The notes beneath the pieces were generated by a model. That model was given only the letters and a program-made list of their open reading frames with translations. It ran no database searches and was not told where the DNA came from. Shown piece by piece: positions 1 to 64,000 of a stretch of DNA of 64,000 nucleotides (the stretch's first letter is position 1; the number at the start of each line of letters is the position of its first letter). This stretch comes from an uncultured Bacteroidales bacterium (lineage in GTDB: Bacteria; Bacteroidota; Bacteroidia; Bacteroidales; Bacteroidaceae). A program made the position numbers and the translations under genes. The stretch is taken from NCBI GenBank assembly GCA_902802265.1, contig CADCLN010000009.1, forward strand, positions 1-64,000, written 5' to 3'.

Positions 1-111
1 CTATACAAAGGTACTAATTTTTAGTTAAACAGGCAAAGAAATTTAGTTATATAAACTTAAATACCAAAGAGTTATTAATTATTCAGTAAACACTAATTAG
101 TGCCATAGATT

Positions 112-513
112 CTATTTCAGTTTCATGTTAATTTCGTGAAGATTTATTGATATATTGTGTAACACCAGAAGGAATGCACGAATAATCCTCGCCCAGAGTA
201 TTAGCAGAATTAATCCCAAAATACCTAACAAAGCTTTCGCTTCTGTTTCTATAATACCCCAAAAGGCAAACCCTAAAATTCCAAACAAACAAAGTATCAA
301 AGTCCAGATCCAAATACCTTCGCCCAATGATTTTATAATTTCTTCATTTGACCTTCCAGTGTTCGTTGTTGAAAACGCAGACCCTTCCATATCAAATTTG
401 CATTTGGAGCTTTTTGTTGTGTCATCTACTTTTATCGAACATCCACAATTTGGACATTCAGAGGCTTTGTCTGAAACCATCTGTCCACACTCTTTACATT
501 TAATTAGTGCCAT
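112..513 (-). CDS. Zinc-ribbon small membrane protein
   Basis: This is a protein of about 133 residues of unknown function. I place the start at MALIKC (513) because its neighbour at 690-1370 begins with the same MALIKC motif. The N-terminus is a zinc ribbon with two CxxC pairs (CKEC and CPNC). Two hydrophobic segments follow, one starting IWIWTLILC and one around LLGILGLILLILW, so the protein is probably membrane-anchored with the ribbon in the cytoplasm. It lies downstream of the related gene on the same strand. The region is AT-rich compared with the housekeeping genes that follow. The fold call rests on the cysteine spacing; the role is unknown. Confidence 0.6.
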   Translation of the reverse strand: MALIKCKECGQMVSDKASECPNCGCSIKVDDTTKSSKCKFDMEGSAFSTTNTGRSNEEIIKSLGEGIWIWTLILCLFGILGFAFWGIIETEAKALLGILGLILLILWARIIRAFLLVLHNISINLHEINMKLK

Positions 514-689
514 AATATTTTCATTTTTTAAATTTATATTTATTATGCTGAAATCTATCAACCGTATTTAAAATATAAATGATAATTATATTCCAATACC
601 AGATTGTGTATCAAAATAAGGCAATTTTATCCAAACACTATGGATACTATGGATATATTTAAAATCGCCATGAAACACAGGAAAATCTT

Positions 690-1370
690 TTAGACATAAT
701 TAAGAACATTCTTTAATAATTTGTAATTGTATGTCTGGGTCTTCTTTCGTATCTGAATAATGTCATATATCCACCATATCAGTATTGCTACCACCAGTAT
801 TTCTACCACCAACTCTCTAACTCCATAAAATGATATACTAGAAATAATATACTCCTCAATGTCCGGATTGTCATTTATAAAGCTATTTACCCAAAGACAC
901 AGAAGAAAAATCAGCAGCAATGCAAGTTTTCTACAACCAATCTGAATATCTTCAAGCATAAAACGATCAAAACCAGCCATTCCTGCTGAACAAGAAATTT
1001 GAAGCATTTTAGATGGTTCTTTGAAGGGAATACTTTCAACTATTGCCCATTGATTTTCATTAAGAGATAATAGCTGAGGACGAAGTTCCTCCATGTAGTC
1101 TAAAGAAAAGAATTTCTCCATAAAATTCTGAACCTTTTTCAACCTTTCATTTGAATTATAATCAGTTGCCGATTTTATTGTTGCAGTTTTTTTATTCGAA
1201 TTAGCTATCGCTGGGCATCCACATTTGGGACAAGCCCTATCGTTTGGTCCAAGCTTTTCTCCACATTCACTACATACAATCTCTTTTTCAATAGGTGACC
1301 CGCAATTAGGGCAAGAAGACGCATTTTCTGAAACTTCATGTCCACACTCTGTACATTTGATTAGTGCCAT
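690..1370 (-). CDS. Double zinc-ribbon membrane protein
   Basis: This protein of about 226 residues has two consecutive N-terminal zinc ribbons: CTEC/CPNC followed by CSEC/CPKC. A hydrophilic middle of roughly 80 residues follows. Two transmembrane stretches lie near the C-terminus (around KLALLLIFLLCLW and VVEILVVAILIWW). The start MALIKC matches the paralogue downstream; an in-frame ATG at 1385 (MKKKT) is the alternative. The gene sits behind a candidate structured leader at 1441-1552 and a promoter at 1559-1566, which suggests regulated expression. No catalytic motif is visible and I do not recognise a specific function. Confidence 0.6.
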   Translation of the reverse strand: MALIKCTECGHEVSENASSCPNCGSPIEKEIVCSECGEKLGPNDRACPKCGCPAIANSNKKTATIKSATDYNSNERLKKVQNFMEKFFSLDYMEELRPQLLSLNENQWAIVESIPFKEPSKMLQISCSAGMAGFDRFMLEDIQIGCRKLALLLIFLLCLWVNSFINDNPDIEEYIISSISFYGVRELVVEILVVAILIWWIYDIIQIRKKTQTYNYKLLKNVLNYV

Positions 1371-1440
1371 AGTTTTCTTTTTCATGTATCCTCGACTCAT
1401 CGGACACTTTAAAATTAGTAATTAAGATTATTATCAGGCA

Positions 1441-1552
1441 AAAAAAGAAAGTGTGAGCCTACTTTGCATATTCCATCTGTAGGCTCTCGACTGCCTTAAT
1501 TAATGAATAAGAAAAGTCGCTCACACCTCAGGCAGTATATGGTGTGAGCACA
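1441..1552 (-). promoter_or_regulatory. Candidate attenuator-like structured leader
   Basis: Read on the minus strand, the order is segment A (1549-1541, GCTCACACC), segment B (1527-1519, GGTGTGAGC), segment C (1486-1479, GAGCCTAC), segment D (1462-1455, GTAGGCTC, continuing as ACAC to 1451) and a T-rich tract (1450-1441). A and B are perfectly complementary over 9 bases. C and D are perfectly complementary over 8 bases and end directly before the T-run, like an intrinsic terminator. B is also complementary to the 3' end of D plus ACAC, so the two arrangements exclude each other. A further pair, ACTGCCT and AGGCAGT, encloses B. I read this by eye and do not recognise a known riboswitch family. 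Confidence 0.45.
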
Positions 1553-1558
1553 TATATA

Positions 1559-1566
1559 CAAACCTA
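1559..1566 (-). promoter_or_regulatory. Promoter -7 box (TAGGTTTG)
   Basis: On the minus strand this reads TAGGTTTG and fits the Bacteroidota -7 consensus TAnnTTTG. A transcript would start at about 1552, immediately before the first arm of the leader structure. No clear TTTG -33 element is found at the ideal distance. Confidence 0.45.
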
Positions 1567-1750
1567 AGATTGCGTCTTGGATTTATTCGATTAATTCAGT
1601 GAGTTGTCGAGATTCACAGATGCGGAATAACAAAAACGCTTCCCAATTATGTCTGCCGCAGTTCTTTCTGCGACGGTGCAAATTTAAGAAGTTTTTTTTG
1701 GAGACGCAAAATGTTGAGCGACTTTTTTACATTAAACTTAAAAAATTTGT

Positions 1751-2152
1751 TTATTTGAACTTTATTACACGGAAATCATTCTTGTTGTCGATGATAACTC
1801 CGTCAGCTTTCAACTTGCGAGCCTTGCGGACACCTTTCCACAGCAGATACTTCTCCAGACGGGGACGCTCGGGACGGACAAGCGGCAGAATGAACGGTGT
1901 GTAGGAGCCATAAGCCACAACTTCAAAATCACGCCCCACCTCGTTTTCGTTCAGAAAAACTTTTACATTGTTGTAGGTATCCATCTTCTTTTTGTCGGTC
2001 TTGAAAAGTGCCTTACCGAGCCAGGTAGTGTGATGGATTTTCTTTTCGTAGTTTTTTTCCAAGGTTTCTGTCTTGATGTAGTTGACCGTGCTGCATGAAG
2101 TCACGAAGAACAGACTACAAATGATTGCAGATGAAGTGAAATACTTTTTCAT
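1751..2152 (-). CDS. Small lipoprotein, unknown function
   Basis: This 133-residue protein starts with MKKYF, a hydrophobic core and a lipobox (FVTSC, with the lipidated cysteine near residue 20), so it should be an envelope lipoprotein. The mature part is basic (for example NYEKKIHHTTW and KKKMDTYNN) and has no motif I recognise. A gap of about 100 bases separates it from the kinase gene upstream on the same strand. Confidence 0.6.
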   Translation of the reverse strand: MKKYFTSSAIICSLFFVTSCSTVNYIKTETLEKNYEKKIHHTTWLGKALFKTDKKKMDTYNNVKVFLNENEVGRDFEVVAYGSYTPFILPLVRPERPRLEKYLLWKGVRKARKLKADGVIIDNKNDFRVIKFK

Positions 2153-2252
2153 GTCGTTACGTTTTTAGGGGTTAAACTTGAAAATTTGTTTTTCCGACGA
2201 CAAAGTTAAAGCATTTCTGACAAAAGGCAATCATCCATTTCGTCCACTTGAG

Positions 2253-3608
2253 TTACCAGCAGTCTGCGTCGTAATAGTGGTAAACTTTATTGTCATAAAA
2301 GGAATCGTGATTGGAATCATTTCGCTTCATGCGCCAAAACTGGGTAAGCTCATAATACTGAATGGTCTGGCACCACTCGGTTTCAATGGTGTTCCCTTTT
2401 ACCTTCCCCTTATATTTCTGACTTATCTGTGCATGAAGAGGAAAAAGGCTTTCCTCAAAATCTATCCGTGCCTGTACATATTGTTCTTTGTCAATCAGGT
2501 CGTAGATGGAATCGTTGTAGTGACCTAAGGCTTTTTGGAAACGCGGCTCAATGAGGCTTTGTATTTCTCTGCGCAAGGCGAGGGTGTCTTCTGTAATGTT
2601 AAGGTGTGAGGGTTCCTCTTCGTTGAAGGGTGAGGATTGATCGTTTAAAGAATTTTCCGAAACTTCTCCCAGCGCTAAACTATCATCTTTCAACACTACT
2701 GCTTCATCTTTCAACTCTATACTCTCATCGCTATGCTCAGCAAGTCTGCTGGTGTCCCTCTCTACAGAGGAAGGGGCAGGAGCCAAAGGTTGACCTGTTT
2801 CCTTTTCAGGAAGAAATAGATTTTGATGAGTAGTGAGATAGACAACAAACAATAATAGAAAAAGGAACGGAAGGAGCAACCACAGCCAGCGTTTCCGATT
2901 ATTGATTTTTTCTACTGCTACCATCAATTCTTCCACTGACTGGTAGCGCTTTTCGGGATCATCCTTGGTGCATTTCTTTATCAGCTTATCATAGGCAGAG
3001 GGAAACGGTAGTGCCTGAAGGATTCGACCAATAGCATAGATGTCTGTACGGACATCCACTTGTGTGGAACCGTTGATTTGTTCGGGGGCAGCATACTTAT
3101 CTGTGTGCCCCGTTGTGTCAATATAGCTATCTGTATAACAAAAGCCTAAGTCTATCAGTTTGACGTCATGGCTGACACGAGTAATGAGAATGTTGTCGGG
3201 CTTGAGGTCAAGGTGGAGCACTTGGTGCTTGTGCAGATAGCTGACGACACTCAAAAGCTGAAGGAGAAAGCGTTTAGCATTGCGGCGTGTCTTGAAGTAG
3301 TCGGGGTGATGCTCGGCAAATTGACTGAGTGTTTCGCCGTCAACATAGTCCATCAGCAGATCGCAGTCAGTTAAGGACACGTAACGAACCAGATGAGGAT
3401 GGTCCAGCTGGTAGCCAGTCTCGAATTCCTTTTGCAGCGCAGCGACATAACGAGGGTCGGTGCGGAGTTCTGGCTTGAGACGTTTCAAAAAGTGGAGTTT
3501 GCCATGAAGCCGCACACTATAGCACTCACAAGTAGCACCACCAACTGACAAGCGGATTGCGTTGGGGTACTCGTGAGGTACGTCTGTAAAGGACGATGTA
3601 CTAAGCAT
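2253..3608 (-). CDS. Transmembrane Ser/Thr protein kinase
   Basis: This 451-residue protein has a Hanks-type kinase domain at about residues 15-235. Visible motifs are the ATP-anchoring lysine (FLKRL, K42), the catalytic loop HLDLKPDN (132-139), the metal-binding DLG (153-155, replacing DFG) and AAPE (173-176). A single transmembrane helix spans about 241-258. The remainder is an extracytoplasmic region of about 190 residues that is acidic and serine-rich at first and has no recognised sensor domain. The start codon lies 6 bases after the stop of the 3615-4163 gene, so the two are co-transcribed. The catalytic residues are intact, so it is likely active; substrate and signal are unknown. Confidence 0.85.
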   Translation of the reverse strand: MLSTSSFTDVPHEYPNAIRLSVGGATCECYSVRLHGKLHFLKRLKPELRTDPRYVAALQKEFETGYQLDHPHLVRYVSLTDCDLLMDYVDGETLSQFAEHHPDYFKTRRNAKRFLLQLLSVVSYLHKHQVLHLDLKPDNILITRVSHDVKLIDLGFCYTDSYIDTTGHTDKYAAPEQINGSTQVDVRTDIYAIGRILQALPFPSAYDKLIKKCTKDDPEKRYQSVEELMVAVEKINNRKRWLWLLLPFLFLLLFVVYLTTHQNLFLPEKETGQPLAPAPSSVERDTSRLAEHSDESIELKDEAVVLKDDSLALGEVSENSLNDQSSPFNEEEPSHLNITEDTLALRREIQSLIEPRFQKALGHYNDSIYDLIDKEQYVQARIDFEESLFPLHAQISQKYKGKVKGNTIETEWCQTIQYYELTQFWRMKRNDSNHDSFYDNKVYHYYDADCW

Positions 3609-3614
3609 ATTACT

Positions 3615-4163
3615 TTACAATAGCTTAAAGTCGATGCCTTGCGATTTGCCTGCGCTGAAGGAACCAAGCTTCTCCCCGTTCCTTACAACTTCAGAAATGA
3701 GCAAGGGGTAGCCTCGTACTATGTGCGTAAGAGTCAATTCGTCACCTGCCAGCAGTTTGCTGTTATGGCTTTCCGTCACAAGGAATTTATTGTTTCCATG
3801 GTATTCTATGGTAAGGTTTCTGTCTGGTGGATAGGTAATGCAGAGTTTTTGCCCCTCGCTCAACTGACTGACCAAACATTCATCGCGCTTATCGAAAGCA
3901 GAATTGCTGTAGTTTGCATCGACCAGACGAAGAGCGTCCCAACAGTCGAAACCCAGATAGCGGGCTACCACATCAAGTGTGGTAACACGCGGAGTGCGCT
4001 CATCGTCGATGAATCCCAAGAGACGTTTCATGGTGTTCACTCCGATGTGCTCGCCTGTCACCGATTCAATGTCGCAAACGAGCCACTCACAGTCTGCCGA
4101 CAAGCGGATGTCGCAGCCAGACTTGTGTTTCAGCAATTCTATAATATAAGGTGAAAATTTCAT
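3615..4163 (-). CDS. Conserved hypothetical protein, kinase partner
   Basis: This 182-residue protein is translationally close (6 bases) to the downstream kinase. The first half, containing INTMKRLLG-like and TTLDVVARYLGF motifs, resembles the short helical N-terminal module common in Bacteroidota proteins that begin with a predicted DNA-binding-like segment. The second half is beta-rich (YHGNNKFLVTESH, LLAGDELTLTHIVRG). No signal peptide or membrane segment is seen. The close spacing suggests that it regulates, or is phosphorylated by, the kinase; that is inference only. Confidence 0.6.
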   Translation of the reverse strand: MKFSPYIIELLKHKSGCDIRLSADCEWLVCDIESVTGEHIGVNTMKRLLGFIDDERTPRVTTLDVVARYLGFDCWDALRLVDANYSNSAFDKRDECLVSQLSEGQKLCITYPPDRNLTIEYHGNNKFLVTESHNSKLLAGDELTLTHIVRGYPLLISEVVRNGEKLGSFSAGKSQGIDFKLL

Positions 4164-4173
4164 TCGCCTAAAA

Positions 4174-5787
4174 TCACTCCCACTCTATCGTTGCTGGTGG
4201 CTTTGAGGAGACATCGTAGCAGACGCGATTGACACCACGGACACCTCGGATGATGCTGTTGGAGACTTCGGCCAGGAAGTCGTAGGGGAGTTTGGCCCAG
4301 TCGGCGGTCATGGCATCGGCACTGGTGACGGCACGCAGGGCTACGGGGTTTTCGTATGTGCGCTCGTCGCCCATGACTCCGACGGACTTGACATCGGAAA
4401 GGAGGATGGCTCCTGCCTGCCAAATCTGATCGTAGAGCGAGACTTCTATCGTGCCGTCTTTCATGTTGGCGGGAACGCCTGCAGCCAGGACGCGGCGGGC
4501 TTCTTCGCCTGAAAGCTTTACCTTCCAGTTGCGTAGTCCACGGATGAAGATGTCGTCGGCTTCCTGCAAGATGCGCACTTTTTCGGGTGTGATGTCGCCC
4601 AGAATGCGCACGGCCAGACCTGGACCTGGGAAGGGGTGGCGTGTGATAAGGTGTTCGGGCATCTGCAACTGACGACCGACGCGGCGCACTTCGTCCTTGA
4701 AGAGCCACTTGAGCGGTTCGCAGAGTTTGAGGCCCATCTTTTCGGGCAGTCCGCCTACGTTGTGGTGGCTCTTGATGACTTTGCCCGTGATGTTGAGCGA
4801 CTCGATGCGGTCGGGATAAATAGTGCCCTGCGCCAGCCAGCGTGCACCGTCAATCTTCTTGGCTTCGGCTTCGAACACATCAATAAAGCCTGCGCCGATA
4901 ATTTTGCGCTTGCGTTCCGGCTCGCAGACACCTGCCAGTTCGGAGTAGAACTTCTGCGAAGCATCTACGCCACGAACATTCAGACCGAGACATTCGTAGT
5001 CGCGCAGCACGTCGGTAAATTCGTTCTTGCGCAAAAGACCATTGTTCACGAAGATACACGTGAGGTTCTCACCGATAGCACGGTTGAGCAGGACTGCTGC
5101 CACGGAAGAATCGACGCCGCCAGAGAGTCCGAGGATGACCTTGTCGTCACCTATTTGTTCACGGAGTTCTTTCACCGTCTGGTCCACAAAGGATGCGGGG
5201 CTCCAGTCTTGCCTGCCGCCACAAATATCGACCACGAAATTCTTCAGCAGCAATGTGCCCTGAACGGAGTGGAACACCTCTGGATGGAACTGCACGCCCC
5301 AAAGCTGCTGACCATTTGCCTGAAAAGCGGCATTGGTGACGCTGTCGGTAGAGGCGATGACACGAAACTGCGGGGGCAGCTGTGTGATGGTGTCGCCATG
5401 TGACATCCATACCTGACTGCCTTCATCGAAGCCTCGGAACAGCGGATTTTCCTTTTCGAAGGATTTCAAATTGGCCCGTCCATATTCACGAGTACCAGCT
5501 GGCTCCACTTTGCCTCCGAAGGTATCGGCTGTCAGCTGTGCGCCGTAGCAAATGCCGAGCACGGGCAACTTGCCAAGGAACTGACTGAAATCCACCTTGA
5601 AAGCTTCTTTGTCATAGACACTGTAGGGCGAACCGGAAAGGATGACGCCAATGACGGCGGGGTCGTCTTTGGGATATTTGTTGTAGGGGACAATTTCGCA
5701 GAACATGTTCAACTCTCTGACTCTGCGTCCAATGAGCTGTGTGGTCTGTGAACCGAAATCCAGGATGATAATCTTTTGCTGCATCAT
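4174..5787 (-). CDS. guaA: GMP synthase (glutamine-hydrolysing)
   Basis: The enzyme converts XMP, ATP and glutamine to GMP in the cytoplasm, the last step of guanine nucleotide synthesis. The N-terminal class I amidotransferase domain has its cysteine nucleophile in GICYG (C80) and the His/Glu of QFHPEV (H168, E170). The ATP-pyrophosphatase domain has the P-loop SGGVDSS (222-228). The C-terminal dimerisation domain ends in the family-typical PPATIEWE. At 537 residues it is slightly longer than the usual 510-525. The start [14 protein letters not shown] is typical. It lies 19 bases downstream of the nucleotidyltransferase gene. Confidence 0.97.
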
Positions 5788-5806
5788 TTCATGTACTATT
5801 TACAAT

Positions 5807-6547
5807 TTATCTTTTACCATTCAGAAAAACTTCTGCCTGAGCAATGGAGTCCAGCTTGCCCACGTCGAGCAAATGAAGGTCGGGATTCAGCTGGAGACGA
5901 ATGTCGGCTTTGTCGCAAATGCTGAGATAGAAGTCGATGATGGAGAATTTTCCCTTCCACTCCTCCATGAGGGGGAGCAGCTGGGGGTTGAATATCTGGA
6001 TGCCACTGAATGCCACTTTCTGACAAGCAGCAACATCAAGCTGTGAGTATGGGGTTTTCACCTGTCCTGTGGCGATGTTTGTCCAACCTACGAGCCTGCC
6101 CTGCTTGTCTGCCAGCAGATAACGCTGGGTTTGACGCTGGGACACGAGCAAAGTGGAGGGTTGCCCTGGTGTGTGAAGGACTGAGTGGTAGAACGCAGCC
6201 AAGTCTGCATCCGACAGTATATCGACATTGTGCAGCAGAATGGGCTGCTGGTCGGGAAAGAGCCTTGCCGCCTGTTTCAGTCCACCACCCGTTTCGAGCA
6301 AAAGGTCGGTTTCGTCGGAGAAACGAATATCAAGCCCAAAGGCATCGTGCTGGGCAACGAAGTCGATAATTTGCTGTGCAAAGTGGTGAACGTTGATGAC
6401 AATGGTGGTCACGCCGCTGCCCTTCAGTTTCTCAATGAGCCACTGCAGAAGGGGCTTTCCGTCGAGGGGCACCATCGCCTTGGGCATGGTGTCGGTGAGG
6501 GGTTTCAGCCTTGTGCCCAATCCTGCGGCAAAGATCAGCGCGTTCAT
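5807..6547 (-). CDS. Sugar-phosphate nucleotidyltransferase
   Basis: This 246-residue protein starts with the nucleotidyltransferase signature AAGLGTRLKPLTD followed by MPKAMVPLDGKPLL, which binds the NTP and metal. It lacks an acyltransferase or left-handed helix extension, so it resembles the short MurNAc-1-phosphate uridylyltransferase or mannose-1-phosphate guanylyltransferase type. Motifs around HNVDILSD (metal) and GGGLKQA fit that family. It overlaps the upstream lipoprotein gene by 4 bases (stop and start intertwined), indicating translational coupling. The specific sugar cannot be assigned from sequence alone. Confidence 0.85.
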   Translation of the reverse strand: MNALIFAAGLGTRLKPLTDTMPKAMVPLDGKPLLQWLIEKLKGSGVTTIVINVHHFAQQIIDFVAQHDAFGLDIRFSDETDLLLETGGGLKQAARLFPDQQPILLHNVDILSDADLAAFYHSVLHTPGQPSTLLVSQRQTQRYLLADKQGRLVGWTNIATGQVKTPYSQLDVAACQKVAFSGIQIFNPQLLPLMEEWKGKFSIIDFYLSICDKADIRLQLNPDLHLLDVGKLDSIAQAEVFLNGKR

Positions 6548-6942
6548 TGGTATTCTTCGGGTGTAATGACGTACTTGGCAAGGTGTTTCCCTGTCTTGGC
6601 GTCGCGGTAGATATAGACGAAGTTGAGCCCTGCTTCCTTCATGGGTTTCAGGTCGATGCTGTTGCGAATACTTTTCAGCGCAATGTCTTTCACTTCGCCG
6701 AGTATGTTCTGAAATGCTTCGTACTGGTCCTTCGTCAGCTGTACGGAGTAGTAATATTTGTAGTCGAGCGAGCCGTCGTTATGAAAAACCATGCTGTCGA
6801 GCACCGTAATCTCGTCCATCTGCTTAGGACAGTGGCGCATGGTGTATTCGATGGATTCTCGCTCGAAACGGTCAAACTTCTTCTCTTGGCACGAAACCAA
6901 CAGAAGAAGCATGAGGGGTATGTAGCAGATACGTTTTATCAT
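6544..6942 (-). CDS. Small lipoprotein, unknown function
   Basis: This 132-residue protein has a signal sequence of the form MIKRICYIPLMLLLLVSC with the lipobox cysteine at about residue 18. The mature part is charged and mixed alpha/beta. It starts 6 bases after the TSCPD gene stop and its end overlaps the nucleotidyltransferase start, so it belongs to the yebC-TSCPD-lipoprotein-nucleotidyltransferase run. No known domain is recognised. Confidence 0.7.
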   Translation of the reverse strand: MIKRICYIPLMLLLLVSCQEKKFDRFERESIEYTMRHCPKQMDEITVLDSMVFHNDGSLDYKYYYSVQLTKDQYEAFQNILGEVKDIALKSIRNSIDLKPMKEAGLNFVYIYRDAKTGKHLAKYVITPEEYQ

Positions 6943-6948
6943 CGACGC

Positions 6949-7206
6949 TCAGGATTGGTTTATCATCTGCTCAAGTGCCTGCGCCAACTGGTCGGGACAG
7001 GAGGTCGGCTTCATGCCGCAACGGATGCCCTTGAGTTTCTGAATGACATCGGTGGCTTTCTGTCCCCTGACCAGGGTGGCTACACCCACAGTATTTCCTG
7101 GACAACCGCCCACGAAGAAGACGTCGCGGATGATGCCTGTCTGTTCGTCCACATCCAGTTCGATGGCTTTCGAGCAGGTTCCTTTTGTTTCAAATACGGT
7201 CTTCAT
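6949..7206 (-). CDS. TSCPD domain protein
   Basis: This 85-residue protein matches the TSCPD family, with the motif GGCPGNT in the middle and the defining TSCPDQL near the C-terminus. The conserved cysteines suggest a metal or cofactor site. The domain also occurs at the C-terminus of some class II ribonucleotide reductases; the free-standing form has no firmly established function. Its start codon shares one base with the yebC stop codon, implying translational coupling. Confidence 0.85.
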   Translation of the reverse strand: MKTVFETKGTCSKAIELDVDEQTGIIRDVFFVGGCPGNTVGVATLVRGQKATDVIQKLKGIRCGMKPTSCPDQLAQALEQMINQS

Positions 7207-7937
7207 TACTTCATGTTTGTATATACGTTCTGAACATCGTCGAACTCTTCCAGACGTTCTACCATCTTGTCGATGGTTTCGCGCTGTTCGTCGGTAACTT
7301 CCTTCAGGTCGTTGGGAACGTAAGTGAACTCTGCGGCAGTAATTTCGTAGTTGTTGTCTTCCAAATACTTCTGTATCTGAGCAAAGGATTTGGGGTCACC
7401 GTAGATGGTGATGGTAGTTTCGTCTTTCTCTTCGTCGTATTCCTCGTCGTACTCATCGTTCACGCCGTATTCAATTGCTTCCAGGATAAACTCGTCCATA
7501 TCGATGTCGGCAGGCTTCTTGAATGTGAACATGCTGTAGTGGTCGAAAAGGAACGAGAGCGATCCAGTGGTTCCCATGTTGCCGCTAAACTTGTTGAAGA
7601 CGGAACGGACATCGGCAACGGTGCGGGTGGTGTTATCGGTGAGTGTATCGACAAACACAGCAACTCCGTGAGGACCATATCCTTCGTAGGTGACACTCTT
7701 CCATGCAGACTTATCCTTACCAATGGCATTCTTGATAGCACGGTCGATGTTGTCCTTGGGCATATTTTCGTGACGGCAGGTAGCTATCACAGCACGCAGG
7801 TGTGCATTGTTGTCGGGGTCAGGACCACCTTCTGCTACGGCAATAGCAAGCTGCTTGCCCAGTCGAGTAAAAGTTTTTGCCATGTTGCCCCAACGCTTCA
7901 GCTTACGGGCCTTTCTAAATTCAAACGCTCTTCCCAT
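7206..7937 (-). CDS. yebC: YebC/PmpR family protein
   Basis: This 243-residue cytoplasmic protein has the family N-terminus GRAFEFRKARKLKRWGNMAK and the conserved segments GGPDPDNNAHLR and YEGYGPHGVA. The family includes DNA-binding regulators (PmpR) and proteins now linked to translation of proline-rich stretches. Length and ends are normal. It is followed with a one-base overlap by the TSCPD gene. A heptamer repeat array lies directly upstream, between it and the four-helix-bundle gene. Confidence 0.95.
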   Translation of the reverse strand: MGRAFEFRKARKLKRWGNMAKTFTRLGKQLAIAVAEGGPDPDNNAHLRAVIATCRHENMPKDNIDRAIKNAIGKDKSAWKSVTYEGYGPHGVAVFVDTLTDNTTRTVADVRSVFNKFSGNMGTTGSLSFLFDHYSMFTFKKPADIDMDEFILEAIEYGVNDEYDEEYDEEKDETTITIYGDPKSFAQIQKYLEDNNYEITAAEFTYVPNDLKEVTDEQRETIDKMVERLEEFDDVQNVYTNMK

Positions 7938-7943
7938 AAAAAA

Positions 7944-7975
7944 ATTTACAATTTACCATTTACAATTTACCATTT
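7944..7975. repeat. Heptamer array (ATTTACM)x4
   Basis: Four tandem 7-bp units alternate ATTTACA and ATTTACC and are followed by ATTT. The array lies downstream of the four-helix-bundle gene and directly upstream of yebC. The same heptamer recurs in inverted orientation at 8403-8434. Confidence 0.8.
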
Positions 7976-8006
7976 CAGTACTATCTAAAAGCTGCTGAAC
8001 TTTAAC

Positions 8007-8396
8007 TTAAGATTGCAAACGGGTATTAATACTATTATTTATTTTATTTCTCTGAGTTATAATTGTTTTTGTTATTATTTTCAACAACTGAAGACATTCG
8101 TCGTGAAGGCTATAAAGTTTGTTCGGATCCACTATATTACTTTCCATTACCAATTCAATCCAATGAAGAGTTTCGTCCAATTCTTCTTCTACCATTTTTA
8201 ATTTGTTAAGAAAATCACGATCAGATTTACCTAAACAAGCTGCGCGATAATTTGCAGAGGGGGATGTACCTGAACGAATTAACTGATTAGCTATTGCATT
8301 AGAAGAACGTGTTCTGGGCATCTCATCAACAAGACGGATAATCCTTAATGCAAAATTTTTAAATCTAACCCTTAATTCTTCTTTATCCATTGACAT
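8007..8396 (-). CDS. Four-helix-bundle protein (IVP/Avd-like)
   Basis: This 129-residue protein matches the four helix bundle family first seen in 23S rRNA intervening sequences and related to the Avd accessory proteins of retroelements. Typical features are an N-terminal helix ending in VDEMPRT, the SGTSPSANYRAACLGKS segment and later helices such as EEELDETLHWIELV. It interrupts an otherwise tight run between pheT and yebC and is bracketed by inverted heptamer arrays at 7944-7975 and 8403-8434. That suggests it arrived as a small unit. The cellular role of stand-alone members is not established. Confidence 0.85.
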   Translation of the reverse strand: MSMDKEELRVRFKNFALRIIRLVDEMPRTRSSNAIANQLIRSGTSPSANYRAACLGKSDRDFLNKLKMVEEELDETLHWIELVMESNIVDPNKLYSLHDECLQLLKIITKTIITQRNKINNSINTRLQS

Positions 8397-8402
8397 CCAG
8401 CA

Positions 8403-8434
8403 AAATGGTAAATGGTAAATGGTAAATGGTAAAT
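8403..8434. repeat. Heptamer array (AAATGGT)x4
   Basis: Four perfect tandem copies of AAATGGT are followed by AAAT, just upstream of the four-helix-bundle start codon (8396) and just downstream of pheT (stop at 8442). It is the inverted counterpart of the array at 7944-7975, so the gene lies between inverted arrays. Confidence 0.85.
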
Positions 8435-8441
8435 AAAATAG

Positions 8442-10961
8442 TTATTTCCCGCGTACTGTTGCCCCTGTAGCCTTGACGATGGCCTGTTCTATCTTGCTCA
8501 TGACGGCTTCGATGGCTTTGTCGTTCAGGGTCTTTTCTTCGCTTTGCAGAATGAAGTTGACGGCATAGGACTTCTTGCCTTCGGGCAGATTCTTGCCTTC
8601 ATAGACGTCGAAGAGGCTTACTTCCTTCAGCAGCTTGCGCTCTGTCTGATAAGCGGCTTGCTCTATCTGGGCAAACTCCACATTCGTGTCGAGCAGGAGT
8701 GCCAAGTCGCGACTGACGGCAGGGTGCTTCGGGATGTCGTAGAAACTTACGCCGGACTTCTTGACAAGCTTCATCAGGTTGGTCCAATTGAGGTCTGCAA
8801 AATAGACGGGCGCATCGATGTCGAGTTTGCTTGTCTGCTTCTTGCTGACGATGCCAAACACGGCCAGCTGTTTGCCGCCTCGCTGCGAGATGACTGTGGA
8901 GTTGGCAAAGATGTCGTTCTTCTCCTGCGAGAACACGAGTGCACCGAAGGGCACACCGAGTCGTGTCAGGATGTTCAGCACATGAGCCTTGATTTCATAC
9001 ACGCTGCTCTCTTCATCGCCGTGAATCCAGTTGCCACGCACACGCATTCCGGTCTGGAACAAGCCCAGATGGTAGTCTTCGCTGTAGGCAGCCAAAATCT
9101 TTTTCGACGACTCTGCACTGGCGGTGAGCGGCTGACCTGCTTCATCCACTTTGGGCTGGTTGCGTTCTGGAGAGAAATAGTAGCAATTGCCAAATTCAAA
9201 GAACTTCAGGTCGGGCATACGACGGTTGATGTTGTGCGACAGACATTCCAGTCCGCCGAACAACAAGGTCTGGCGCATCACGCCGAGGTCTTGACTCAGC
9301 GGGTTAATGAGACGAACAAGGTTTTCGGGTTTATACTTCTCACAACCATCGTAGTATGACGTTTTGGTCAAGCTATTGTTCAAGATTTCATTGAAGCCTG
9401 CACCCACCAGCTGTTCAGCCACCAGGTTCTGCAGTTTGTTGCTGCGGTCCAGCTCACCCTTTGTGGTAAGGGACGACTTCAGCTGGAGTGGAATCTCCAC
9501 ATTGTTGTAGCCATAGATGCGCAGAATTTCTTCCACCACGTCGCAGGGTTTCTTCACATCCACACGGAAAGCGGGCGCTTCCAGTCGCATCATTTCTGCA
9601 TTGCTTTCGAGCACCTTGAAGCCGAGGTCGATGAGGATGCTCTGCTGAGTTTCCACAGGCAAAGCCTTGCCAACGAGGTCAGCCACATATTTGTAGTCAA
9701 CGGTGATTTGCGGATTCTGTGGCAATGTGTCGTTCTTCACATCAACAATGTCCATGGCGATTTCGCCACCTGCCAGTTCTTTGGCCATGAGCGCAGCCGT
9801 CTTCAGGGCATAAATCTGTCCGTCGGGGTCAATGCCACGTTCAAAACGGAAGCTGGCATCGGTCTGCAGACCATGGCGGCGAGCCGATTTGCGAATCCAG
9901 GTGGGATGGAAATAGGCCGATTCAAAGAGCACATTGCGTGTGGATTCATACGTACCGCTACCCTTGCCGCCAAACACACCGGCAATGCACATGGGTTCTT
10001 CGGCGTTGCAGATTGCCAGGTCGCGGTCGCTCAGTTTGTGTTCTTCGCCGTCCAGTGTGATGAACGGAGTTCCTTCGGGCAGGGTCTTGACCACAACCTT
10101 CTGTCCCTTCACCATGTCTGCATCAAAGCAGTGGAGCGGCTGGCCAAACGCCATCATCACGTAGTTTGTGATGTCCACGATATTGTTGATGGGGCGTAAG
10201 CCGATAGTTGTAAGCGCATCCTTCAACCACTTGGGCGACTCTTTCACTTCACAGCCACGGACGCTGACGGCACAGTAACGGGGGCAAGCCTCCTGTGCTT
10301 CTACCTCCACGCTGAAGGGCAGAGCCTGGCTCTCCACCTTGAAATCATCCACCGAGGGACGATGCAGGGCGGTCTGATAGCCGTTCTGCTTCAGGTAAGC
10401 ATAGAAGTCGCGCGCCACGCCCCAATGTGAGCAAGCGTCGGAGTGGTTCGGAGTGATGTCCACTTCAATGACATAGTCGCTCTCCACGCCGTAGTACTGG
10501 GCGGCAGGTGTACCTACCACAGCGTCGGCGGGCAGGACGATGATGCCGTCGTGGCTGGTTCCGATGCCGATTTCATCTTCAGCACAAATCATGCCGTTGC
10601 TTTCTACGCCACGGAGCTTGGACTTCTTGATGACAAACTCCTTGTCACCGTCATAGAGTTTGCAGCCCAGTTGAGCCACAATCACTTTCTGGCCGGCTGC
10701 CACATTGGGTGCACCGCAGACAATCTGCTGCACCAGTCCGTTGCCTTCGTCCACCGTCGTCACGTGCATGTGGTCACTGTCGGGATGGGGTTCGCACGTG
10801 AGCACCTGGCCCACAACCAAGCCTTCCAGTCCGCCACGGATGGACTGTACTTCTTCTACTGCTTCTACCTCAAGGCCGATGCTTGTCAATGCTGCCGCCA
10901 CCTGGTCGGCTGGCATGTCGAAGTCAACGTACTGCTTGAGCCATTTATACGAAATGTTCAT
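8442..10961 (-). CDS. pheT: Phenylalanyl-tRNA synthetase beta subunit
   Basis: This 839-residue subunit of the heterotetrameric PheRS charges tRNA-Phe in the cytoplasm. The N-terminus MNISYKWLKQYVDF is canonical. An OB-fold tRNA-binding (EMAP-like) domain lies at about residues 40-150, with VCGAPNV. It is followed by the B3/B4 editing region, the B5 domain and the catalytic-like domain (NNSLTKTSYYDG). The anticodon-binding FDX-ACB domain lies at the C-terminus (KHPAVSRDLALLL). The length is within the family range. pheS is not adjacent in this window. Confidence 0.97.
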   Translation of the reverse strand: MNISYKWLKQYVDFDMPADQVAAALTSIGLEVEAVEEVQSIRGGLEGLVVGQVLTCEPHPDSDHMHVTTVDEGNGLVQQIVCGAPNVAAGQKVIVAQLGCKLYDGDKEFVIKKSKLRGVESNGMICAEDEIGIGTSHDGIIVLPADAVVGTPAAQYYGVESDYVIEVDITPNHSDACSHWGVARDFYAYLKQNGYQTALHRPSVDDFKVESQALPFSVEVEAQEACPRYCAVSVRGCEVKESPKWLKDALTTIGLRPINNIVDITNYVMMAFGQPLHCFDADMVKGQKVVVKTLPEGTPFITLDGEEHKLSDRDLAICNAEEPMCIAGVFGGKGSGTYESTRNVLFESAYFHPTWIRKSARRHGLQTDASFRFERGIDPDGQIYALKTAALMAKELAGGEIAMDIVDVKNDTLPQNPQITVDYKYVADLVGKALPVETQQSILIDLGFKVLESNAEMMRLEAPAFRVDVKKPCDVVEEILRIYGYNNVEIPLQLKSSLTTKGELDRSNKLQNLVAEQLVGAGFNEILNNSLTKTSYYDGCEKYKPENLVRLINPLSQDLGVMRQTLLFGGLECLSHNINRRMPDLKFFEFGNCYYFSPERNQPKVDEAGQPLTASAESSKKILAAYSEDYHLGLFQTGMRVRGNWIHGDEESSVYEIKAHVLNILTRLGVPFGALVFSQEKNDIFANSTVISQRGGKQLAVFGIVSKKQTSKLDIDAPVYFADLNWTNLMKLVKKSGVSFYDIPKHPAVSRDLALLLDTNVEFAQIEQAAYQTERKLLKEVSLFDVYEGKNLPEGKKSYAVNFILQSEEKTLNDKAIEAVMSKIEQAIVKATGATVRGK

Positions 10962-11005
10962 GTATTATGTATGTTTTAATCTTTTGTTTAATTGTAAAAA
11001 CGGTG

Positions 11006-11013
11006 CAAAGTTA
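11006..11013 (-). promoter_or_regulatory. pheT promoter -7 box (TAACTTTG)
   Basis: The minus strand reads TAACTTTG, a match to TAnnTTTG, 45 bases upstream of the pheT start. No exact TTTG -33 element is seen at 19-20 bases. Confidence 0.55.
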
Positions 11014-11059
11014 GTGATTTTTCGGTAAAAAACTGAAAGCGAACACAGGATATTTTATA

Positions 11060-11089
11060 AATAAAGGACTATTTCGCATGAAATAGCCC
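11060..11089 (-). terminator. Terminator after kdsD
   Basis: A hairpin with 10-base arms (11066-11075 and 11080-11089, one mismatch) and a 4-base loop is followed on the minus strand by a T-rich stretch (TTTATTTATA). It lies 19 bases past the kdsD stop codon and separates kdsD from pheT. Confidence 0.7.
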
Positions 11090-11107
11090 TCAAAACGTAA
11101 CGGATTC

Positions 11108-12058
11108 TCAGTTCATGATAGCAAAGTAATCGACAATGCCCACCAGTTTCTTGTTTCCGTCAACCACCAGCAAGGAGTGAATCTTGTAGCGGTTGAACAT
11201 CTCCTGAATCTTGGTCAACTTCGCCTCGGGGTTAATGGTCTTCGGCGTGTGGGTCATGGCTTCCGCCACGGTGAGATTGATGAAGTTGGTCTGTGCTCCC
11301 TGTACGGCACGGCGGATGTCCCCGTCGGTGATGATGCCCACAATGCGGTCGCCCGTCATCACCACACCCAGGCCGAGTTTGCCGCTCGATATGGTCATGA
11401 TGGCTTCGGAGAGTTTCAGGTCGGGGGCAATGATGGGGAAGTTTTCGGTGTACATCACGTCCTTGACCCGAACCAGCAATTTGCGTCCCAATGTGCCTCC
11501 TGGGTGGAACATGGCAAAGTCGTTTGCCTTGAAGCAACGCATCTCCATCAAGGCAATGGCCAATGCGTCGCCCATGGCAATGGCTGCCGTGGTGCTGCTG
11601 GTGGGAGCCAGGTTCAGCGGGCAGGCTTCACGTTCAACTGTTACACTAATATGATAGTCGGAATGTTTGGCTATCAGCGAATTGGCATCGCCCGTCATAG
11701 AGACGATAGGGATGTGTCGCTCTTCCACGGCAGCAATGATGCGAAGCAGTTCGTCGGTGTCTCCCGAGTTGGAAAGGAAGAGCAGAATGTCGTCGGAAGT
11801 AATCATGCCCAGGTCGCCATGCAGGGCGTCGAGGGGATTGATGAAGATGGCCGGTGTGCCTGTGGATGCTAAGGTTGCTGCCATCTTTGCACCGACGTGG
11901 CCCGACTTGCCTACTCCGGTGATTACGACGTGTCCGCGATTCTTGAAAATAAGGTCAACCACCTGGTCGAACTGTTCGTCCAGCTGGGGTATCAATGCGA
12001 GCAGCGCATCGGACTCGTCGCGCAGACACCGCTCGGCATATTCTCTCGGTTTCATCAT
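11108..12058 (-). CDS. kdsD: D-arabinose 5-phosphate isomerase (KpsF/GutQ)
   Basis: This 316-residue enzyme interconverts ribulose 5-phosphate and arabinose 5-phosphate, the first step of KDO synthesis for LPS. An N-terminal SIS domain (about 35-175) shows GVGKSGHVGAKMAATL, HGDLG and SNSGDTDEL. Two CBS repeats (about 205-316) follow, including GIITDGDIRR. It lies 54 bases downstream of kdsA, which supports the KDO assignment. The start MMKPREYA is chosen; the second Met is equally possible. Confidence 0.93.
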   Translation of the reverse strand: MMKPREYAERCLRDESDALLALIPQLDEQFDQVVDLIFKNRGHVVITGVGKSGHVGAKMAATLASTGTPAIFINPLDALHGDLGMITSDDILLFLSNSGDTDELLRIIAAVEERHIPIVSMTGDANSLIAKHSDYHISVTVEREACPLNLAPTSSTTAAIAMGDALAIALMEMRCFKANDFAMFHPGGTLGRKLLVRVKDVMYTENFPIIAPDLKLSEAIMTISSGKLGLGVVMTGDRIVGIITDGDIRRAVQGAQTNFINLTVAEAMTHTPKTINPEAKLTKIQEMFNRYKIHSLLVVDGNKKLVGIVDYFAIMN

Positions 12059-12112
12059 AGTTTTATTTCATTTCTATTCGTTATGACGCCGTGACGTCAT
12101 AACGCTTATTGA

Positions 12113-12868
12113 CTAACTTAAAAGTGAAGCCACGACGCCGGAAAGTTCGTCTAATGGCAACATATTGGGCCCGTCGCTCAGCGCATGGTCTGGGTCGGGA
12201 TGCACCTCGAAGAAGTATCCGTCGGCACCAAAAGCGCGGGCTGCCAATGCCATGGCAGGCACAAACTCGCGGTTGCCTCCGGTCGTGCCGTCGGCAGCAC
12301 CTGGTCGCTGCACACTATGGGTGCAGTCCATGATGACGGTGTCTGTAAAGTGATGCATATCAGCAATGTTGCGGAAGTCAACGGCCAAGTTGTTGTAGCC
12401 GTACATGTTACCACGCTCGGTGAGCCACACTTTGTCGTTGCCGCTCTCGCGCACTTTCTGCACAGGGTATTGCATGTCCATTCCGCTGAGGAACTGGGCT
12501 TTCTTGATGTTCACCGTGCGACCTGTCCGCGCGGCGGCTACGAGCAAATCGGTCTGGCGACACAAGAAGGCCGGAATCTGAAGCACATCGGCCACCTCGC
12601 CGGCGATGTTTGCCTGGTGGCTCTCATGGATGTCGGTCAGGATGCGCAGGCGATATTTCTCCTTGATGTCGGCCAACATCTGGATGCCTTTCTCCAAGCC
12701 TGGGCCACGATAGGAGTGAATGGAGGTGCGGTTAGCTTTGTCAAACGACGACTTAAAAATAAAATCTATCCCGTACTGTTCGCGCAGCTGCACCAGATGG
12801 GCTGCCACGGTCTCAAGCACATCCATGCTTTCGATGACACACGGGCCTGCAATGAATATCGGTTTCAT
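12113..12868 (-). CDS. kdsA: KDO-8-phosphate synthase
   Basis: The enzyme condenses phosphoenolpyruvate with arabinose 5-phosphate to form KDO-8-phosphate. The N-terminal motif AGPCVIES has cysteine where the E. coli enzyme has asparagine, which marks the metal-dependent class. Other visible elements are KSSFDKANRTS, GPGLEKGI, DIHE, FLCRQTDLL and the C-terminal EVHPDPD. At 251 residues it is shorter than the roughly 280 of proteobacterial enzymes because its N-terminus starts directly at the first strand. It precedes kdsD. Confidence 0.95.
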   Translation of the reverse strand: MKPIFIAGPCVIESMDVLETVAAHLVQLREQYGIDFIFKSSFDKANRTSIHSYRGPGLEKGIQMLADIKEKYRLRILTDIHESHQANIAGEVADVLQIPAFLCRQTDLLVAAARTGRTVNIKKAQFLSGMDMQYPVQKVRESGNDKVWLTERGNMYGYNNLAVDFRNIADMHHFTDTVIMDCTHSVQRPGAADGTTGGNREFVPAMALAARAFGADGYFFEVHPDPDHALSDGPNMLPLDELSGVVASLLS

Positions 12869-12932
12869 GTTGAATGTCTGAAGGTTTTGTCTGATTTGGC
12901 TTTAAGGTAAGTATTCTTTTTATTGCAACAAA

Positions 12933-13064
12933 TTGTTGTTCTGTTACCAGTTCATCGGTAATGAATTACCATCGTTATGGTAAAGTTTTACCATAGTTAT
13001 GGTAATGTTTTACCAATGCAGTGGTAAAGTTTTACCATTGAAGTGGTAAAAAAGTGGTAAAATT
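12933..13064. repeat. 22-bp palindromic tandem repeats, locus 1
   Basis: Six 22-bp units run in strict phase from 12933; the four from 12955 to 13042 are the clearest and the outer two are degenerate. Each core is an inverted repeat such as GGTAAAGTTTTACC. Neighbouring units change in both arms together (GGTAAT paired with ATTACC), so symmetry is kept. The array starts 9 bases after the ssb stop codon and ends about 65 bases upstream of kdsA. Related arrays lie at 30236 and 47849. Confidence 0.85.
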
Positions 13065-13073
13065 GTTTCGGGG

Positions 13074-13499
13074 TCAGAAGGGGTATTCTCCATCCTGCGG
13101 CGGAGCGGCCGGAGCTGCCGTGGGCGTGATGGGCTGCGGCTCGGCTGCTGCGGTGGGCGAGGTTTCGTGCTTGGATGGGCTGAGAAATTCAAAGTTCTCC
13201 ACCATGATTTCCACCGATGTGCGATCAATGCCTTGCTTGTCCGTCCAGCGGCGATACTGCAGTTTGCCTTCCACGTAGAGCTTGTCGCCTTTGTGCACGT
13301 AGCGTTCCACGGCTTCGGCTTGCTTGCGCCAGAAGATGACGGTGTGCCATTCGGTCTTGTCGGGCACCTGTGTGCCGTTCTGCAAAGTGTAGCCTTTCTC
13401 GGTGGTGGCGAGCCTCAGCTGGGCTACGCAAAGGTTCTGGTCAATGTAGCGCACTTGAGGCTCTTGCCCCACATTGCCTATGAGCATGACTTTATTCAT
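13074..13499 (-). CDS. ssb: Single-stranded DNA-binding protein
   Basis: This 141-residue protein has an OB-fold over residues 1-110 beginning [14 protein letters not shown], with the typical [14 protein letters not shown] and [14 protein letters not shown] strands. A proline/alanine-rich linker leads to the tip DGEYPF, which resembles the acidic PF-ended peptide that recruits partner proteins. Its start codon overlaps the aroC stop by 4 bases, suggesting translational coupling. Confidence 0.95.
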
Positions 13500-14572
13500 A
13501 AGTGTACAGTTTTATTGAGTAAATACGCATCGAGCATGGTCATGGCTGCCATCGCTTCAACGATGGGCACCGCTCGGGGCAGGACACAGGGGTCGTGGCG
13601 GCCGCGCACCTGCAAGGTGGTTTCGCTGCCGAACCTATCGACGGTGGGCTGTGGACGCAACTGGGTGGCAACGGGTTTGAAGAGGACGCGGAAATAGATA
13701 TCCTGTCCGTTGGAGATTCCTCCCTGTATGCCGCCGCTATGATTGGTCAGGGTGCTGATGGTTCCCTGATTGCTGCAGAAGAGGTCGTTCTGCTCAGACC
13801 CACGCTGCCCCACTCCACGGAATCCTTCGCCGTACTCAAATCCTTTCACAGCATTGATGCTGAGCATGGAAGCCCCCAGCATGGCATGGAGTTTGCTGAA
13901 TGCCGGTTCGCCCAAACCTGCGGGACAGCCCTGGATGACGCCGGTGATGATGCCGCCGATGGTGTCGCCCTGCTCTTTCACTTCGAGGATGAGCTGCTCC
14001 ATCTGCTGTGCCACTTGTGCATCGGGACAGCGCACGGCGTTTTGCTCTATGAGGCTGAGGTCGTAGTGCTTGTAGTCCTGGTCCAGGGCAATGTTGCCCA
14101 CCTGCGAAGTGTATGCTGTCACGCGGATGCCCAACTGCTGCAAAGCCATCTTGGCAAAGGCTCCACCCACACAGCGCGAAATGGTCTCGCGGGCTGAAGA
14201 ACGTCCGCCGCCTCGGTGGTCGCGCAGTCCGTACTTCTGGGTATAGGTGTAGTCGGCATGGCTGGGACGGAAAACGTCGCGCAGGTTGTCGTAGTCAGCC
14301 GAATGTTGATTGGTGTTGCGAACCAGGAAACCAATGGGACAGCCCGTGGTCTTGCCTTCGAATACGCCCGAAAGCAGTTCCACACGGTCTCCCTCCTGCC
14401 TTCCTGTGGTGAGACGGCTTTGGCCTGGGCGACGGCGGTCCAGTTCGTGTTGCAGGAAATCAAGGTCAACGGTGATGTCGGCAGGCATTCCGTCGATGAC
14501 TCCGCCAATGCCTTCGCCGTGGCTTTCCCCAAAGGTGGTCAGCGTGAAAAGGTGTCCGAAAGTGTTGCGCAT
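13496..14572 (-). CDS. aroC: Chorismate synthase
   Basis: The enzyme converts 5-enolpyruvylshikimate 3-phosphate to chorismate using reduced FMN. The start at 14572 ([19 protein letters not shown]) matches the family N-terminus; the frame extends upstream but that part is antisense to slyD. It gives 358 residues, the normal length. The signature regions GESHG, RRRPGQS and [12 protein letters not shown] are present. The stop overlaps the ssb start by 4 bases and slyD ends 34 bases upstream. Confidence 0.96.
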
Positions 14573-14606
14573 AAATGGTTGTCTGTGAATGGTAAACGAA
14601 TCATTT

Positions 14607-15164
14607 TTACCTGCATCCGCCGCAACCACCGTTACAGCCGCCGCAACCGCCTTCACAGTCGCAATCGTTGTCGAAATAGTGCATTTGCTGGGTGATTTCG
14701 GCATTGGTGGCAGGACGATTCTCTACAACCTGACCGGTGAAGTGCAGGTCTTGTCCGGCACGCGGATGGTTCAGGTCGATGGTCACGGCTTGGGGCTTCA
14801 CCTCGATGATAGTGGCGTTGAAGAAGTTGCCCTCCTCTCCGCGCATGGGGATGATGTTTCCTTCGTAGATGTGCTCATCATCAAACTTGCCGTTGATTTC
14901 AAACATTTTTTTATCGACATCGAACATCAGCTCTTCCTGAAATTCTCCGTAAGCGTCTTTGCATGGGATGGTGAAGTCGAATTTCTCGCCGGCTTTCAGC
15001 TGACCGACCATTTCCTCGAAAGCAGGAATGGTCATGCCTAAGTTGGTAATGAATTCAAAGGGATGGGCTGCTGAACATTGTTCCGCGAGTGATTCTGCTT
15101 CGTCTTCCTCGTCCTTCACATAAAGTTTGTAGGACAGGGCTACATAGTTGTTCTCTACTGCCAT
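14607..15164 (-). CDS. slyD: SlyD-like FKBP peptidyl-prolyl isomerase
   Basis: This 185-residue cytoplasmic FKBP-type isomerase/chaperone has a split FKBP domain (Y-x-L...[10 protein letters not shown] and later [19 protein letters not shown]) with an inserted IF chaperone flap at about 75-125. The C-terminus is rich in Cys and Gly ([10 protein letters not shown] and repeats), a metal-binding tail like the nickel-binding tail of E. coli SlyD. A full promoter at 15217-15247 drives it. Confidence 0.93.
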
Positions 15165-15216
15165 AATGGTAATTTATGAATTGTGATTTATACATTGAAA
15201 GCTATCAAAGAGGTTG

Positions 15217-15247
15217 CAAAGTTAATTATTTCGGCAATGACATCAAA
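15217..15247 (-). promoter_or_regulatory. slyD promoter (TTTG-N19-TAACTTTG)
   Basis: On the minus strand the -33 TTTG (15247-15244) and the -7 TAACTTTG (15224-15217) are separated by exactly 19 bases, the Bacteroidota consensus. The -33 box lies 2 bases from the -7 box of the divergent promoter at 15249-15256. Confidence 0.75.
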
Positions 15248-15248
15248 A

Positions 15249-15256
15249 TAAATTTG
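15249..15256 (+). promoter_or_regulatory. Promoter -7 box (TAAATTTG)
   Basis: This TAAATTTG lies 55 bases upstream of the start codon at 15311 and matches TAnnTTTG. It abuts the -33 box of the divergent slyD promoter, so the two promoters share DNA. Confidence 0.5.
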
Positions 15257-15310
15257 CACTTAATCAGAAATTCTATTAACTTCGCAGCCAAATTCAAACA
15301 TTTTTACCCT

Positions 15311-16054
15311 ATGAACAAAAAGTTTTTGGCAATAAGCCTCCTACTTTTGACGCTGTTTGCCGGTTGCAACAATCGTCAAAAGCCAGCACAGCAGACCCCT
15401 CAAGCGGACAAACAGCAAAACAGCACAACCGCACGACCACAAAGGCGCATCATCGCAAGACATGTGCCCATCGCGGCTGATTTCCAAAACATCATCTCCA
15501 TCGGGGGCGTAAACATTGTCTATACACAAGGCACTGAATGTAGCATCGAACTGGAGGGCGACTCTGTTCTGCTCAATCACGTGAGCGTTGACATCGAGAG
15601 TAGCGTGCTCACGCTGCAAGTGAAGTCGGACAGCAATAAGGACATCAACCGCTACGAAAGCAATTTCGGCATTACCGCCTACATCACGACTCCTGGCCTG
15701 CAATGTGTATCGCTCTGCGAAAGCGGCAATTTCACCTGCAAAGGTACATGGAAAAGCCCGAAAATTCACATCGGCTGCATGAGCACAGGGTTTTTCGACG
15801 TGAACGAGATAGAATGCGAAACCTTCAAGTTTGAAAGCACGGGCTACGACAAATCGCAGTTCAAGTCCATCAAGACACAGGATGCCGCCATCTATGGCTA
15901 CCGTCAATGCAACGGCACATTCCACGTGGAGACCGACCACTTGGAAATCATTTGTAACGGCGAGAGTTGTATGACCCTCACCGGACAGGCTCGCACGAAA
16001 GTGATAGAAAACCGCGACAAGGCGATACTGAAGGACGAAACCAGGAAGATTTAA
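15311..16054 (+). CDS. GIN-domain (DUF2807) lipoprotein
   Basis: I start this protein at MNKKFLAISL (15311), giving 247 residues. It has a lipoprotein signal with the lipobox LFAGC, then a Gln/Thr-rich linker. From about residue 55 there is a right-handed beta-helix-like region typical of the putative auto-transporter adhesin head GIN domain (FQNIISIGGVNIVYTQG, VKSDSN, CESGNFTCKG). The family is common on Bacteroidota envelopes and has no firm function. It converges with the outer-membrane protein gene at 16148. Confidence 0.75.
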   Translation: MNKKFLAISLLLLTLFAGCNNRQKPAQQTPQADKQQNSTTARPQRRIIARHVPIAADFQNIISIGGVNIVYTQGTECSIELEGDSVLLNHVSVDIESSVLTLQVKSDSNKDINRYESNFGITAYITTPGLQCVSLCESGNFTCKGTWKSPKIHIGCMSTGFFDVNEIECETFKFESTGYDKSQFKSIKTQDAAIYGYRQCNGTFHVETDHLEIICNGESCMTLTGQARTKVIENRDKAILKDETRKI

Positions 16055-16071
16055 TCAATGCTTTCGTTTCA

Positions 16072-16116
16072 TACAAAAAACATGTGTGTACCGCGCAATC
16101 ACTGCGAAGTACACAC
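16072..16116 (-). terminator. Terminator after outer-membrane protein gene
   Basis: Eight-base perfect arms (16084-16091 and 16109-16116) are followed on the minus strand by ATGTTTTTTG. It lies about 30 bases past the stop of the 16148-17704 gene. Confidence 0.7.
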
Positions 16117-16147
16117 TCCTAAACAAACTATGAAAAATTTATCTCAA

Positions 16148-17704
16148 TCAAAATTTAAATCCTAATGTTGCCACAACCTGACTGCGGTTGTTGGTAATCC
16201 TGGTTGGAGCAGGTGCTCCGCATGAGCCCGTTGAACTGTAGGCATTATAGTTGCCTCCGTAGTCGTAGGCATAGAAGTCACCGTTCTGCATCTGGTACTG
16301 ATAAGCGAGGTCAATGTAGCCTCCCTTGTAGCGATAGCCAACACCAAAGGTGATGCGATGGATGTCCTTCCAGTTGGTAAAGTCCGTTTCGGTGTATGAA
16401 CTGTTGTAGTCCAAGTGGTTGTAAGCATCGTTCTTGAACGGAGCTGAAACGAAATTGTAACCGAGACGCACAGCGAAAGCATCGTCAGGCTTTGCCTCCA
16501 AACCAACCTTCACAGTATGCTGCCCCTTCAGATTTGCCTTTATATTCTCGTTTATGGGAACAAAATCGCTGGCATAGCTGTCGCCCCGATTGTAGTAATA
16601 CTTGCAAGAAGGCAGGTCGCTGTACTCATATTCGGCTCCGATAGCAAGGAAATTGCCTACGGTGTGGCCTAAGCTGACGCCAAACTTCCAGGGAGTGCGG
16701 AAATTGCATTCAAACGTTTCCGTCGTATAATCACCTACGACCGTATTTCCATAGATGGAATTTGCGTTCACGTTGAGGTTGTTGTAGTCGCGCACTTTGT
16801 ACCAGATGGGTGTGTGTGCAGTCAAGCCAAAACGGAAAGGAGAATCCTCAATGGGACGGAAGATGAATCCGAGCTTCACATCCACACCGTCAGCCGAGTA
16901 ATGATAGCGATTGCGCAGAATGTAGTCGGCATATTCAGTTTTTTCGGAATAAGCGGCTTCGCGGTCGTAGCCCATCGTATAAATGCCGACACTAATTCCA
17001 GCAAATACGCGGTCTATAATATTGGCAGAGAGATTGAAGTCAATCTGCGAATTGCTGCCGTAGGAAGCACGACGATAATTTGATGCCGTTGCGGGAAGAC
17101 CGATGAACTGGAATTTTTTATCTACACCATCCTGCCAAGCGAGATAATTATCATCGAAGATACCATCGTAAACCAACTCACCCGTATCGCTTTTGCGTTT
17201 CGGAGCTGTGTGGTCGGCCAAGATGCCAAAGGCATTGTTATCGTAATAAGCATCCGTCGCCATTTCAGCCAGTTGGAATGTCTGCGAACCACCAGCCAAG
17301 TCTAATCCTCCTGCGAAATTAGTCAGATGGTTGCGTTTCTTCTGATAGTTTACACCAAAATTGATGTTGCGGAGGCTTCCGCCATCACCACCGAGGACAA
17401 AAAGCACACCAGCCTGGTCGACGGACATGCGTCCACGGTCGTGCCCCATGGCCCCTTCGTTGCCTGTAAATACACCACCAAAGGTGAAGGAAGCATCGCT
17501 GCGGCGATAAAGTCCTGTACCGGCAGGATTGTTGCTCATGGTGGAAAGGTCTGCGCCCAATGCACCCAATGCACCACCCATACCGATATAGCGTGCTGTT
17601 CCGTTCAGGTCACTCTCGGCAATTGTCTCTGCATGATATGCGCTCTGTGCGTTGGCAACAGAACTGAGCGCCAGCATGATTGCTGTATATAAGAAAGTTT
17701 TCAT
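16148..17704 (-). CDS. FadL/OmpP1-like outer-membrane protein
   Basis: This 518-residue protein has a cleavable signal (MKTFLYTAIMLALSSVANAQ). Its mature N-terminus has the TARYIGMGGALGALGADLSTMSNNPAG motif region seen in FadL/OmpP1-type barrels of Bacteroidota. The rest is a run of alternating amphipathic strands with many aromatic residues and ends in a phenylalanine (LGFKF), as usual for barrels. The family takes up hydrophobic compounds in other bacteria; the substrate here is unknown. Confidence 0.85.
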   Translation of the reverse strand: MKTFLYTAIMLALSSVANAQSAYHAETIAESDLNGTARYIGMGGALGALGADLSTMSNNPAGTGLYRRSDASFTFGGVFTGNEGAMGHDRGRMSVDQAGVLFVLGGDGGSLRNINFGVNYQKKRNHLTNFAGGLDLAGGSQTFQLAEMATDAYYDNNAFGILADHTAPKRKSDTGELVYDGIFDDNYLAWQDGVDKKFQFIGLPATASNYRRASYGSNSQIDFNLSANIIDRVFAGISVGIYTMGYDREAAYSEKTEYADYILRNRYHYSADGVDVKLGFIFRPIEDSPFRFGLTAHTPIWYKVRDYNNLNVNANSIYGNTVVGDYTTETFECNFRTPWKFGVSLGHTVGNFLAIGAEYEYSDLPSCKYYYNRGDSYASDFVPINENIKANLKGQHTVKVGLEAKPDDAFAVRLGYNFVSAPFKNDAYNHLDYNSSYTETDFTNWKDIHRITFGVGYRYKGGYIDLAYQYQMQNGDFYAYDYGGNYNAYSSTGSCGAPAPTRITNNRSQVVATLGFKF

Positions 17705-17769
17705 TGTATAGTCTCTAATTGTTAGTTGTCGTTATCACGCTTTACTATTATTTCGTTATACCGAATGTG

Positions 17770-18924
17770 TCACCTGCGACCGCCGCCTGTGCCACGGCTA
17801 CCGCCGCCACCGAAGCCTCCACCACGGCTGCCACCGCCGCCAAAGCTGCCGCCACCGCCGCCGAAGCCTCCGCTACGTGTGGCACCTCCGCCGTATGTAC
17901 TGCTGCGCGTTGGAGCACTTGGTGTTGCGCTACGCGAGGGAGCTGGAGTATAGCTACGGCTGCTGCTGTTGTTGTTATAGGTGCTACGGCCCTGATTGCT
18001 GGGCGTAGTGGTACGGTTCGTATTGCCAGGGTTGTTATAAGTAGAACGCCTTGTGCTACCGTCGGAAGAACGTTGCGGGCTGTTATATGTCTGGCGACGA
18101 CCCGTTTCATTACGGTACTGATAAGTGCTGCGTGAAGTTCTCGGACCTGCGCCTTCGCCACCCGAGCGACCATAACGTTGAGTGCCATTGTTGGCATATC
18201 CACGGTTTCCTGCCATGGTGTTGGTGCGCGGACCACGATAGTTGCGTGCATCGAAGTTAGTACGCGGACCTATCGGACGATAGTAGCCGCCATAGTGCCG
18301 GTTGTAGCCATAGCCCCAAGTGTTCCAACGATAGTAAGGATAATTCCATCCCCACATCGGGCCATACCAGCTGTTCCAGCCATAGTAGCTCCAACCGTAG
18401 CTCCAACCGCCCCAGCCCCAGCTGAAGCTCCAAGCCGGACGATACCAGGACCAGTAGTTGTAATAGAATGGATCGTAGCAGAAATAGTCGTAGAGGTAGT
18501 CATAGACTCCGCAGTCATAGACCAAGTCCCAATAGTAAGGACTGCTCACCGAAACAACCACATTGGGGCTGTGGAAACGAAGGATACGACGCGAGTAGCG
18601 ATAGTCCAACTCGGTATTGCCTGCATTGGTCAGCTCCTCTTCGTCATAACCCGAAGCGGCACTACGGCTTTGCTCCTGAGCGTCACTACTGTAGCTGTAG
18701 CGACGGTTGTATTCATCTTCTGAGCGTTTTGAGCTCCGATAATCCACCGTGCTGGTATCAGCCCATTCCTCGGCCGGCAAAGTATTACCATAATAAGAGG
18801 AACGTGCCGACGTCGTCGTGGTGACTTGCGGCTTCTTCTTGCTTGAAGTGAAGTACATGTCATCGTCCTGAGCCATGCTGAGCAATGGCAGGAAGGAGAG
18901 AAGTATCATCAAATATCTTTTCAT
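17770..18924 (-). CDS. Secreted Gly/Tyr/Trp-rich low-complexity protein
   Basis: This 384-residue protein has a signal peptide (MKRYLMILLSFLPLLSMAQ). A Ser/Tyr-rich acidic stretch follows, then a short region ILRFHSPNVVVSVSSPYYWD. The middle is extremely rich in Trp, Tyr and Gly (many WGW and YGW steps), followed by an Arg/Asn/Ser/Thr-rich stretch and a C-terminal Gly tail (GGGG blocks ending GGGRR). No catalytic domain is recognised. The composition suggests a structural or adhesive surface protein; that is inference. Confidence 0.7.
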   Translation of the reverse strand: MKRYLMILLSFLPLLSMAQDDDMYFTSSKKKPQVTTTTSARSSYYGNTLPAEEWADTSTVDYRSSKRSEDEYNRRYSYSSDAQEQSRSAASGYDEEELTNAGNTELDYRYSRRILRFHSPNVVVSVSSPYYWDLVYDCGVYDYLYDYFCYDPFYYNYWSWYRPAWSFSWGWGGWSYGWSYYGWNSWYGPMWGWNYPYYRWNTWGYGYNRHYGGYYRPIGPRTNFDARNYRGPRTNTMAGNRGYANNGTQRYGRSGGEGAGPRTSRSTYQYRNETGRRQTYNSPQRSSDGSTRRSTYNNPGNTNRTTTPSNQGRSTYNNNSSSRSYTPAPSRSATPSAPTRSSTYGGGATRSGGFGGGGGSFGGGGSRGGGFGGGGSRGTGGGRR

Positions 18925-19066
18925 AAGGCAATCGTTTTTTTTTGAGGTTCTAAACTCTTTGTTAATGTTTCACGCTGCAAAATTATGCAATTCCTACCAC
19001 ACAGCGAGGAGAAAAATCCTAACCCTTGGGGGAATTTCCCTATTACTATTATTATAATTGGTAATA

Positions 19067-19101
19067 GAAAAAGAGAGCGCAGAGATTCATTCACTCTGCG
19101 C
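19067..19101 (-). terminator. Terminator of the tRNA cluster
   Basis: Perfect 8-base arms GCGCAGAG and CTCTGCGC (19077-19084 and 19094-19101) with a 9-base loop are followed on the minus strand by TCTCTTTTTC. It lies about 50 bases past the last tRNA. Confidence 0.7.
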
Positions 19102-19153
19102 CCTCTGTCTTCCCTGCGTCCTCTGTGCCTTTGTGCCTTGGCGCATGAATCAG

Positions 19154-19226
19154 AGCGGAAAACGAGACTCGAACTCGCGACCCCAACCTTGGCAAGGTTG
19201 TGCTCTACCAACTGAGCTATTTCCGC
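19154..19226 (-). tRNA. tRNA-Gly (GCC)
   Basis: The 73-base cloverleaf starts GCGGAAATAGCTCAG and ends TTTCCGC plus the discriminator T. The anticodon loop is TTGCCAA, giving anticodon GCC. The T-loop is GTTCGAGTC. CCA is not encoded. The sequence is identical to the gene at 19452-19524. Confidence 0.95.
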
Positions 19227-19248
19227 AAACTAATCTGGAAGCTGTGTG

Positions 19249-19330
19249 TGAAGAGAAGGAGACTCGAACTCCCACGGGCTGAGCCCACTACCCCCTCAAA
19301 GTAGCGCGTCTACCATTCCGCCACCTCTCC
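19249..19330 (-). tRNA. tRNA-Leu (GAG)
   Basis: This tRNA of about 82 bases has a long variable arm, as expected for leucine. The anticodon stem-loop contains TTGAGGG, giving anticodon GAG. The D-arm is GGCGGAATGGTAGACGCG and the T-loop is GTTCGAGTC. The acceptor stem pairs GGAGAGG with TCTCTTC, including wobble pairs. Confidence 0.93.
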
Positions 19331-19341
19331 ATTATATTTTG

Positions 19342-19422
19342 TGCCCACGACAAGAATCGAACTTGCACGTCTCTCAACACTCGCACCTGAAACGAGCGCG
19401 TCTACCATTCCGCCACGTGGGC
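19342..19422 (-). tRNA. tRNA-Leu (CAG)
   Basis: This tRNA of about 81 bases has a long variable arm. The anticodon loop TTCAGGT gives anticodon CAG. The acceptor stem GCCCACG pairs perfectly with CGTGGGC, with discriminator A. The D-arm resembles that of the neighbouring Leu tRNA. Confidence 0.93.
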
Positions 19423-19451
19423 AATTCCTTGCAGTCTTTTCAATTATTCAG

Positions 19452-19524
19452 AGCGGAAAACGAGACTCGAACTCGCGACCCCAACCTTGGCAAGGTTGTG
19501 CTCTACCAACTGAGCTATTTCCGC
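19452..19524 (-). tRNA. tRNA-Gly (GCC), second copy
   Basis: The 73-base sequence is identical to the tRNA-Gly at 19154-19226, with anticodon GCC. It is the first gene of the cluster, about 70 bases downstream of the promoter at 19592-19622. Confidence 0.95.
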
Positions 19525-19591
19525 CTAAAATTTCTGTCAAAACACCACCGCAAAAGTGGCATTTTGGTAGCTCTTCCCCTGAAAAGCGATG

Positions 19592-19622
19592 CAAAGGTAG
19601 TGCTTTTTGGCATACAACCAAA
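19592..19622 (-). promoter_or_regulatory. tRNA cluster promoter (TTTG-N19-TACCTTTG)
   Basis: On the minus strand the -33 TTTG (19622-19619) and the -7 TACCTTTG (19599-19592) are spaced by 19 bases, a full consensus match upstream of the four tRNA genes. Confidence 0.75.
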
Positions 19623-19705
19623 ATTTTTCAGCTCTTTTTTTGAAAAACGTAGCGTTTTTTCATCTTTTTGCGCTAAATTTGCGGCCAAATCAAGTAGAAC
19701 AACCC

Positions 19706-19984
19706 ATGCAGAAGCATACATCCAAGCGCGAAACCAACGAAATCATCATCTTCCTCATCAACCTTTTTTTTCTGGAAGTCATCGGCAAATTCCTTGTGAC
19801 GTTTACCCTCTTTCTTTTCCGCCTCTTTGGCATGGAAAAAGTAGCCGACTCCTATTATGCTCTGCCCCGCCATTCTTTCTACACATTCTTTATAATATTA
19901 TGTATCGTGACCCTCATCAGCATCATCAGAGTGGTCAGAGAACAGCAAAAACGCCAACATTTCAGGGAAGAAGACGAAGAATAG
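19706..19984 (+). CDS. Small two-helix membrane protein
   Basis: I start this protein at MQKHTSKRE (19706), giving 92 residues, because a TAAATTTG promoter box lies just upstream at 19674-19681. It has two hydrophobic segments (IIIFLINLFFLEVIG running into VTFTLFLFRLFG, and SFYTFFIILCIVTLISII) and a charged C-terminus (REQQKRQHFREEDEE). There is no recognised domain. It stands alone between the tRNA cluster and the dehydrogenase gene. Confidence 0.55.
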   Translation: MQKHTSKRETNEIIIFLINLFFLEVIGKFLVTFTLFLFRLFGMEKVADSYYALPRHSFYTFFIILCIVTLISIIRVVREQQKRQHFREEDEE

Positions 19985-20014
19985 ACAGGCACAGGAAAGA
20001 AAACGCCCCCTTTA

Positions 20015-20046
20015 TTTGCACAGACTACACAAAAACCCTACATTTG
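20015..20046 (+). promoter_or_regulatory. Promoter (TTTG-N20-TACATTTG)
   Basis: TTTG at 20015-20018 and TACATTTG at 20039-20046 are spaced by 20 bases. The start codon of the dehydrogenase follows at 20108. Confidence 0.65.
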
Positions 20047-20107
20047 CAGAATAATTGAAAGAAAATCGGATTTCTGGTTTCGTAATTCGGATCTTAAAAA
20101 CGTATAT

Positions 20108-21064
20108 ATGCGAATTGTCATATTGGACGGGCATACCGTCAACCCTGGCGACCTAAGCTGGGAACCCCTCGAAGAACTTGCCGACGTAAAAGTCTATGAA
20201 CGCACCGCCGAAGAAGACATCATCCCCAGATGCAAAGGTGCAGAAATCGTGCTGACCAATAAGGTCGTGCTCGATGCTCATGTGCTCAACATGTTGCCAC
20301 GGCTGCAATACATCGGCGTACTTGCCACAGGCTACAACGTGGTTGACATCGAAGTGGCAAGCCGACAAAACATCGTCGTCACCAACATTCCTGCCTACAG
20401 CACCGAGAGTGTTGCACAAATGGTATTCAGCCACTTGCTCAACATCGTCAGCCGCGCAGACTACTATGCCAACGAGAACCGCCGCGGACGTTGGAGCCAG
20501 TCGCCCGACTTCTGCTATCTGGACCACAACCTCTTCGAATTGAGCGGAAAGCGCATGGGCATCGTAGGCTTAGGCCATACAGGCACAGCAACAGCACGCA
20601 TCGCACAAGCCTTCGGCATGAATGTGCAGGCATACACATCCAAAGAAGAAGACGAACTGCCCACGGGCATCCGCAAAGTGTCGCTCGACGACCTCTTCAG
20701 CACCAGCGACATCGTCAGCCTGCATTGTCCGCTGACTGAAGACACCCACCACTTAGTGAACAAACAGGTGCTTGCCACCATGAAAACCTCCGCCATCCTC
20801 ATCAACACAGGACGTGGACCACTGGTCAACGACGAAGATCTGGCGGACGCCTTGAACCACGGCATCATTGCTGCCTACGGAGCCGACGTACTGACCACGG
20901 AACCAGCACCAGCCGACAACCCCCTGCTGAAGGCACAAAACTGCTACCTCACTCCGCATATCGCCTGGGCTACTCGTGAAGCAAGGGAACGGCTCATCGA
21001 CCAATGCGCCGCCAATGTCAAGGCTTTCATCGACGGCGAACCCATCAATCAAGTAAACGTATAA
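20108..21064 (+). CDS. D-2-hydroxyacid dehydrogenase, glycerate dehydrogenase-like
   Basis: This 318-residue NAD-dependent enzyme has the Rossmann motif GIVGLGHTGT (151-160). The catalytic arginine is in NTGRGPLV (R236), the glutamate in LTTEP (E265) and the histidine in LTPHIAW (H284). The overall form matches hydroxypyruvate reductase or glycerate dehydrogenase of the D-isomer-specific family. The substrate within the family is not certain. It is monocistronic, with its own promoter and terminator. Confidence 0.88.
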   Translation: MRIVILDGHTVNPGDLSWEPLEELADVKVYERTAEEDIIPRCKGAEIVLTNKVVLDAHVLNMLPRLQYIGVLATGYNVVDIEVASRQNIVVTNIPAYSTESVAQMVFSHLLNIVSRADYYANENRRGRWSQSPDFCYLDHNLFELSGKRMGIVGLGHTGTATARIAQAFGMNVQAYTSKEEDELPTGIRKVSLDDLFSTSDIVSLHCPLTEDTHHLVNKQVLATMKTSAILINTGRGPLVNDEDLADALNHGIIAAYGADVLTTEPAPADNPLLKAQNCYLTPHIAWATREARERLIDQCAANVKAFIDGEPINQVNV

Positions 21065-21082
21065 TAGTTCTTCCGCTGAAAC

Positions 21083-21126
21083 AGTAGTGCAGTACCGCTG
21101 AGACGATACTGCACTATTGTTTTTAC
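21083..21126 (+). terminator. Terminator after dehydrogenase
   Basis: Twelve-base arms (21083-21094 and 21107-21118, one non-Watson-Crick position) with a 12-base loop are followed by GTTTTTA. It lies 19 bases past the stop codon. Confidence 0.75.
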
Positions 21127-21157
21127 ATCTTTTATCTGTTGCAAAGTTAAAACACGG

Positions 21158-21760
21158 TCAATACAGCTCCATATTCACCTGGTTGCGGACACGACTGAGG
21201 GTTTCGGGCGTAATCTGCAAGAGCGATGCAACATGGTGAAGCGGGGCACGACGCACAATTTCTGGATTTTCACGCATCAGGCGCACATAACGCTCTTTGG
21301 CGGAATCGAAACGAATGACATCTGCCCATTGCTTTGCCTGGATGAGCAGCCGTTGCTCAATGGCGAAGATAAGCTGGCAAAATTCAAAGGAGGTACGTGC
21401 CAACTGGAAGAGTTCGTCGTGTGGAATGCCGTAAAGCACAGAGGGTTCCAGCGTAGTCAAAGTGAGATGGGATGGTTCTTGACGGAAGAAACTTTCGACA
21501 CAGACAAGCAAGTCGCCTTCGTGTGCCATGTATTCTGTCACAGTCACACCATCACGCTTATAATACTGAAGCACAAGCCCGTAGGTCAGGTAATAGATGC
21601 AACGGCAGACTTCTCCCTCGTTGACTGGGTTTTTCCCACGAATGAGTTTCTGGGGTTGAAGTATTGCTGCAAACTGCTTCAGATGTTCTGGGTCGAGCGA
21701 AACATCTAAGCTGCGACAGATGTAACGAGCGACATCTTTTGTGTTTTCAATCTTTAGCAT
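21158..21760 (-). CDS. Crp/Fnr family transcription regulator
   Basis: I start this regulator at MLKIENTKD (21760), giving 200 residues. The N-terminal two thirds is a cyclic-nucleotide-binding-like beta barrel (GEVCRCIYYLTYGLVLQYYK, EGDLLVCVESF). The C-terminus is a short helix-turn-helix (PLHHVASLLQITPETLSRVR). It lacks the Cys cluster of Fnr and the canonical cAMP-binding arginine motif, as is common for Bacteroidota members. It lies 16 bases after the YggS gene. The target genes are unknown. Confidence 0.85.
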   Translation of the reverse strand: MLKIENTKDVARYICRSLDVSLDPEHLKQFAAILQPQKLIRGKNPVNEGEVCRCIYYLTYGLVLQYYKRDGVTVTEYMAHEGDLLVCVESFFRQEPSHLTLTTLEPSVLYGIPHDELFQLARTSFEFCQLIFAIEQRLLIQAKQWADVIRFDSAKERYVRLMRENPEIVRRAPLHHVASLLQITPETLSRVRNQVNMELY

Positions 21761-21776
21761 GGTGTTTCTGAGTGTT

Positions 21777-22460
21777 TTATGGTTGTTTGTGTATAGAATA
21801 ATCACGTTCACCAAATATCATGCTGCCCACACGGACAAGGGTGGTGCCGTGTTGCAAGGCGATGAGATAATCGCCACTCATGCCCATCGACAATTCGCAG
21901 AAAGCCTTGTCATCGGGGAAGTATGTCCCCTTCACTTCCTGGAAAATCTGGGCAGCCTGTGTAAATTCATTCGCTATCTGTTGCTGGTCGTCGGTGTTGG
22001 TTGCCATGCACATCAAGCCAGCGATCTGTACGGATTTCAATTCGCACCATGTTCCTTCACAAAGCATCTGCCGCAATTCGTCTGGTGTGAAGCCAAACTT
22101 TGTTTCTTCCTGTGCGATGTGAATCTGCAAGAGGCAAGGGATGATTCGCTGACAACGTTCTGCCTGTCGGTTTATTTCTTTCAGCAGCTTCAACGAATCG
22201 ACTGCATGAATCAACGAAACGAAGGGGGCAAGGTATTTCACCTTGTTGGTTTGCAGATGTCCGATGAAATGCCACTCTATGTCTTTGGGCAGCAGGGCTT
22301 CCTTTTCCACCAATTCCTGCACATGGCTTTCGCCAAAAACACGCTGGCCTGCCTCGTATGCCTCTTGCAAAGCGCAGACAGGATGGAATTTCGACACGGC
22401 CACAAGTCTGACTCCTTGTGGAAGCGTGCTGAGCACGCGATGGAGATTATCTGCAATCAT
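21777..22460 (-). CDS. YggS-family PLP homeostasis protein
   Basis: This 227-residue single-domain PLP-binding protein has the fold of alanine racemase's N-terminal domain. The PLP lysine lies in LVAVSKFHPV (K24). Other family motifs are GESHVQEL, WHFIGHLQTNK, GLMCMA and LSMGMSGDY. The family controls the pool of pyridoxal phosphate and has no known catalytic reaction. It starts 15 bases after the DUF4494 gene. Confidence 0.93.
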   Translation of the reverse strand: MIADNLHRVLSTLPQGVRLVAVSKFHPVCALQEAYEAGQRVFGESHVQELVEKEALLPKDIEWHFIGHLQTNKVKYLAPFVSLIHAVDSLKLLKEINRQAERCQRIIPCLLQIHIAQEETKFGFTPDELRQMLCEGTWCELKSVQIAGLMCMATNTDDQQQIANEFTQAAQIFQEVKGTYFPDDKAFCELSMGMSGDYLIALQHGTTLVRVGSMIFGERDYSIHKQP

Positions 22461-22475
22461 GTGAATATAAAAAGT

Positions 22476-22940
22476 TTATGCTTCGTATTCAGGCTTTACG
22501 GCATCCCTGGTCTGATAGGGGAAAACATCCAGAAGCGGAGTTTCTTGCACAAGGGCAATCTCATAGTCAATCATGGAGCCCTTCATGCCCTCGTCGAAAC
22601 GGCGCACGGCATCGCGTAAATCGCTGGCTTGCACAAGCATCTGCTGTGAGGTACGCTTCTCTGCCTGGGTCTTTTCGTCCAATGTGACAAACACACACTT
22701 CACTTTGTACCACTTGTCGCAGCTTTCCTCTTCGGCCGTGAACATCTCGCAATAGCGTGCACGCTTGATGTCCACTACTTCCAACTGCCCGTTGCAGAAG
22801 GGCGTGATTTCCTCGATGATGCGAGCTTCAGCCTCGGTGAAGTTCAAGGCATCCACCAGATAAGGTTCTGTCACTTTCTTGGTGGCTCCCCCTTCAAGCA
22901 TTTTCTCTGTCCGAACTTTACATTCGAACCAATTGTTCAT
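22476..22940 (-). CDS. DUF4494 protein
   Basis: This protein of about 154 residues is restricted to Bacteroidota in my knowledge. The N-terminus MNNWFECKVRTEK and the segment TEPYLVDALNFTEAEARI are typical of DUF4494. It has no signal or membrane segment and its function is unknown. I use the ATG at 22940 because family members begin close to the NWFECKV motif; an ATG two codons upstream is also possible. It lies between the PurF-like gene and yggS. Confidence 0.8.
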   Translation of the reverse strand: MNNWFECKVRTEKMLEGGATKKVTEPYLVDALNFTEAEARIIEEITPFCNGQLEVVDIKRARYCEMFTAEEESCDKWYKVKCVFVTLDEKTQAEKRTSQQMLVQASDLRDAVRRFDEGMKGSMIDYEIALVQETPLLDVFPYQTRDAVKPEYEA

Positions 22941-22988
22941 AATCATATTCGTTTCGTTATTACTTTTTTACATCAAATCTGCCATTTC

Positions 22989-24476
22989 CTATCGAATGAC
23001 ATTTTCTTCCTTTAAAGTATAGAATGAGCTGCCGTCAAAGCAATGTGTACACACTTGACTCTTGTGCAGACCGATGGCGTTCACGATGGTTTCCAGCTTC
23101 GAGAAATGGAGCGAATCGAGGTTGAGCCGACGGGCTATTTCCTCTACCATGCGCTTGTACTCTTGCGTATCGCTCTGGGTATAAAGCTGAAGGCGTTCTT
23201 GTGGCACATCGACACTTTCCACGGTATTGGCATCGTCGAGCTTTGTCATCTTGTCATGTGGAGCCTCCAAATCCATGATGACCCGACGGGCAATAAGTTC
23301 CAGTTCGCTCTTGCTGGCACTAAAATTGATGAACGGACAAGCGTAAACCAACGGAGGACAGGCTATGCGCATGTGTACTTCTTTTGCACCCAATTCCTTC
23401 AGTTTCTTTGCATTATTGCGTAATTGCGTACCCCTGACGATGCTATCGTCACAGAAAAGACAACGCTTGCCTTGCAACATGGCTCCGTTGGGGATGAGCT
23501 TCATCTTTGCCACCAGGTTGCGCATCTCCTGATTGGTAGGCATGAAGGAACGTGGCCAAGTAGGTGTATATTTGCTGATACCACGCACATACGGCACCTT
23601 ATGTCCAGCCGAATAGCCCAAAGCCATGCCGTTTCCGCTGTCGGGAATGCCGCCCACGGTATCTACCTCTGTGGGGTCTTCCTTTCCCATCACACGACCC
23701 GTCTCAAAGCGCACTTCTTCCACATTCCTTCCTTCGTAGCTGCTGGTTGGGAAACCATAGTAAATCCATAGGAATGAACAAATTTGGTTGCCTTTGTTAG
23801 GCCGTCTGAGCTGCTCCATGCCGTCGGGACGCAACCTGACGATTTCGCCTGGCCCCAGGTAGTAAGTGGTTTCGTAGCCCAGATTGGGAAAGGCAGAAGA
23901 TTCGCTCGTGGCAGCCATGGCACCTTCTTTCTGTCCGATGACAATGGGGGTGCGTCCCCAAGAGTCACGAGCCGCAATAATGCCGTCTTCGGTCAGGAGC
24001 AAAACAGAGCACGAACCATGAATGTTGCGATAGATGTTCTCGATGCCATCGACAAAGGATTTCCCCTTGATAATCAGCAGTCCAATGAGTTCCGTCTGAT
24101 TAATTTTGCCCGAACTGAACTCGCTCAGCACCATATTTTCGTTAAGCAACTGCTCGGCTATTTCCTCCAAATTGTTGATTTTCGCCACGGTAACCAACGC
24201 GAATCTGCCCAGGTGTGAATTCATCAACAACGGCTGCGCATCGGTATCACTTACGATGCCGATACCTGACTTGCCGTGGAACTTGTCCAGTTCGTCTTCA
24301 AAACGTGTACGGAAATACGTGTTCTCAAGATTGTGGATACTACGAAAAAAGCCCTTTTCCCCACTGTAAGTCGCCATACCACCACGCTTTGTGCCAAGAT
24401 GCGACTGGTAATCAGTGCCATAGAAAAGGTCCGTAACGCACTTCTGGGTACTCACGGTACCAAAAAAGCCTCCCAT
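22989..24476 (-). CDS. PurF-like phosphoribosyltransferase without glutaminase Cys
   Basis: This 495-residue protein aligns along its length with amidophosphoribosyltransferase. The PRPP loop CDDSIVRGT (342-350) is intact. Candidate ligands of the Fe-S cluster found in B. subtilis-type PurF are present: C233 in QICSF, C380 in YACPF, and C476/C479 in VCTHC. The N-terminus is MGGFFG, where a true PurF begins with a catalytic cysteine (CGI/CGV), so the Ntn glutaminase nucleophile is missing. It may use ammonia, be regulatory, or have another role. A promoter-like TAACTTTG lies 40 bases upstream. Confidence 0.8.
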   Translation of the reverse strand: MGGFFGTVSTQKCVTDLFYGTDYQSHLGTKRGGMATYSGEKGFFRSIHNLENTYFRTRFEDELDKFHGKSGIGIVSDTDAQPLLMNSHLGRFALVTVAKINNLEEIAEQLLNENMVLSEFSSGKINQTELIGLLIIKGKSFVDGIENIYRNIHGSCSVLLLTEDGIIAARDSWGRTPIVIGQKEGAMAATSESSAFPNLGYETTYYLGPGEIVRLRPDGMEQLRRPNKGNQICSFLWIYYGFPTSSYEGRNVEEVRFETGRVMGKEDPTEVDTVGGIPDSGNGMALGYSAGHKVPYVRGISKYTPTWPRSFMPTNQEMRNLVAKMKLIPNGAMLQGKRCLFCDDSIVRGTQLRNNAKKLKELGAKEVHMRIACPPLVYACPFINFSASKSELELIARRVIMDLEAPHDKMTKLDDANTVESVDVPQERLQLYTQSDTQEYKRMVEEIARRLNLDSLHFSKLETIVNAIGLHKSQVCTHCFDGSSFYTLKEENVIR

Positions 24477-24516
24477 ATATTATAAATAATGTGTATGTGT
24501 GTGTAAAAAACTTCTG

Positions 24517-24548
24517 CAAAGTTACGCCAACTCCGTGGAAAATACAAG
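24517..24548 (-). promoter_or_regulatory. Promoter of PurF-like gene
   Basis: The minus strand carries TAACTTTG (24524-24517). A near-consensus CTTG (24548-24545) lies 20 bases upstream of it. Confidence 0.5.
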
Positions 24549-24565
24549 CAATTTTGAATTTTTTA

Positions 24566-27193
24566 TTAGAAAGACATGCGGAAAATGAAGCGGACACCAT
24601 TACGATTGATGTTTGGGTGGTCCAAATAAGTCAAACGGCGCACGTAAACCACATGGAACAGCTTGAAGATGTTGTGCACGCCGGCCACAATTTCCACATA
24701 GGGCTTGTTGGGCGACATCTTGTAGGTGTTCGATTCAAACTGCCCTTCCGCATTAAATCGTCCTGGGAAGAAGAACAGGTCGGGGTCGGTAAAGTCGCTC
24801 GTCGCAGGATTATTCTTGTTGGTCAACGTGCCCCAAAGCACATTCACGCCCAACCACTCTCTCCATTTCAGTTTCTTCAAGAGCGGTATTCGGTTGAAAA
24901 TCTTGCCGTTCATATCCCAGCTAATCATCGCCGAAGCATAGCGGTCGTTCAGGAATTCCCAGATATTGATGAGGTTGAAGTTGTAATCCTGCAGGATGTA
25001 GGTATCGTTGGCAATAGGGTGAATCAGCAAAGGATAAGGCACCTTGCTCCATTGGGCTCCAGCCTTGATGTCGCAGTCAATCTTACCCCACGAACCCACC
25101 CAGAAACGCTTGTAAACGCCAGCTTCAGTCACGTGATAATTGTACTGGCCACCCAGGAGTCCCTTTATGCCCCACGTGTGGCTGACCGTAAAGATAGGTG
25201 CATCGAGGTTTATCTTCAGACGTCGTTGCTTGGTGTTGATATAAGTAGCCCCTGGTTCAAACGTGATGGTGGCTTTCAGCTCCGTGGTCGTCATGCGGTT
25301 ACTCCACATCTGCGGGTCGTTCACGGGCTGCGGAACGCCGTTGGCATCGGGCACTCCTGTACCAAGATGCTGGAAGAAGAGCTGATCTACAGCCTCGTTT
25401 CGGGTGTTGTCGAAATGGGCATAGAATTTCAGTCCGGTCTCCCATTCCCTATCATACATCAGCTTATGCGTGCGCGTGTGATAGAATTGGTCCACCTTGT
25501 TGGCTTTGAACGCCATAAACATGTTGTCCTTATCCGTCGTCATGAACTTTGTATAAGGCGAAGTGATGTCGTTATAATACTGAAAAACAAGGTTGTTCTT
25601 CGGGAACTCACGATGCAGATAAGCCTTCTTGTTGAACGAATACGTTGCTTTCAACATTCCGTACACATGCCGCGTCTGGGTGCCGTAAGCCACATAACCA
25701 TCCAGGAAGAAGTGCGGATTCAGGTGTGCCGTGGTGAAGCCAGAAATACGGAAACGCCATGAATCATAGTCGTTGCTGCTGATGATGGTGTTGATAGGAC
25801 CAAAGTCAAACTTGTTCTTGTCCGTCGAACTGGCCGTCTCGATGAAGTTTTCAATCAATGCTTTCAGTCCGAACATAATCCACTTGAAGCCTTTGATATT
25901 CTGCAACTTCTCCATAAAACCGCCAATCTCGCTTTCGCTCTTGGTCAGTTCTACCTGGCGGAACTGGGCCCAGTAGTCGTCGCTCTTCATTTTGGCGTCG
26001 GGCTCCGTCTTCGTAGCTCCTTTTATCTTCTTGAAGACGGCGTCGGGAATGGGCTCAAACGAGTAGTCAAAGTGTCGAATCGTGCGTTGTACCATCAATT
26101 TCTGTATCCAGCTTGCCAGCTTCAACTCCACCAGCATATCGTTCATCGTCACCACTCTGTCGCCCGATGGCAACACGTCCAAGTCCTGACGTATAATCAT
26201 GTTCTCCACGAAGTTAACGTCACTTCGCTTAGGAATGTTCAGCTCCACACGACGTACAGCATACGTGCTGTCCTTCATCACATACACGTGTCCTGAGAAA
26301 CCGAAATCCTGCTGATTGTTAGGCAAAAAACCCACGTCAATCACACTATCATTCTCAATCTTGATGGTGTCCTGCAGATAATAGCGATAAAAACTGATGG
26401 CGTTGTCAGCAATAGGCGACTTGAAGGGGTATTGCAACAGGCGGCATTCGTTTTCATATATGTCCACGTCGGTAAACACGTCCTTCAGCATCGTGGTCAG
26501 AATCTCGCCCGTGTTAATCAGTTCATTCACACCTCGGTCGCTGGCAGCCTTGATGAGTTTCTTCTCCGAATGCGGTGATTTTCTGTAGAATATGTCGCTC
26601 ACATTCTCTTGCACGATTACTGGTAGAATCAGTTTACCCGTTTCGGGGCAACGCTCCACGTGGTCTTTCAGGAAAGCCAGCTTCTTAAATTCGCCGTCCT
26701 CAAACACCCTCTCTGTGAACTCGTTCAACGAGAACGTCATCTTCTCATACTTCTGGTAGCTGTAGTAATCCTTCGACCGCAAATCCGTCATTTTCTTGTG
26801 CTCAATCACCTTCCGCATCAAATCCACAGCAGGATTATTCTTTCGGCTGTACTTCTTCCTCTTTACAGCCACCGTCACGCCTTCCAGCAGTCGGGCTTCG
26901 GGCACCAGCTTGATGACCATATTCTTGTTCTTCCCGACGGGGTCCAACTTGATTACCTGCGTAATGTATCCCATCGTCGTCACGGTCAGTTCTCGCCAAG
27001 CCGAATCCTCGCGCAACACAAACCTGCCGTCCTCGTCTGTCTGCTCACCCACACCCGTGCCCTCATAGGTCACAAACACATAGTCCAACGGCTCACGGGT
27101 CTTCGAATCGATGACCCGTCCTGTCACCTGGCCTATTACACATAATGTGTGGAAAAAGAGTATGGAGAGAAGAAATAGATTCTTGCGCATCAT
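24566..27193 (-). CDS. DUF5686 outer-membrane protein, carboxypeptidase-like N-domain
   Basis: This 875-residue exported protein has a signal peptide ending near VIGQ. An N-terminal carboxypeptidase-regulatory-like (TonB-plug-adjacent type) domain follows (VTGRVIDSKTREPLDYVFV, TDEDGRF). A large DUF5686 region covers the remainder, with a C-terminal part rich in amphipathic strands that ends in phenylalanine (RFIFRMSF), indicating a barrel. The family is common in Bacteroidales and has no assigned function. A full promoter lies upstream at 27213-27243. Confidence 0.85.
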   Translation of the reverse strand: MMRKNLFLLSILFFHTLCVIGQVTGRVIDSKTREPLDYVFVTYEGTGVGEQTDEDGRFVLREDSAWRELTVTTMGYITQVIKLDPVGKNKNMVIKLVPEARLLEGVTVAVKRKKYSRKNNPAVDLMRKVIEHKKMTDLRSKDYYSYQKYEKMTFSLNEFTERVFEDGEFKKLAFLKDHVERCPETGKLILPVIVQENVSDIFYRKSPHSEKKLIKAASDRGVNELINTGEILTTMLKDVFTDVDIYENECRLLQYPFKSPIADNAISFYRYYLQDTIKIENDSVIDVGFLPNNQQDFGFSGHVYVMKDSTYAVRRVELNIPKRSDVNFVENMIIRQDLDVLPSGDRVVTMNDMLVELKLASWIQKLMVQRTIRHFDYSFEPIPDAVFKKIKGATKTEPDAKMKSDDYWAQFRQVELTKSESEIGGFMEKLQNIKGFKWIMFGLKALIENFIETASSTDKNKFDFGPINTIISSNDYDSWRFRISGFTTAHLNPHFFLDGYVAYGTQTRHVYGMLKATYSFNKKAYLHREFPKNNLVFQYYNDITSPYTKFMTTDKDNMFMAFKANKVDQFYHTRTHKLMYDREWETGLKFYAHFDNTRNEAVDQLFFQHLGTGVPDANGVPQPVNDPQMWSNRMTTTELKATITFEPGATYINTKQRRLKINLDAPIFTVSHTWGIKGLLGGQYNYHVTEAGVYKRFWVGSWGKIDCDIKAGAQWSKVPYPLLIHPIANDTYILQDYNFNLINIWEFLNDRYASAMISWDMNGKIFNRIPLLKKLKWREWLGVNVLWGTLTNKNNPATSDFTDPDLFFFPGRFNAEGQFESNTYKMSPNKPYVEIVAGVHNIFKLFHVVYVRRLTYLDHPNINRNGVRFIFRMSF

Positions 27194-27212
27194 CTTTAGC
27201 TGTAATTCGCTG

Positions 27213-27243
27213 CAAAGGTACGAAAAAAAGACGAAAAAGCAAA
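27213..27243 (-). promoter_or_regulatory. Promoter (TTTG-N19-TACCTTTG)
   Basis: On the minus strand, TTTG (27243-27240) and TACCTTTG (27220-27213) are spaced by 19 bases, a full Bacteroidota consensus. The DUF5686 start codon follows 20 bases later. Confidence 0.75.
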
Positions 27244-27336
27244 TTTTCTAACACAAAAAACTGCCGCAACCTCGGAAAACTTGGAAACGATGGAAACAAA
27301 AAGAATCCATCAGAACAATCTGAGTATCCGCCGCCT

Positions 27337-28830
27337 CTAAAGCTGCACCTTCACAAATTTCGACTCGTTGTGCAACCGGTCCAAAGCGCTCACATAGAAC
27401 GTGCATCCTGTCTGGTCTCCGTTGAGCAACACCTCCGGATTTACCGTCACGGCGTAGATGTGCTTCGACGACTGGAAATCGGGCTTCTCGCCAGGCAGAA
27501 AACGATATACCACATACTGCACAACCCGATCCATCTCCTTTTTGCCCTTCGGAGCCGTCCACGTCAGATAAATGTCCTGTCCACGGCTCTCTATCCCCAC
27601 TTTCCGAGGCTTTCCTGGTGCTTTCTTGTCCTTCCACGGCATCTGGGGCTGCAAGGCGGGGGTGGCATGATAGACCTGTTCCAGCATCGTGCGGTAATTG
27701 CCAGGGTTCTGACAGACGGCTGCCGCATACCATTGGCAACTGCCCTGAATGTTCGGCAAACTTCTCTGAATCTGGTACTTAATTACCATCTGATGCTGTT
27801 CGGGATGCTGCGGGTCTTGCCCCTTTACGGTTCGTTCCACGTCCTGGCCAATATAGACGGGACGCTTTCCGCAATAGTCATTCCACCAATAGGCAAGCAC
27901 CTCGTAGTCAGCCGCTTTCGTACCAAGATTCCAATAGATCTGCGGAATGATGTAGTCCACCCAGCCTTTCTCAACCCACAACTTCACATCTGCGTAGAGG
28001 TCATCGTAATTCTGCAGGCCGCTGGTGGCGCTTCCGTCCTTCCCGTTCATGCCCGTCTTGCTGTTTCGATAAATGCCAAACGGCGATATGCCAAACTTCA
28101 CCCAGGGCTTCACGTGACGAATCAAATCGTGCAGATCTTTGATAAGCTTATTTACATTATCCCGTCGCCAATCCTCTATCGTCATGATATTTCGCGGATT
28201 ATCCCGATAGTCGGCAAAGTCGGGGATGGGTTTACCTGCTTCGGGATAAGGATAGAAATAGTCGTCCATGTGCAGACCGTCCACATCGTAATGCGTCAGG
28301 ATGTCCTCGACCACCATACACGTATAAAAACGGTTCTCTTCAAGCGCAGGATTAAAAATAAACAGGTCGCCATAAAGGAACATCCGCTCGGGATGCCTCA
28401 CAGCCGCATGGGTTACGGCAAACATATTGGTTCCCTTGGTCTTGGCACGATAAGGGTTTATCCAGGCATGACACTCCATGCCCCTTTTGTGACACTCGTT
28501 CACCATCCATTCCAGGGGGTCCCAACCGTCGCTGGGCGCCAAGCCTTGTTCCCCTGTCAGATAACGCGACCAGGGCTCGTACTGGCTTTTGTAAAGGGCA
28601 TCTCCCTCCGCCCTACATTGAAACATAATGGCATTTATACCAGCCCCTTGCAGCACATCGAGCTGTTCGCTGAGCATCTGCCGTATCTGCTCCATACTTT
28701 TACCCAAATACTGGCCGTTGACACATTGGATCCACGCGCCACGAAACTCTCTTTTCGGGTTTTGTGCCTGCAACGTCCACATGGCAAGGCAACAGGTTAT
28801 AAACAGGACTATTTTTTTCATATTTTTCAC
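27337..28830 (-). CDS. GHL10-type glycosyl hydrolase-like protein
   Basis: This 497-residue protein has a signal peptide (MKNMKKIVLFITCCLAMWTLQAQ). Its mature N-terminus is REFRGAWIQCVNGQYL, typical of the family 10 glycosyl-hydrolase-like (GHL10) TIM barrel. The likely active-site region includes HAWINPYR and VDGLHMDDYFYPYP. The last 90 residues form a fibronectin-type-III-like module (RKVGIESRGQDIYLTW). Members are thought to act on peptidoglycan-like or other glycans, but the substrate is not settled. Confidence 0.85.
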   Translation of the reverse strand: MKNMKKIVLFITCCLAMWTLQAQNPKREFRGAWIQCVNGQYLGKSMEQIRQMLSEQLDVLQGAGINAIMFQCRAEGDALYKSQYEPWSRYLTGEQGLAPSDGWDPLEWMVNECHKRGMECHAWINPYRAKTKGTNMFAVTHAAVRHPERMFLYGDLFIFNPALEENRFYTCMVVEDILTHYDVDGLHMDDYFYPYPEAGKPIPDFADYRDNPRNIMTIEDWRRDNVNKLIKDLHDLIRHVKPWVKFGISPFGIYRNSKTGMNGKDGSATSGLQNYDDLYADVKLWVEKGWVDYIIPQIYWNLGTKAADYEVLAYWWNDYCGKRPVYIGQDVERTVKGQDPQHPEQHQMVIKYQIQRSLPNIQGSCQWYAAAVCQNPGNYRTMLEQVYHATPALQPQMPWKDKKAPGKPRKVGIESRGQDIYLTWTAPKGKKEMDRVVQYVVYRFLPGEKPDFQSSKHIYAVTVNPEVLLNGDQTGCTFYVSALDRLHNESKFVKVQL

Positions 28831-28866
28831 GAACAGGGATATATTTCTATCTTTATTTGCGGGAAA

Positions 28867-30195
28867 TCACAACACAGGAGTCAGCAGGTTGCCAAACCAG
28901 CCCACAAACTGTTTCCAGGCGGAACGGCTTTTCCAGTACCCCTTGTGTATCTCAACAGCACTCTGTTTCTGGTCTTCAAACAGTTCCACAAGCTGCTGCG
29001 CGTGCGGAACGGACAGAACCAACGTGTTCACCTCAAAGTCGCAACGCAGGCTGCGGGCATCCAAGTTCGACGAACCCACCGTCGCCACGCAATCGTCCAC
29101 AATCATCAGCTTGGTGTGGTGGAATCCCCCCTCGAAAAGCCAAACCCTGGCACCACGTTTCATCAGATTATTTCCCACATAATGAGCTGCTTCCGGAGTA
29201 AGAGGAATGTCCGACTTCGCCGACAGCAATATCTGCACATCCACTCCGCGGTCCACAGCCCTTTTCAGCGCACTCCTTACCCGATGGGTCGGCACAAAGT
29301 AGGGATTCACCAGCTTCACGCTATGCTGAGCGTTGTCCAGGAGCGTCACATACAGGTCGCGAATGGCGTCGCTGGTCTCCCCGCTGGACCGGTCGATGAC
29401 GAGAAGCTTTGCCTCGTCATCCACATGTTTCTGAAGAGAAAGGGCAAACTTCCGGTTCTGGGTGCGTCCGGCGTTGACAGAAGGCTCTTCCTCATACATC
29501 TGCACCCCGTTTTCTCGCGGAAAATACTTCAGCCCCGCTATCTGCTCTCCGGTCTCTTTCTGCCAAATCTGAGCAAAAATCCGTTGCAAATCATCCACAG
29601 CCGGTCCGTCGATGCGCATGTGGAGGTCGTGCCATTCGCCTATGCCAGGTATGCCATCTATGTAGTAGTCAGCCACATTCATGCCGCCAGTATAGGCCAC
29701 ACGACCGTCAATCACGACAATCTTCCTGTGGTCGCGCGGGATGATGTGGTTCACCCACGGAAACACGATGGGGTCGTACTTCACCAGCTTGATGCCCTGG
29801 GCACAAATGCTGTCGTGCATGGCCCGTTTTATAGGCTGATTATTGCTGCTGTTTCCAAAACTGTCGTATAGCGCACGCACTTCCACGCCTTCCTTCGCTT
29901 TCTCGGCCAGCAATTTGAACAGCAGACCCGCAATACTGTCGTTTCGGAAATTGAAATACTCTAAATGCACAAAACTCTTCGCCTTCCGGACATCCTCAAA
30001 CAAATCCACGAACTTGTCGTTGCCGTTGTCGTAAAAGCGCAGCTTATTGCCGCCTGTCGCCTGCACGCCTCTTCCTTGGTAATGTTCAACTACCACGGAA
30101 TCAATCGTCTGCGCCGACACATCGCAGGCACACAACAGCAAAAATACATATATAAGCCTTGTCACCTTCTGCAATTTTTGTGCAAAGGTACGCAT
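28867..30195 (-). CDS. Phospholipase D / cardiolipin synthase-like protein
   Basis: This protein of about 440 residues has two PLD catalytic motifs, HRKIVVIDGRVAYTGG and HTKLMIVDDCVATVGS, both with intact His, Lys and Asp. It has a hydrophobic N-terminus (LIYVFLLLCACDVSAQ) that looks like a signal peptide rather than the two membrane helices of classical cardiolipin synthases. The start is uncertain: a consensus promoter box lies at 30184-30191, inside the long reading frame, so the real start may be the GTG at 30165. Confidence 0.85.
   Translation of the reverse strand: MRTFAQKLQKVTRLIYVFLLLCACDVSAQTIDSVVVEHYQGRGVQATGGNKLRFYDNGNDKFVDLFEDVRKAKSFVHLEYFNFRNDSIAGLLFKLLAEKAKEGVEVRALYDSFGNSSNNQPIKRAMHDSICAQGIKLVKYDPIVFPWVNHIIPRDHRKIVVIDGRVAYTGGMNVADYYIDGIPGIGEWHDLHMRIDGPAVDDLQRIFAQIWQKETGEQIAGLKYFPRENGVQMYEEEPSVNAGRTQNRKFALSLQKHVDDEAKLLVIDRSSGETSDAIRDLYVTLLDNAQHSVKLVNPYFVPTHRVRSALKRAVDRGVDVQILLSAKSDIPLTPEAAHYVGNNLMKRGARVWLFEGGFHHTKLMIVDDCVATVGSSNLDARSLRCDFEVNTLVLSVPHAQQLVELFEDQKQSAVEIHKGYWKSRSAWKQFVGWFGNLLTPVL
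30184..30191 (-). promoter_or_regulatory. Promoter -7 box (TACCTTTG) inside the PLD frame
   Basis: The minus strand reads TACCTTTG followed by CA, the commonest Bacteroidota -7 form. It lies downstream of both ATG candidates of the PLD gene (30210, 30195), so a transcript from it could only use the in-frame GTG at 30165. Confidence 0.5.
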
Positions 30196-30235
30196 AAAAA
30201 ACGATATCACAAAAAAAACTCACAATAACTGCACA

Positions 30236-30389
30236 GCAACTTAGTTTTCCCGCCACCGCAGGAAAGTTCTCCCGCCGCCGCAGGAAAGTTCTCCCGCCGC
30301 CGCAGGAAAGTTCTCCCACCACTGCAGGAAAGTTCTCCCACCGCAGCAGGAAAGTTCTTCCACCGCAGTCAGAATGCTTTGCCAATGTC
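30236..30389. repeat. 22-bp tandem repeats, locus 2
   Basis: Six 22-bp units run from 30236 to 30367 and a seventh degenerate unit continues to 30389. The central units share GCAGGAAAGTTCTCCC followed by a variable GCC-rich hexamer. The first and last units are the most degenerate. The array lies 41 bases upstream of the PLD gene. It has the same period and register as the arrays at 12933 and 47849. The rest of the intergenic stretch (30390-30910) is AT-rich and shows no gene I trust. Confidence 0.9.
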
Positions 30390-30910
30390 TATAGGAAAGA
30401 AAATCCTCGGAGGCTGATTTCAGTTATTTCAGTTTCAGTTCGTTTTTTGAGCGGTTGTTGAGTTTCAAAATCCCCTTCCTTTACTATATCACTAATTAAT
30501 TATTAATAATATATATAAGATAGAAAAAACACACCTCTCCGAAAAACAACTGTAACAACTGTAACTGTAATTTCTGAGAGAAAAAAACGGAGCCCCATGA
30601 ATGATAATGACTTATCCTCTACCTCGAAAATAACACTTCTCTCATAGATGGCATAATTTAACATTTTTCTCCCTCTCAAAAGCCTCCTATCGCGTGTAAA
30701 CAACGTGCCAACAAGGGTGTGAATACGCCGATAACTCATTTCACCCTTTTCTGAAAATGCAGGCAAAAGCTTGTTTGACAGCTTTTTTTCAAAAAGATGG
30801 AAGAAACACACGAGAACTGCGCTTAATACGAGCATTTTTGCGAAGTGGAATTTCTGAGGTTCGTCATATATTCGTGGCGAAAAGTAATTTATTATTTTTT
30901 TTGTTTTTTC

Positions 30911-30942
30911 TTTGGTGGTCAGAAAGAATTATTGTAACTTTG
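30911..30942 (+). promoter_or_regulatory. Promoter (TTTG-N20-TAACTTTG)
   Basis: TTTG at 30911-30914 and TAACTTTG at 30935-30942 are spaced by 20 bases. They lie 78 bases upstream of the surface protein start at 31021, leaving an AT-rich untranslated leader. Confidence 0.75.
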
Positions 30943-31020
30943 CAGCGAAAAGTGTATCTACCTATAATTTCTATTACACATTATATATTATTATATTCAA
31001 AAAACTAAAAACTTACAACC

Positions 31021-33240
31021 ATGAAGAAAATTTTACTTTCATTGTTTGCCGCCGTAGCATCCGTAGTGGCTATGGCCGGCGAGTATTCGGTAACGTTCAG
31101 CGAACTGGGTTACGTGAATGAACAAGCCATCACGGAAGTGCAGATTGGCAACGTGACGTTGACGCTCGACAAGGGCACAAACAAGAACGCTCCCAAGTAC
31201 TACACCAACGGCACAGCTCTACGTGTGTATGGCTCCAACACCATGACATTCAGCAGCTCGGAAAACATTGTCTCCATCGAGTTTACCGTAGTAAAAAATT
31301 ATGGCCTTGCTGGATTGGCGGCTACCGAGGGTCAGTTCTCAAGTGACTCCCTGTCTTGGGCAGGCAACACCAACAGCGTCACAATCTCTCAGACCCGTAC
31401 CAGCGGTCACACGCGCATCCTGAGCATCAAGGTGGTGACTGCTAATAGTGGCGAAAATTACGTGCCCGCCCCGAGGTTCTCTGTGGAATCAGGCACGTAT
31501 TACACCCCACAGACGGTAAACATCACCTGTCCAGACAGCACCTGCACCATCTATTATTGGATTGGAGATACTGAAGAACAGCCATACGAGAATCCCATCC
31601 AGCTGGATGAGTTCGGCACCTACGTTATCTATGCCTACGCCCACGGCGCAACCGGTGGCAAGAGTGAGCTTGTCAGCACGACCATCACCTATGCCGAGGC
31701 AAGTACGTACTATTCATTGGCCGACCTGAAGGGCGCTTGCAACGCATTTTCTGCTGACGAGGCTCCGACTGTAACCTTCGCTTGCGAAACTTACGAGCTG
31801 CTGGTAACTTACGCCTCTGGCCAGTACACCTTCGTAACAGACGGACAAGACGCATTCCTCTTCTTCGGTAGCCAGACAGCCCTTAAGACGGGCGACAAGT
31901 TCACTGGCAGCATCAGCGGTAAGCTCTACTTCTACAATGGTTTGCGCGAACTTGCCATCAGCGACATCAACGTGAATGTAAACAGCAGCGACAACGAAGT
32001 GGAGGCTATTCCGTTCAGCTACGACGACATCGTGTATGACAAAGACGAGAGCAAGCTCTTCTTCATGGAGGGTGTACAGATAGCAGACTCCGCTCTGAAC
32101 AATCGTGCCCTGGCCGCCGTGGATGAAGAAGGCAACGACATTACGCTGTACGACCGCTTCGACGTGCTGAAGAACTTCAAATTCAATACCGAAGACAGTT
32201 ACGACGTAACAGCTATCCTGGTACAGTACAACAACGATTGGCAGTTCTACGTAACCAGCATCGTGGATCCCAACGCAGCACCACCAGTACCCGTTGACAC
32301 CATCCATATTGCCAACACAGCAGACCAGCCCTACGGAGTAAGAGAAGCCCGCGCCATCCTGGATCGTTGCGACGACGAAGATATCTACGTCGATTTGACG
32401 GATAGCGTGTATGTGAAGGGTATCATTAGCAAGATTGCCAAGTTTAATGCCGAGACCGGTAACGTAAACCTGTACTTCAAAGACAATCTGGAAGACAGCC
32501 TCGACATCGAAGCATACCACAACCGCTACCTGGGCAACGTTCCTTACACAGCCGAAGACCAGGTGAAGGTGGGCGACACCATCGTGGTGAAGGGCACACT
32601 CGCCATGTATAAAGAAACTTACGAATTGGCTGAAGGTAACTACCTTGTGGCTCATTGGGCAGCAGAAGCTGACACTACGCAGACTGACACGACCATTGTC
32701 ATCCCAGACCCATACATTGCCGTAGGTGACGGTACAAAGGAGAATCCTTATACCATCGACGACGTGCTCGGCCTGTATAACATCAATTACGCTCAGTTGG
32801 GCGACACCAGCATCATTAAAGTGGACACCGTTTGGGTACGTGGCCATATCCTCGGTACCGTGAACACTTCCACTGGCGAAACCAAGGTGAACATCGACAG
32901 CACCACCGTGAACACCAACCTCTCTCTCGGCGAGTTCACTCACGAAGCACATATCAGTGTACAGTTGCCCAAGGGTGAAGTGCGTGATGCGTTGAACGTG
33001 AAAGAGAACCCCGACAACATGGGCAAGGAAGTGCTGCTGCAAGGTATCATCGATAAGTACTGCGGCATCGCTGGTCTGCGTCCCTGCACAGGTTATGAGT
33101 TCATCGGCGTTGAGCCAGAAGTGATTACCGTAGGCGACATTACCGACCTGATTGACAAGTATCTGGAAGGTGACGGACAGATTACTGTAGCTGACATTAC
33201 TGACCTGATTGACAGATACCTCAATCAGACTAACGAGTAA
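31021..33240 (+). CDS. Secreted multidomain protein with dockerin-like tail
   Basis: This 739-residue exported protein has the signal MKKILLSLFAAVASVVAMAG. An N-terminal beta-sandwich of about 130 residues is followed by a chitobiase-C-like module (about 155-225, FSVESGTYYTPQTVNITCPD). Three OB-fold-like regions follow (about 235-420, 430-550 and 560-705); the last begins VGDGTKENPYTIDDVLGL and resembles DUF6359. The C-terminus has two dockerin-like repeats, ITVGDITDLIDKYL and ITVADITDLIDRYL. It is followed after 8 bases by the secreted endonuclease gene, so it may assist nucleic-acid or ligand binding at the surface; that is inference. Confidence 0.8.
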   Translation: MKKILLSLFAAVASVVAMAGEYSVTFSELGYVNEQAITEVQIGNVTLTLDKGTNKNAPKYYTNGTALRVYGSNTMTFSSSENIVSIEFTVVKNYGLAGLAATEGQFSSDSLSWAGNTNSVTISQTRTSGHTRILSIKVVTANSGENYVPAPRFSVESGTYYTPQTVNITCPDSTCTIYYWIGDTEEQPYENPIQLDEFGTYVIYAYAHGATGGKSELVSTTITYAEASTYYSLADLKGACNAFSADEAPTVTFACETYELLVTYASGQYTFVTDGQDAFLFFGSQTALKTGDKFTGSISGKLYFYNGLRELAISDINVNVNSSDNEVEAIPFSYDDIVYDKDESKLFFMEGVQIADSALNNRALAAVDEEGNDITLYDRFDVLKNFKFNTEDSYDVTAILVQYNNDWQFYVTSIVDPNAAPPVPVDTIHIANTADQPYGVREARAILDRCDDEDIYVDLTDSVYVKGIISKIAKFNAETGNVNLYFKDNLEDSLDIEAYHNRYLGNVPYTAEDQVKVGDTIVVKGTLAMYKETYELAEGNYLVAHWAAEADTTQTDTTIVIPDPYIAVGDGTKENPYTIDDVLGLYNINYAQLGDTSIIKVDTVWVRGHILGTVNTSTGETKVNIDSTTVNTNLSLGEFTHEAHISVQLPKGEVRDALNVKENPDNMGKEVLLQGIIDKYCGIAGLRPCTGYEFIGVEPEVITVGDITDLIDKYLEGDGQITVADITDLIDRYLNQTNE

Positions 33241-33248
33241 TTTTTAGC

Positions 33249-34847
33249 ATGAAATGTTATCTAACTATACTATTGGGGGTCTGTGCTGCTATGTTTAGCG
33301 GCACAGCCCTTTCTCAGTCGCAATCCTCGTTTAGCCGGAGCTTTTACCAGAATGCGGACGGCAAGAAAAAGGACGATCTGAAGGCTGCGTTGACGAGCCT
33401 TATCCAGATTCCACAAGAAAAGAAGTTCAAGTATAAGGACTTGTGGCAAGGCTATGAGCAGGTGGACTACATGGACGAGACCAACGATTATGGACAGCAC
33501 CGAGTGTTCGACTACTATAGCGACGAGGTGTACTACTTCAACGGCAACGGCGATGCGGTCGGCGGCATGAACAAGGAGCACGTGGCTCCACAAAGCTGGT
33601 GGGTAGGCGGAACGAGCATTAATGTGGGTAGCGACCTGTTACAGGTACTCCCTTCAGATGCCAGCGCCAACAACAGCAAGAGCAACTATTGTTTGGGCAT
33701 CCCCCAAAGCAACATTAAGAACGTGAACAAACGCCTGAAGACGGGTAGAAACCAGAATGGTGACTTTGTGTGGGAACCTTGCGATGAGTACAAAGGCGAC
33801 TTTGCCCGCATCTATTTTTATGTAGCTACGGCTTACCCCGATGTGCCCTGGGAGACAAGTGTATCGGGCACAGAAGTGGCATTCAAAAAAGAATCCTACC
33901 CTACCCTGAAAGCTGAATTCCAGAACCTTCTGCTGCAATGGCATCGGCAAGACCCCGTCTGCGAGTGGGAAATCACCCGCAACGCCCGCGTGTATATAGT
34001 GCAAGGAAATCGCAACCCGTTCATCGACTATCCGCAGTTGGCAGAATACATCTGGGGCGATTCCATTAATACGGCTTGGGATTTGGCTACGGCTGTTCCG
34101 AATGGCGTTTTGCCAGAAATTCCAGTCGATACGATTCCGACGGACACCATTCCAACAGATACCATTCCGACGGATACCATTCCAACGGATACCATTCCGA
34201 CGGATACCATCCCGACGGACACGATTGTTGTGGACAGCTTAATCCTGGAACTGGCTTATGCTGAGAGCTTTGAAGACATCACCAAGGGCGACAACATTAC
34301 TACCGGCGGTTCAAGTAATGCCTGGACGGGCAACGATAGCGTCCCGACGGTAAACTCGTGTTATCAAGCTAATGGAGCGGTACGTATCGGTACGAGCAAG
34401 AAGAACGGTTCCATTACGACCTGCAGCATTCCCGCAAACGCAGGAGACACACTTCGGGTGAGCATCAGCGTAAAGGGCTGGACATCGGTTGAGGGCGACC
34501 TGGAAGTTTCTCTGACGAACACGCCTACCCAGACAATCAGCTATACGGCTAAGATGAGCGACGACTTCGAAACGGTGGAACTGACGTTCTTTAACATCCC
34601 GACGGCTAACCCGCAACTGACCATCGAGACGACTTCACACCGCTGCTTTATCGGCGACATCCGCGTGTATCGTGTTCATCCTGTTCCTGCGGTTACACCA
34701 GAGATTCACGACGACCCAGAGATTCCGACAGAGGAAGAGAAGGAGAAGCAACGTTTGCTGGAACTCTGCGACCTCGACGATGATGGAAAGATTACCATAA
34801 GCGACATCACTCAGCTGATAAACATGTATTTGGAGGCAACACCTTAA
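33249..34847 (+). CDS. Secreted endonuclease I with dockerin-like tail
   Basis: This 532-residue protein has a signal peptide (to TALSQ) and an endonuclease I / NucM-type beta-beta-alpha-metal nuclease domain at about residues 25-265. The active-site motif is NKEHVAPQSWW, followed by DLLQVLPSDASANNSKSN. A linker of repeated PTDTI pentapeptides (about 292-326) leads to a beta-sandwich domain (about 335-475). The C-terminus carries one dockerin-like motif with a complete calcium-type loop (DLDDDGKITISDITQLI). It is co-transcribed with the surface protein upstream and probably degrades extracellular DNA. Confidence 0.88.
   Translation: MKCYLTILLGVCAAMFSGTALSQSQSSFSRSFYQNADGKKKDDLKAALTSLIQIPQEKKFKYKDLWQGYEQVDYMDETNDYGQHRVFDYYSDEVYYFNGNGDAVGGMNKEHVAPQSWWVGGTSINVGSDLLQVLPSDASANNSKSNYCLGIPQSNIKNVNKRLKTGRNQNGDFVWEPCDEYKGDFARIYFYVATAYPDVPWETSVSGTEVAFKKESYPTLKAEFQNLLLQWHRQDPVCEWEITRNARVYIVQGNRNPFIDYPQLAEYIWGDSINTAWDLATAVPNGVLPEIPVDTIPTDTIPTDTIPTDTIPTDTIPTDTIPTDTIVVDSLILELAYAESFEDITKGDNITTGGSSNAWTGNDSVPTVNSCYQANGAVRIGTSKKNGSITTCSIPANAGDTLRVSISVKGWTSVEGDLEVSLTNTPTQTISYTAKMSDDFETVELTFFNIPTANPQLTIETTSHRCFIGDIRVYRVHPVPAVTPEIHDDPEIPTEEEKEKQRLLELCDLDDDGKITISDITQLINMYLEATP
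34122..34226 (+). repeat. 15-bp coding repeat (PTDTI linker)
   Basis: Seven tandem 15-bp units encode PVDTI followed by six PTDTI pentapeptides. Third-position differences between units show that the array is not freshly expanded. It forms a flexible linker in the secreted nuclease and could vary in copy number between strains. Confidence 0.9.
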
Positions 34848-34880
34848 CTCCGTATTGCCCGAATTATTCTGACTTTTTTT

Positions 34881-34944
34881 AACAACGGATTCCAGATTGA
34901 AACGGATTTTTGACCATAATCCATCGAATCTGGAATCCGTTGTT
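34881..34944. repeat. 18-bp perfect inverted repeat
   Basis: Arms at 34881-34898 and 34927-34944 are perfectly complementary over 18 bases, and the 28-base loop contains a further GGATT/AATCC pairing. It lies 33 bases past the nuclease stop and about 60 bases before the lon promoter. A T-run precedes the hairpin and none follows, so it is not a standard plus-strand intrinsic terminator. Confidence 0.85.
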
Positions 34945-35004
34945 TCGTTCCCTCCATATATAATAATGTGTGTTAATCGTGTGTCAGGTTTCAATTTTTT
35001 TTCG

Positions 35005-35012
35005 TACCTTTG
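35005..35012 (+). promoter_or_regulatory. lon promoter -7 box (TACCTTTG)
   Basis: TACCTTTG followed by CA lies 30 bases upstream of the lon start codon and matches TAnnTTTG. No TTTG lies at the ideal -33 distance. Confidence 0.6.
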
Positions 35013-35042
35013 CACGCTCATTGTGTATAGAACGAAAGAAAT

Positions 35043-37505
35043 ATGGATTATTTTGACGAAATCATCACGGAAGAAGGGGGCGGACAAATCTCGCTCTTCG
35101 CTAACTTCGACGAACCAGATCAGAAGCTCATCGACTTCACAATCAACCCAGAAGAGTTGATTCCCATCTTACCGCTGAAGGGTGTGATGCTGTTTCCCAA
35201 CAATATACTGCCCATCGGCGTAAACCGCAAGTCGAGTCAGAAACTGGTGGGCGACGCTTTGCATAAGAACAAGCATATTGGCGTGTTTTCGCAGACCGAC
35301 GACGAGGTGAACAAGCCTGGTTTGGGCGAAATCTACCATACGGGGGTCATAGCCAAAGTGATACGCATTATCCGTCTGCCCGACGGCAGTCAGACAGCCT
35401 TGTTGCAAGGTTTCCAGCGGATTCGGTTGATCAGCCTTGACGATACCAAGAGCTATCTGCAGGGGCAGGTGGAGCTGTTTCCCGAGGATGTACCGCCTGC
35501 TGGTGACCGCAAGTTTAGTGCTGTGGTGGAGGCTTGCAGAGACCAGGGGAAAAAGTTGATGCACACATCCGAATCTTTGTTGGGAGCGGTTTTTGCCATC
35601 AATAATATCAGCGACAAACAGATGCTTATCAACTTCTTGTGTGGAAATGTGCCCGTGGATAACAAGGAGCGCATTGTGCTGCTGGAAGAATCGAATCTGT
35701 ATGAACGCGCATATAAGTTATTGGGACTGCTTACTCGTGAGTATCAGTTCTTTATGATGAAGCACAACCTGCAAAAGGAGACTCGCGAACAATTGGACAA
35801 GCAACAGCGTGACTACTTCTTGCGACAAGAGATAGAACGCATCCACGAGGAACTGGGAGACATCGAGGAGGATAATTCTTCCCTGACACGATTGCGCATG
35901 AAGGCCGAAGCCAAGAAATGGAGCCAGGAGATGAAGCAATACTTCGACGAAGAGATGCGAAAAATCAATCGCCTTAATCCGCAAAATCCAGATTATCAGA
36001 CGGCTTACACCTATCTTGACACGTTGACCGACCTGCCGTGGGATTATGTGACGAAGGACAACCTGAGCATTCCCAACGCCGAGCGCACGTTGAACCGTGA
36101 CCATTACGGCATGGAGAAGGTGAAGGAGCGTATCCTGGAACATCTGGCTGTGCTGAAAATGAGGGGTGACTTCAAGAGCCCCATCCTGTGTCTATATGGC
36201 CCTCCAGGTGTGGGTAAGACCAGCCTGGGCAAGAGTATTGCCACGGCGATGAAGCGCCAATACGTGAGGATGTCGTTGGGTGGCATTCACGACGAGGCTG
36301 AAATCCGTGGCCATCGCCGCACTTACGTAGGTGCCATGCCAGGACGTATCATCAAGAATATCATCAAGGCGAAGAGCAGCAATCCTGTGTTTATCCTCGA
36401 CGAAATCGACAAGGTGACGCAGGCCACGATGCATGGCGACCCCGCCAGCGCATTACTGGAAGTGCTTGACCCTGAGCAGAACAGCGCTTTCCATGACAAT
36501 TATCTGGATGTGGATTACGACCTGTCGAAGGTAATGTTTATTGCCACGGCCAATAATGTGAGCAACATTCCGGCTCCGTTGCTGGACCGCATGGAACTCA
36601 TCGAAGTCAGCGGTTATTTGACGGAAGAGAAGATAGAGATAGCCCGTCGGCACCTGATACCAAAAGCGTTGGAAAACTTAGGCATGAAGGAAACTGGCAT
36701 CAAGTTTACCAAGGCTGCCATCGAGAAGGTGATTGAAGACTACACGCGTGAATCGGGTGTGCGTGCGCTGGACAAAAAGATTACGGAATTGCTCCGAAAA
36801 ATCACCCTGGAATATGCCAAGACGGAAACCCTGCCCGACCATGCCCTGACGGTTGACGACGTGAAGAAATATTTAGGTACCGAACTGTTCCAACGGGACA
36901 AGTACGAGGGTAATGCGCTTTGTGGTGTGGTGACAGGTCTGGCCTGGACCAGCGTCGGCGGAGAAATCTTGTACATCGAGACGAGTTTTAATGAATCAAA
37001 GCAAGGCGGACTGACCTTGACGGGAAACCTGGGCGACGTAATGAAGGAGAGTGCCACCATTGCCTTGCAATACTTGAAAGCTAATGATTATCTGTTAGGT
37101 GAGCCCAGAGCCACAGGAGAAGCAGGAAAGACTGAAAAAACCACCTGGGCAGATTTCTTTGCAACACATAGCATCCATGTCCACGTGCCGGAAGGAGCTA
37201 CGCCAAAAGACGGACCTTCGGCAGGTATCACCATTGCCACGTCCATTGCCTCGGCAATTACAGGAAGGAAGGTGCGCCGGAGTATTGCCATGACGGGAGA
37301 GATTACCTTGCGTGGTAAGGTGCTTCCTATTGGCGGAGTGAAGGAAAAGATTCTGGCAGCCAAACGTGCTGGCATCACTCATATTGTGTGTTGCGAGGAA
37401 AACCGCCGAAATGTGGAGGACATTCCTGCCATTTATGTGAAGGGGCTGACATTCCATTATGTAGAGACGGTAAAGGATGTGCTGGAGTTTGCACTTCTGA
37501 AATAG
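35043..37505 (+). CDS. lon: ATP-dependent protease Lon
   Basis: This 820-residue cytoplasmic AAA+ serine protease has an N-terminal LON substrate domain at about 45-245 ([17 protein letters not shown]) and a Walker A motif GPPGVGKTS (about 386-394). Walker B is VFILDEIDK. The C-terminal protease domain has the catalytic serine in KDGPSAGIT (about residue 725) and a downstream lysine. Length and order are canonical. tgt follows after 22 bases. Confidence 0.97.
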
Positions 37506-37527
37506 GATCTATAGAAAAAACAGAAAA

Positions 37528-38658
37528 ATGACATTCACTTTAGAACATACTGACCCAAAGACGAATGCACGCGCGGGCGTTATCCATACCGACCACGGCG
37601 ACATACAGACACCCATCTTCATGCCGGTAGGTACGCAGGCTACGGTAAAGGGGGTGCATCTGCACGAACTGAAGGACGACGTGAAAGCGCAGATTATTTT
37701 GGGCAATACGTATCATCTGTATTTGCGTCCAGGTATTGACATCATCGAGGCTGCAGGCGGATTGCATCGTTTCAACGGGTTTGACCGACCGATGCTGACC
37801 GATTCAGGTGGTTTTCAGGTGTTTTCATTAGCTGAAATCCGTACAATCAAGGAGGAAGGTGTGGAGTTCCGTAGCCATATCGACGGATCGAAACATTTTT
37901 TCAGTCCCGAAAGGGTAATGGACATCGAGCGCAGTATTGGCGCCGACATCGTAATGGCTTTCGACGAATGTCCGCCTGGAACGAGCGACTATGAATACAG
38001 CAAGAAATCCCTGGAACTGACTGAGCGTTGGCTGGACCGTTGCATTCAGCGTTTCCGCGAAACGGAGCCTAAATACGGCTACCAGCAGAGCCTGTTCCCC
38101 ATTGTGCAGGGCTGTACTTACAGGGATCTGCGTACTCGGGCAGCCGAGAATGTGGCAAGCAAGGAGGCTGACGGAAACGCCATCGGCGGACTGGCCGTAG
38201 GTGAACCCACCGATGTGATGTACGAAATGATTGAGGTGGTGAACAGCATCTTGCCAAAGGACAAGCCTCGCTACCTCATGGGTGTGGGTACGCCTGTGAA
38301 CCTGCTCGAAGCCATTGAACGGGGTGTGGATATGTTTGACTGCGTAATGCCTACAAGGAATGGACGTAATGCTCAGATTTTCACACGCCGTGGCACCATC
38401 AACCTGCGCAACAAAAAGTGGGAGATGGACTTCAGTCCGCTCGACGAAGAAGGCACGTCCTACGTGGATAGCATGTACACGAAGGCCTATGTTCACCATC
38501 TGTTCAAAGCTCAGGAATTGTTGGCGCTACAAATTGCCAGCCTGCACAACCTGACGTTCTACCTGTGGCTCGTAGGCGAAGCACGCCAACACATCGTGCA
38601 GGGAGATTTTGCTTTGTGGAAGGCCAAGATGTGCGAAGAATTGGGTAAAAGAGTTTAG
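37528..38658 (+). CDS. tgt: Queuine tRNA-ribosyltransferase lacking Zn cysteines
   Basis: This 376-residue enzyme exchanges guanine for the queuosine precursor at position 34 of tRNAs with GUN anticodons. The general acid/base aspartate is in TDSGGFQVFSL (about D92) and the nucleophile in FDCVMPTRNGRN (about D271). Where other bacteria have the CxCxxC zinc ligands after RPLDP, this protein reads SPLDEEGTSYVDSMYTKAY, so those cysteines are missing while the later histidine (YVHHL) remains. The fold is otherwise complete. Confidence 0.93.
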   Translation: MTFTLEHTDPKTNARAGVIHTDHGDIQTPIFMPVGTQATVKGVHLHELKDDVKAQIILGNTYHLYLRPGIDIIEAAGGLHRFNGFDRPMLTDSGGFQVFSLAEIRTIKEEGVEFRSHIDGSKHFFSPERVMDIERSIGADIVMAFDECPPGTSDYEYSKKSLELTERWLDRCIQRFRETEPKYGYQQSLFPIVQGCTYRDLRTRAAENVASKEADGNAIGGLAVGEPTDVMYEMIEVVNSILPKDKPRYLMGVGTPVNLLEAIERGVDMFDCVMPTRNGRNAQIFTRRGTINLRNKKWEMDFSPLDEEGTSYVDSMYTKAYVHHLFKAQELLALQIASLHNLTFYLWLVGEARQHIVQGDFALWKAKMCEELGKRV

Positions 38659-38671
38659 GGCGCTATTGAAC

Positions 38672-39784
38672 ATGGAAAAATTCTGGAGGCTGGTACATAT
38701 TTCACGACTTGACCGCTACATCATTGGCAAGTTTCTTGGTACGTATTTCTTTTCGATAATACTTATCATATCAATTGCCGTGGTGTTCGACTTCAATGAA
38801 AACGTGGACAAGTTTCTGTCTCGGAATGCACCACTCAAGGAGATTTTGCTCGACTATTACCTGAACTTCATCCCCTACTACAGCAACCTCTTCTCTCAGC
38901 TCTTTGTCTTTGTGGCGGTCATCTTCTTCACGACGAAACTGGCTGAAAACAGCGAGATTATAGCCATGATGAGTACAGGCACCAGTTTCAACCGTCTGCT
39001 GCGCCCCTACCTCATTTCTGCCGCCATCATCTGCTGCATGACTTTCTTGCTGGGTTCGTATGTCATTCCGAAGGGGAACATCAACCGCATCAAGTTTGAG
39101 CAAAAATACAAGAACAAGACGCACAACCTCTTTACCAACAACGTGCAGTTAAAGGTGGATTCCAACGTCATTGCCTACATTGGACGGTACGACGACAACT
39201 TCAAGATTGGCTATGAATTCACGTTGGACAAGTTTGAGAACAAGAAACTGACACGCCACCTGCAGGCCATGACCATCCAGTATGACACGTTGAGCGAAGA
39301 GCCTTGCCATTGGATTATAGCCAATTACCAGACTCGTGACCTCCACGGAATGCGTGAGATCATCACAAGCGGCGGAAGGCGCGACACCTTCATCAACATG
39401 GAGCCGCAAGACTTCCTCATCAGTCCTGGTCAGCAGGAAACACTCACCACCCCCGAACTGGACACCTACATCACCCGCCAGAAAGCCCGTGGTTTTGCCA
39501 ACATCAAGGAGTTTGAGGTGGAATACTACAAACGTGGCGCATCGTCGTTTGCCGCCTTCATTCTGACCACCATAGGTGCTTCACTATCAGCCCGCAAGCG
39601 CAAGAACGGACTGGGCATCTCGCTGGGTATCGGACTGGCACTCAGCGTTACCTACATCATGTTCCAGACGGTCAGCAGCACCTTTGCCATCAATGCCAAC
39701 ATGCCACCTGCCATTGCGGTGTGGATTCCCAATATCATTTACGTTTTTATAGCCCTTTATTGTTACAAGAAAGCTCCAAGATAA
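38672..39784 (+). CDS. LptF/LptG family permease (YjgP/YjgQ)
   Basis: I start this inner-membrane protein at MEKFWRLVHISRLDRYI (38672), giving 370 residues. There are three transmembrane helices in the first 125 residues, a periplasmic beta-jellyroll-like domain at about 130-265 (NVQLKVDSNVIAYIGRYDD), and three more helices at the C-terminus. This is the topology of the LPS-exporting Lpt permeases. The subunit (F or G) cannot be told apart by eye. lptC lies 4.3 kb downstream. It follows tgt by 13 bases and precedes the helicase by 4 bases. Confidence 0.88.
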   Translation: MEKFWRLVHISRLDRYIIGKFLGTYFFSIILIISIAVVFDFNENVDKFLSRNAPLKEILLDYYLNFIPYYSNLFSQLFVFVAVIFFTTKLAENSEIIAMMSTGTSFNRLLRPYLISAAIICCMTFLLGSYVIPKGNINRIKFEQKYKNKTHNLFTNNVQLKVDSNVIAYIGRYDDNFKIGYEFTLDKFENKKLTRHLQAMTIQYDTLSEEPCHWIIANYQTRDLHGMREIITSGGRRDTFINMEPQDFLISPGQQETLTTPELDTYITRQKARGFANIKEFEVEYYKRGASSFAAFILTTIGASLSARKRKNGLGISLGIGLALSVTYIMFQTVSSTFAINANMPPAIAVWIPNIIYVFIALYCYKKAPR

Positions 39785-39788
39785 ATAT

Positions 39789-41072
39789 ATGTATTTTGAC
39801 GAATTAGACCTTTCGGACGAAGTGCTTGACGCACTGGATGCCATGAACTTCAAAGAATGTACGCCGATTCAGGAAAAAGCCATTCCGCCCATTCTGGCAG
39901 GCCGCGACATCATCGGTGTGGCTCAGACCGGCACAGGAAAAACGGCAGCATACCTCTTGCCTGTGCTCGACGAGTTGAGTTCCGGACTTTATCCCAAGAA
40001 TGCCGTCAACTGCATCATCATGGCTCCAACCCGTGAGTTGGCGCAACAGATTGACCAGCAGGTAGAGGGCTTCGGCTACTATCTGAACGGCGTGAGCAGT
40101 GTGGCTGTATATGGTGGCAACGACGGCATCCGCTTTGAACAGGAACGACGCGGACTGGAGACGGGTGCCGACATCATCATTGCCACTCCTGGCCGACTTA
40201 TCAGCCATTTGCAGGGTGGACATATCGACCTGACACAGACATCCTTCTTCATCCTGGACGAAGCCGACCGTATGCTCGACATGGGATTCTACGATGATAT
40301 CATCAAGATTGCCTCCTACCTGGGTACTGACCGACAGACCATCATGTTCAGCGCCACCATGCCTGAGAACATCCGCAAACTGGCACGCACCATCCTGCAC
40401 GACCCTGTGGAAGTTCGCATCGCAGTGAGCAAACCTGCTGAGAAAATCAAGCAGATAGCCTACCTCTGCCATGAAGGCATGAAGCAAAAGTTGGTAGAGG
40501 CCATCCTTGAGCCAACGAAAGCCAGAGAGAGCGCAGAATCCGAACAACCCCTGCTCGACCGTGTCATCATGTTTGCCAGTTCCAAGATGAAGGTGAAGGA
40601 ACTTGCCATCGCCCTGAAACGTAAGGGATTCAACGTCGGAGCCATGCACAGCGACCTGATGCAGAAGGAACGTGACGAAATCATGTACGCCTTCAAGAAC
40701 CGCCGTGTCAACATCCTCATTGCAACCGACATCGTGAGCCGCGGCATCGACATCGACGACGTGCAACTGGTCATCAACTACGACGTGCCACGCGATGCCG
40801 AAGACTATGTGCACCGTGTGGGACGCACAGCCCGAGCCAACCGCGACGGTGAAGCCATCACCCTGGTCAGCAGCAAAGACTGGCACTATTTGCTGAAAAT
40901 AGAGCAGCTGATTGAGGCAGAGATAGAAAAGCCCGACCTGCCCGAAGGATGTGGAGAAAAACCACAAATGAATGCACCGCAGCAAAAGAAAAAGAAAAAG
41001 TATTACAAAAAAAGTGCTAAAAAGGGCGGACGCAATCACAAAAAGTCTGATAAAACTTTGAAGACTCGCTGA
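39789..41072 (+). CDS. DEAD-box RNA helicase, RhlE-like
   Basis: This 427-residue helicase has the Q motif (FKECTPIQEKAIP), Walker A AQTGTGKT (about 45-52), PTRELA, the DEAD box as LDEADRMLDMGF (about 155), SAT (FSATMP) and the RecA2 motifs TDIVSRGIDID and HRVGRTAR. The C-terminal 50 residues are lysine-rich (KKKKKYYKKSAKKGG), typical of RNA-binding tails in RhlE-type enzymes involved in RNA turnover or ribosome assembly. It is the last gene of the lon-tgt-permease-helicase run. Confidence 0.95.
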   Translation: MYFDELDLSDEVLDALDAMNFKECTPIQEKAIPPILAGRDIIGVAQTGTGKTAAYLLPVLDELSSGLYPKNAVNCIIMAPTRELAQQIDQQVEGFGYYLNGVSSVAVYGGNDGIRFEQERRGLETGADIIIATPGRLISHLQGGHIDLTQTSFFILDEADRMLDMGFYDDIIKIASYLGTDRQTIMFSATMPENIRKLARTILHDPVEVRIAVSKPAEKIKQIAYLCHEGMKQKLVEAILEPTKARESAESEQPLLDRVIMFASSKMKVKELAIALKRKGFNVGAMHSDLMQKERDEIMYAFKNRRVNILIATDIVSRGIDIDDVQLVINYDVPRDAEDYVHRVGRTARANRDGEAITLVSSKDWHYLLKIEQLIEAEIEKPDLPEGCGEKPQMNAPQQKKKKKYYKKSAKKGGRNHKKSDKTLKTR

Positions 41073-41087
41073 AAACCCCTAATTTTG
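41057..41087 (+). promoter_or_regulatory. Promoter (TTTG-N19-TAATTTTG)
   Basis: TTTG (41057-41060) and TAATTTTG (41080-41087) are spaced by 19 bases. The -33 box lies inside the last codons of the helicase. It would drive the outer-membrane protein gene at 41108. Confidence 0.65.
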
Positions 41088-41107
41088 CAAAAATTATAAC
41101 GCACGTA

Positions 41108-42466
41108 ATGACGAAAACGCAAAAGATAACGACCCTCTTTACACTACTGCTGATGCCTCTGCTTGCACAGGCTCAGAACGGTGTGAACTCCCCTTATTCC
41201 CGCTATGGATTCGGTTTGCTGTCCGACCGCTCGATGGGCTTCAACAAAGCCATGGCTGGTGTGGCACAAGGGTTCCGGAACGGACAGGAAATCAACCCTG
41301 CCAACCCTGCTTCCTACTCAGCAGTCGATTCGTTGACAGCACTTTTCGACCTGGGCATGACCTTGCAGAACGGCAACTACAGCATGGGCGGAATGAGGCA
41401 GAACATCAAGAACAGCAGCTTTGACTACGCAGCCTACTCCTTCCGTGCTACCAAGGGACTGGGTATCGCGGTGGCGTTGGTACCATTCTCCAAAATCAAA
41501 TACAACTTTGCCAGCGAAAGCGAAACCCTCGTGGGCACCAACAACCTGTCATCCTCTTACACCTACTCTGGCGACGGAGGACTGCGGCAAATCATGCTCG
41601 GTGCAGGTTGGCAGATACTGAAACCACTGAGCATCGGCCTGAATGTGGGCTACATGTGGGGAGAATATGAGCACAACATGACCATGGCATACAGCTCCAC
41701 CGCCACCTATGGCATCAAGCGTTCCTACACAGCCGACATCTCGACATATACCCTTGAAGGAGGTGCACAATACACCCTGAAACTGGGAAAGCAAGAGATG
41801 CTGACCATCGGTGCCACGGCTTCGCTGGGGCATAAAATCTGCAACAAGGCCTACCGCACCACCGCCACGATGAATGCCTCAAGGGTGGAAAATTCTTCTT
41901 CCGACACACTCGCCAATGCTTTCCAGTTGCCTCATGCCTTTGCCGTGGGTGCAACTTATTATTTGGGCAACAAACTCCGTGCAGGCATCGACTTCGAGCT
42001 GCAACGCTGGAGCCGCGTACAGTTTCCCATCATCGAGAACTACGATCAGCAGAAAGCTACAGGCGACTACACCCCTACCCGAGACGTGCTGAACGACCGC
42101 ATCCGCATCGCCGCCGGTGCAGAATATATGCCCGACTTCACGGGGCGTTCACTCTTCAAGCGGATGAGGTACAAAGTGGGTGGCTACTACTCGCAATCTT
42201 ATGCCAATGCCAACGTCTCCAATCAAGGAAACAACAAAAAGCCTTACGAATTTGGACTTACAGCTGGTGTCACCATCCCCATCACCAACCGAAACCTGTT
42301 CTACAGCAGTCCGAAAATCAACGTGACATTCTCCTGGGTACACACCCACATCCCCTACAATATGAACACATCCGCCAACGTGGGTACGCTCACCGAAAAT
42401 TATCTGCGCCTCTCATTGGGCCTCACGCTGAGCGAGCGTTGGTTCTACAAATGGAAGGTGCAGTAA
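41108..42466 (+). CDS. Outer-membrane beta-barrel protein
   Basis: This 452-residue protein has a signal peptide (ending LLAQAQ). Its mature N-terminus NGVNSPYSRYGFGLLSDRSMGFNKAMAGVAQG resembles FadL-like barrels found in Bacteroidota (signature near EINPANPASYSAVDS). It is rich in alternating amphipathic strands. The downstream neighbours are a TPR protein and lptC. No transported substrate can be assigned. Confidence 0.8.
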   Translation: MTKTQKITTLFTLLLMPLLAQAQNGVNSPYSRYGFGLLSDRSMGFNKAMAGVAQGFRNGQEINPANPASYSAVDSLTALFDLGMTLQNGNYSMGGMRQNIKNSSFDYAAYSFRATKGLGIAVALVPFSKIKYNFASESETLVGTNNLSSSYTYSGDGGLRQIMLGAGWQILKPLSIGLNVGYMWGEYEHNMTMAYSSTATYGIKRSYTADISTYTLEGGAQYTLKLGKQEMLTIGATASLGHKICNKAYRTTATMNASRVENSSSDTLANAFQLPHAFAVGATYYLGNKLRAGIDFELQRWSRVQFPIIENYDQQKATGDYTPTRDVLNDRIRIAAGAEYMPDFTGRSLFKRMRYKVGGYYSQSYANANVSNQGNNKKPYEFGLTAGVTIPITNRNLFYSSPKINVTFSWVHTHIPYNMNTSANVGTLTENYLRLSLGLTLSERWFYKWKVQ

Positions 42467-42577
42467 GAAATTGACCATTCGCCATGCACAAGCATGAAGG
42501 GGGAAAAGGAAAAAAGAAAAAGGAAAATTCCCTTCAAAGATAGGATAAACACTCCAAAAGCAAAGCGGAAAAGCCCC

Positions 42578-42585
42578 TACATTTG
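42578..42585 (+). promoter_or_regulatory. Promoter -7 box (TACATTTG)
   Basis: TACATTTG followed by CA lies 55 bases upstream of the TPR protein start and fits TAnnTTTG. Confidence 0.55.
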
Positions 42586-42640
42586 CACCGCAAAAACTTA
42601 AAAACGCAAAAACTCCTAAACGTAAAAACAATAAACAACA

Positions 42641-44098
42641 ATGAAGAAATTACTTTTAACCATCGCCATTGCAGCAGGCGCATTGTCTGCCAATGCACAG
42701 AATCTTGCAGGAACAAAACTCAACGACCGTATCGGTCATGGCCAAGACAGCATCGATGTGCTCGGAAGCCTCAGCCTCTATCAGGAAGCCTTCAAGCGCA
42801 AGAGCTATGTTGAAGCCATCGAACCCTGGGAATTTGTCTTCACAAAGGCTCCACACTCCATGGTACGTGTCTATACCGACGGAGCATGGATGTTTGAACA
42901 ACTGGTTCAGAACGAAACCGACGCAGGCAAGAAGAAGGAATACTTCGACAAGCTGATGGCCATCTACGACCAGCGCCTGAAGCACCTCAACGCCCTCAAC
43001 TCGTTTGCTACCCCCAAGACGACATCCACAAAGGGTAACATCATCACTCGTAAGGCCTACGACTACTACTACTTCTGCCCCAACATGAACAACAACGAGG
43101 CATACAAGATGTTCAAGGAAGGCATCGAGGACCTGAACAAGAACGTCGAGGCATTCGTGCTCTACGGCTTCATCGAGTGCTCCTACAACCGCTTCATCCA
43201 AAACAAGGAGAACACCGACATCCGTCAAGACTTCATCCAGGACTATATGTTCTGCAACGAAATCTGCGACATGCTGCTCGACCAAGCCAAGGAATATCCC
43301 GCACAGACCATTCCTGCCGACCCCGATTCGGAAGACTCCACAAAGTGGGTAGAACAAGTTATCCTGGCTCCTGAAGCTTTGAAGATCATCCAGAACTACC
43401 AGCCCACACAGGAACAGTGCAACAACCTGTTCGTACAGTCAGGTGCTGCTGACTGCGATGCTTTGGAAAAAATCTACATGGAAAAGGTGGAAGCCAACAA
43501 GAATGACATCAACTATCTGAACGCCGTGCTCGCCATCCTCACCAACTTCGAGTGCGACAAGAGCAACATCTACTACGTGGCAGCCGACTACGCCTACCAA
43601 ATCACAAAGACTCCACAGGCAGCCATCGGTAAGGCTTCACGCCTGCTGAAGGAAGGCAAGGAGAATGAAGCCCTCGATTACTTCAAGGAAGCCATCGAGA
43701 TGGAAACCGACGTTGCCAAGAAAGCCAAGTATGCCTACGTCATCGCCGCCCTCTATTTCAAGAAGGGCAACACATCAGCTTGCCGCCAGTGGTGTCGTGA
43801 AACCCTCAAGTACAACCCCAGCAACGGTGGTGCCTACCTGCTTCAGGCTAACTGCATTGCCCGTGGCGCATACGGCAAGAGCCCCAAAGACGTAGCCACC
43901 AGCTACTACTACTGTCTGGCCAGCGACTACTGCAACAAGGCAAAAGCTGTTGACCCATCTTCTGCCGGCAAGGCAAACCGCCAGGCTGCTGCCTACGCAG
44001 CCCACTTCTATCCAAAGTCTGAAGCCTTCTTTGCAGGCATCAAGGCAGGACAGGCCGTCAGCTGCATGGGCGAAACAACCATTCTGAGATTGCGCTAA
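42641..44098 (+). CDS. Exported TPR-repeat protein
   Basis: This 485-residue protein has the signal MKKLLLTIAIAAGALSANAQ. The mature part is all-helical with tetratricopeptide-like repeats, clear at residues 55-75 (EAFKRKSYVEAIEPWEFVF) and 330-400 (LLKEGKENEALDYFKEAIEM, IAALYFKKGNTSACRQWCRETLKYNP). It is probably a periplasmic or outer-membrane-associated scaffold. It precedes lptC by 4 bases, so the two are translationally coupled; a link to envelope assembly is inferred from that. Confidence 0.8.
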   Translation: MKKLLLTIAIAAGALSANAQNLAGTKLNDRIGHGQDSIDVLGSLSLYQEAFKRKSYVEAIEPWEFVFTKAPHSMVRVYTDGAWMFEQLVQNETDAGKKKEYFDKLMAIYDQRLKHLNALNSFATPKTTSTKGNIITRKAYDYYYFCPNMNNNEAYKMFKEGIEDLNKNVEAFVLYGFIECSYNRFIQNKENTDIRQDFIQDYMFCNEICDMLLDQAKEYPAQTIPADPDSEDSTKWVEQVILAPEALKIIQNYQPTQEQCNNLFVQSGAADCDALEKIYMEKVEANKNDINYLNAVLAILTNFECDKSNIYYVAADYAYQITKTPQAAIGKASRLLKEGKENEALDYFKEAIEMETDVAKKAKYAYVIAALYFKKGNTSACRQWCRETLKYNPSNGGAYLLQANCIARGAYGKSPKDVATSYYYCLASDYCNKAKAVDPSSAGKANRQAAAYAAHFYPKSEAFFAGIKAGQAVSCMGETTILRLR

Positions 44099-44102
44099 TC
44101 CG

Positions 44103-44714
44103 TTGAAAACATTCACACATAACCTGAGCGTTGCAGCAGTCATCTTGGCCGCTGCAACGCTCCTGTTTTCCTGCGAAGGGGAAGAAACCAACAATGGTCC
44201 CAAGCTGGGTGTGCGCGACAGCCTGCCCTGGCTCAAGTCGATGGGCGTAAGCACCCTCATCAGCGACTCAGGCATCATCCGCTACAAACTCATCAGCGAA
44301 GACTGGTACATGTACGACAAGAAGGAACCCACATACTGGGCTTTCGAGAAAGGTCTGTTCATGGAGAAATTCGATGCCAACTACCATGTGGAAGCCTTCA
44401 TCAACTGCGACACCGCCTACTACTTCGACCAGCGACACCTGTGGGAACTGCGTGGACGTGTGTTCATCAAGAACACCAAGGGCGAAACCTTCCGCACTTC
44501 CCTGCTCTACTGGGACCAAAACATTCATGAGTTTTATTCGCCAGCCTACATGGAAATCCAGGGCGAAACACAATCGCTGAAGGGCGTGAACTTCCGCAGT
44601 AACGAACAGATGACGCAATACCGCATTCATCAGTCCAGCGGAGCCTTCCCGTTTGAAGAAGAAGAAACAGGACCGCCTGTACCGGAAGAACCTGCAGACG
44701 AAGACATAGAATGA
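44103..44714 (+). CDS. lptC: LPS export protein LptC, TTG start
   Basis: This 203-residue protein has a lipoprotein-type signal (VAAVILAAATLLFSC). The LptC-like beta-jellyroll covers about residues 45-175 (DSGIIRYKLISEDWYMYD, WEFEKGLFMEKFD-like, ELRGRVFIKNTKGETFRT). No in-frame ATG precedes the signal peptide, so the start is the TTG at 44103, four bases after the TPR gene stop. In E. coli, LptC receives LPS from the LptBFG complex. The C-terminus is an acidic, proline-rich tail. Confidence 0.82.
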   Translation: MKTFTHNLSVAAVILAAATLLFSCEGEETNNGPKLGVRDSLPWLKSMGVSTLISDSGIIRYKLISEDWYMYDKKEPTYWAFEKGLFMEKFDANYHVEAFINCDTAYYFDQRHLWELRGRVFIKNTKGETFRTSLLYWDQNIHEFYSPAYMEIQGETQSLKGVNFRSNEQMTQYRIHQSSGAFPFEEEETGPPVPEEPADEDIE

Positions 44715-44717
44715 AAT

Positions 44718-44754
44718 AAGCCCAAGCACCGACAGCGCCTGGGCTTATTTTTTT
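44718..44754 (+). terminator. Terminator after lptC
   Basis: Seven-base perfect arms AAGCCCA and TGGGCTT (44718-44724, 44740-44746) are followed by ATTTTTTTGG. It lies 3 bases past the lptC stop. Confidence 0.8.
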
Positions 44755-44806
44755 GGCAATTAGAAAGAGCAGCCCAATCAATGACTGCTCATCATTAGGA
44801 TATTTC

Positions 44807-45119
44807 TTAGTTCTCCTTCACAGTATATTTCCAAGTGTAGGTACCGTCGGCATTGTCAATGCGGACGCTGCGCGTCACGGTGTAGCCGTCGGCAGCAAGC
44901 TGTGCGGTGACGTCAACCTCGGTAGTCGTGCTCCAGTAGTTGTGGATGGTGTTGTCGTTGCTTAGCTTATAGTTACTTGCAAAAATTCCGCAGTAGTCGG
45001 CTTTCTTGCTGGTGACGGTCAGTGTACCGTCGCCCTTGAGCTTAATAGCAGGTGTTGTGCTCTGGTACCCAAGGTTCTCACCATAGATGGCCCAATCATA
45101 AGTTGAAAAGTACGACTTT
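44807..45119 (-). pseudogene. C-terminal gene remnant, no start
   Basis: On the minus strand an open frame of about 103 codons ends at the TAA at 44809-44807 and encodes a well-formed beta-rich C-terminus. It starts near KSYFSTYDWAIYGENLG, passes GDGTLTVTSKKADYCGIF and ends TYTWKYTVKEN. An in-frame TAA lies at 45122-45120 and there is no ATG in the frame, so this looks like the surviving tail of a truncated secreted protein. Codon use is like real coding sequence. The stretch 45120-45265 holds nothing I recognise. Confidence 0.55.
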
Positions 45120-45265
45120 TATTTGACCTACAAATCTGCAACGCGCTGATTTAACTTTATTTAAAAAGAAATCCTGTGCAACTTAGCTCTTGAAAACACA
45201 AAACACGGCTTTTGTCGTTTCAAAACTTAACGCTCGTTCATTTCAGTTGGGGGTGGCAAACACCC

Positions 45266-47749
45266 TTAATTCTCCTGTTCCAGATATCTGTCAATCAAGG
45301 CTGTGATGTCCGTAATGGTGACGGAACCATCGTTTTGCAGATATTGGTCAATCAAAGCCGTAATCTGTTCCACAGTCACTCGCGCATGACCAGGATTTAC
45401 GCCGTCGTCCGACAGGAAGATTTCCTTCACATACAAGGCTGTGCTACCGTCCGAAGTGAAGGCTGCATAGAAAAGATGGCTGAGGTCAAGCGCCTTTCCG
45501 TCAGTCTTTTTCAGTTCATGCAGGTTGAAGGAAACCTCCTTCTTTTTGCTAAGGTCGCAGGCGGCATAGGCAGCCTGTGTGTTGTCCTGGTCGTAGAGAC
45601 GCAAGGAGGAAGCATTCGGGGCACTTCTCAGGAATTTGATGACAAGGAAGTTGTAGTCGGAGAAGTCTGCGCCTGCAGCGTAATACCAGCCACCCAGTCC
45701 GTTCTTTGCCGTCTTTACCATACCCGTGCGCTCAGCAAACTGTCCCTGGCCAGAAATGGAGGGATTGAAATAACCAGGTTTCACCAGGAAGTGGTCTGTC
45801 TTCACATGGAAGGAGACTTGCTCTGTGTTGCCTTGCTGGTCCGTATAGGTGGCAACGACGTCGGTTTCACCCGCCTGCAGCGCCCTGATGCGTCCGCCCT
45901 CCACGCTGACTACGCGGTCATTGGCAATGTCGTAGCGGCACTGTGAAGCCACGTTCCACGTCATGCCCGACTGTGCCGTGCAGGTCACGTCAAGGGGCTG
46001 CATCGTGCCCACCAGCATTGTGTAATCGGTCGTAGCCATCGCCAGCGACGTCATGGTCAGGTCTGCTTCGGTGTAGGCTTCCAAGGGGTCGGGTATGCCG
46101 AACATTTCCTCCGTGAACTTCTGTTCGGTGGTGAACCAGTCAAAGTCCACATATCCACCCAGTTGCTTTGTGGCATAGTTGAAGAGGTAGAAGCGCTGCC
46201 CCACAAAGTAGTCGAGCGTGTAGCCCATCCTCATCGTGATGCCCCAGGCCGTCCAGTTCGTATTGTTGTAGCTGTAGTAGTAGCGGCACTGGTTGGAACC
46301 GAAGTTGACGAAGGCACGCAGATAGATTTCGTCGGATTTCAGTTCGGGTCCTTTCTGGGTTTCCTCCTTTTTCAGTTTCTGGCTGTTGAAGGTGCAACGC
46401 TCTGCATAGAGGTATTTCTTGCCGTCAATCACTTTCACGCCGATGAAGGAATAGGGATTCTGGAACACGGCAATACCAGCCACGTCGCCCTCCTGCATGT
46501 GGGAGAGATCCATCTTCACGGTGCCATACGAGTTCTTGTAACGTCCCTCGGACGTGCCCACAGGCGAATAGCCCAAGATGCGCTGCGTCAGCGAGTTGTG
46601 CGCCGTATTGAGTTCGTCTGTCACGTTGGCTGTGTAGAGGCGCAGATAGCCCAGGCGGTCTGTCAGCGACCAGGCAGAGTTGTCGGGGTTGTGGTTCCAC
46701 TCCCACTGCAAGCCCAGTTTCTGGTCTGTAAAGGCGTCATTCGTAGCCAGGTAAGTCTTGTCGTAGGTCTGCCCCACGTTGGGCTTGGGATAGGCTTTTC
46801 CGTCTTTCGACACATCGATGCCGTTGTTGCCGATGATGGGCCATCCGTCTTTCCATTCCACAGGCTCCAGGTAGGGAATACGTCCGATGGCACCTGCATC
46901 CTTGAAGAGCATGGTCCACCACTCGCCCGTCTGGGTTTCGATGAGTGCTCCCTGGTGAATTTTCTGGTTGGCAAACACACGTCCCTCATGCTCCACGTAG
47001 GGTCCCATGGGGTTTTTGGAACGGAAGATGGTCTGCGAACCCTCTGTACCGCCGTAAGTGGCATAGATGTAGTAGTAGTCGCCAATGTGATACATGTGGC
47101 TGCCTTCACAGCCGTTGCCCACACTGATGACACGTTTATCTTCTATCTTCCTCAGCGTCTTGGCATTGAGCTTGTTCACCCAGATGTCGCCGATTCCGCA
47201 AGCCACATAGAGGTAGCCGTCGCCGTTAGGTCCGTCGTCGAAGAGCCAGCCCGAATCGTAGTAGTGCTCGTTCATCTTCGTCATGGTCCACTCCCCTTCT
47301 GGGTCGGTAGCCGTCAGCAGGATGTTCTGCGTATCGTCGATGCCGGAGCGTCCGTAGCAGATGAAGTAGATGTAGAATTTGCCCTGATAATAGTTGAGCG
47401 AAGCCGCCCACTGTCCCTGCGAATAATGCCACCAGCCGTTCTTCAGATTGTAGGCATCGTTGTCGTCAATCATCTTCAGCGGATTGGCGCAATACTCCCA
47501 GTTCACCAGGTCTTTCGACTTCAGAAGGGTTGCCCCAGGGAAGTGGTACATCGTCGTGGAGACCATGTAGTAAGTGTCTTCCACCCGAATCACGTCGATG
47601 TCGGGAAAGTCGCCGTTGATGACCGGATTGATATACGTTCCGTCACCCTTGTCTGCCGACCACACTTGTTTGTACTGATTTGCCTGAGCCGAAGCTCCCA
47701 ACGAGGCGACACCCATCAAGAGTGCCAATAGAAAGCGAAATTTCTTCAT
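45266..47749 (-). CDS. GH43 beta-xylosidase/arabinofuranosidase with dockerin-like tail
   Basis: This 827-residue exported enzyme has a signal peptide (MKKFRFLLALLMGVASLGASAQ) and a GH43 five-bladed propeller at about 35-330. The catalytic residues are visible: the aspartate base in GDFPDIDVI, the second aspartate in LFDDGPNGDGYLY and the acid glutamate in GCEGSHMYHIGDYYY. A GH43 C-terminal concanavalin-like domain follows (about 345-560), then an Ig-like segment and a ligand-binding-like module. Two dockerin-like repeats (VTVEQITALIDQYL, VTITDITALIDRYL) end the protein. It probably cleaves arabinose or xylose side chains. Confidence 0.9.
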   Translation of the reverse strand: MKKFRFLLALLMGVASLGASAQANQYKQVWSADKGDGTYINPVINGDFPDIDVIRVEDTYYMVSTTMYHFPGATLLKSKDLVNWEYCANPLKMIDDNDAYNLKNGWWHYSQGQWAASLNYYQGKFYIYFICYGRSGIDDTQNILLTATDPEGEWTMTKMNEHYYDSGWLFDDGPNGDGYLYVACGIGDIWVNKLNAKTLRKIEDKRVISVGNGCEGSHMYHIGDYYYIYATYGGTEGSQTIFRSKNPMGPYVEHEGRVFANQKIHQGALIETQTGEWWTMLFKDAGAIGRIPYLEPVEWKDGWPIIGNNGIDVSKDGKAYPKPNVGQTYDKTYLATNDAFTDQKLGLQWEWNHNPDNSAWSLTDRLGYLRLYTANVTDELNTAHNSLTQRILGYSPVGTSEGRYKNSYGTVKMDLSHMQEGDVAGIAVFQNPYSFIGVKVIDGKKYLYAERCTFNSQKLKKEETQKGPELKSDEIYLRAFVNFGSNQCRYYYSYNNTNWTAWGITMRMGYTLDYFVGQRFYLFNYATKQLGGYVDFDWFTTEQKFTEEMFGIPDPLEAYTEADLTMTSLAMATTDYTMLVGTMQPLDVTCTAQSGMTWNVASQCRYDIANDRVVSVEGGRIRALQAGETDVVATYTDQQGNTEQVSFHVKTDHFLVKPGYFNPSISGQGQFAERTGMVKTAKNGLGGWYYAAGADFSDYNFLVIKFLRSAPNASSLRLYDQDNTQAAYAACDLSKKKEVSFNLHELKKTDGKALDLSHLFYAAFTSDGSTALYVKEIFLSDDGVNPGHARVTVEQITALIDQYLQNDGSVTITDITALIDRYLEQEN

Positions 47750-47780
47750 TGTTTGTAATGCAGTTAAAATTTATCTGCTG

Positions 47781-47788
47781 CAAAATTA
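47781..47788 (-). promoter_or_regulatory. GH43 promoter -7 box (TAATTTTG)
   Basis: The minus strand reads TAATTTTG followed by CAGCAG, 32 bases upstream of the GH43 start. The repeat array at 47849-48024 starts about 60 bases further upstream. Confidence 0.55.
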
Positions 47789-47848
47789 CGAACTTCCCCC
47801 GTCACACGCTTTCTTCTTTGATACACATCTTTGCTTTTTTGATTCCCG

Positions 47849-48024
47849 CTGGCACAGTTCTCCCACTTCCGTGGCACTGCATTGCCGCCAACGTGGGAGA
47901 ACTATGCTACGGCGGTGGGAGAACTATGCTACGGCGGTGGCAATGCAGTGCCACCCAAGTGGCATAACTATGCGACGGAAGTAGGAAAACTTTGCTACCA
48001 AAGTGGAAATGCGGTTCCAGGCTC
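47849..48024. repeat. 22-bp tandem repeats, locus 3
   Basis: Eight consecutive 22-bp units run in exact phase. Units 3 and 4 (47893-47936) are identical. Most units begin GTGG; several are near-perfect inverted repeats such as GTGGCAATGCAGTGCCAC. Read on the minus strand, the GTGGGAGAACT units give AGTTCTCCCAC, matching locus 2. The array ends about 100 bases upstream of the GH43 start. Shorter 11-bp units follow at 48030-48062. Confidence 0.9.
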
Positions 48025-48029
48025 CCCAC

Positions 48030-48062
48030 CCTGGAACCGACGTGGAACCGACGTGGAACCGC
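48030..48062. repeat. 11-bp half-unit repeats (CGTGGAACCGA)
   Basis: Three 11-bp units follow the 22-bp array with half its period. The same GTGGAACCG word recurs at 48214-48240, and its inverted form GGTTCCACGG occurs at 48132-48141, which can pair with 48223-48232. The rest of 48063-48296 is AT-rich without a credible gene. Confidence 0.7.
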
Positions 48063-48296
48063 ACCTAAAAATTTAATAAAATGTATTTATTAATTGAAAA
48101 TCTGTATATTATTATTACCACTCTCATAAGCGGTTCCACGGTACCAGCGAAAATGGTAAAAATTGAGGGGTATAAAAAATAAAAAAGTTTTTTTTAGAAA
48201 GGAAGTAGGATTTCCGCTGGAACCGTGGAACCGTGGAACTTTTTTTGAGCGTATGCAGATGTAGCGAACATCATTTGCCTTTAAGTTGATTACCAT

Positions 48297-48342
48297 GCAA
48301 AAAAGCCTTTCGCCTGTGGGGGAGGTGCAGGCGAAAGGCTTT
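48297..48342 (-). terminator. Strong terminator of the FISUMP run
   Basis: A perfect 15-base stem (48302-48316 with 48328-48342) and an 11-base loop are followed on the minus strand by a run of T. It lies about 55 bases past the stop of the last FISUMP gene. Confidence 0.9.
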
Positions 48343-48396
48343 GGGGTATTGCGCGTCCTTGCCCGTAAAGGGAAGGGATGCACTAACTTCTTGGAA

Positions 48397-49155
48397 CTAC
48401 GGACAGACAGCGCGCACAGGGTGACCGGCGCAGCGACTGTGGCCGGCGCCCCAATCCAATCCAGACGAAGAGAAGGACAGTATTAAGGCGCTTTCATTAA
48501 AGTATTGGAAGAGCGTACTCGACCAGTAGAAAGCAAATTCGTCCAGAACGACGAGTCTGTTGCCCGAGTAGAAGCCTGCAGCAGGCAGGAAGATGGAATT
48601 ACCATTCGGACCTGTCACCTTCTCCCCGATTACACCATTCTGAGTTGTCCATTCCCAACTACAATTATCCTTGAGTTCTTCCATTTCATTAATGGTTGGC
48701 ATACGCCATGTGCCGCCCCAGTTCGCATGGGCTGCGTCATCTTCAAGGTCAAGGACTGTCTTGTTGTCAATGGTGCCGTAATCGCTGCTGGTGCAATACT
48801 TGGTCATAATATCCCATGTGCCGTTGCACCATTTATAGGTTTCCCAATTGTAATCTGTCTTTGATTCAGTTTCGCCCCAGGCAAAGTAATCACCACACTC
48901 TTCGGGGGCATTTGCACCCACGTTCATGGTTGCCCACTTCACGCTGAGCCCTAAATCCACATATTCGTGACTGTCGTCGCCACCACCATTAAAATACTCT
49001 TTTTCGCCTGTCAAATAGCCATTGATAAGCAGGGTGATGTCATCCACATCCAAATCGCCGTTGTGGTTCAAGTCACCGTTGATGGTTTGTGCCTTGACCG
49101 CTGTGGTCAGCACGGTTGCTGCAAGAAGCAGCAGGGCAGAAAAAATCTTTTTCAT
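48397..49155 (-). CDS. FISUMP-domain protein, single domain
   Basis: This 252-residue exported protein has a signal (MKKIFSALLLLAATVLTTAVKAQ) and then a dockerin-like EF-hand segment (GDLNHNGDLDVDDITLLIN). One FISUMP domain (Fibrobacter succinogenes major paralogous domain) follows at about 65-252, starting HEYVDLGLSVKWATMNVGAN and ending VRAVCP. The C-terminal 55 residues after LPAAG diverge sharply from the neighbouring paralogues, while the framework YWSSTL and VRAVCP is kept. It is the third and shortest of three tandem paralogues. The ligand is unknown. Confidence 0.85.
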   Translation of the reverse strand: MKKIFSALLLLAATVLTTAVKAQTINGDLNHNGDLDVDDITLLINGYLTGEKEYFNGGGDDSHEYVDLGLSVKWATMNVGANAPEECGDYFAWGETESKTDYNWETYKWCNGTWDIMTKYCTSSDYGTIDNKTVLDLEDDAAHANWGGTWRMPTINEMEELKDNCSWEWTTQNGVIGEKVTGPNGNSIFLPAAGFYSGNRLVVLDEFAFYWSSTLFQYFNESALILSFSSSGLDWGAGHSRCAGHPVRAVCP

Positions 49156-49266
49156 GTTGTCGTATAGTTTTTAGATGAATAAATAGTTGTACTTGTTTTT
49201 GTTTTCCACGCTGCAAAGTAAGCGTTTATTTCAGGAATGCACCAATTTGGCTAACGCTAATTGAGA

Positions 49267-50736
49267 CTACGGGCAGACAGGACGAACACATCGACCTCTG
49301 CATCGGCTGCCGGTGCGATAGTCGATGTAGATAGCCCAGTCGCTTATGCGCCAGATATACGAAAAAGTCATGTACCACGCCATGGACGATTCGAAGCCTC
49401 CGAGCGAATTGGTCCAGTATTCTCCATCATACGAATCTATAAGACCAAGCGTCTCACTGTAGTAGAAATGTGTTGCGGGCAGGAAGATGGAGCGACCATT
49501 GGGACCTGTCACGACAAAGCCCCCTATGCCGTTCTGCGTAGTCCATGTCCATGTGCATTTATTTTTCAGTTCGTTCACTTCGAGAGGGGTAGGCATACGC
49601 CATGTGTCGCCCCAATGGACACTGGCTGCATCGTCTTCTGAGTCGAGAGTGGTCTTGCCGTCCACGATGCCAGTGCTGGAATCATTGTTGTATTTGATGA
49701 GCTGGTTTTCTGTACCCCATTGATAGGTGTCCCAGTCGTATGTGTCCTTAGGCTGGGTTTCGCCCCAGGCGAGGTAGTAGCCATAGTCCTCAGGCGACGT
49801 GGCTCCGACATTCATGGTTGCCCACTTCACAGAGAGTCCGAGGTCAACGGCTTCGTGGGGCGGTTCGATACGTTCTGCTTCGCCAGTCAAATAGTCATTG
49901 ATCAGCAGGGTGATGTCATCCACATCCAAATCGCCGTTGTGGTTCAAGTCGCCGTTGATGGTTTGTACCTGGAGTGGGCAAACAGCGCGCACAGAGCGAC
50001 CGATGTAACGGTTGACGTCGCCCCAGCCCATACCCTCCAAAAAGAAGTCCAGGTTGGAGGCGTTGACGTCATAGTCCACGCTAAGTGAATTCAACCAGTA
50101 GCCCCCATAGGAGCCAGCGTCTTCGAGGTTGTTGTACCAACGGTTGCCAGCGGCAGGCAGGAAGATGGAATTACCATTCGGACCTGTCACCTTCTGACCG
50201 TTCACACCATTCTGAATTGTCCACTCCCAGCTACAATCAAATAAAAGTTCTTCTATTTCATCAATGGTTGGCATACGCCATGTGCCGCCCCAATTCACAT
50301 GGGCTGCGTCATCTTCAAGGTCAAGGACTTTCTTGTTGTCAACGGTGCCGTAACCGCCGCTGGCGCAATACTTGGTCAGGGTATTTTCTGAGCTGTTGTA
50401 CCATTTGTAGGTTTCCCGATTGTAATCTGTCTTTGATTCAGTTTCGCCCCAGGCAAAGTAGTCACCATACTCTTCGGGAGCGTTGGCGCCCACGTTCATG
50501 GTTGCCCACATCACGCTGAGACCCAAATCAACGGCTTCGTGACTGTCGTCTTCATTGGATTCATCATTAGTGAAATACTCCTTTTCGCCAGTCAAATAGC
50601 TATTGATCAGCAGGGTGATGTCATCCACATCCAAGTCGCCGTTGTGGTTCAGGTCACCGTTGATGGTTTGTGCCTGTACCGCTGTGGTCAGCACGGTTGC
50701 TGCAAGGAGCAGCAGGGCAGAAAAAATCTTCTTCAT
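49267..50736 (-). CDS. FISUMP protein with two dockerin-FISUMP units
   Basis: This 489-residue exported protein has a signal peptide nearly identical to that of the 48397 gene. Two successive dockerin-like plus FISUMP units follow (about 24-255 and 256-489). The first ends RSVRAVCP, the second RCVRPVCP. The second domain is the most diverged of the five in this cluster and has a longer insert before its end (WRISDWAIYIDYRTGSR). The start lies 48 bases after the stop of the 50785 gene. Its upstream sequence matches those of the other paralogues. Confidence 0.85.
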   Translation of the reverse strand: MKKIFSALLLLAATVLTTAVQAQTINGDLNHNGDLDVDDITLLINSYLTGEKEYFTNDESNEDDSHEAVDLGLSVMWATMNVGANAPEEYGDYFAWGETESKTDYNRETYKWYNSSENTLTKYCASGGYGTVDNKKVLDLEDDAAHVNWGGTWRMPTIDEIEELLFDCSWEWTIQNGVNGQKVTGPNGNSIFLPAAGNRWYNNLEDAGSYGGYWLNSLSVDYDVNASNLDFFLEGMGWGDVNRYIGRSVRAVCPLQVQTINGDLNHNGDLDVDDITLLINDYLTGEAERIEPPHEAVDLGLSVKWATMNVGATSPEDYGYYLAWGETQPKDTYDWDTYQWGTENQLIKYNNDSSTGIVDGKTTLDSEDDAASVHWGDTWRMPTPLEVNELKNKCTWTWTTQNGIGGFVVTGPNGRSIFLPATHFYYSETLGLIDSYDGEYWTNSLGGFESSMAWYMTFSYIWRISDWAIYIDYRTGSRCRGRCVRPVCP

Positions 50737-50784
50737 GTTGTCGTATAGATTTTAGATGAATCATATAGCTAACGCTAATTGGAG

Positions 50785-52242
50785 TTACGGGCAGACAGCA
50801 CGCACAGAGTAACCTCGGCAGCGGTTGTTGTGGTCGAAACTGTCCGGACCGCCCGAATTGAAGTTCAGGTCGTAGGCGTCGGTGTCGCGAGTCGGGCTGA
50901 GCGAATTCAACCAATAGAATCCGTTGTCGCCCGCACTGTCGAGGCTGCCGTCCAAGCGACCGCCAGCAGCAGGCAGGAAGATGAAGTTACCGCTGGGCCC
51001 TGTCACCTTCTGGCCGCTCACACCATTCTGAGTTGTCCACTCCCAGCTACAAAGATAGACAAGAGCATCTATTTCTTCTTTGGTTGGCATACGCCATGTG
51101 CCGCCCCAATTCGCTTGGGCTGCGTCATCTGCGAGTTCAAGCACGGTCTTGTTGTCAACGGTGCCAAACCTTAAAGCGGTGCAGTACTTGGTCTGGGTTC
51201 TTTGTGAACCGTTACACCATTTATAGGTTGACCAATTGTATATGTCCTTCGGTTCGGTTTCGCCCCAGGCAAAGTAGTCACCATACTCTTCGGAAGCGTT
51301 GGCACCCACGTTCATGGTTGCCCAATTCACGCTGAGACCCAGGTCCACATATTCGTAACCGTTGTTACTGCCACCACCATCAATAAAATACTCTTTATTG
51401 CCCGTCAAATAGTTATTGATAAGTAGGGTGATGTCATCCACATCCAAATCGCCGTTGTGGTTCAAGTCACCATTGATGGTTAGTGCCTTGTACGGCCAGA
51501 CAGCTCGCACAGAGAGACCGGCGAAGCGGTAGTAGCCGAGGCTGCGCACACCGTCCGAATCGATGACCAGGTTGCTGGCGTGGCCGTCGATGTTCGAGCC
51601 GAGTGTACTCGACCAGTATTGCCCGTAGTTGCCCGCGTAGTTGAGGTTGTCGCCCCAGCGGAGACCAGCGGCAGGCAGGAAGATGGAGTTGCCATTCGGA
51701 CCTGTCACCTTCTGGCCGTTCACACCATTCAAGGTAGTCCACTCCCAGCTACAATTATTTATAAGTTCTTCTATTTCAAAAACGGCCGGCATACGCCAAC
51801 TGCTGCCCCAATTCATGTTGGCTGCGTCATCTTTATAGTAAAGGAATATCATGTCGTCAACGGTACCATAGTCTGAATCGGTGCAATATTTGGTCAAGGT
51901 ATTTTCTGAGCCGTTACACCATTTATAGGTTGACCAACCGTAATCTGTCTTTGGCACAGTCTCGCCCCAGGCAAAGTAGTCTCCATAATCTTCGGGGGCT
52001 TTGGCACCCACGTTCATCGTTGCCCACATCACGCTGAGACCCAGGTCCACATATTCGTGACCGCTGTTGCCACCATTAACATACTCTTTGTCGCCTGTCA
52101 AATAGCCATTGATCAGCAGGGTAATGTCTTCCACATCCAAATCGCCGGTGTGGTTCAGGTCGCCGTTGATGGTTCGTGCCTGTACCGCCCCACTCAACAC
52201 GATGGCTGCAAGCAGCAGCAGGGCAGAAAAAATCCTTTTCAT
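50785..52242 (-). CDS. FISUMP protein with two dockerin-FISUMP units, first of three
   Basis: This 485-residue exported protein (signal MKRIFSALLLLAAIVLSGAVQA) has two dockerin-like plus FISUMP units (about 25-250 and 251-485), ending SVRAVWP and SVRAVCP. It is the promoter-proximal gene of the tandem set. The sequence just upstream of its start is nearly the same as that upstream of the 48397 gene (the ACGCTGCAAAGTAAGCG stretch near 52275 and 49207), evidence of duplication. Variable codons before each C-terminus are mostly of NNC type. It is likely a surface ligand-binding protein. Confidence 0.85.
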   Translation of the reverse strand: MKRIFSALLLLAAIVLSGAVQARTINGDLNHTGDLDVEDITLLINGYLTGDKEYVNGGNSGHEYVDLGLSVMWATMNVGAKAPEDYGDYFAWGETVPKTDYGWSTYKWCNGSENTLTKYCTDSDYGTVDDMIFLYYKDDAANMNWGSSWRMPAVFEIEELINNCSWEWTTLNGVNGQKVTGPNGNSIFLPAAGLRWGDNLNYAGNYGQYWSSTLGSNIDGHASNLVIDSDGVRSLGYYRFAGLSVRAVWPYKALTINGDLNHNGDLDVDDITLLINNYLTGNKEYFIDGGGSNNGYEYVDLGLSVNWATMNVGANASEEYGDYFAWGETEPKDIYNWSTYKWCNGSQRTQTKYCTALRFGTVDNKTVLELADDAAQANWGGTWRMPTKEEIDALVYLCSWEWTTQNGVSGQKVTGPSGNFIFLPAAGGRLDGSLDSAGDNGFYWLNSLSPTRDTDAYDLNFNSGGPDSFDHNNRCRGYSVRAVCP

Positions 52243-52417
52243 GTTGTTGTATAGTTTTTAGATGAATAAATATTCCACGCTGCAAAGTAAGCGTTTATTT
52301 CGGAACAAAACAAATAAAATGCAGGAAAAAACAATGGCAAGCAGGTTTTTGCAAAGGTTGATACAAGATTTCATCCGTTTGTTACACCCGTGACATTCGG
52401 CTTCAAAAGAGAATTCC

Positions 52418-52425
52418 TACCTTTG
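52418..52425 (+). promoter_or_regulatory. GH53 promoter -7 box (TACCTTTG)
   Basis: TACCTTTG followed by CA lies 37 bases upstream of the GH53 start. The possible -33 element is the weak TTCG at 52396-52399. Confidence 0.6.
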
Positions 52426-52462
52426 CAACAAAATTCTTAAAACTTTTCAAAAAAAACGAACA

Positions 52463-54340
52463 ATGAAACAACTGTTACTAATGCTGTTGACGGGATGGGC
52501 TGCTCTGAGTGCCCATGCCATCACCGTGACCGACACGATTTTCAATCGCTACGAACACGAAGAATTTGCTTTCGGGGCAGACGTGAGTTTTGTGCCCATG
52601 ATGGAAAGCTGGGGTACAAAGTGGCTTGACAAGAATGGCAAGCAGAAAGACATTTTGCAAATATTGAAAGAGCAAGGCATCAATAATATCCGTCTGCGCG
52701 TGTGGACGGTAGCCTCTGGTGCCAGCAGCAAGCAGGAAGTGATCAATATGTGCAAACGTGCCAAGGCAAAAGGCATGGGGGTGATGATTGATTTCCACTA
52801 CAGCGACACATGGGCCGACCCAGGCAATCAGACTATTCCCTCGGCATGGACAGACCACAGCGTGGATGCGTTGGCTAAAAATGTCTATGACCACACTTAC
52901 GACGTGCTCTCGGCCATCAAGGCGGCAGGTGTGGTACCTAAATGGGTACAGGTGGGCAACGAGACGAAACGCGGAATGCTCTACCCTGTGGGTCAGACCA
53001 ACAAGGGCGGGTCTGCGGCTTTTGCCAAGTTTGTGCTTAATGGCTACAATGCTGTAAAAGCTGTGGATTCAACGATGCAGGTCATTGTCCATCTGCCCGA
53101 CGGACATGACAACTCGCTCTACCGCAGCATCTTCGACGGACTGAAAAAGAACGGAGCGAAGTGGGACATCATCGGCCTGTCGGCCTATCCCCGCTGGTCA
53201 CACCTTGACGGACCGACGATGATTACTCGTGTGATGGCCAACATCAAAGATCTAAAGAGCCGCTACAACACACCTTGCATGGTTGTGGAGACAGGCCACT
53301 ATCCCAACAAGGCTGTTGAGGGCAACCAGTACCTTGTAGGCGTGATGAACAGCATGATCAAGAATGGCGACTTGGGCTGCTTCTACTGGGAACCCGAGTC
53401 GATGGGAGGCTACGACATGGGGGCTTGGGACGAGGCCACAAAGAAGCCTACCGTGATGATGGATGCCTTTCTGGGCGTGAAGCATACCGAGGTTTCGTGG
53501 ATGATGAAGGTCAAGATGCAGTCGCCCACAGCCGAGCAGACCGTTGAGGTCAACAACCTTGAACTGCAAGCCCGAGTGCAACACCAGCGCAAAGGCCGCA
53601 TCCGGTCTGTGGAATTTTACCTTGACAAGCGAAAGCTGGGCACCTATAAAGTGGAAGACCCCTCCACAGTAGGCACGATAGTCACCGTCCCCTTCAAAGT
53701 GCCCGATGCTTCTATTGGCATACACACCACCTGGGCAAAAGCATCCGACAACATAAAAAACACTCAAACCACTGACACCGTGACCTTTTATGTTGGAGAA
53801 TCATCTTTGTTTAATCAAGGAATCGTGGAGAATGGTGACAAGAAAGGTGGAGTGGTCCGTTGGAATATTGCTTTTGAAACAGCGGGCAAATATCGTCTGG
53901 CCATCAGATACAACAGCCCCTCCCTTCGTGGCACAGAAGTGAGAATAGGTGGCGACAGCATTACCAGAACATATTTTTACAAGAATGCCGATGCTTACCA
54001 GACCATTGACATTGAGACCTCAAAAGTGGGCAATCAGGTGCTGCAACTAACTGCCACCAGCAACTCGGGACTGCCTGAGATTACCTCTTTGCGCATTTTT
54101 CCGCTCGAAGGTCAGACTTTGCCCACACAGGCTGAAGATGTCACAGGCATAGGGGGGCCGTCTGCTTATGACGAAAGTGACGGGAAAGTAGATGTTTACA
54201 GTCTGTCCGGTGTGCTGCTCTATGAAACCACTCAGTCGGCATTGGGCATATCGCTGGACGACAAATCTTCTGCCGTTGTGGTCTTGCCAAACTGGGTGGG
54301 TGGTACACCGTACATTGTGCGGAAACAGCGACTAAAATAA
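52463..54340 (+). CDS. GH53 endo-beta-1,4-galactanase
   Basis: This 625-residue exported enzyme has a signal ending near LSAHA and a GH53 TIM barrel at about 35-345. It begins FAFGADVSFVPMMESWG-like and has the acid/base glutamate in VQVGNETKRGML and the nucleophile in MVVETGHY. GH53 enzymes cut beta-1,4-galactan of pectic arabinogalactan. The C-terminal part has an Ig-like segment (about 350-450) and a carbohydrate-binding-like beta-sandwich (about 455-555). The last 109 bases overlap antisense with the regulator gene at 54232. Confidence 0.93.
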   Translation: MKQLLLMLLTGWAALSAHAITVTDTIFNRYEHEEFAFGADVSFVPMMESWGTKWLDKNGKQKDILQILKEQGINNIRLRVWTVASGASSKQEVINMCKRAKAKGMGVMIDFHYSDTWADPGNQTIPSAWTDHSVDALAKNVYDHTYDVLSAIKAAGVVPKWVQVGNETKRGMLYPVGQTNKGGSAAFAKFVLNGYNAVKAVDSTMQVIVHLPDGHDNSLYRSIFDGLKKNGAKWDIIGLSAYPRWSHLDGPTMITRVMANIKDLKSRYNTPCMVVETGHYPNKAVEGNQYLVGVMNSMIKNGDLGCFYWEPESMGGYDMGAWDEATKKPTVMMDAFLGVKHTEVSWMMKVKMQSPTAEQTVEVNNLELQARVQHQRKGRIRSVEFYLDKRKLGTYKVEDPSTVGTIVTVPFKVPDASIGIHTTWAKASDNIKNTQTTDTVTFYVGESSLFNQGIVENGDKKGGVVRWNIAFETAGKYRLAIRYNSPSLRGTEVRIGGDSITRTYFYKNADAYQTIDIETSKVGNQVLQLTATSNSGLPEITSLRIFPLEGQTLPTQAEDVTGIGGPSAYDESDGKVDVYSLSGVLLYETTQSALGISLDDKSSAVVVLPNWVGGTPYIVRKQRLK

Positions 54341-55974
54341 CTGACAGAGGAAAAGCCTGTGTCGTAACTCACCTCTGTGACGGTGTGGCGTCCCTGGCGC
54401 AACAGTTCGGCAGCACGACGCAGACGGATGGTGCGAATGAACTCGGTAGGCTTTTGGCCCGTTGCCGACTGTATCTTGCGGTAGAAAGTCATGCGACTCA
54501 TACACATATCGCTGCTCAGCTGCTCTACGCTATAGCCATCGTCAGCGATGTGCTGTTCGACTACAGCAATGGCTTTTTGTAGCCATTCGTCAGTCATGAC
54601 AGGCTGGTCTTCGTCAGGCAAATCCATGACAGGCGCTTCTTGTTTCATGGCGGCAAGGAATCGTTGCCTTTGTCGGTGCAGGAACCAGATGTGAACAACA
54701 AGGGTGATTAACACAATAAACAATATCGACAGCATCCACCAAACCCAACTGGGCATACGTTCCTGCACCGTTTGTTCGGGCTGGCTCCAATGCTCACCAG
54801 GGCGGGTCTCCTGCAATTCGATGCAATAGATTCCTTCATCCTCCACGTTTTGCTGACGAAGTGTATGGCGCACAGGGTCATAAATGCGCACATAGCGGTC
54901 ACAAGCGATGACAATCCGCCCCATACTGTCTGCCTGCAGAGCCACAACAGCATCTCCGTACTCATTGGAAGCATAGTCGTCGGTCGTAAGTTTTCCGTCC
55001 TGATAGGTCATGACAGTACCGAAGATAGTGGCGAGCCACAGAGTGCCATCGTCCGTAAAAGTCATAGCCGACACATCTTTTGTATCGGGCAGTACCACCA
55101 CTTCTTCTTTGCCCATCTCCATGCACCGGATGTCCTTGCCCGTGCTGAACCACAGATCTCCCCTGGCATTTTCGGTCAAAGCTGTAGGACGGGCTGACAG
55201 TCCGCGGGCCATGCGTACAGAGTCGGCTATGAATCGCGTCAGAACGTTGCCGCTGAACCACGGCTTCGGGTCATTGCTACTCAAGGCGTAGCATTTTCCC
55301 CAACCGTCGGCCACCAGCTGACGCCCTTGACGGTCGGTCATAACGCGAATGAAGTTAACGCTGTCAGGCCACTCTGTCGTAACCTGCACAAGCCGTCCAT
55401 TGTCAAGCCGCAATTGCCCTCCTTCCCATTCTGTGCCCCACAGCCGTCCTTGCTGATCCTCATGCAACCGAAAGATGTACTTATCACCTCCGGCATAAGT
55501 GTTCAACAGAAGACCATCAGCATCATACTCATAGACTTTCTTGTTCGCTGTCATCCACCAATGACCGTTGCGGCTGACGATGATATCATCGACCCGTTTG
55601 TCGTCCACATCTTCCAGCCGACGGATGCTGTAGTCACGCTTGTCGAGAACGTAAGCTCCATGAAACGTCCCTATTATGATATACCGTCCCGCGGCCTCAG
55701 CCACGCAAGCCACATCGTTGCTGCCCAACAAATCGGGATGCTCTGCATCACTTCGGAACACGGTTATCTGCCTGCCGTCGTCACGACATAGCCCTCCACC
55801 CTCAGTGGCATACCACAGGAAGCCTTCAGAGTCTTGTATCACCTGCAACACTTGCTGCGATGACAACTGCTCTTGACGCGGCAGCGACAGCTGATGCCAC
55901 TCTTGCGCCCAGCACAGAAGCGGTAGCAACAGGATTAAAAGCAAGGGGTATCTATTGTATTTCATTATTGTCAT
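54232..55974 (-). CDS. Membrane-tethered propeller-AraC regulator
   Basis: This 580-residue protein has a signal peptide (ending LLCWAQ) and a periplasmic propeller-like region of Reg_prop type at about 30-390 (DSEGFLWYATEGGGL, DQQGRLWGTEWEGG, NARGDLWFSTGKDI, DDGTLWLATIFGT). One transmembrane helix lies near 410-432 (WVWWMLSILFIVLITLVVHIW) and a cytoplasmic AraC helix-turn-helix domain near 470-565. Histidine kinase, ATPase, receiver and Y_Y_Y domains are absent, unlike classical hybrid two-component systems. It probably senses pectin-derived sugars and controls adjacent genes. An ATG three codons in (55965) is also possible. Confidence 0.85.
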   Translation of the reverse strand: MTIMKYNRYPLLLILLLPLLCWAQEWHQLSLPRQEQLSSQQVLQVIQDSEGFLWYATEGGGLCRDDGRQITVFRSDAEHPDLLGSNDVACVAEAAGRYIIIGTFHGAYVLDKRDYSIRRLEDVDDKRVDDIIVSRNGHWWMTANKKVYEYDADGLLLNTYAGGDKYIFRLHEDQQGRLWGTEWEGGQLRLDNGRLVQVTTEWPDSVNFIRVMTDRQGRQLVADGWGKCYALSSNDPKPWFSGNVLTRFIADSVRMARGLSARPTALTENARGDLWFSTGKDIRCMEMGKEEVVVLPDTKDVSAMTFTDDGTLWLATIFGTVMTYQDGKLTTDDYASNEYGDAVVALQADSMGRIVIACDRYVRIYDPVRHTLRQQNVEDEGIYCIELQETRPGEHWSQPEQTVQERMPSWVWWMLSILFIVLITLVVHIWFLHRQRQRFLAAMKQEAPVMDLPDEDQPVMTDEWLQKAIAVVEQHIADDGYSVEQLSSDMCMSRMTFYRKIQSATGQKPTEFIRTIRLRRAAELLRQGRHTVTEVSYDTGFSSVSYFSRCFRTMYGVPPTQFGKTTTAEDLSSSDMPNAD

Positions 55975-55989
55975 TTTTCAAAATCGCCA

Positions 55990-55997
55990 CAAAGTTA
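55990..55997 (-). promoter_or_regulatory. Regulator promoter -7 box (TAACTTTG)
   Basis: The minus strand reads TAACTTTG, 15 bases upstream of the ATG at 55974. The implied leader is only about 9 bases from that ATG, or 18 from the ATG at 55965. Confidence 0.5.
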
Positions 55998-56051
55998 CAT
56001 AATTTCATTGATAAGTTACATGAATGAAACTACATTTTTAATCATTTTTCG

Positions 56052-56059
56052 TACCTTTG
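56052..56059 (+). promoter_or_regulatory. Esterase-GH51-GH43 operon promoter -7 box
   Basis: TACCTTTG followed by CA lies 57 bases upstream of the double-esterase start and matches TAnnTTTG. It is divergent from the regulator promoter 55 bases away, so the regulator could control both from the shared interval. Confidence 0.6.
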
Positions 56060-56116
56060 CACCACATATTTAATGAAAAGACAAAAAAACAAATAACCAT
56101 TTAAACATACAAAACA

Positions 56117-57757
56117 ATGAAACAATTACTAACTATGACCTTACTGCTCCTGTTCACACTATCAGCTGAGGCGCAGACGGAGCGACAAATCACAGTAACA
56201 GAAAACATTGCTTACCGCACGGACGTGGGACCGAGTACGGTGCTCGACCTGGCTCAGCCCATGTTTGGACCGCAGAAAAACAGACCTGCCATCCTCATCA
56301 TTCACGGCGGAGGATGGAGTGCAGGATCGAAGAACGACATGGTCTATCGCACGCTGATGATTGACTATGCCCTGAAGGGATATGTTGTATGCAACATGAA
56401 CTACCGACTGATGCAGGAGGCTGAGCCGCCTGCTTGCATTGAAGATGTACGCTGCGCAATCCGCTGGATGAAGGCTAATGCTCAGAAACTGGGCATCGAC
56501 CCGCAGCGCATCGGCACCTACGGTCACTCGGCAGGCGGACACCTGTCGCTGATGGCTGGCGTGTCGGCTGAGAGCAAGGCATTCAACGATGCTGCCGACC
56601 CGTGGAAACAATACGACTGCTCGGTAGCATGTGCCGCCGGCGGTGCACCTCCCACAGAATTGGGACGGGCAGGCATCCCCTGGGGCGACCGCAAGGAGTT
56701 CTGGCCCATCGGCTATATCGGCAAGAGCGCAACGCCTTTCCTCGTATTGCAAGGCGGCGAAGACCCCGTTGTGAAACCGAACCTCACAGAGGACTGGGTG
56801 ACAAAGATGCAACGGGCAGGCGCATCGGTTGATTACGTGAAAGTACACGGTCAGCACGGTGTGGCCTTCGACCAGCAGCTGGAATTCACTCGTCCTGCTC
56901 TTGATGCTTTCTTTGCACGATACCTGAAGCACGAAGACCCTACTGTCAGCTTCGAGCAGATGAAGGTGGTTGAATACGGTGGCAGCGGTCGCCAAAAGGC
57001 AGTGGCTGTACGCGAGAAGAATCTGCCCGATTTTGTGGTCTATCGCCCCATGAACATGGATGCCGCCGCTCGCGGAATGAGACGGCTACCCGTTCTGGTC
57101 TTTTGCAACGGTGGCTGTATGGACACCAGCATCGGCTATGAGAATATGCTCAGCGACATTGCTTCCTACGGCTACGTGGTTGTCGCCATCGGCGAACTGC
57201 AGATGTTTGCCCAGCACGAGAAGGACCAACACACTCCGTCGTCAATGGTAAAGAAAGCACTCGATTGGATCAGCCAGCAGGCCACCGACCCAGCTTCAGC
57301 ATATTATAACAAGATAGACCCCGACCGCATCGCTGCCGCTGGTCACTCTTGCGGCGGGGCACAGGTGCTGGCCAATGCTGCCGACGCACGGCTGAAGACC
57401 TACATTATCTTGAACGCTGGCATGGGCAAAATGACAATGGCCGATGCCGACGCAAAGTCGCTGAAAAACCTGCATGGTCCCATCCTCTACCTCGTGGGTG
57501 GCACATCGGACGTTGCCTGGCAGAATGCACAGATGGACTATAAGGCCATCAAGAAAGTGCCCGCAGTATTGGCCGACAATACGCAGAGTGGTCACGGAGG
57601 TACTTATGAACAGCCCAACGGTGGAGCGAATGCCCGCATGGTACGTGCCTGGCTCGACTGGCAGTTAAAGGGACAAAAAGACAACGAAAAACTTTTCATC
57701 GGCGGTGACCTCACAGACTACGACGGCTTTACCATCCAACACAAGAATTTCAAATAA
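56117..57757 (+). CDS. Double-domain alpha/beta-hydrolase esterase
   Basis: This 546-residue exported protein (signal ending SAEAQ) contains two alpha/beta-hydrolase domains in tandem. The first (about 25-275) is of the hormone-sensitive-lipase type with HGGGW, nucleophile motif GHSAGG, aspartate in GGEDPVV and histidine in GQHGVAF. The second (about 285-535) has nucleophile motif GHSCGG, aspartate in GGTSDVAW and histidine in SGHGGTY. Such enzymes remove acetyl or feruloyl groups from plant glycans. It starts an operon with GH51 and GH43. Confidence 0.88.
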   Translation: MKQLLTMTLLLLFTLSAEAQTERQITVTENIAYRTDVGPSTVLDLAQPMFGPQKNRPAILIIHGGGWSAGSKNDMVYRTLMIDYALKGYVVCNMNYRLMQEAEPPACIEDVRCAIRWMKANAQKLGIDPQRIGTYGHSAGGHLSLMAGVSAESKAFNDAADPWKQYDCSVACAAGGAPPTELGRAGIPWGDRKEFWPIGYIGKSATPFLVLQGGEDPVVKPNLTEDWVTKMQRAGASVDYVKVHGQHGVAFDQQLEFTRPALDAFFARYLKHEDPTVSFEQMKVVEYGGSGRQKAVAVREKNLPDFVVYRPMNMDAAARGMRRLPVLVFCNGGCMDTSIGYENMLSDIASYGYVVVAIGELQMFAQHEKDQHTPSSMVKKALDWISQQATDPASAYYNKIDPDRIAAAGHSCGGAQVLANAADARLKTYIILNAGMGKMTMADADAKSLKNLHGPILYLVGGTSDVAWQNAQMDYKAIKKVPAVLADNTQSGHGGTYEQPNGGANARMVRAWLDWQLKGQKDNEKLFIGGDLTDYDGFTIQHKNFK

Positions 57758-57771
57758 AATCATCTTAAAAT

Positions 57772-60303
57772 ATGAAGCTACTTTTTACTTCAGTATTGCT
57801 ACTGACAAGTGTGTTCTACACATCGGCTCAGACAGAGCCTATCCGCATTGACCTTAACCAAAAAGGAGCCGTGGTATCGCCCAATCTCTATGGCATTTTC
57901 TTCGAGGAGATTAGTCATGCCGGCGACGGTGGTCTCTATGCCGAATTAGTGCAAAACCGTGGTTTCGAAGAGCACGTGCTGCCTTCTGGCATGACTTACA
58001 AGGACGGAAAGGCTTATGCGCCTGATGCCATGAACTACGAGCACAGAAGAAACCGTAATTGGAACACTCCTTGGAACTTAGACGAAAAGAAAATGACGGG
58101 TTGGCGCGTAACAGGCGAAAAAGCTACTGTCACAGGCGAAGTCATAGAAACAAAGACGCCATTACACAAGAATACGCCACATGCCATGCAGCTCAACATT
58201 AAAAATGTGCAAAAGAACGGAAAGGCGGTACTAACAAATACCGGCTACTGGGGCATAGGACTGAAGGTGGGCGAGAAATATGATTTGCGCTTCTATGTGA
58301 AGTCAACCAACTATAAAGGCAACATCACCGCCCGACTGGTAAACGGAAAGACGGGAGTAACTCTTGGCTCAGCGAATTTCACCAACCGACCACTGAAGGA
58401 CTGGACGGAATTAACGGCTACGCTGACCGCTGAGGGCACGACTGACAAGGGTGAACTTGCACTGGATTTTGACAAAACAGGAACAGTACTTGTTGACTAC
58501 GTGTCGCTCTTCCCGCAAGCTACCTTCAAAGGGCGCAAGAACGGTCAGCGAGCCGATGTGGCGCAGATGCTGGTCGATTTGCATCCGAAATTCATGCGCT
58601 GGCCTGGCGGTTGCATTGTTGAAGGAGCCACGTATGAGAACCGTGTGAAATGGAAAGAAACGCTGGGCGACCCGATGACTCGCCGTGGAGAATGGGATGT
58701 CTGGGGCTATCGAGCCACATGGGGCATGGGGTATCATGAGTTCCTGCAATTTTGTGAAGACCTCGGTATGGATGCCATGTTCGTCAACAATGCCGGCATG
58801 TCGTGCTCCGTGCGCAACGGCGACTTTGTGAGCAGCGAGGCCGACATGAATGCTGTCATTCAGGACTTCCGCGATGCCATAGATTATGCCTTGGCTGACC
58901 CCGCCAAGAACAAATGGGCCAAGATGCGTGCTGATGCTGGACATACGAAACCGTTCCCTCTGAAGTACGTGGAGATTGGTAATGAGAATGTGGGGCCTGA
59001 GTATGTCACCCACTTCAACTATATCTTCAAGCAGCTGAAAGCCGAATATCCACAAATCACATTCATCAATACGCTCGGTCACACAGACCCACTACTGTCA
59101 CAAATTCCTGGTGACTACATGGTGGACCCTCACTGGTATCGCGATCCCAACTTTTTCTTTGCCAACAACCATCTCTTTGATGATGCGCCGCGCACTCACG
59201 ACATTTATGTGGGCGAATATGCCTGCAACGGCGGTGTGGGAGCTGGCAACCTGTTGGCTGCACTCAGCGAGGCTGCTTTTATCATGGGCATGGAACGCAA
59301 CAGCAACGTGGTGAAGATGACATCGTATGCACCGCTTTTTGAAAACGAAAATCGTCGTGACTGGCCTTGCAACCTCATCCATATCAACAGTTCTGAAGTA
59401 TATGGTCGTGCTTCCTACTACGTACAGCAGATGGCCGCAGAGAACCGTCCCACTTATAATATATATGTGAGCGAAACTACCACAGCAGCTCCTGCACAAC
59501 CTTTTGCAGCAGGAGGAATTGGACTGGGCAGCTATGCCACACAATGTGAGTATAAGGATATCTACGTGACTACCTCTGACGGAAAGAAATCTCACTATCA
59601 ACCCAACCAACTTACCACTCAACGTGGAAAGTGGGAGACAGAAGGAGATTTGCTCCGCCAAACATCCGATGAGCGCGTGTCGCTCGCCATGCTGCCATCC
59701 ATCAGCAGTGATAACTACACGCTCAGTTTGAAAGCACGCAAGACAGGAGGACTGGAGGGATTCTTTATATTCTATTCTCTTGATGGCAACGGGCGTAACG
59801 GCTACGGTGTGAATATTGGTGGATGGAATAACCAAACCACAGCTGTGCAGCCGATGCGCAATGGACGACTGACAGACGTGGTAAGTCCACGTGTCCGCCA
59901 ACGTATTGAAACCGACAGATGGTATGATGTTCGGTTGGTGGTTACTCCAATGTCTGCCACGCTTTTTGTCGATAACAAAGAAGTCACCGTCGCCAAACCC
60001 GCTGAGCCGACCCGTCACTTTTGTCAGACAGGCTATGACGAAACGACCTCAGAACTCGTCATTAAAGTGGTCAACGGCACCGAGCAACCCTATCGCCGCT
60101 CGTTCATGATTGATGGCTCCAAAAATGTCATGCCAACAGGCAAGGTCATCACCCTATGCGGCAATGCACAAGATGAAAATACTTTCGAACAGCCCACGAA
60201 GCTTGCACCGCAAACAACTCTCTTCGGCAAGTTTGGCAAACAATTTGATTATGAATTTGCCCCCATGTCGTTCACTATCATGCGGGTAAAAGTAGAGAAG
60301 TAA
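57772..60303 (+). CDS. GH51 alpha-L-arabinofuranosidase
   Basis: This 843-residue exported enzyme (signal ending YTSAQ) begins with the GH51 strand PNLYGIFFEEISHAGDGGLYAELVQNRGFE. A CBM4/9-like module is inserted at about 95-240. The TIM barrel has the acid/base glutamate in EIGNENVGPEY and the nucleophile in VGEYACNGGVG. Within the C-terminal beta-domain lies a laminin-G/concanavalin-like insert (about 610-745). It releases arabinose from arabinan and arabinogalactan. It starts 14 bases after the esterase gene. Confidence 0.94.
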   Translation: MKLLFTSVLLLTSVFYTSAQTEPIRIDLNQKGAVVSPNLYGIFFEEISHAGDGGLYAELVQNRGFEEHVLPSGMTYKDGKAYAPDAMNYEHRRNRNWNTPWNLDEKKMTGWRVTGEKATVTGEVIETKTPLHKNTPHAMQLNIKNVQKNGKAVLTNTGYWGIGLKVGEKYDLRFYVKSTNYKGNITARLVNGKTGVTLGSANFTNRPLKDWTELTATLTAEGTTDKGELALDFDKTGTVLVDYVSLFPQATFKGRKNGQRADVAQMLVDLHPKFMRWPGGCIVEGATYENRVKWKETLGDPMTRRGEWDVWGYRATWGMGYHEFLQFCEDLGMDAMFVNNAGMSCSVRNGDFVSSEADMNAVIQDFRDAIDYALADPAKNKWAKMRADAGHTKPFPLKYVEIGNENVGPEYVTHFNYIFKQLKAEYPQITFINTLGHTDPLLSQIPGDYMVDPHWYRDPNFFFANNHLFDDAPRTHDIYVGEYACNGGVGAGNLLAALSEAAFIMGMERNSNVVKMTSYAPLFENENRRDWPCNLIHINSSEVYGRASYYVQQMAAENRPTYNIYVSETTTAAPAQPFAAGGIGLGSYATQCEYKDIYVTTSDGKKSHYQPNQLTTQRGKWETEGDLLRQTSDERVSLAMLPSISSDNYTLSLKARKTGGLEGFFIFYSLDGNGRNGYGVNIGGWNNQTTAVQPMRNGRLTDVVSPRVRQRIETDRWYDVRLVVTPMSATLFVDNKEVTVAKPAEPTRHFCQTGYDETTSELVIKVVNGTEQPYRRSFMIDGSKNVMPTGKVITLCGNAQDENTFEQPTKLAPQTTLFGKFGKQFDYEFAPMSFTIMRVKVEK

Positions 60304-60334
60304 CCAAAAACTCATCAAATAAACATAAAGAAAC

Positions 60335-61369
60335 ATGACACACAAAATTCTTTTCACATTGGCATTCGGGACAATATGCTTGAATAGTGCCGCACAGGGA
60401 CCACGCCGAAATTTTCAGCGCGAGGCATTCACTACAGATAGACCTATGGTTCACGACCCCGTAATGGCCAAAGACGGGGACACGTATTACCTCTATGCCA
60501 CAGGCATGGGCATTCAGCAGATGATGTCGAAAGACCGCAAAACATGGACGGTGCTACCGCAACCCGTAATGACGGTCATACCTGGGTGGACCACAGACTC
60601 TGTGCCTGGCTTTGGCAACCATGTCTGGGCACCAGATGTCATCCAGTGGCATGGTCGCTGGTGGCTGGCCTATAGCTGTTCTACTTTCGGACGAAACGGA
60701 TCAGCCATCGGTCTGCTCAGCAGTCGCTCACTGCGCTCCAATATGTGGAAAGATGAGGGGTGCATCGTGACTTCACGTGAAAAACGTGACAACTGGAATG
60801 CTATTGACCCGAACTTCGTCATTGATGATTCGGATACACCGTGGTTGGTCTGGGGCTCATTCTGGGATGGTATCCAACTGGCTCGCCTCGACTCCACCAT
60901 GCACATAGCCCCAGGCGAAAAACCTCGTACCATTGCCCGTCGATACGATCCTAATTACAAGCCTACAGAACCGAATCCTACATCAAAATATGCTGGCACA
61001 AATGCCATTGAGGCACCATTCATCTTCAAGCACGACGGTTACTATTACCTCTTTGTATCATGGGACTACTGCTGCCGTGGGGCCAAAAGTAACTACCGCG
61101 TTGCTGTGGGACGCAGCAAGACTGTTGAAGGTCCTTACCTTGACCGCAATAACAAGGATATGGCCAATGGAGGAGGCACACTTTTCATAGAGGGTGATAA
61201 AAAAGAATGGGAAGCAGCAGGTCATTGTGCTGCCTACACTTTCGATGGAAACGACATCTTCATTTGCCATGGTTACAGCGCCACACAAAATGGTGCAGCA
61301 TTACTTATCCAACGTCCCATTTCATGGATTTCTGACGGATGGCCTGAACTAAAACCATCAGACCGTTAA
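60335..61369 (+). CDS. GH43 endo-arabinanase-like enzyme
   Basis: This 344-residue exported enzyme has a single GH43 propeller: aspartate base in MVHDPVM, pKa-modulating aspartate in NAIDPNFVI, glutamate acid in TNAIEAPFIF, and the blades WAPDVIQWHGRWWLAYSCS and YYYLFVSWDYCCRG. This pattern fits the endo-1,5-alpha-L-arabinanase branch, which cuts the arabinan backbone. It is the third gene of the esterase-GH51-GH43 operon, 31 bases after GH51. The signal peptide ends near NSAAQ. Confidence 0.92.
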   Translation: MTHKILFTLAFGTICLNSAAQGPRRNFQREAFTTDRPMVHDPVMAKDGDTYYLYATGMGIQQMMSKDRKTWTVLPQPVMTVIPGWTTDSVPGFGNHVWAPDVIQWHGRWWLAYSCSTFGRNGSAIGLLSSRSLRSNMWKDEGCIVTSREKRDNWNAIDPNFVIDDSDTPWLVWGSFWDGIQLARLDSTMHIAPGEKPRTIARRYDPNYKPTEPNPTSKYAGTNAIEAPFIFKHDGYYYLFVSWDYCCRGAKSNYRVAVGRSKTVEGPYLDRNNKDMANGGGTLFIEGDKKEWEAAGHCAAYTFDGNDIFICHGYSATQNGAALLIQRPISWISDGWPELKPSDR

Positions 61370-61491
61370 CTGTAGCAAAATGTTACTTCTCTTATAGCAG
61401 AACAAAGGTTTCTGAGGTGTGAAAGTAGAGGATTTTGAGCGTAAATGGCATTTTTTTTTGTTTTTATTATAATCGGATAAAAGTTTTTTCG

Positions 61492-61499
61492 TAATTTTG
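61492..61499 (+). promoter_or_regulatory. Promoter -7 box (TAATTTTG)
   Basis: TAATTTTG lies 126 bases upstream of the folding-factor start. The interval 61500-61625 is AT-rich with short repeats of ATAGAAA and forms a long leader. Confidence 0.45.
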
Positions 61500-61625
61500 T
61501 GCGCTTTTTGTGTTTTTCGGGTCTTTTTAGACCGATTATATAGAAATTATAGGAACTATAGAAACTATAGAAAAACTAAAGCCGCAATATAATAAATAAT
61601 GTAATAATAATTCTAAAAACAAAAA

Positions 61626-63773
61626 ATGGCAGCATTACAATCAATCAGAAACAGGGGTGTGCTCCTTGTTACCGCCATCGCCGTGGCTCTCTTCCTCTTT
61701 GTGGTGGGAGATGCGCTGCGTGGAGGCGAGAGTTTTTTTAATCAGTCGAAAATGAATGTGGGTGAAGTGGATGGCGAGAAAGTCTCCATCCAGGACTATC
61801 AGCAGATGGTAGAGGATTTCACCACGTTCTATGAAATTCAGCAGAACAAAAACGGTCTCACCGAAGATGAGAACAACCGTGTAAAGGATGAAGCCTGGCA
61901 GACTTACATCCAGAACCAGCTTATCGGCAGCGAATGTGAAAAGCTGGGTCTCGCCGTAACAGACGAGGAAGTGTCTGAAGTCATCAAGAGTGGCTACAGC
62001 CAGATGCTTCAAGTGCCAGTATTCCAGAACCAGCAGACAGGTCGCTACGATTATGCTGCAGTTCAAACTTTCCTGACAGAATACAAGAAAGCAAAAGATG
62101 CCGGTCAGCAGTTGCCCGACACTTATCAGAAGATTTACAAGTATTACATCTTTGCCCAGAAGCAGATTCGCAACCAGTTACTCATTCAGAAGTATCAGGC
62201 TCTGCTTTCCAGCTGCTTCTTCTCTAACCCCGTAGAGGCTAAGGCTGCATTCGACGGTCGTAGCAGTGAATGCGACGTACTGTTGGCAGCCGTTCCTTTC
62301 ACTACGGTTGACGACAAAGCTGTAGAGGTAAGCGAAGCTGACATCAAAGCTAAGTATAACGAAGACAAGGAGCAGTATCGCCAGTACATCGAAACTCGTG
62401 ATGCCAAAATTCTTGACATTCAGGTACAGCCCAGCGCAGCAGACAAGGCAGCAACAGAGAAGGATATGAACGAAGTATATGAGAAGTTGGCTCAGACTCA
62501 GACTATTGAGGCTGCTGGCAACGTGGTTCGCCAGTCCACTTCCATCATGCCATACGTTGACATTCTGAAGACAAAGGATGCTTTCCCTCCACTGATTTCC
62601 GGTCGCATCGACTCACTCGCTGTAGGTACAACCACAAAGCCTGTGTATGATGCTGCACAGAATGTGTACTACACCATCAAGATGCTGGACAAGGCTACAA
62701 AGCCCGACTCAATCCTGTTCCGTCAGATTGGCGTTGTAGCCAAGAAGGACGCAGATGTGGAGAAGCGTGCTGACTCTATCATGACAGCTCTTGCCAGCGG
62801 TGCCGACTTCAAGGCTATTGCCAAGAAGTACAACCAGGTGGGTGACTCTTCATGGCTTTCTTCTTCACAGTATCAGAATGCTCAGCTCGACGGTGACAAT
62901 GCACTGTTTGTGAACACGCTGAGCGACATGACTGCTGGTCAGACCAAGAAACTGAAGCTGGACAATGGTACCATCATCCTGCAGGTATTGCAGACGAAGA
63001 ACCCTGTACAGAAGTACAAACTGGCAGCTGTGGTAAAGGAACTGAAGTTCTCTGACGACACTTACAGCGCAGAATACAACAAGTTCAGTTCGTTCATTGC
63101 CGCAAACCCAACGCTGGAACAGATTGAAGCCAACGCTCAGAAGAACGGCTACAATGTACGTGAACTGAGCGACCTGTCAAACAACAGCCACAACGTTGCA
63201 GGCATTCGCAACACTCGTGATGCCCTGAAGTGGCTGTTCGACGATGCTAAGGTAGGCAGTGTTTCTCAGCTCTACGAATGTGGCAACAATGACCACCTGA
63301 TGATTCTTGCCTTGACGGGTGTGAACGAAGAAGGTTATCGCAGCATTGACAAGGTGAACGCCATTATCAGCGAACAGATAAAGTCTGAGAAGAAGGGAGA
63401 AAAGCTGATGGCTGACCTCCAGGGTGTAAACTCTTGGGCAAAGGCAAAGGCTGTGAAGGGTGCTGTTTGTGACACACTGCGTCACATCAACTTCGCTTCT
63501 CCATCGTTCATTTCTGCCACAAATTCCAGCGAACCTATTGTCAGCGCATTGGCATCAAAGACTGCCACCGGTTCATTTGCCGGTCCTGTAAAGGGTAACA
63601 ACGGCGTCTATATGCTGCAGGTCATCAACAAGAGCAAATCTGCCGAAAAGTTTGATGCCAAGCAGGAACAGCAGAGCATGGCAACACAGAACTATCGTAA
63701 GATTGCAAACTCAGTAATCCAGACGCTTTACCTCAATGCAAACGTAAAGGACCGTCGTTACAAGTTCTTCTAA
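61626..63773 (+). CDS. PpiD/SurA-like periplasmic folding factor
   Basis: This 715-residue protein has one N-terminal membrane anchor (about 8-30, GVLLVTAIAVALFLFVVGD) followed by a SurA/PpiD N-terminal helical chaperone domain (about 40-215, VGEVDGEKVSIQDYQQMVED). A parvulin-like region lies at about 350-450 (ILFRQIGVVAKKDADVEKRADSIM...GADFKAIAKKYNQ), and further helices and a second parvulin-like region follow. It is likely an inner-membrane-tethered peptidyl-prolyl isomerase or chaperone for exported proteins. The start MAALQSIRNRG is typical of Bacteroidota members. Confidence 0.88.
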   Translation: MAALQSIRNRGVLLVTAIAVALFLFVVGDALRGGESFFNQSKMNVGEVDGEKVSIQDYQQMVEDFTTFYEIQQNKNGLTEDENNRVKDEAWQTYIQNQLIGSECEKLGLAVTDEEVSEVIKSGYSQMLQVPVFQNQQTGRYDYAAVQTFLTEYKKAKDAGQQLPDTYQKIYKYYIFAQKQIRNQLLIQKYQALLSSCFFSNPVEAKAAFDGRSSECDVLLAAVPFTTVDDKAVEVSEADIKAKYNEDKEQYRQYIETRDAKILDIQVQPSAADKAATEKDMNEVYEKLAQTQTIEAAGNVVRQSTSIMPYVDILKTKDAFPPLISGRIDSLAVGTTTKPVYDAAQNVYYTIKMLDKATKPDSILFRQIGVVAKKDADVEKRADSIMTALASGADFKAIAKKYNQVGDSSWLSSSQYQNAQLDGDNALFVNTLSDMTAGQTKKLKLDNGTIILQVLQTKNPVQKYKLAAVVKELKFSDDTYSAEYNKFSSFIAANPTLEQIEANAQKNGYNVRELSDLSNNSHNVAGIRNTRDALKWLFDDAKVGSVSQLYECGNNDHLMILALTGVNEEGYRSIDKVNAIISEQIKSEKKGEKLMADLQGVNSWAKAKAVKGAVCDTLRHINFASPSFISATNSSEPIVSALASKTATGSFAGPVKGNNGVYMLQVINKSKSAEKFDAKQEQQSMATQNYRKIANSVIQTLYLNANVKDRRYKFF

Positions 63774-63870
63774 AATGATGTTTCATATAATTCATATAAT
63801 AAATTCAGTATTTATTCATTGAAAACATTTTAATATCATTTATCCGTAATATTTAATATGTTTAATGGGA

Positions 63871-63907
63871 AGTGAACTTGCTTGTGAAAGTAGGTTCACT
63901 TTTTTTA
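63871..63907 (+). terminator. Terminator after PpiD-like gene
   Basis: Seven-base arms AGTGAAC and GTTCACT (63871-63877, 63894-63900) with a 16-base loop are followed by TTTTTTT. It lies about 100 bases past the stop codon. Confidence 0.8.
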
Positions 63908-63942
63908 TATGTTGAAATGTTGTTGCTTTGAAAAATATCACG

Positions 63943-63950
63943 TATTTTTG
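63943..63950 (+). promoter_or_regulatory. Promoter -7 box for a gene beyond the window
   Basis: TATTTTTG matches TAnnTTTG and is followed by an AT-rich leader with the repeated word AACGTAAG (near 63976-63992). The gene it would serve lies past position 64000. Confidence 0.4.
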
Positions 63951-64000
63951 TGGCAAAATTCCAATTACCCCCAAAACGTAAGAACGTAAGAACACAAAAA

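Follow-up and report, generated by a model that had tools for sequence, protein, structure and literature searches.

Three tandem genes for secreted-looking proteins in a Bacteroidales genome are probable orphaned targets of a diversity-generating retroelement

Old scars attributable to a diversity-generating retroelement (DGR) mark three adjacent genes for secreted-looking proteins; like scars are scattered over the genome, and the machine itself was not found in the assembly. The genes lie in a window of 64,000 nucleotides (the whole stretch of DNA analysed) from an uncultured Bacteroidales bacterium, whose assembly (GCA_902802265.1, hereafter G000) is 85.65% complete. Judged from sequence comparison, they were very likely targets (variable-region genes) of a DGR in the past, and their present copies are probably orphaned. 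This reading is built on an adenine-linked footprint, backbones shared among variable regions, relatives with fitting templates and whole cassettes, hairpins, and stumps of an accessory gene (MSL) in G000. The defining part of a DGR is missing, because the assembly contains neither template nor reverse transcriptase (RT).

The initial annotation had described five FISUMP domains in three genes. The layout holds: five domains (g1, g2a, g2b, g3a and g3b), each preceded by a TINGDLNHNGDLDV-like sequence, are distributed over three minus-strand genes (Table 1). The family name found no such backing, with no Pfam match of the window proteins to FISUMP/Fib_succ_major (PF09603) at E≤0.001 and Lcl_C/DUF1566 (PF07603) at 31.8, 32.2 and 34.8 bits, just under its gathering cut-off of 34.9. 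No family was listed in NCBIfam for g1-g3 or in PHROGs, searched for g3 only. The segment TINGDLNHNGDLDVDDITLLINGYLTG of g1 and its further copies, which we take to be dockerin-like, had no Pfam match in the window proteins at E≤0.001. A sequence comparison with the PDB yielded nothing at E≤0.01; a C-type-lectin-like fold is suggested by the literature on related domain families (PMC4159848, in part), and the proteins may bind variable ligands.

Table 1. Positions of genes, domain ends and associated elements in the window
Feature	Position	Strand	Description
g1	48397..49155	minus	secreted-looking, 252 aa; dockerin-like segment and one Lcl_C/FISUMP-like domain
g2	49267..50736	minus	secreted-looking, 489 aa; two dockerin-like + Lcl_C/FISUMP-like units
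g3	50785..52242	minus	secreted-looking, 485 aa; two dockerin-like + Lcl_C/FISUMP-like units
Variable region of g1	48400..48594	minus	aged
Variable region of g2a	49975..50166	minus	internal in g2
End of g2b, divergent copy	49270..49488	minus	no significant footprint
Variable region of g3a	51493..51684	minus	internal in g3
Variable region of g3b	50788..50982	minus	
Dockerin-like segment TINGDLNHNGDLDVDDITLLINGYLTG of g1	49006..49086	minus	
Further dockerin-like copies	starts at 49962, 50667, 51480, 52173		
Hairpin downstream of g1 variable region	48302..48342	minus	15 bp stem, 11 nt loop; DNA fold z -8.45
GTGCATCC	48376..48383	minus	begins at base 17 past g1 variable region

Divergence among the window domains jumped past LPAAG, as the initial annotation had reported. 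The near-identity it described ahead of this point was not observed: over 384-390 aligned bases, upstream DNA differed by 13% between g1 and g2a, by 20-23% in the remaining pairs among g1, g2a, g3a and g3b, and by 36-37% in pairs involving g2b. Beyond LPAAG, fixed codons (CTC, GCG-GGC, TAC-TGG and CTG) were interspersed with mostly C-ending codons, most clearly in g2a, g3a and g3b. For tail codons changed at base 1 or 2, the pairs among these three had an unaltered third base in 27/31, 21/29 and 28/34 instances, against 24/33, 14/31 and 18/35 for the upstream equivalent. Since G000's own template is missing, the variable regions were tested against foreign templates, with the amino-acid-matched codon usage of G000's own upstream halves as null. 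Those of g1, g2a, g3a and g3b were related to a template and changed at its adenines; third-position C was retained at changed template-AAC codons in g3a (12/13, p=5e-5), g2a (10/12, p=5.5e-4), g3b (10/11, p=1e-3) and g1 (10/15, p=7e-3). In g2b the same test gave no significant footprint (7/15, p=0.22).

The window copies are aged, their non-A divergence being about equal to that of their own upstream DNA or higher. Among g1, g2a, g3a and g3b it reached 18-34%, versus 13-23% upstream, with g3a-g3b as the only pair slightly below its upstream value (0.185 vs 0.23); g1 differed by 30-34% from the other three. A reading from the window only would consequently be weak.

G000 holds dozens of paralogous Lcl_C/FISUMP-like domains, and 42 domain ends entered the comparison. 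Rows removed before counting were two duplicates truncated at the ends of their loci, one fragment of contig C17 present in two loci, copies whose match stopped short of the domain end and, from a relative of the same genus (G014), a C66 row without the motif and a reading frame identified as the template. Third-C retention attained p<0.01 in 22 copies, not mutually independent, on 14 contigs, including four of the five window domains (not g2b). Pooled retention was 380/558 in G000, 116/204 in G014 and 92/180 in controls, a contrast that is modest alone. The controls came from other genomes of the genus (20 stretches fetched, 14 domains kept, 7 IFIP-type domains without the start motif set aside) and serve as a range rather than a null, because 5 of the 14 carry the footprint themselves when tested with G000 codon usage.

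In pairwise comparison, A sites were those of the foreign template L131, so that own-template adenines elsewhere were scored as non-A. Backbone difference was 9% or less in 15 pairs, of which 14 combined upstream halves 13-46% different with variable-region backbones only 2-9% different and template-A sites 29-60% different. For L011/L043 (contigs C17 and C23), differences amounted to 148/354 upstream, 7/105 at non-A sites and 24/45 at A sites. Copies read as fresh lie on C17, C33, C46, C26 and C31; non-A divergence fell below half the upstream divergence in only 28 of 861 G000 pairs. In a tight group of ten copies picked by eye for the entropy and template-column comparisons, 42 high-entropy columns split 24/16/2 over codon positions 1/2/3, and the consensus was A in only 5 of 118 low-entropy columns. 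Variable codons of 36 ends kept the column's own third base (T column 49, 80%; C column 47, 75%; C column 51, 80%), and the base order at template-A sites was A>G>T>C in G000 and G014 alike. The excess of A over non-A mismatches partly mirrors structural constraint on invariant codons and also occurs in copies without third-base retention. As we read the codon tables, G000 seems to have been acted on by two or more classes of template.

A hairpin followed 13/18 fresh but 2/16 other terminal copies in G000, a count that excludes the seven copies internal to genes and a further one truncated at the end of its contig. These hairpins have arms of 13-30 bp and loops of 9-37 nt, some with an inner stem, and start 50-80 nt beyond the variable region. 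In eight of them, 18/34 stem pairs were changed on both sides; this tests covariation and not frequency, since the eight were chosen as clear cases. The g1 hairpin is a reduced version of this structure, and GTGCATCC recurs at equal spacing after several dispersed variable regions. The g1 hairpin lies outside the span covered by the initial annotation (48397..52242).

No hairpin was seen after g2a, g2b, g3a or g3b. The lack of a significant footprint in g2b, the internal position of g2a and g3a and the missing hairpin of g3b speak against the former-target reading. In a version compatible with it, to which we give almost an even chance, no rewriting took place within the array, which instead received its domains, diversified beforehand, through duplication by recombination. 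Internal g2a and g3a, the single hairpin at g1 and the g1-g2a pair, 13% different upstream and 34% at variable-region non-A sites, would fit such an origin; against it, A sites differ by 50-68% in every window pair, and each unit must therefore at some point have undergone its own diversification.

A template inferred from the G000 variable regions matched real DGR templates adjoining RTs in other Bacteroidales. The independent templates L127, L128, L131 and L135 have A at 36/48 variable columns of the ten-copy group, versus 8-20/138 conserved columns. In G014 (JAFTEV010000027.1, Bacteroidaceae RGIG3754 from roe deer abomasum; L111/L126), a whole cassette of template, RT and MSL accessory gene sits on a related target gene, and all 22 of 22 template-variable region differences fall at template A. 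These findings support the adenine-directed DGR mutagenesis proposed in the initial annotation. A four-helix-bundle gene of the Avd-like superfamily 40 kb away, which it had mentioned as perhaps unrelated, was rejected as a lead: this gene, at 8007-8396, encodes a four-helix bundle of the 23S_rRNA_IVP kind and seems to have no connection, whereas DGRs of this type have a MutS_I-like accessory gene.

The DGR RT and AAC-rich template whose absence the initial annotation had named as evidence against its reading were both missing from the G000 assembly. RVT_1 gave no match at E≤0.001 and a DGR RT profile none at E≤1; this profile is effective in other genomes of the genus, and it recovered its three source genomes as well as G042 and G013, which lie outside it, at 1e-59 or better. 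The template repeat was absent by pattern, by BLAST with the inferred template and by an AAC-rich probe. The pattern (≤3 mismatches) matched g3a and a site on C22, rejected as lying inside an ordinary open coding frame. By BLAST, 18 of 63 candidates were scored, all at domain copies. The probe, which fails on the templates of G008 and G044 too, matched only C15, rejected as just an AAC repeat. A truncated copy at the C17 end was likewise discarded, being almost identical to the variable region on C6. The initial annotation had suggested a DGR in trans or in the past; the backbone evidence and the MSL stumps, on C23 and C19, speak for one that is past or unassembled rather than for none.

A DGR may still be active, though we lean against it, its template and RT acting in trans on dispersed targets from the ~14% of the MAG that is missing, from a short contig that lies between repeats and escaped binning, or from a mobile element. 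Such a DGR could have escaped an incomplete assembly in which several copies are no more than about 600 bases from contig ends (C6, C33, C26, C19, C17 and C49), as repeats break assemblies. The backbones of the freshest pairs differ at only 3/130 sites, a variable region on a second G014 contig carries 20/48 A and 0/135 non-A changes, and the G014 RT has 18 relatives in IMG/VR, 12 of them 52-57% identical to it; 11 of these 12 have an MSL match, most of them together with a template-like stretch ahead of the RT. Phage and plasmid records matching this RT were all below 60% identity. Against current activity stand the two G000 stumps, a frameshifted MSL fragment in G002 (97% complete), where no RT matched, and G025 (93% complete, 8% contamination), where MSL residues 1-74 are fused to RT residues 347-389; viral contigs had no exact match to G000's own MSL or downstream DNA. 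Pattern scans of viral contigs with G000 strings were uninformative (L210 a distant domain relative only, L243 a 19-base match only).

Ordinary paralogue divergence, with lectin-like surface loops under diversifying selection and frameworks kept alike by gene conversion, is very improbable: invariant codons (W, G, L, R, V) resemble a structural core, plain conversion seems to take place (between g2b and L040, 55/195 bases differ upstream, while differences at their ends are limited to 5/56 A sites and 6/130 non-A sites) and 20/42 copies miss p<0.01 and are consistent with plain divergence, yet conversion would carry A sites along with the backbone, contrary to the 14 close pairs that contradict it for fresh copies, and the held third bases and the match to real templates argue likewise.

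For the favoured former targets, an AAC-rich template RNA would have been copied by an error-prone RT altering template adenines, and the cDNA would have overwritten some 60 codons at the end of C-type-lectin-like domains, presumably guided by the hairpin beyond the gene. Repeated rewriting and gene duplication could thus yield dozens of dispersed secreted proteins with one scaffold and differing binding surfaces. The window copies may have been rewritten long ago and drifted since, recombination perhaps helping to assemble the array, while template and RT would have been lost from the lineage or lie outside the assembly. We tentatively propose that a secreted variable-region repertoire can outlive its mutator: MSL-type cassettes would enter the genus, rewrite many targets in trans via shared hairpins and then have their template and RT deleted; three genomes or more (G000, G002, G025) would be left with an orphan repertoire rewritable by a newly arriving template and RT. 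The DGR life cycle of spread in trans, loss and decay becomes testable here, because G000 offers a fresh-to-decayed series of variable regions together with element remnants. RT-first surveys would miss such targets; backbone and third-base tests detect them without the genome's own RT or template.

Among DGR variable proteins of human microbiomes, the table of Ye 2014 (PMC4159848) lists DUF1566 (Lcl_C), Fib_succ_major, Big_2 and FGE-sulfatase. As in G000, the same or related domain families are diversified at the C-terminal end; those proteins were found with RTs, whereas the G000 targets are dispersed in one genome with RT and template not found. The G014 target resembles those of G000 in its dockerin-like start, Lcl_C end, downstream hairpin and MSL gene (stumps only in G000), and shares Big_2 with several G000 targets but not with the window genes; G014 has template and RT, G000 only targets and stumps. 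Thiohalocapsa PB-PSB1, described with nine DGR loci, 15 targets, 21 variable regions, incomplete loci and action in trans (Dore 2024, PMC10907252), likewise has many targets per genome, there tied to defence/conflict systems and here secreted-looking. If a trans-acting element persists, G000 would have one of the larger sets of targets in a single genome, against as many as 21 variable regions in the cited parts of the literature (for a genome in PMC10907252, for one gene in PMC6642488). BPP-1 also has an inverted repeat just past its variable region, whose stem structure matters and whose stem sequence may vary; phage DGR hairpins as described by Guo 2011 (PMC3240598) have 7-10 bp stems, 4 nt GRNA loops and a distance of 4-34 bp, against the dimensions given above for G000.

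The three window genes g1, g2 (domains g2a and g2b) and g3 (g3a and g3b) comprise five units, each formed of a short segment, which we take to be dockerin-like, and a domain of ~200 residues whose Pfam score falls just below the Lcl_C/DUF1566 cut-off. Their starts resemble signal peptides by eye, so the products look secreted. One GH43 and one GH53 gene flank them, and genes for a regulator, an esterase, an arabinofuranosidase and GH43 lie nearby. The initial annotation described nearly identical DNA up to the LPAAG codons; this was too strong, since the copies differ there by 13–37%. The abrupt jump in divergence and the alternation of fixed with NNC codons are real.

Coordinates of target genes, related copies and element remnants
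Feature	Location	Coordinates	Strand	Remarks
g1, g2, g3	window	48397-52242	minus	252, 489, 485 aa
g2b end	window	49270-49488		compared with L040 (G000 C1)
Arabinan/galactan-type degradation cluster around the target genes	window	45266-61369		two GH43, GH53, arabinofuranosidase, esterase, AraC-type regulator
GH43	window	45266-47749		terminal repeats resemble the target genes' dockerin-like segment (by eye)
Single protein	L034 (G000 C5)	2361-4670		two Lcl_C-like domains, Big_2, FGE-sulfatase domain
Variable-region end	G000 C17	106191-106333		near-identical to C6 end; at contig end
Variable-region end	G000 C6	234-413		near-identical to C17 end; at contig end
MSL fragment	L228 (G002 C106)	1648-1888		frameshifted, behind target gene
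MSL-RT deletion	L227 (G025 C22)	1615-1970		MSL residues 1-74 joined to RT residues 347-389

With one window domain as query, 73 matches were obtained in the same genome (G000, with the window as its contig C9; 2.88 Mb, 63 contigs, 85.65% complete), 44 of them at E<=1e-20, the weaker ones being mostly short dockerin-like pieces. At this threshold the same-genus genomes G014 and G025 gave 19 and 14 matches, and 32 of 45 genomes of the genus at least one. The C17 and C6 ends are possibly one locus broken by assembly. The FGE-sulfatase domain of the L034 protein is a further known kind of target for diversity-generating retroelements (DGRs).

In ten closely matching domain ends, 42 high-entropy columns split 24/16/2 over codon positions 1/2/3 and the consensus was A in just 5 of 118 low-entropy columns, which we infer to be the mark left by a template with mutable adenines. 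As these ends were chosen by eye, all 42 aligned G000 ends were tested at the 15 columns where AAC stands in six or more of the 11 real templates, with the codon usage of the same amino acids as null. Changed codons kept their final C beyond expectation (p<0.01) in 22 ends, spread over 14 contigs and including g1, g2a, g3a and g3b; the other 20, g2b included, did not reach p<0.01. The adenine-directed DGR pattern first proposed for the window genes is supported. Fresh-looking variable regions (VRs) also occur at L174, L187, L188 and L190 (G010, G025, G036, G021; third-C retention 13/13, 10/10, 12/14, 12/13), and a profile search of these four genomes of the genus found no full-length match to the reverse transcriptase (RT) type of G014.

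A template inferred from G000 alone, by placing A in every variable column, matched DNA directly upstream of DGR RTs in other Bacteroidales at 78–80% over ~176 bases (L135, L128, L131, L127), and neighbouring VRs, where matched, more poorly (67–74%). The variable columns were A in 36/48 in each of these four templates. All 11 templates had A at 32–36 of 46–48 variable columns versus 8–20 of 130–138 conserved ones. The loci were taken from a single genome scan, in which the G014 RT had 27 relatives.

The G014 cassette opens with a target gene that combines dockerin-like, Big_2 and Lcl_C parts; hairpin, a MutS_I-like gene (MSL), template and RT follow in that order. Its template-VR differences all fall at A (22/22). 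Other DGRs of the genus are likewise A-specific, with 22/22 in G044, 18/18 in G013, 16/17 in G039 and 11/12 in G012; at L115, L116 and L121 (G012, G013, G039) the RT is a more remote relative of the G014 enzyme. Against their own template, the 16 G014 copies (the cassette's own possibly counted) range from 0/135 non-A changes to more than half changed, and the 0/135 copies on two contigs (C104, C33) imply action in trans. At template-A sites G was the commonest replacement, ahead of T and C, in both genomes: 27, 12 and 3 in two regions of G014, and 127, 76 and 17 in eleven fresh ones of G000.

The genome check proposed initially found neither component: no RT by Pfam and RT-profile searches of the 85.65% complete G000 assembly, and no template by pattern, inferred-template and AAC-rich probe searches. 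The window locus itself is therefore not a complete DGR; by function it looks like a DGR product. Contig C23 carries a target gene with a fresh VR, then its hairpin and the first 35 MSL residues (66% identical to G014), after which MSL breaks off. The C19 stump has just 12 MSL residues before a stop, behind a target whose footprint is not significant. These stumps, with the broken elements of the same-genus genomes G002 and G025, favour loss of RT and template from the G000 lineage. An RT-profile search of G002 (97% complete) gave no RT match; in L227, target gene and hairpin still stand beside the internal deletion. Alternatively, the cassette could be present in G000 but unassembled, since MSL stumps could travel along with duplicating target genes and several domain copies lie at contig ends.

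Ordinary descent or gene conversion fails to account for 14 of the 15 pairs with <=9% non-A difference, as conversion should have carried the A sites along, and these (set by template L131) differ by 29–60% in the 14 pairs, with upstream differences of 13–46%. Thus L011 (C17) and L043 (C23) differ at 148/354 upstream, 7/105 non-A and 24/45 A positions, and L018 and L022 at 64/381, 3/130 and 23/56. In the fifteenth pair, g2b and L040, the domain ends are nearly alike, with differences at 5/56 A sites and 6/130 non-A sites against 55/195 upstream bases, which looks like plain gene conversion; the L040 copy has an internal stop. Non-A divergence was less than half of upstream divergence in only 28 of 861 own pairs, so this signal is confined to a fresh minority.

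Among g1, g2a, g3a and g3b, A sites differ by 50–62%, and non-A divergence (18–34%) is similar to or higher than upstream divergence (13–23%), except for g3a-g3b (0.185 versus 0.23). From these values we infer that the window copies diversified first and drifted afterwards. Finished domains may have spread into the array by recombination, because g2a and g3a are internal and without hairpin. Lcl_C/DUF1566, the family that the present targets resemble, and Fib_succ_major are already known as DGR targets (PMC4159848), and DGRs with several targets or with action in trans have been described too (PMC10907252, PMC3521204). We have not seen descriptions of orphan targets dispersed in such numbers, nor of an element truncated repeatedly within one genus; a literature search cannot prove absence from print.

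An inverted repeat (arms of at least 13 bp) follows 13/18 fresh terminal copies versus 2/16 other terminal copies (Fisher p 6e-4; internal copies and those cut by a contig end excluded). Eight hairpins were chosen from G000, G014 and G025; in 18/34 of their stem pairs both sides had changed with pairing intact. The hairpin is kept in structure, not sequence, as Guo 2011 reports for the target-site hairpin of BPP-1 (PMC3240598). Some inverted repeats may double as terminators. Among the window copies a hairpin follows g1 only, with a stem of 15 bp.
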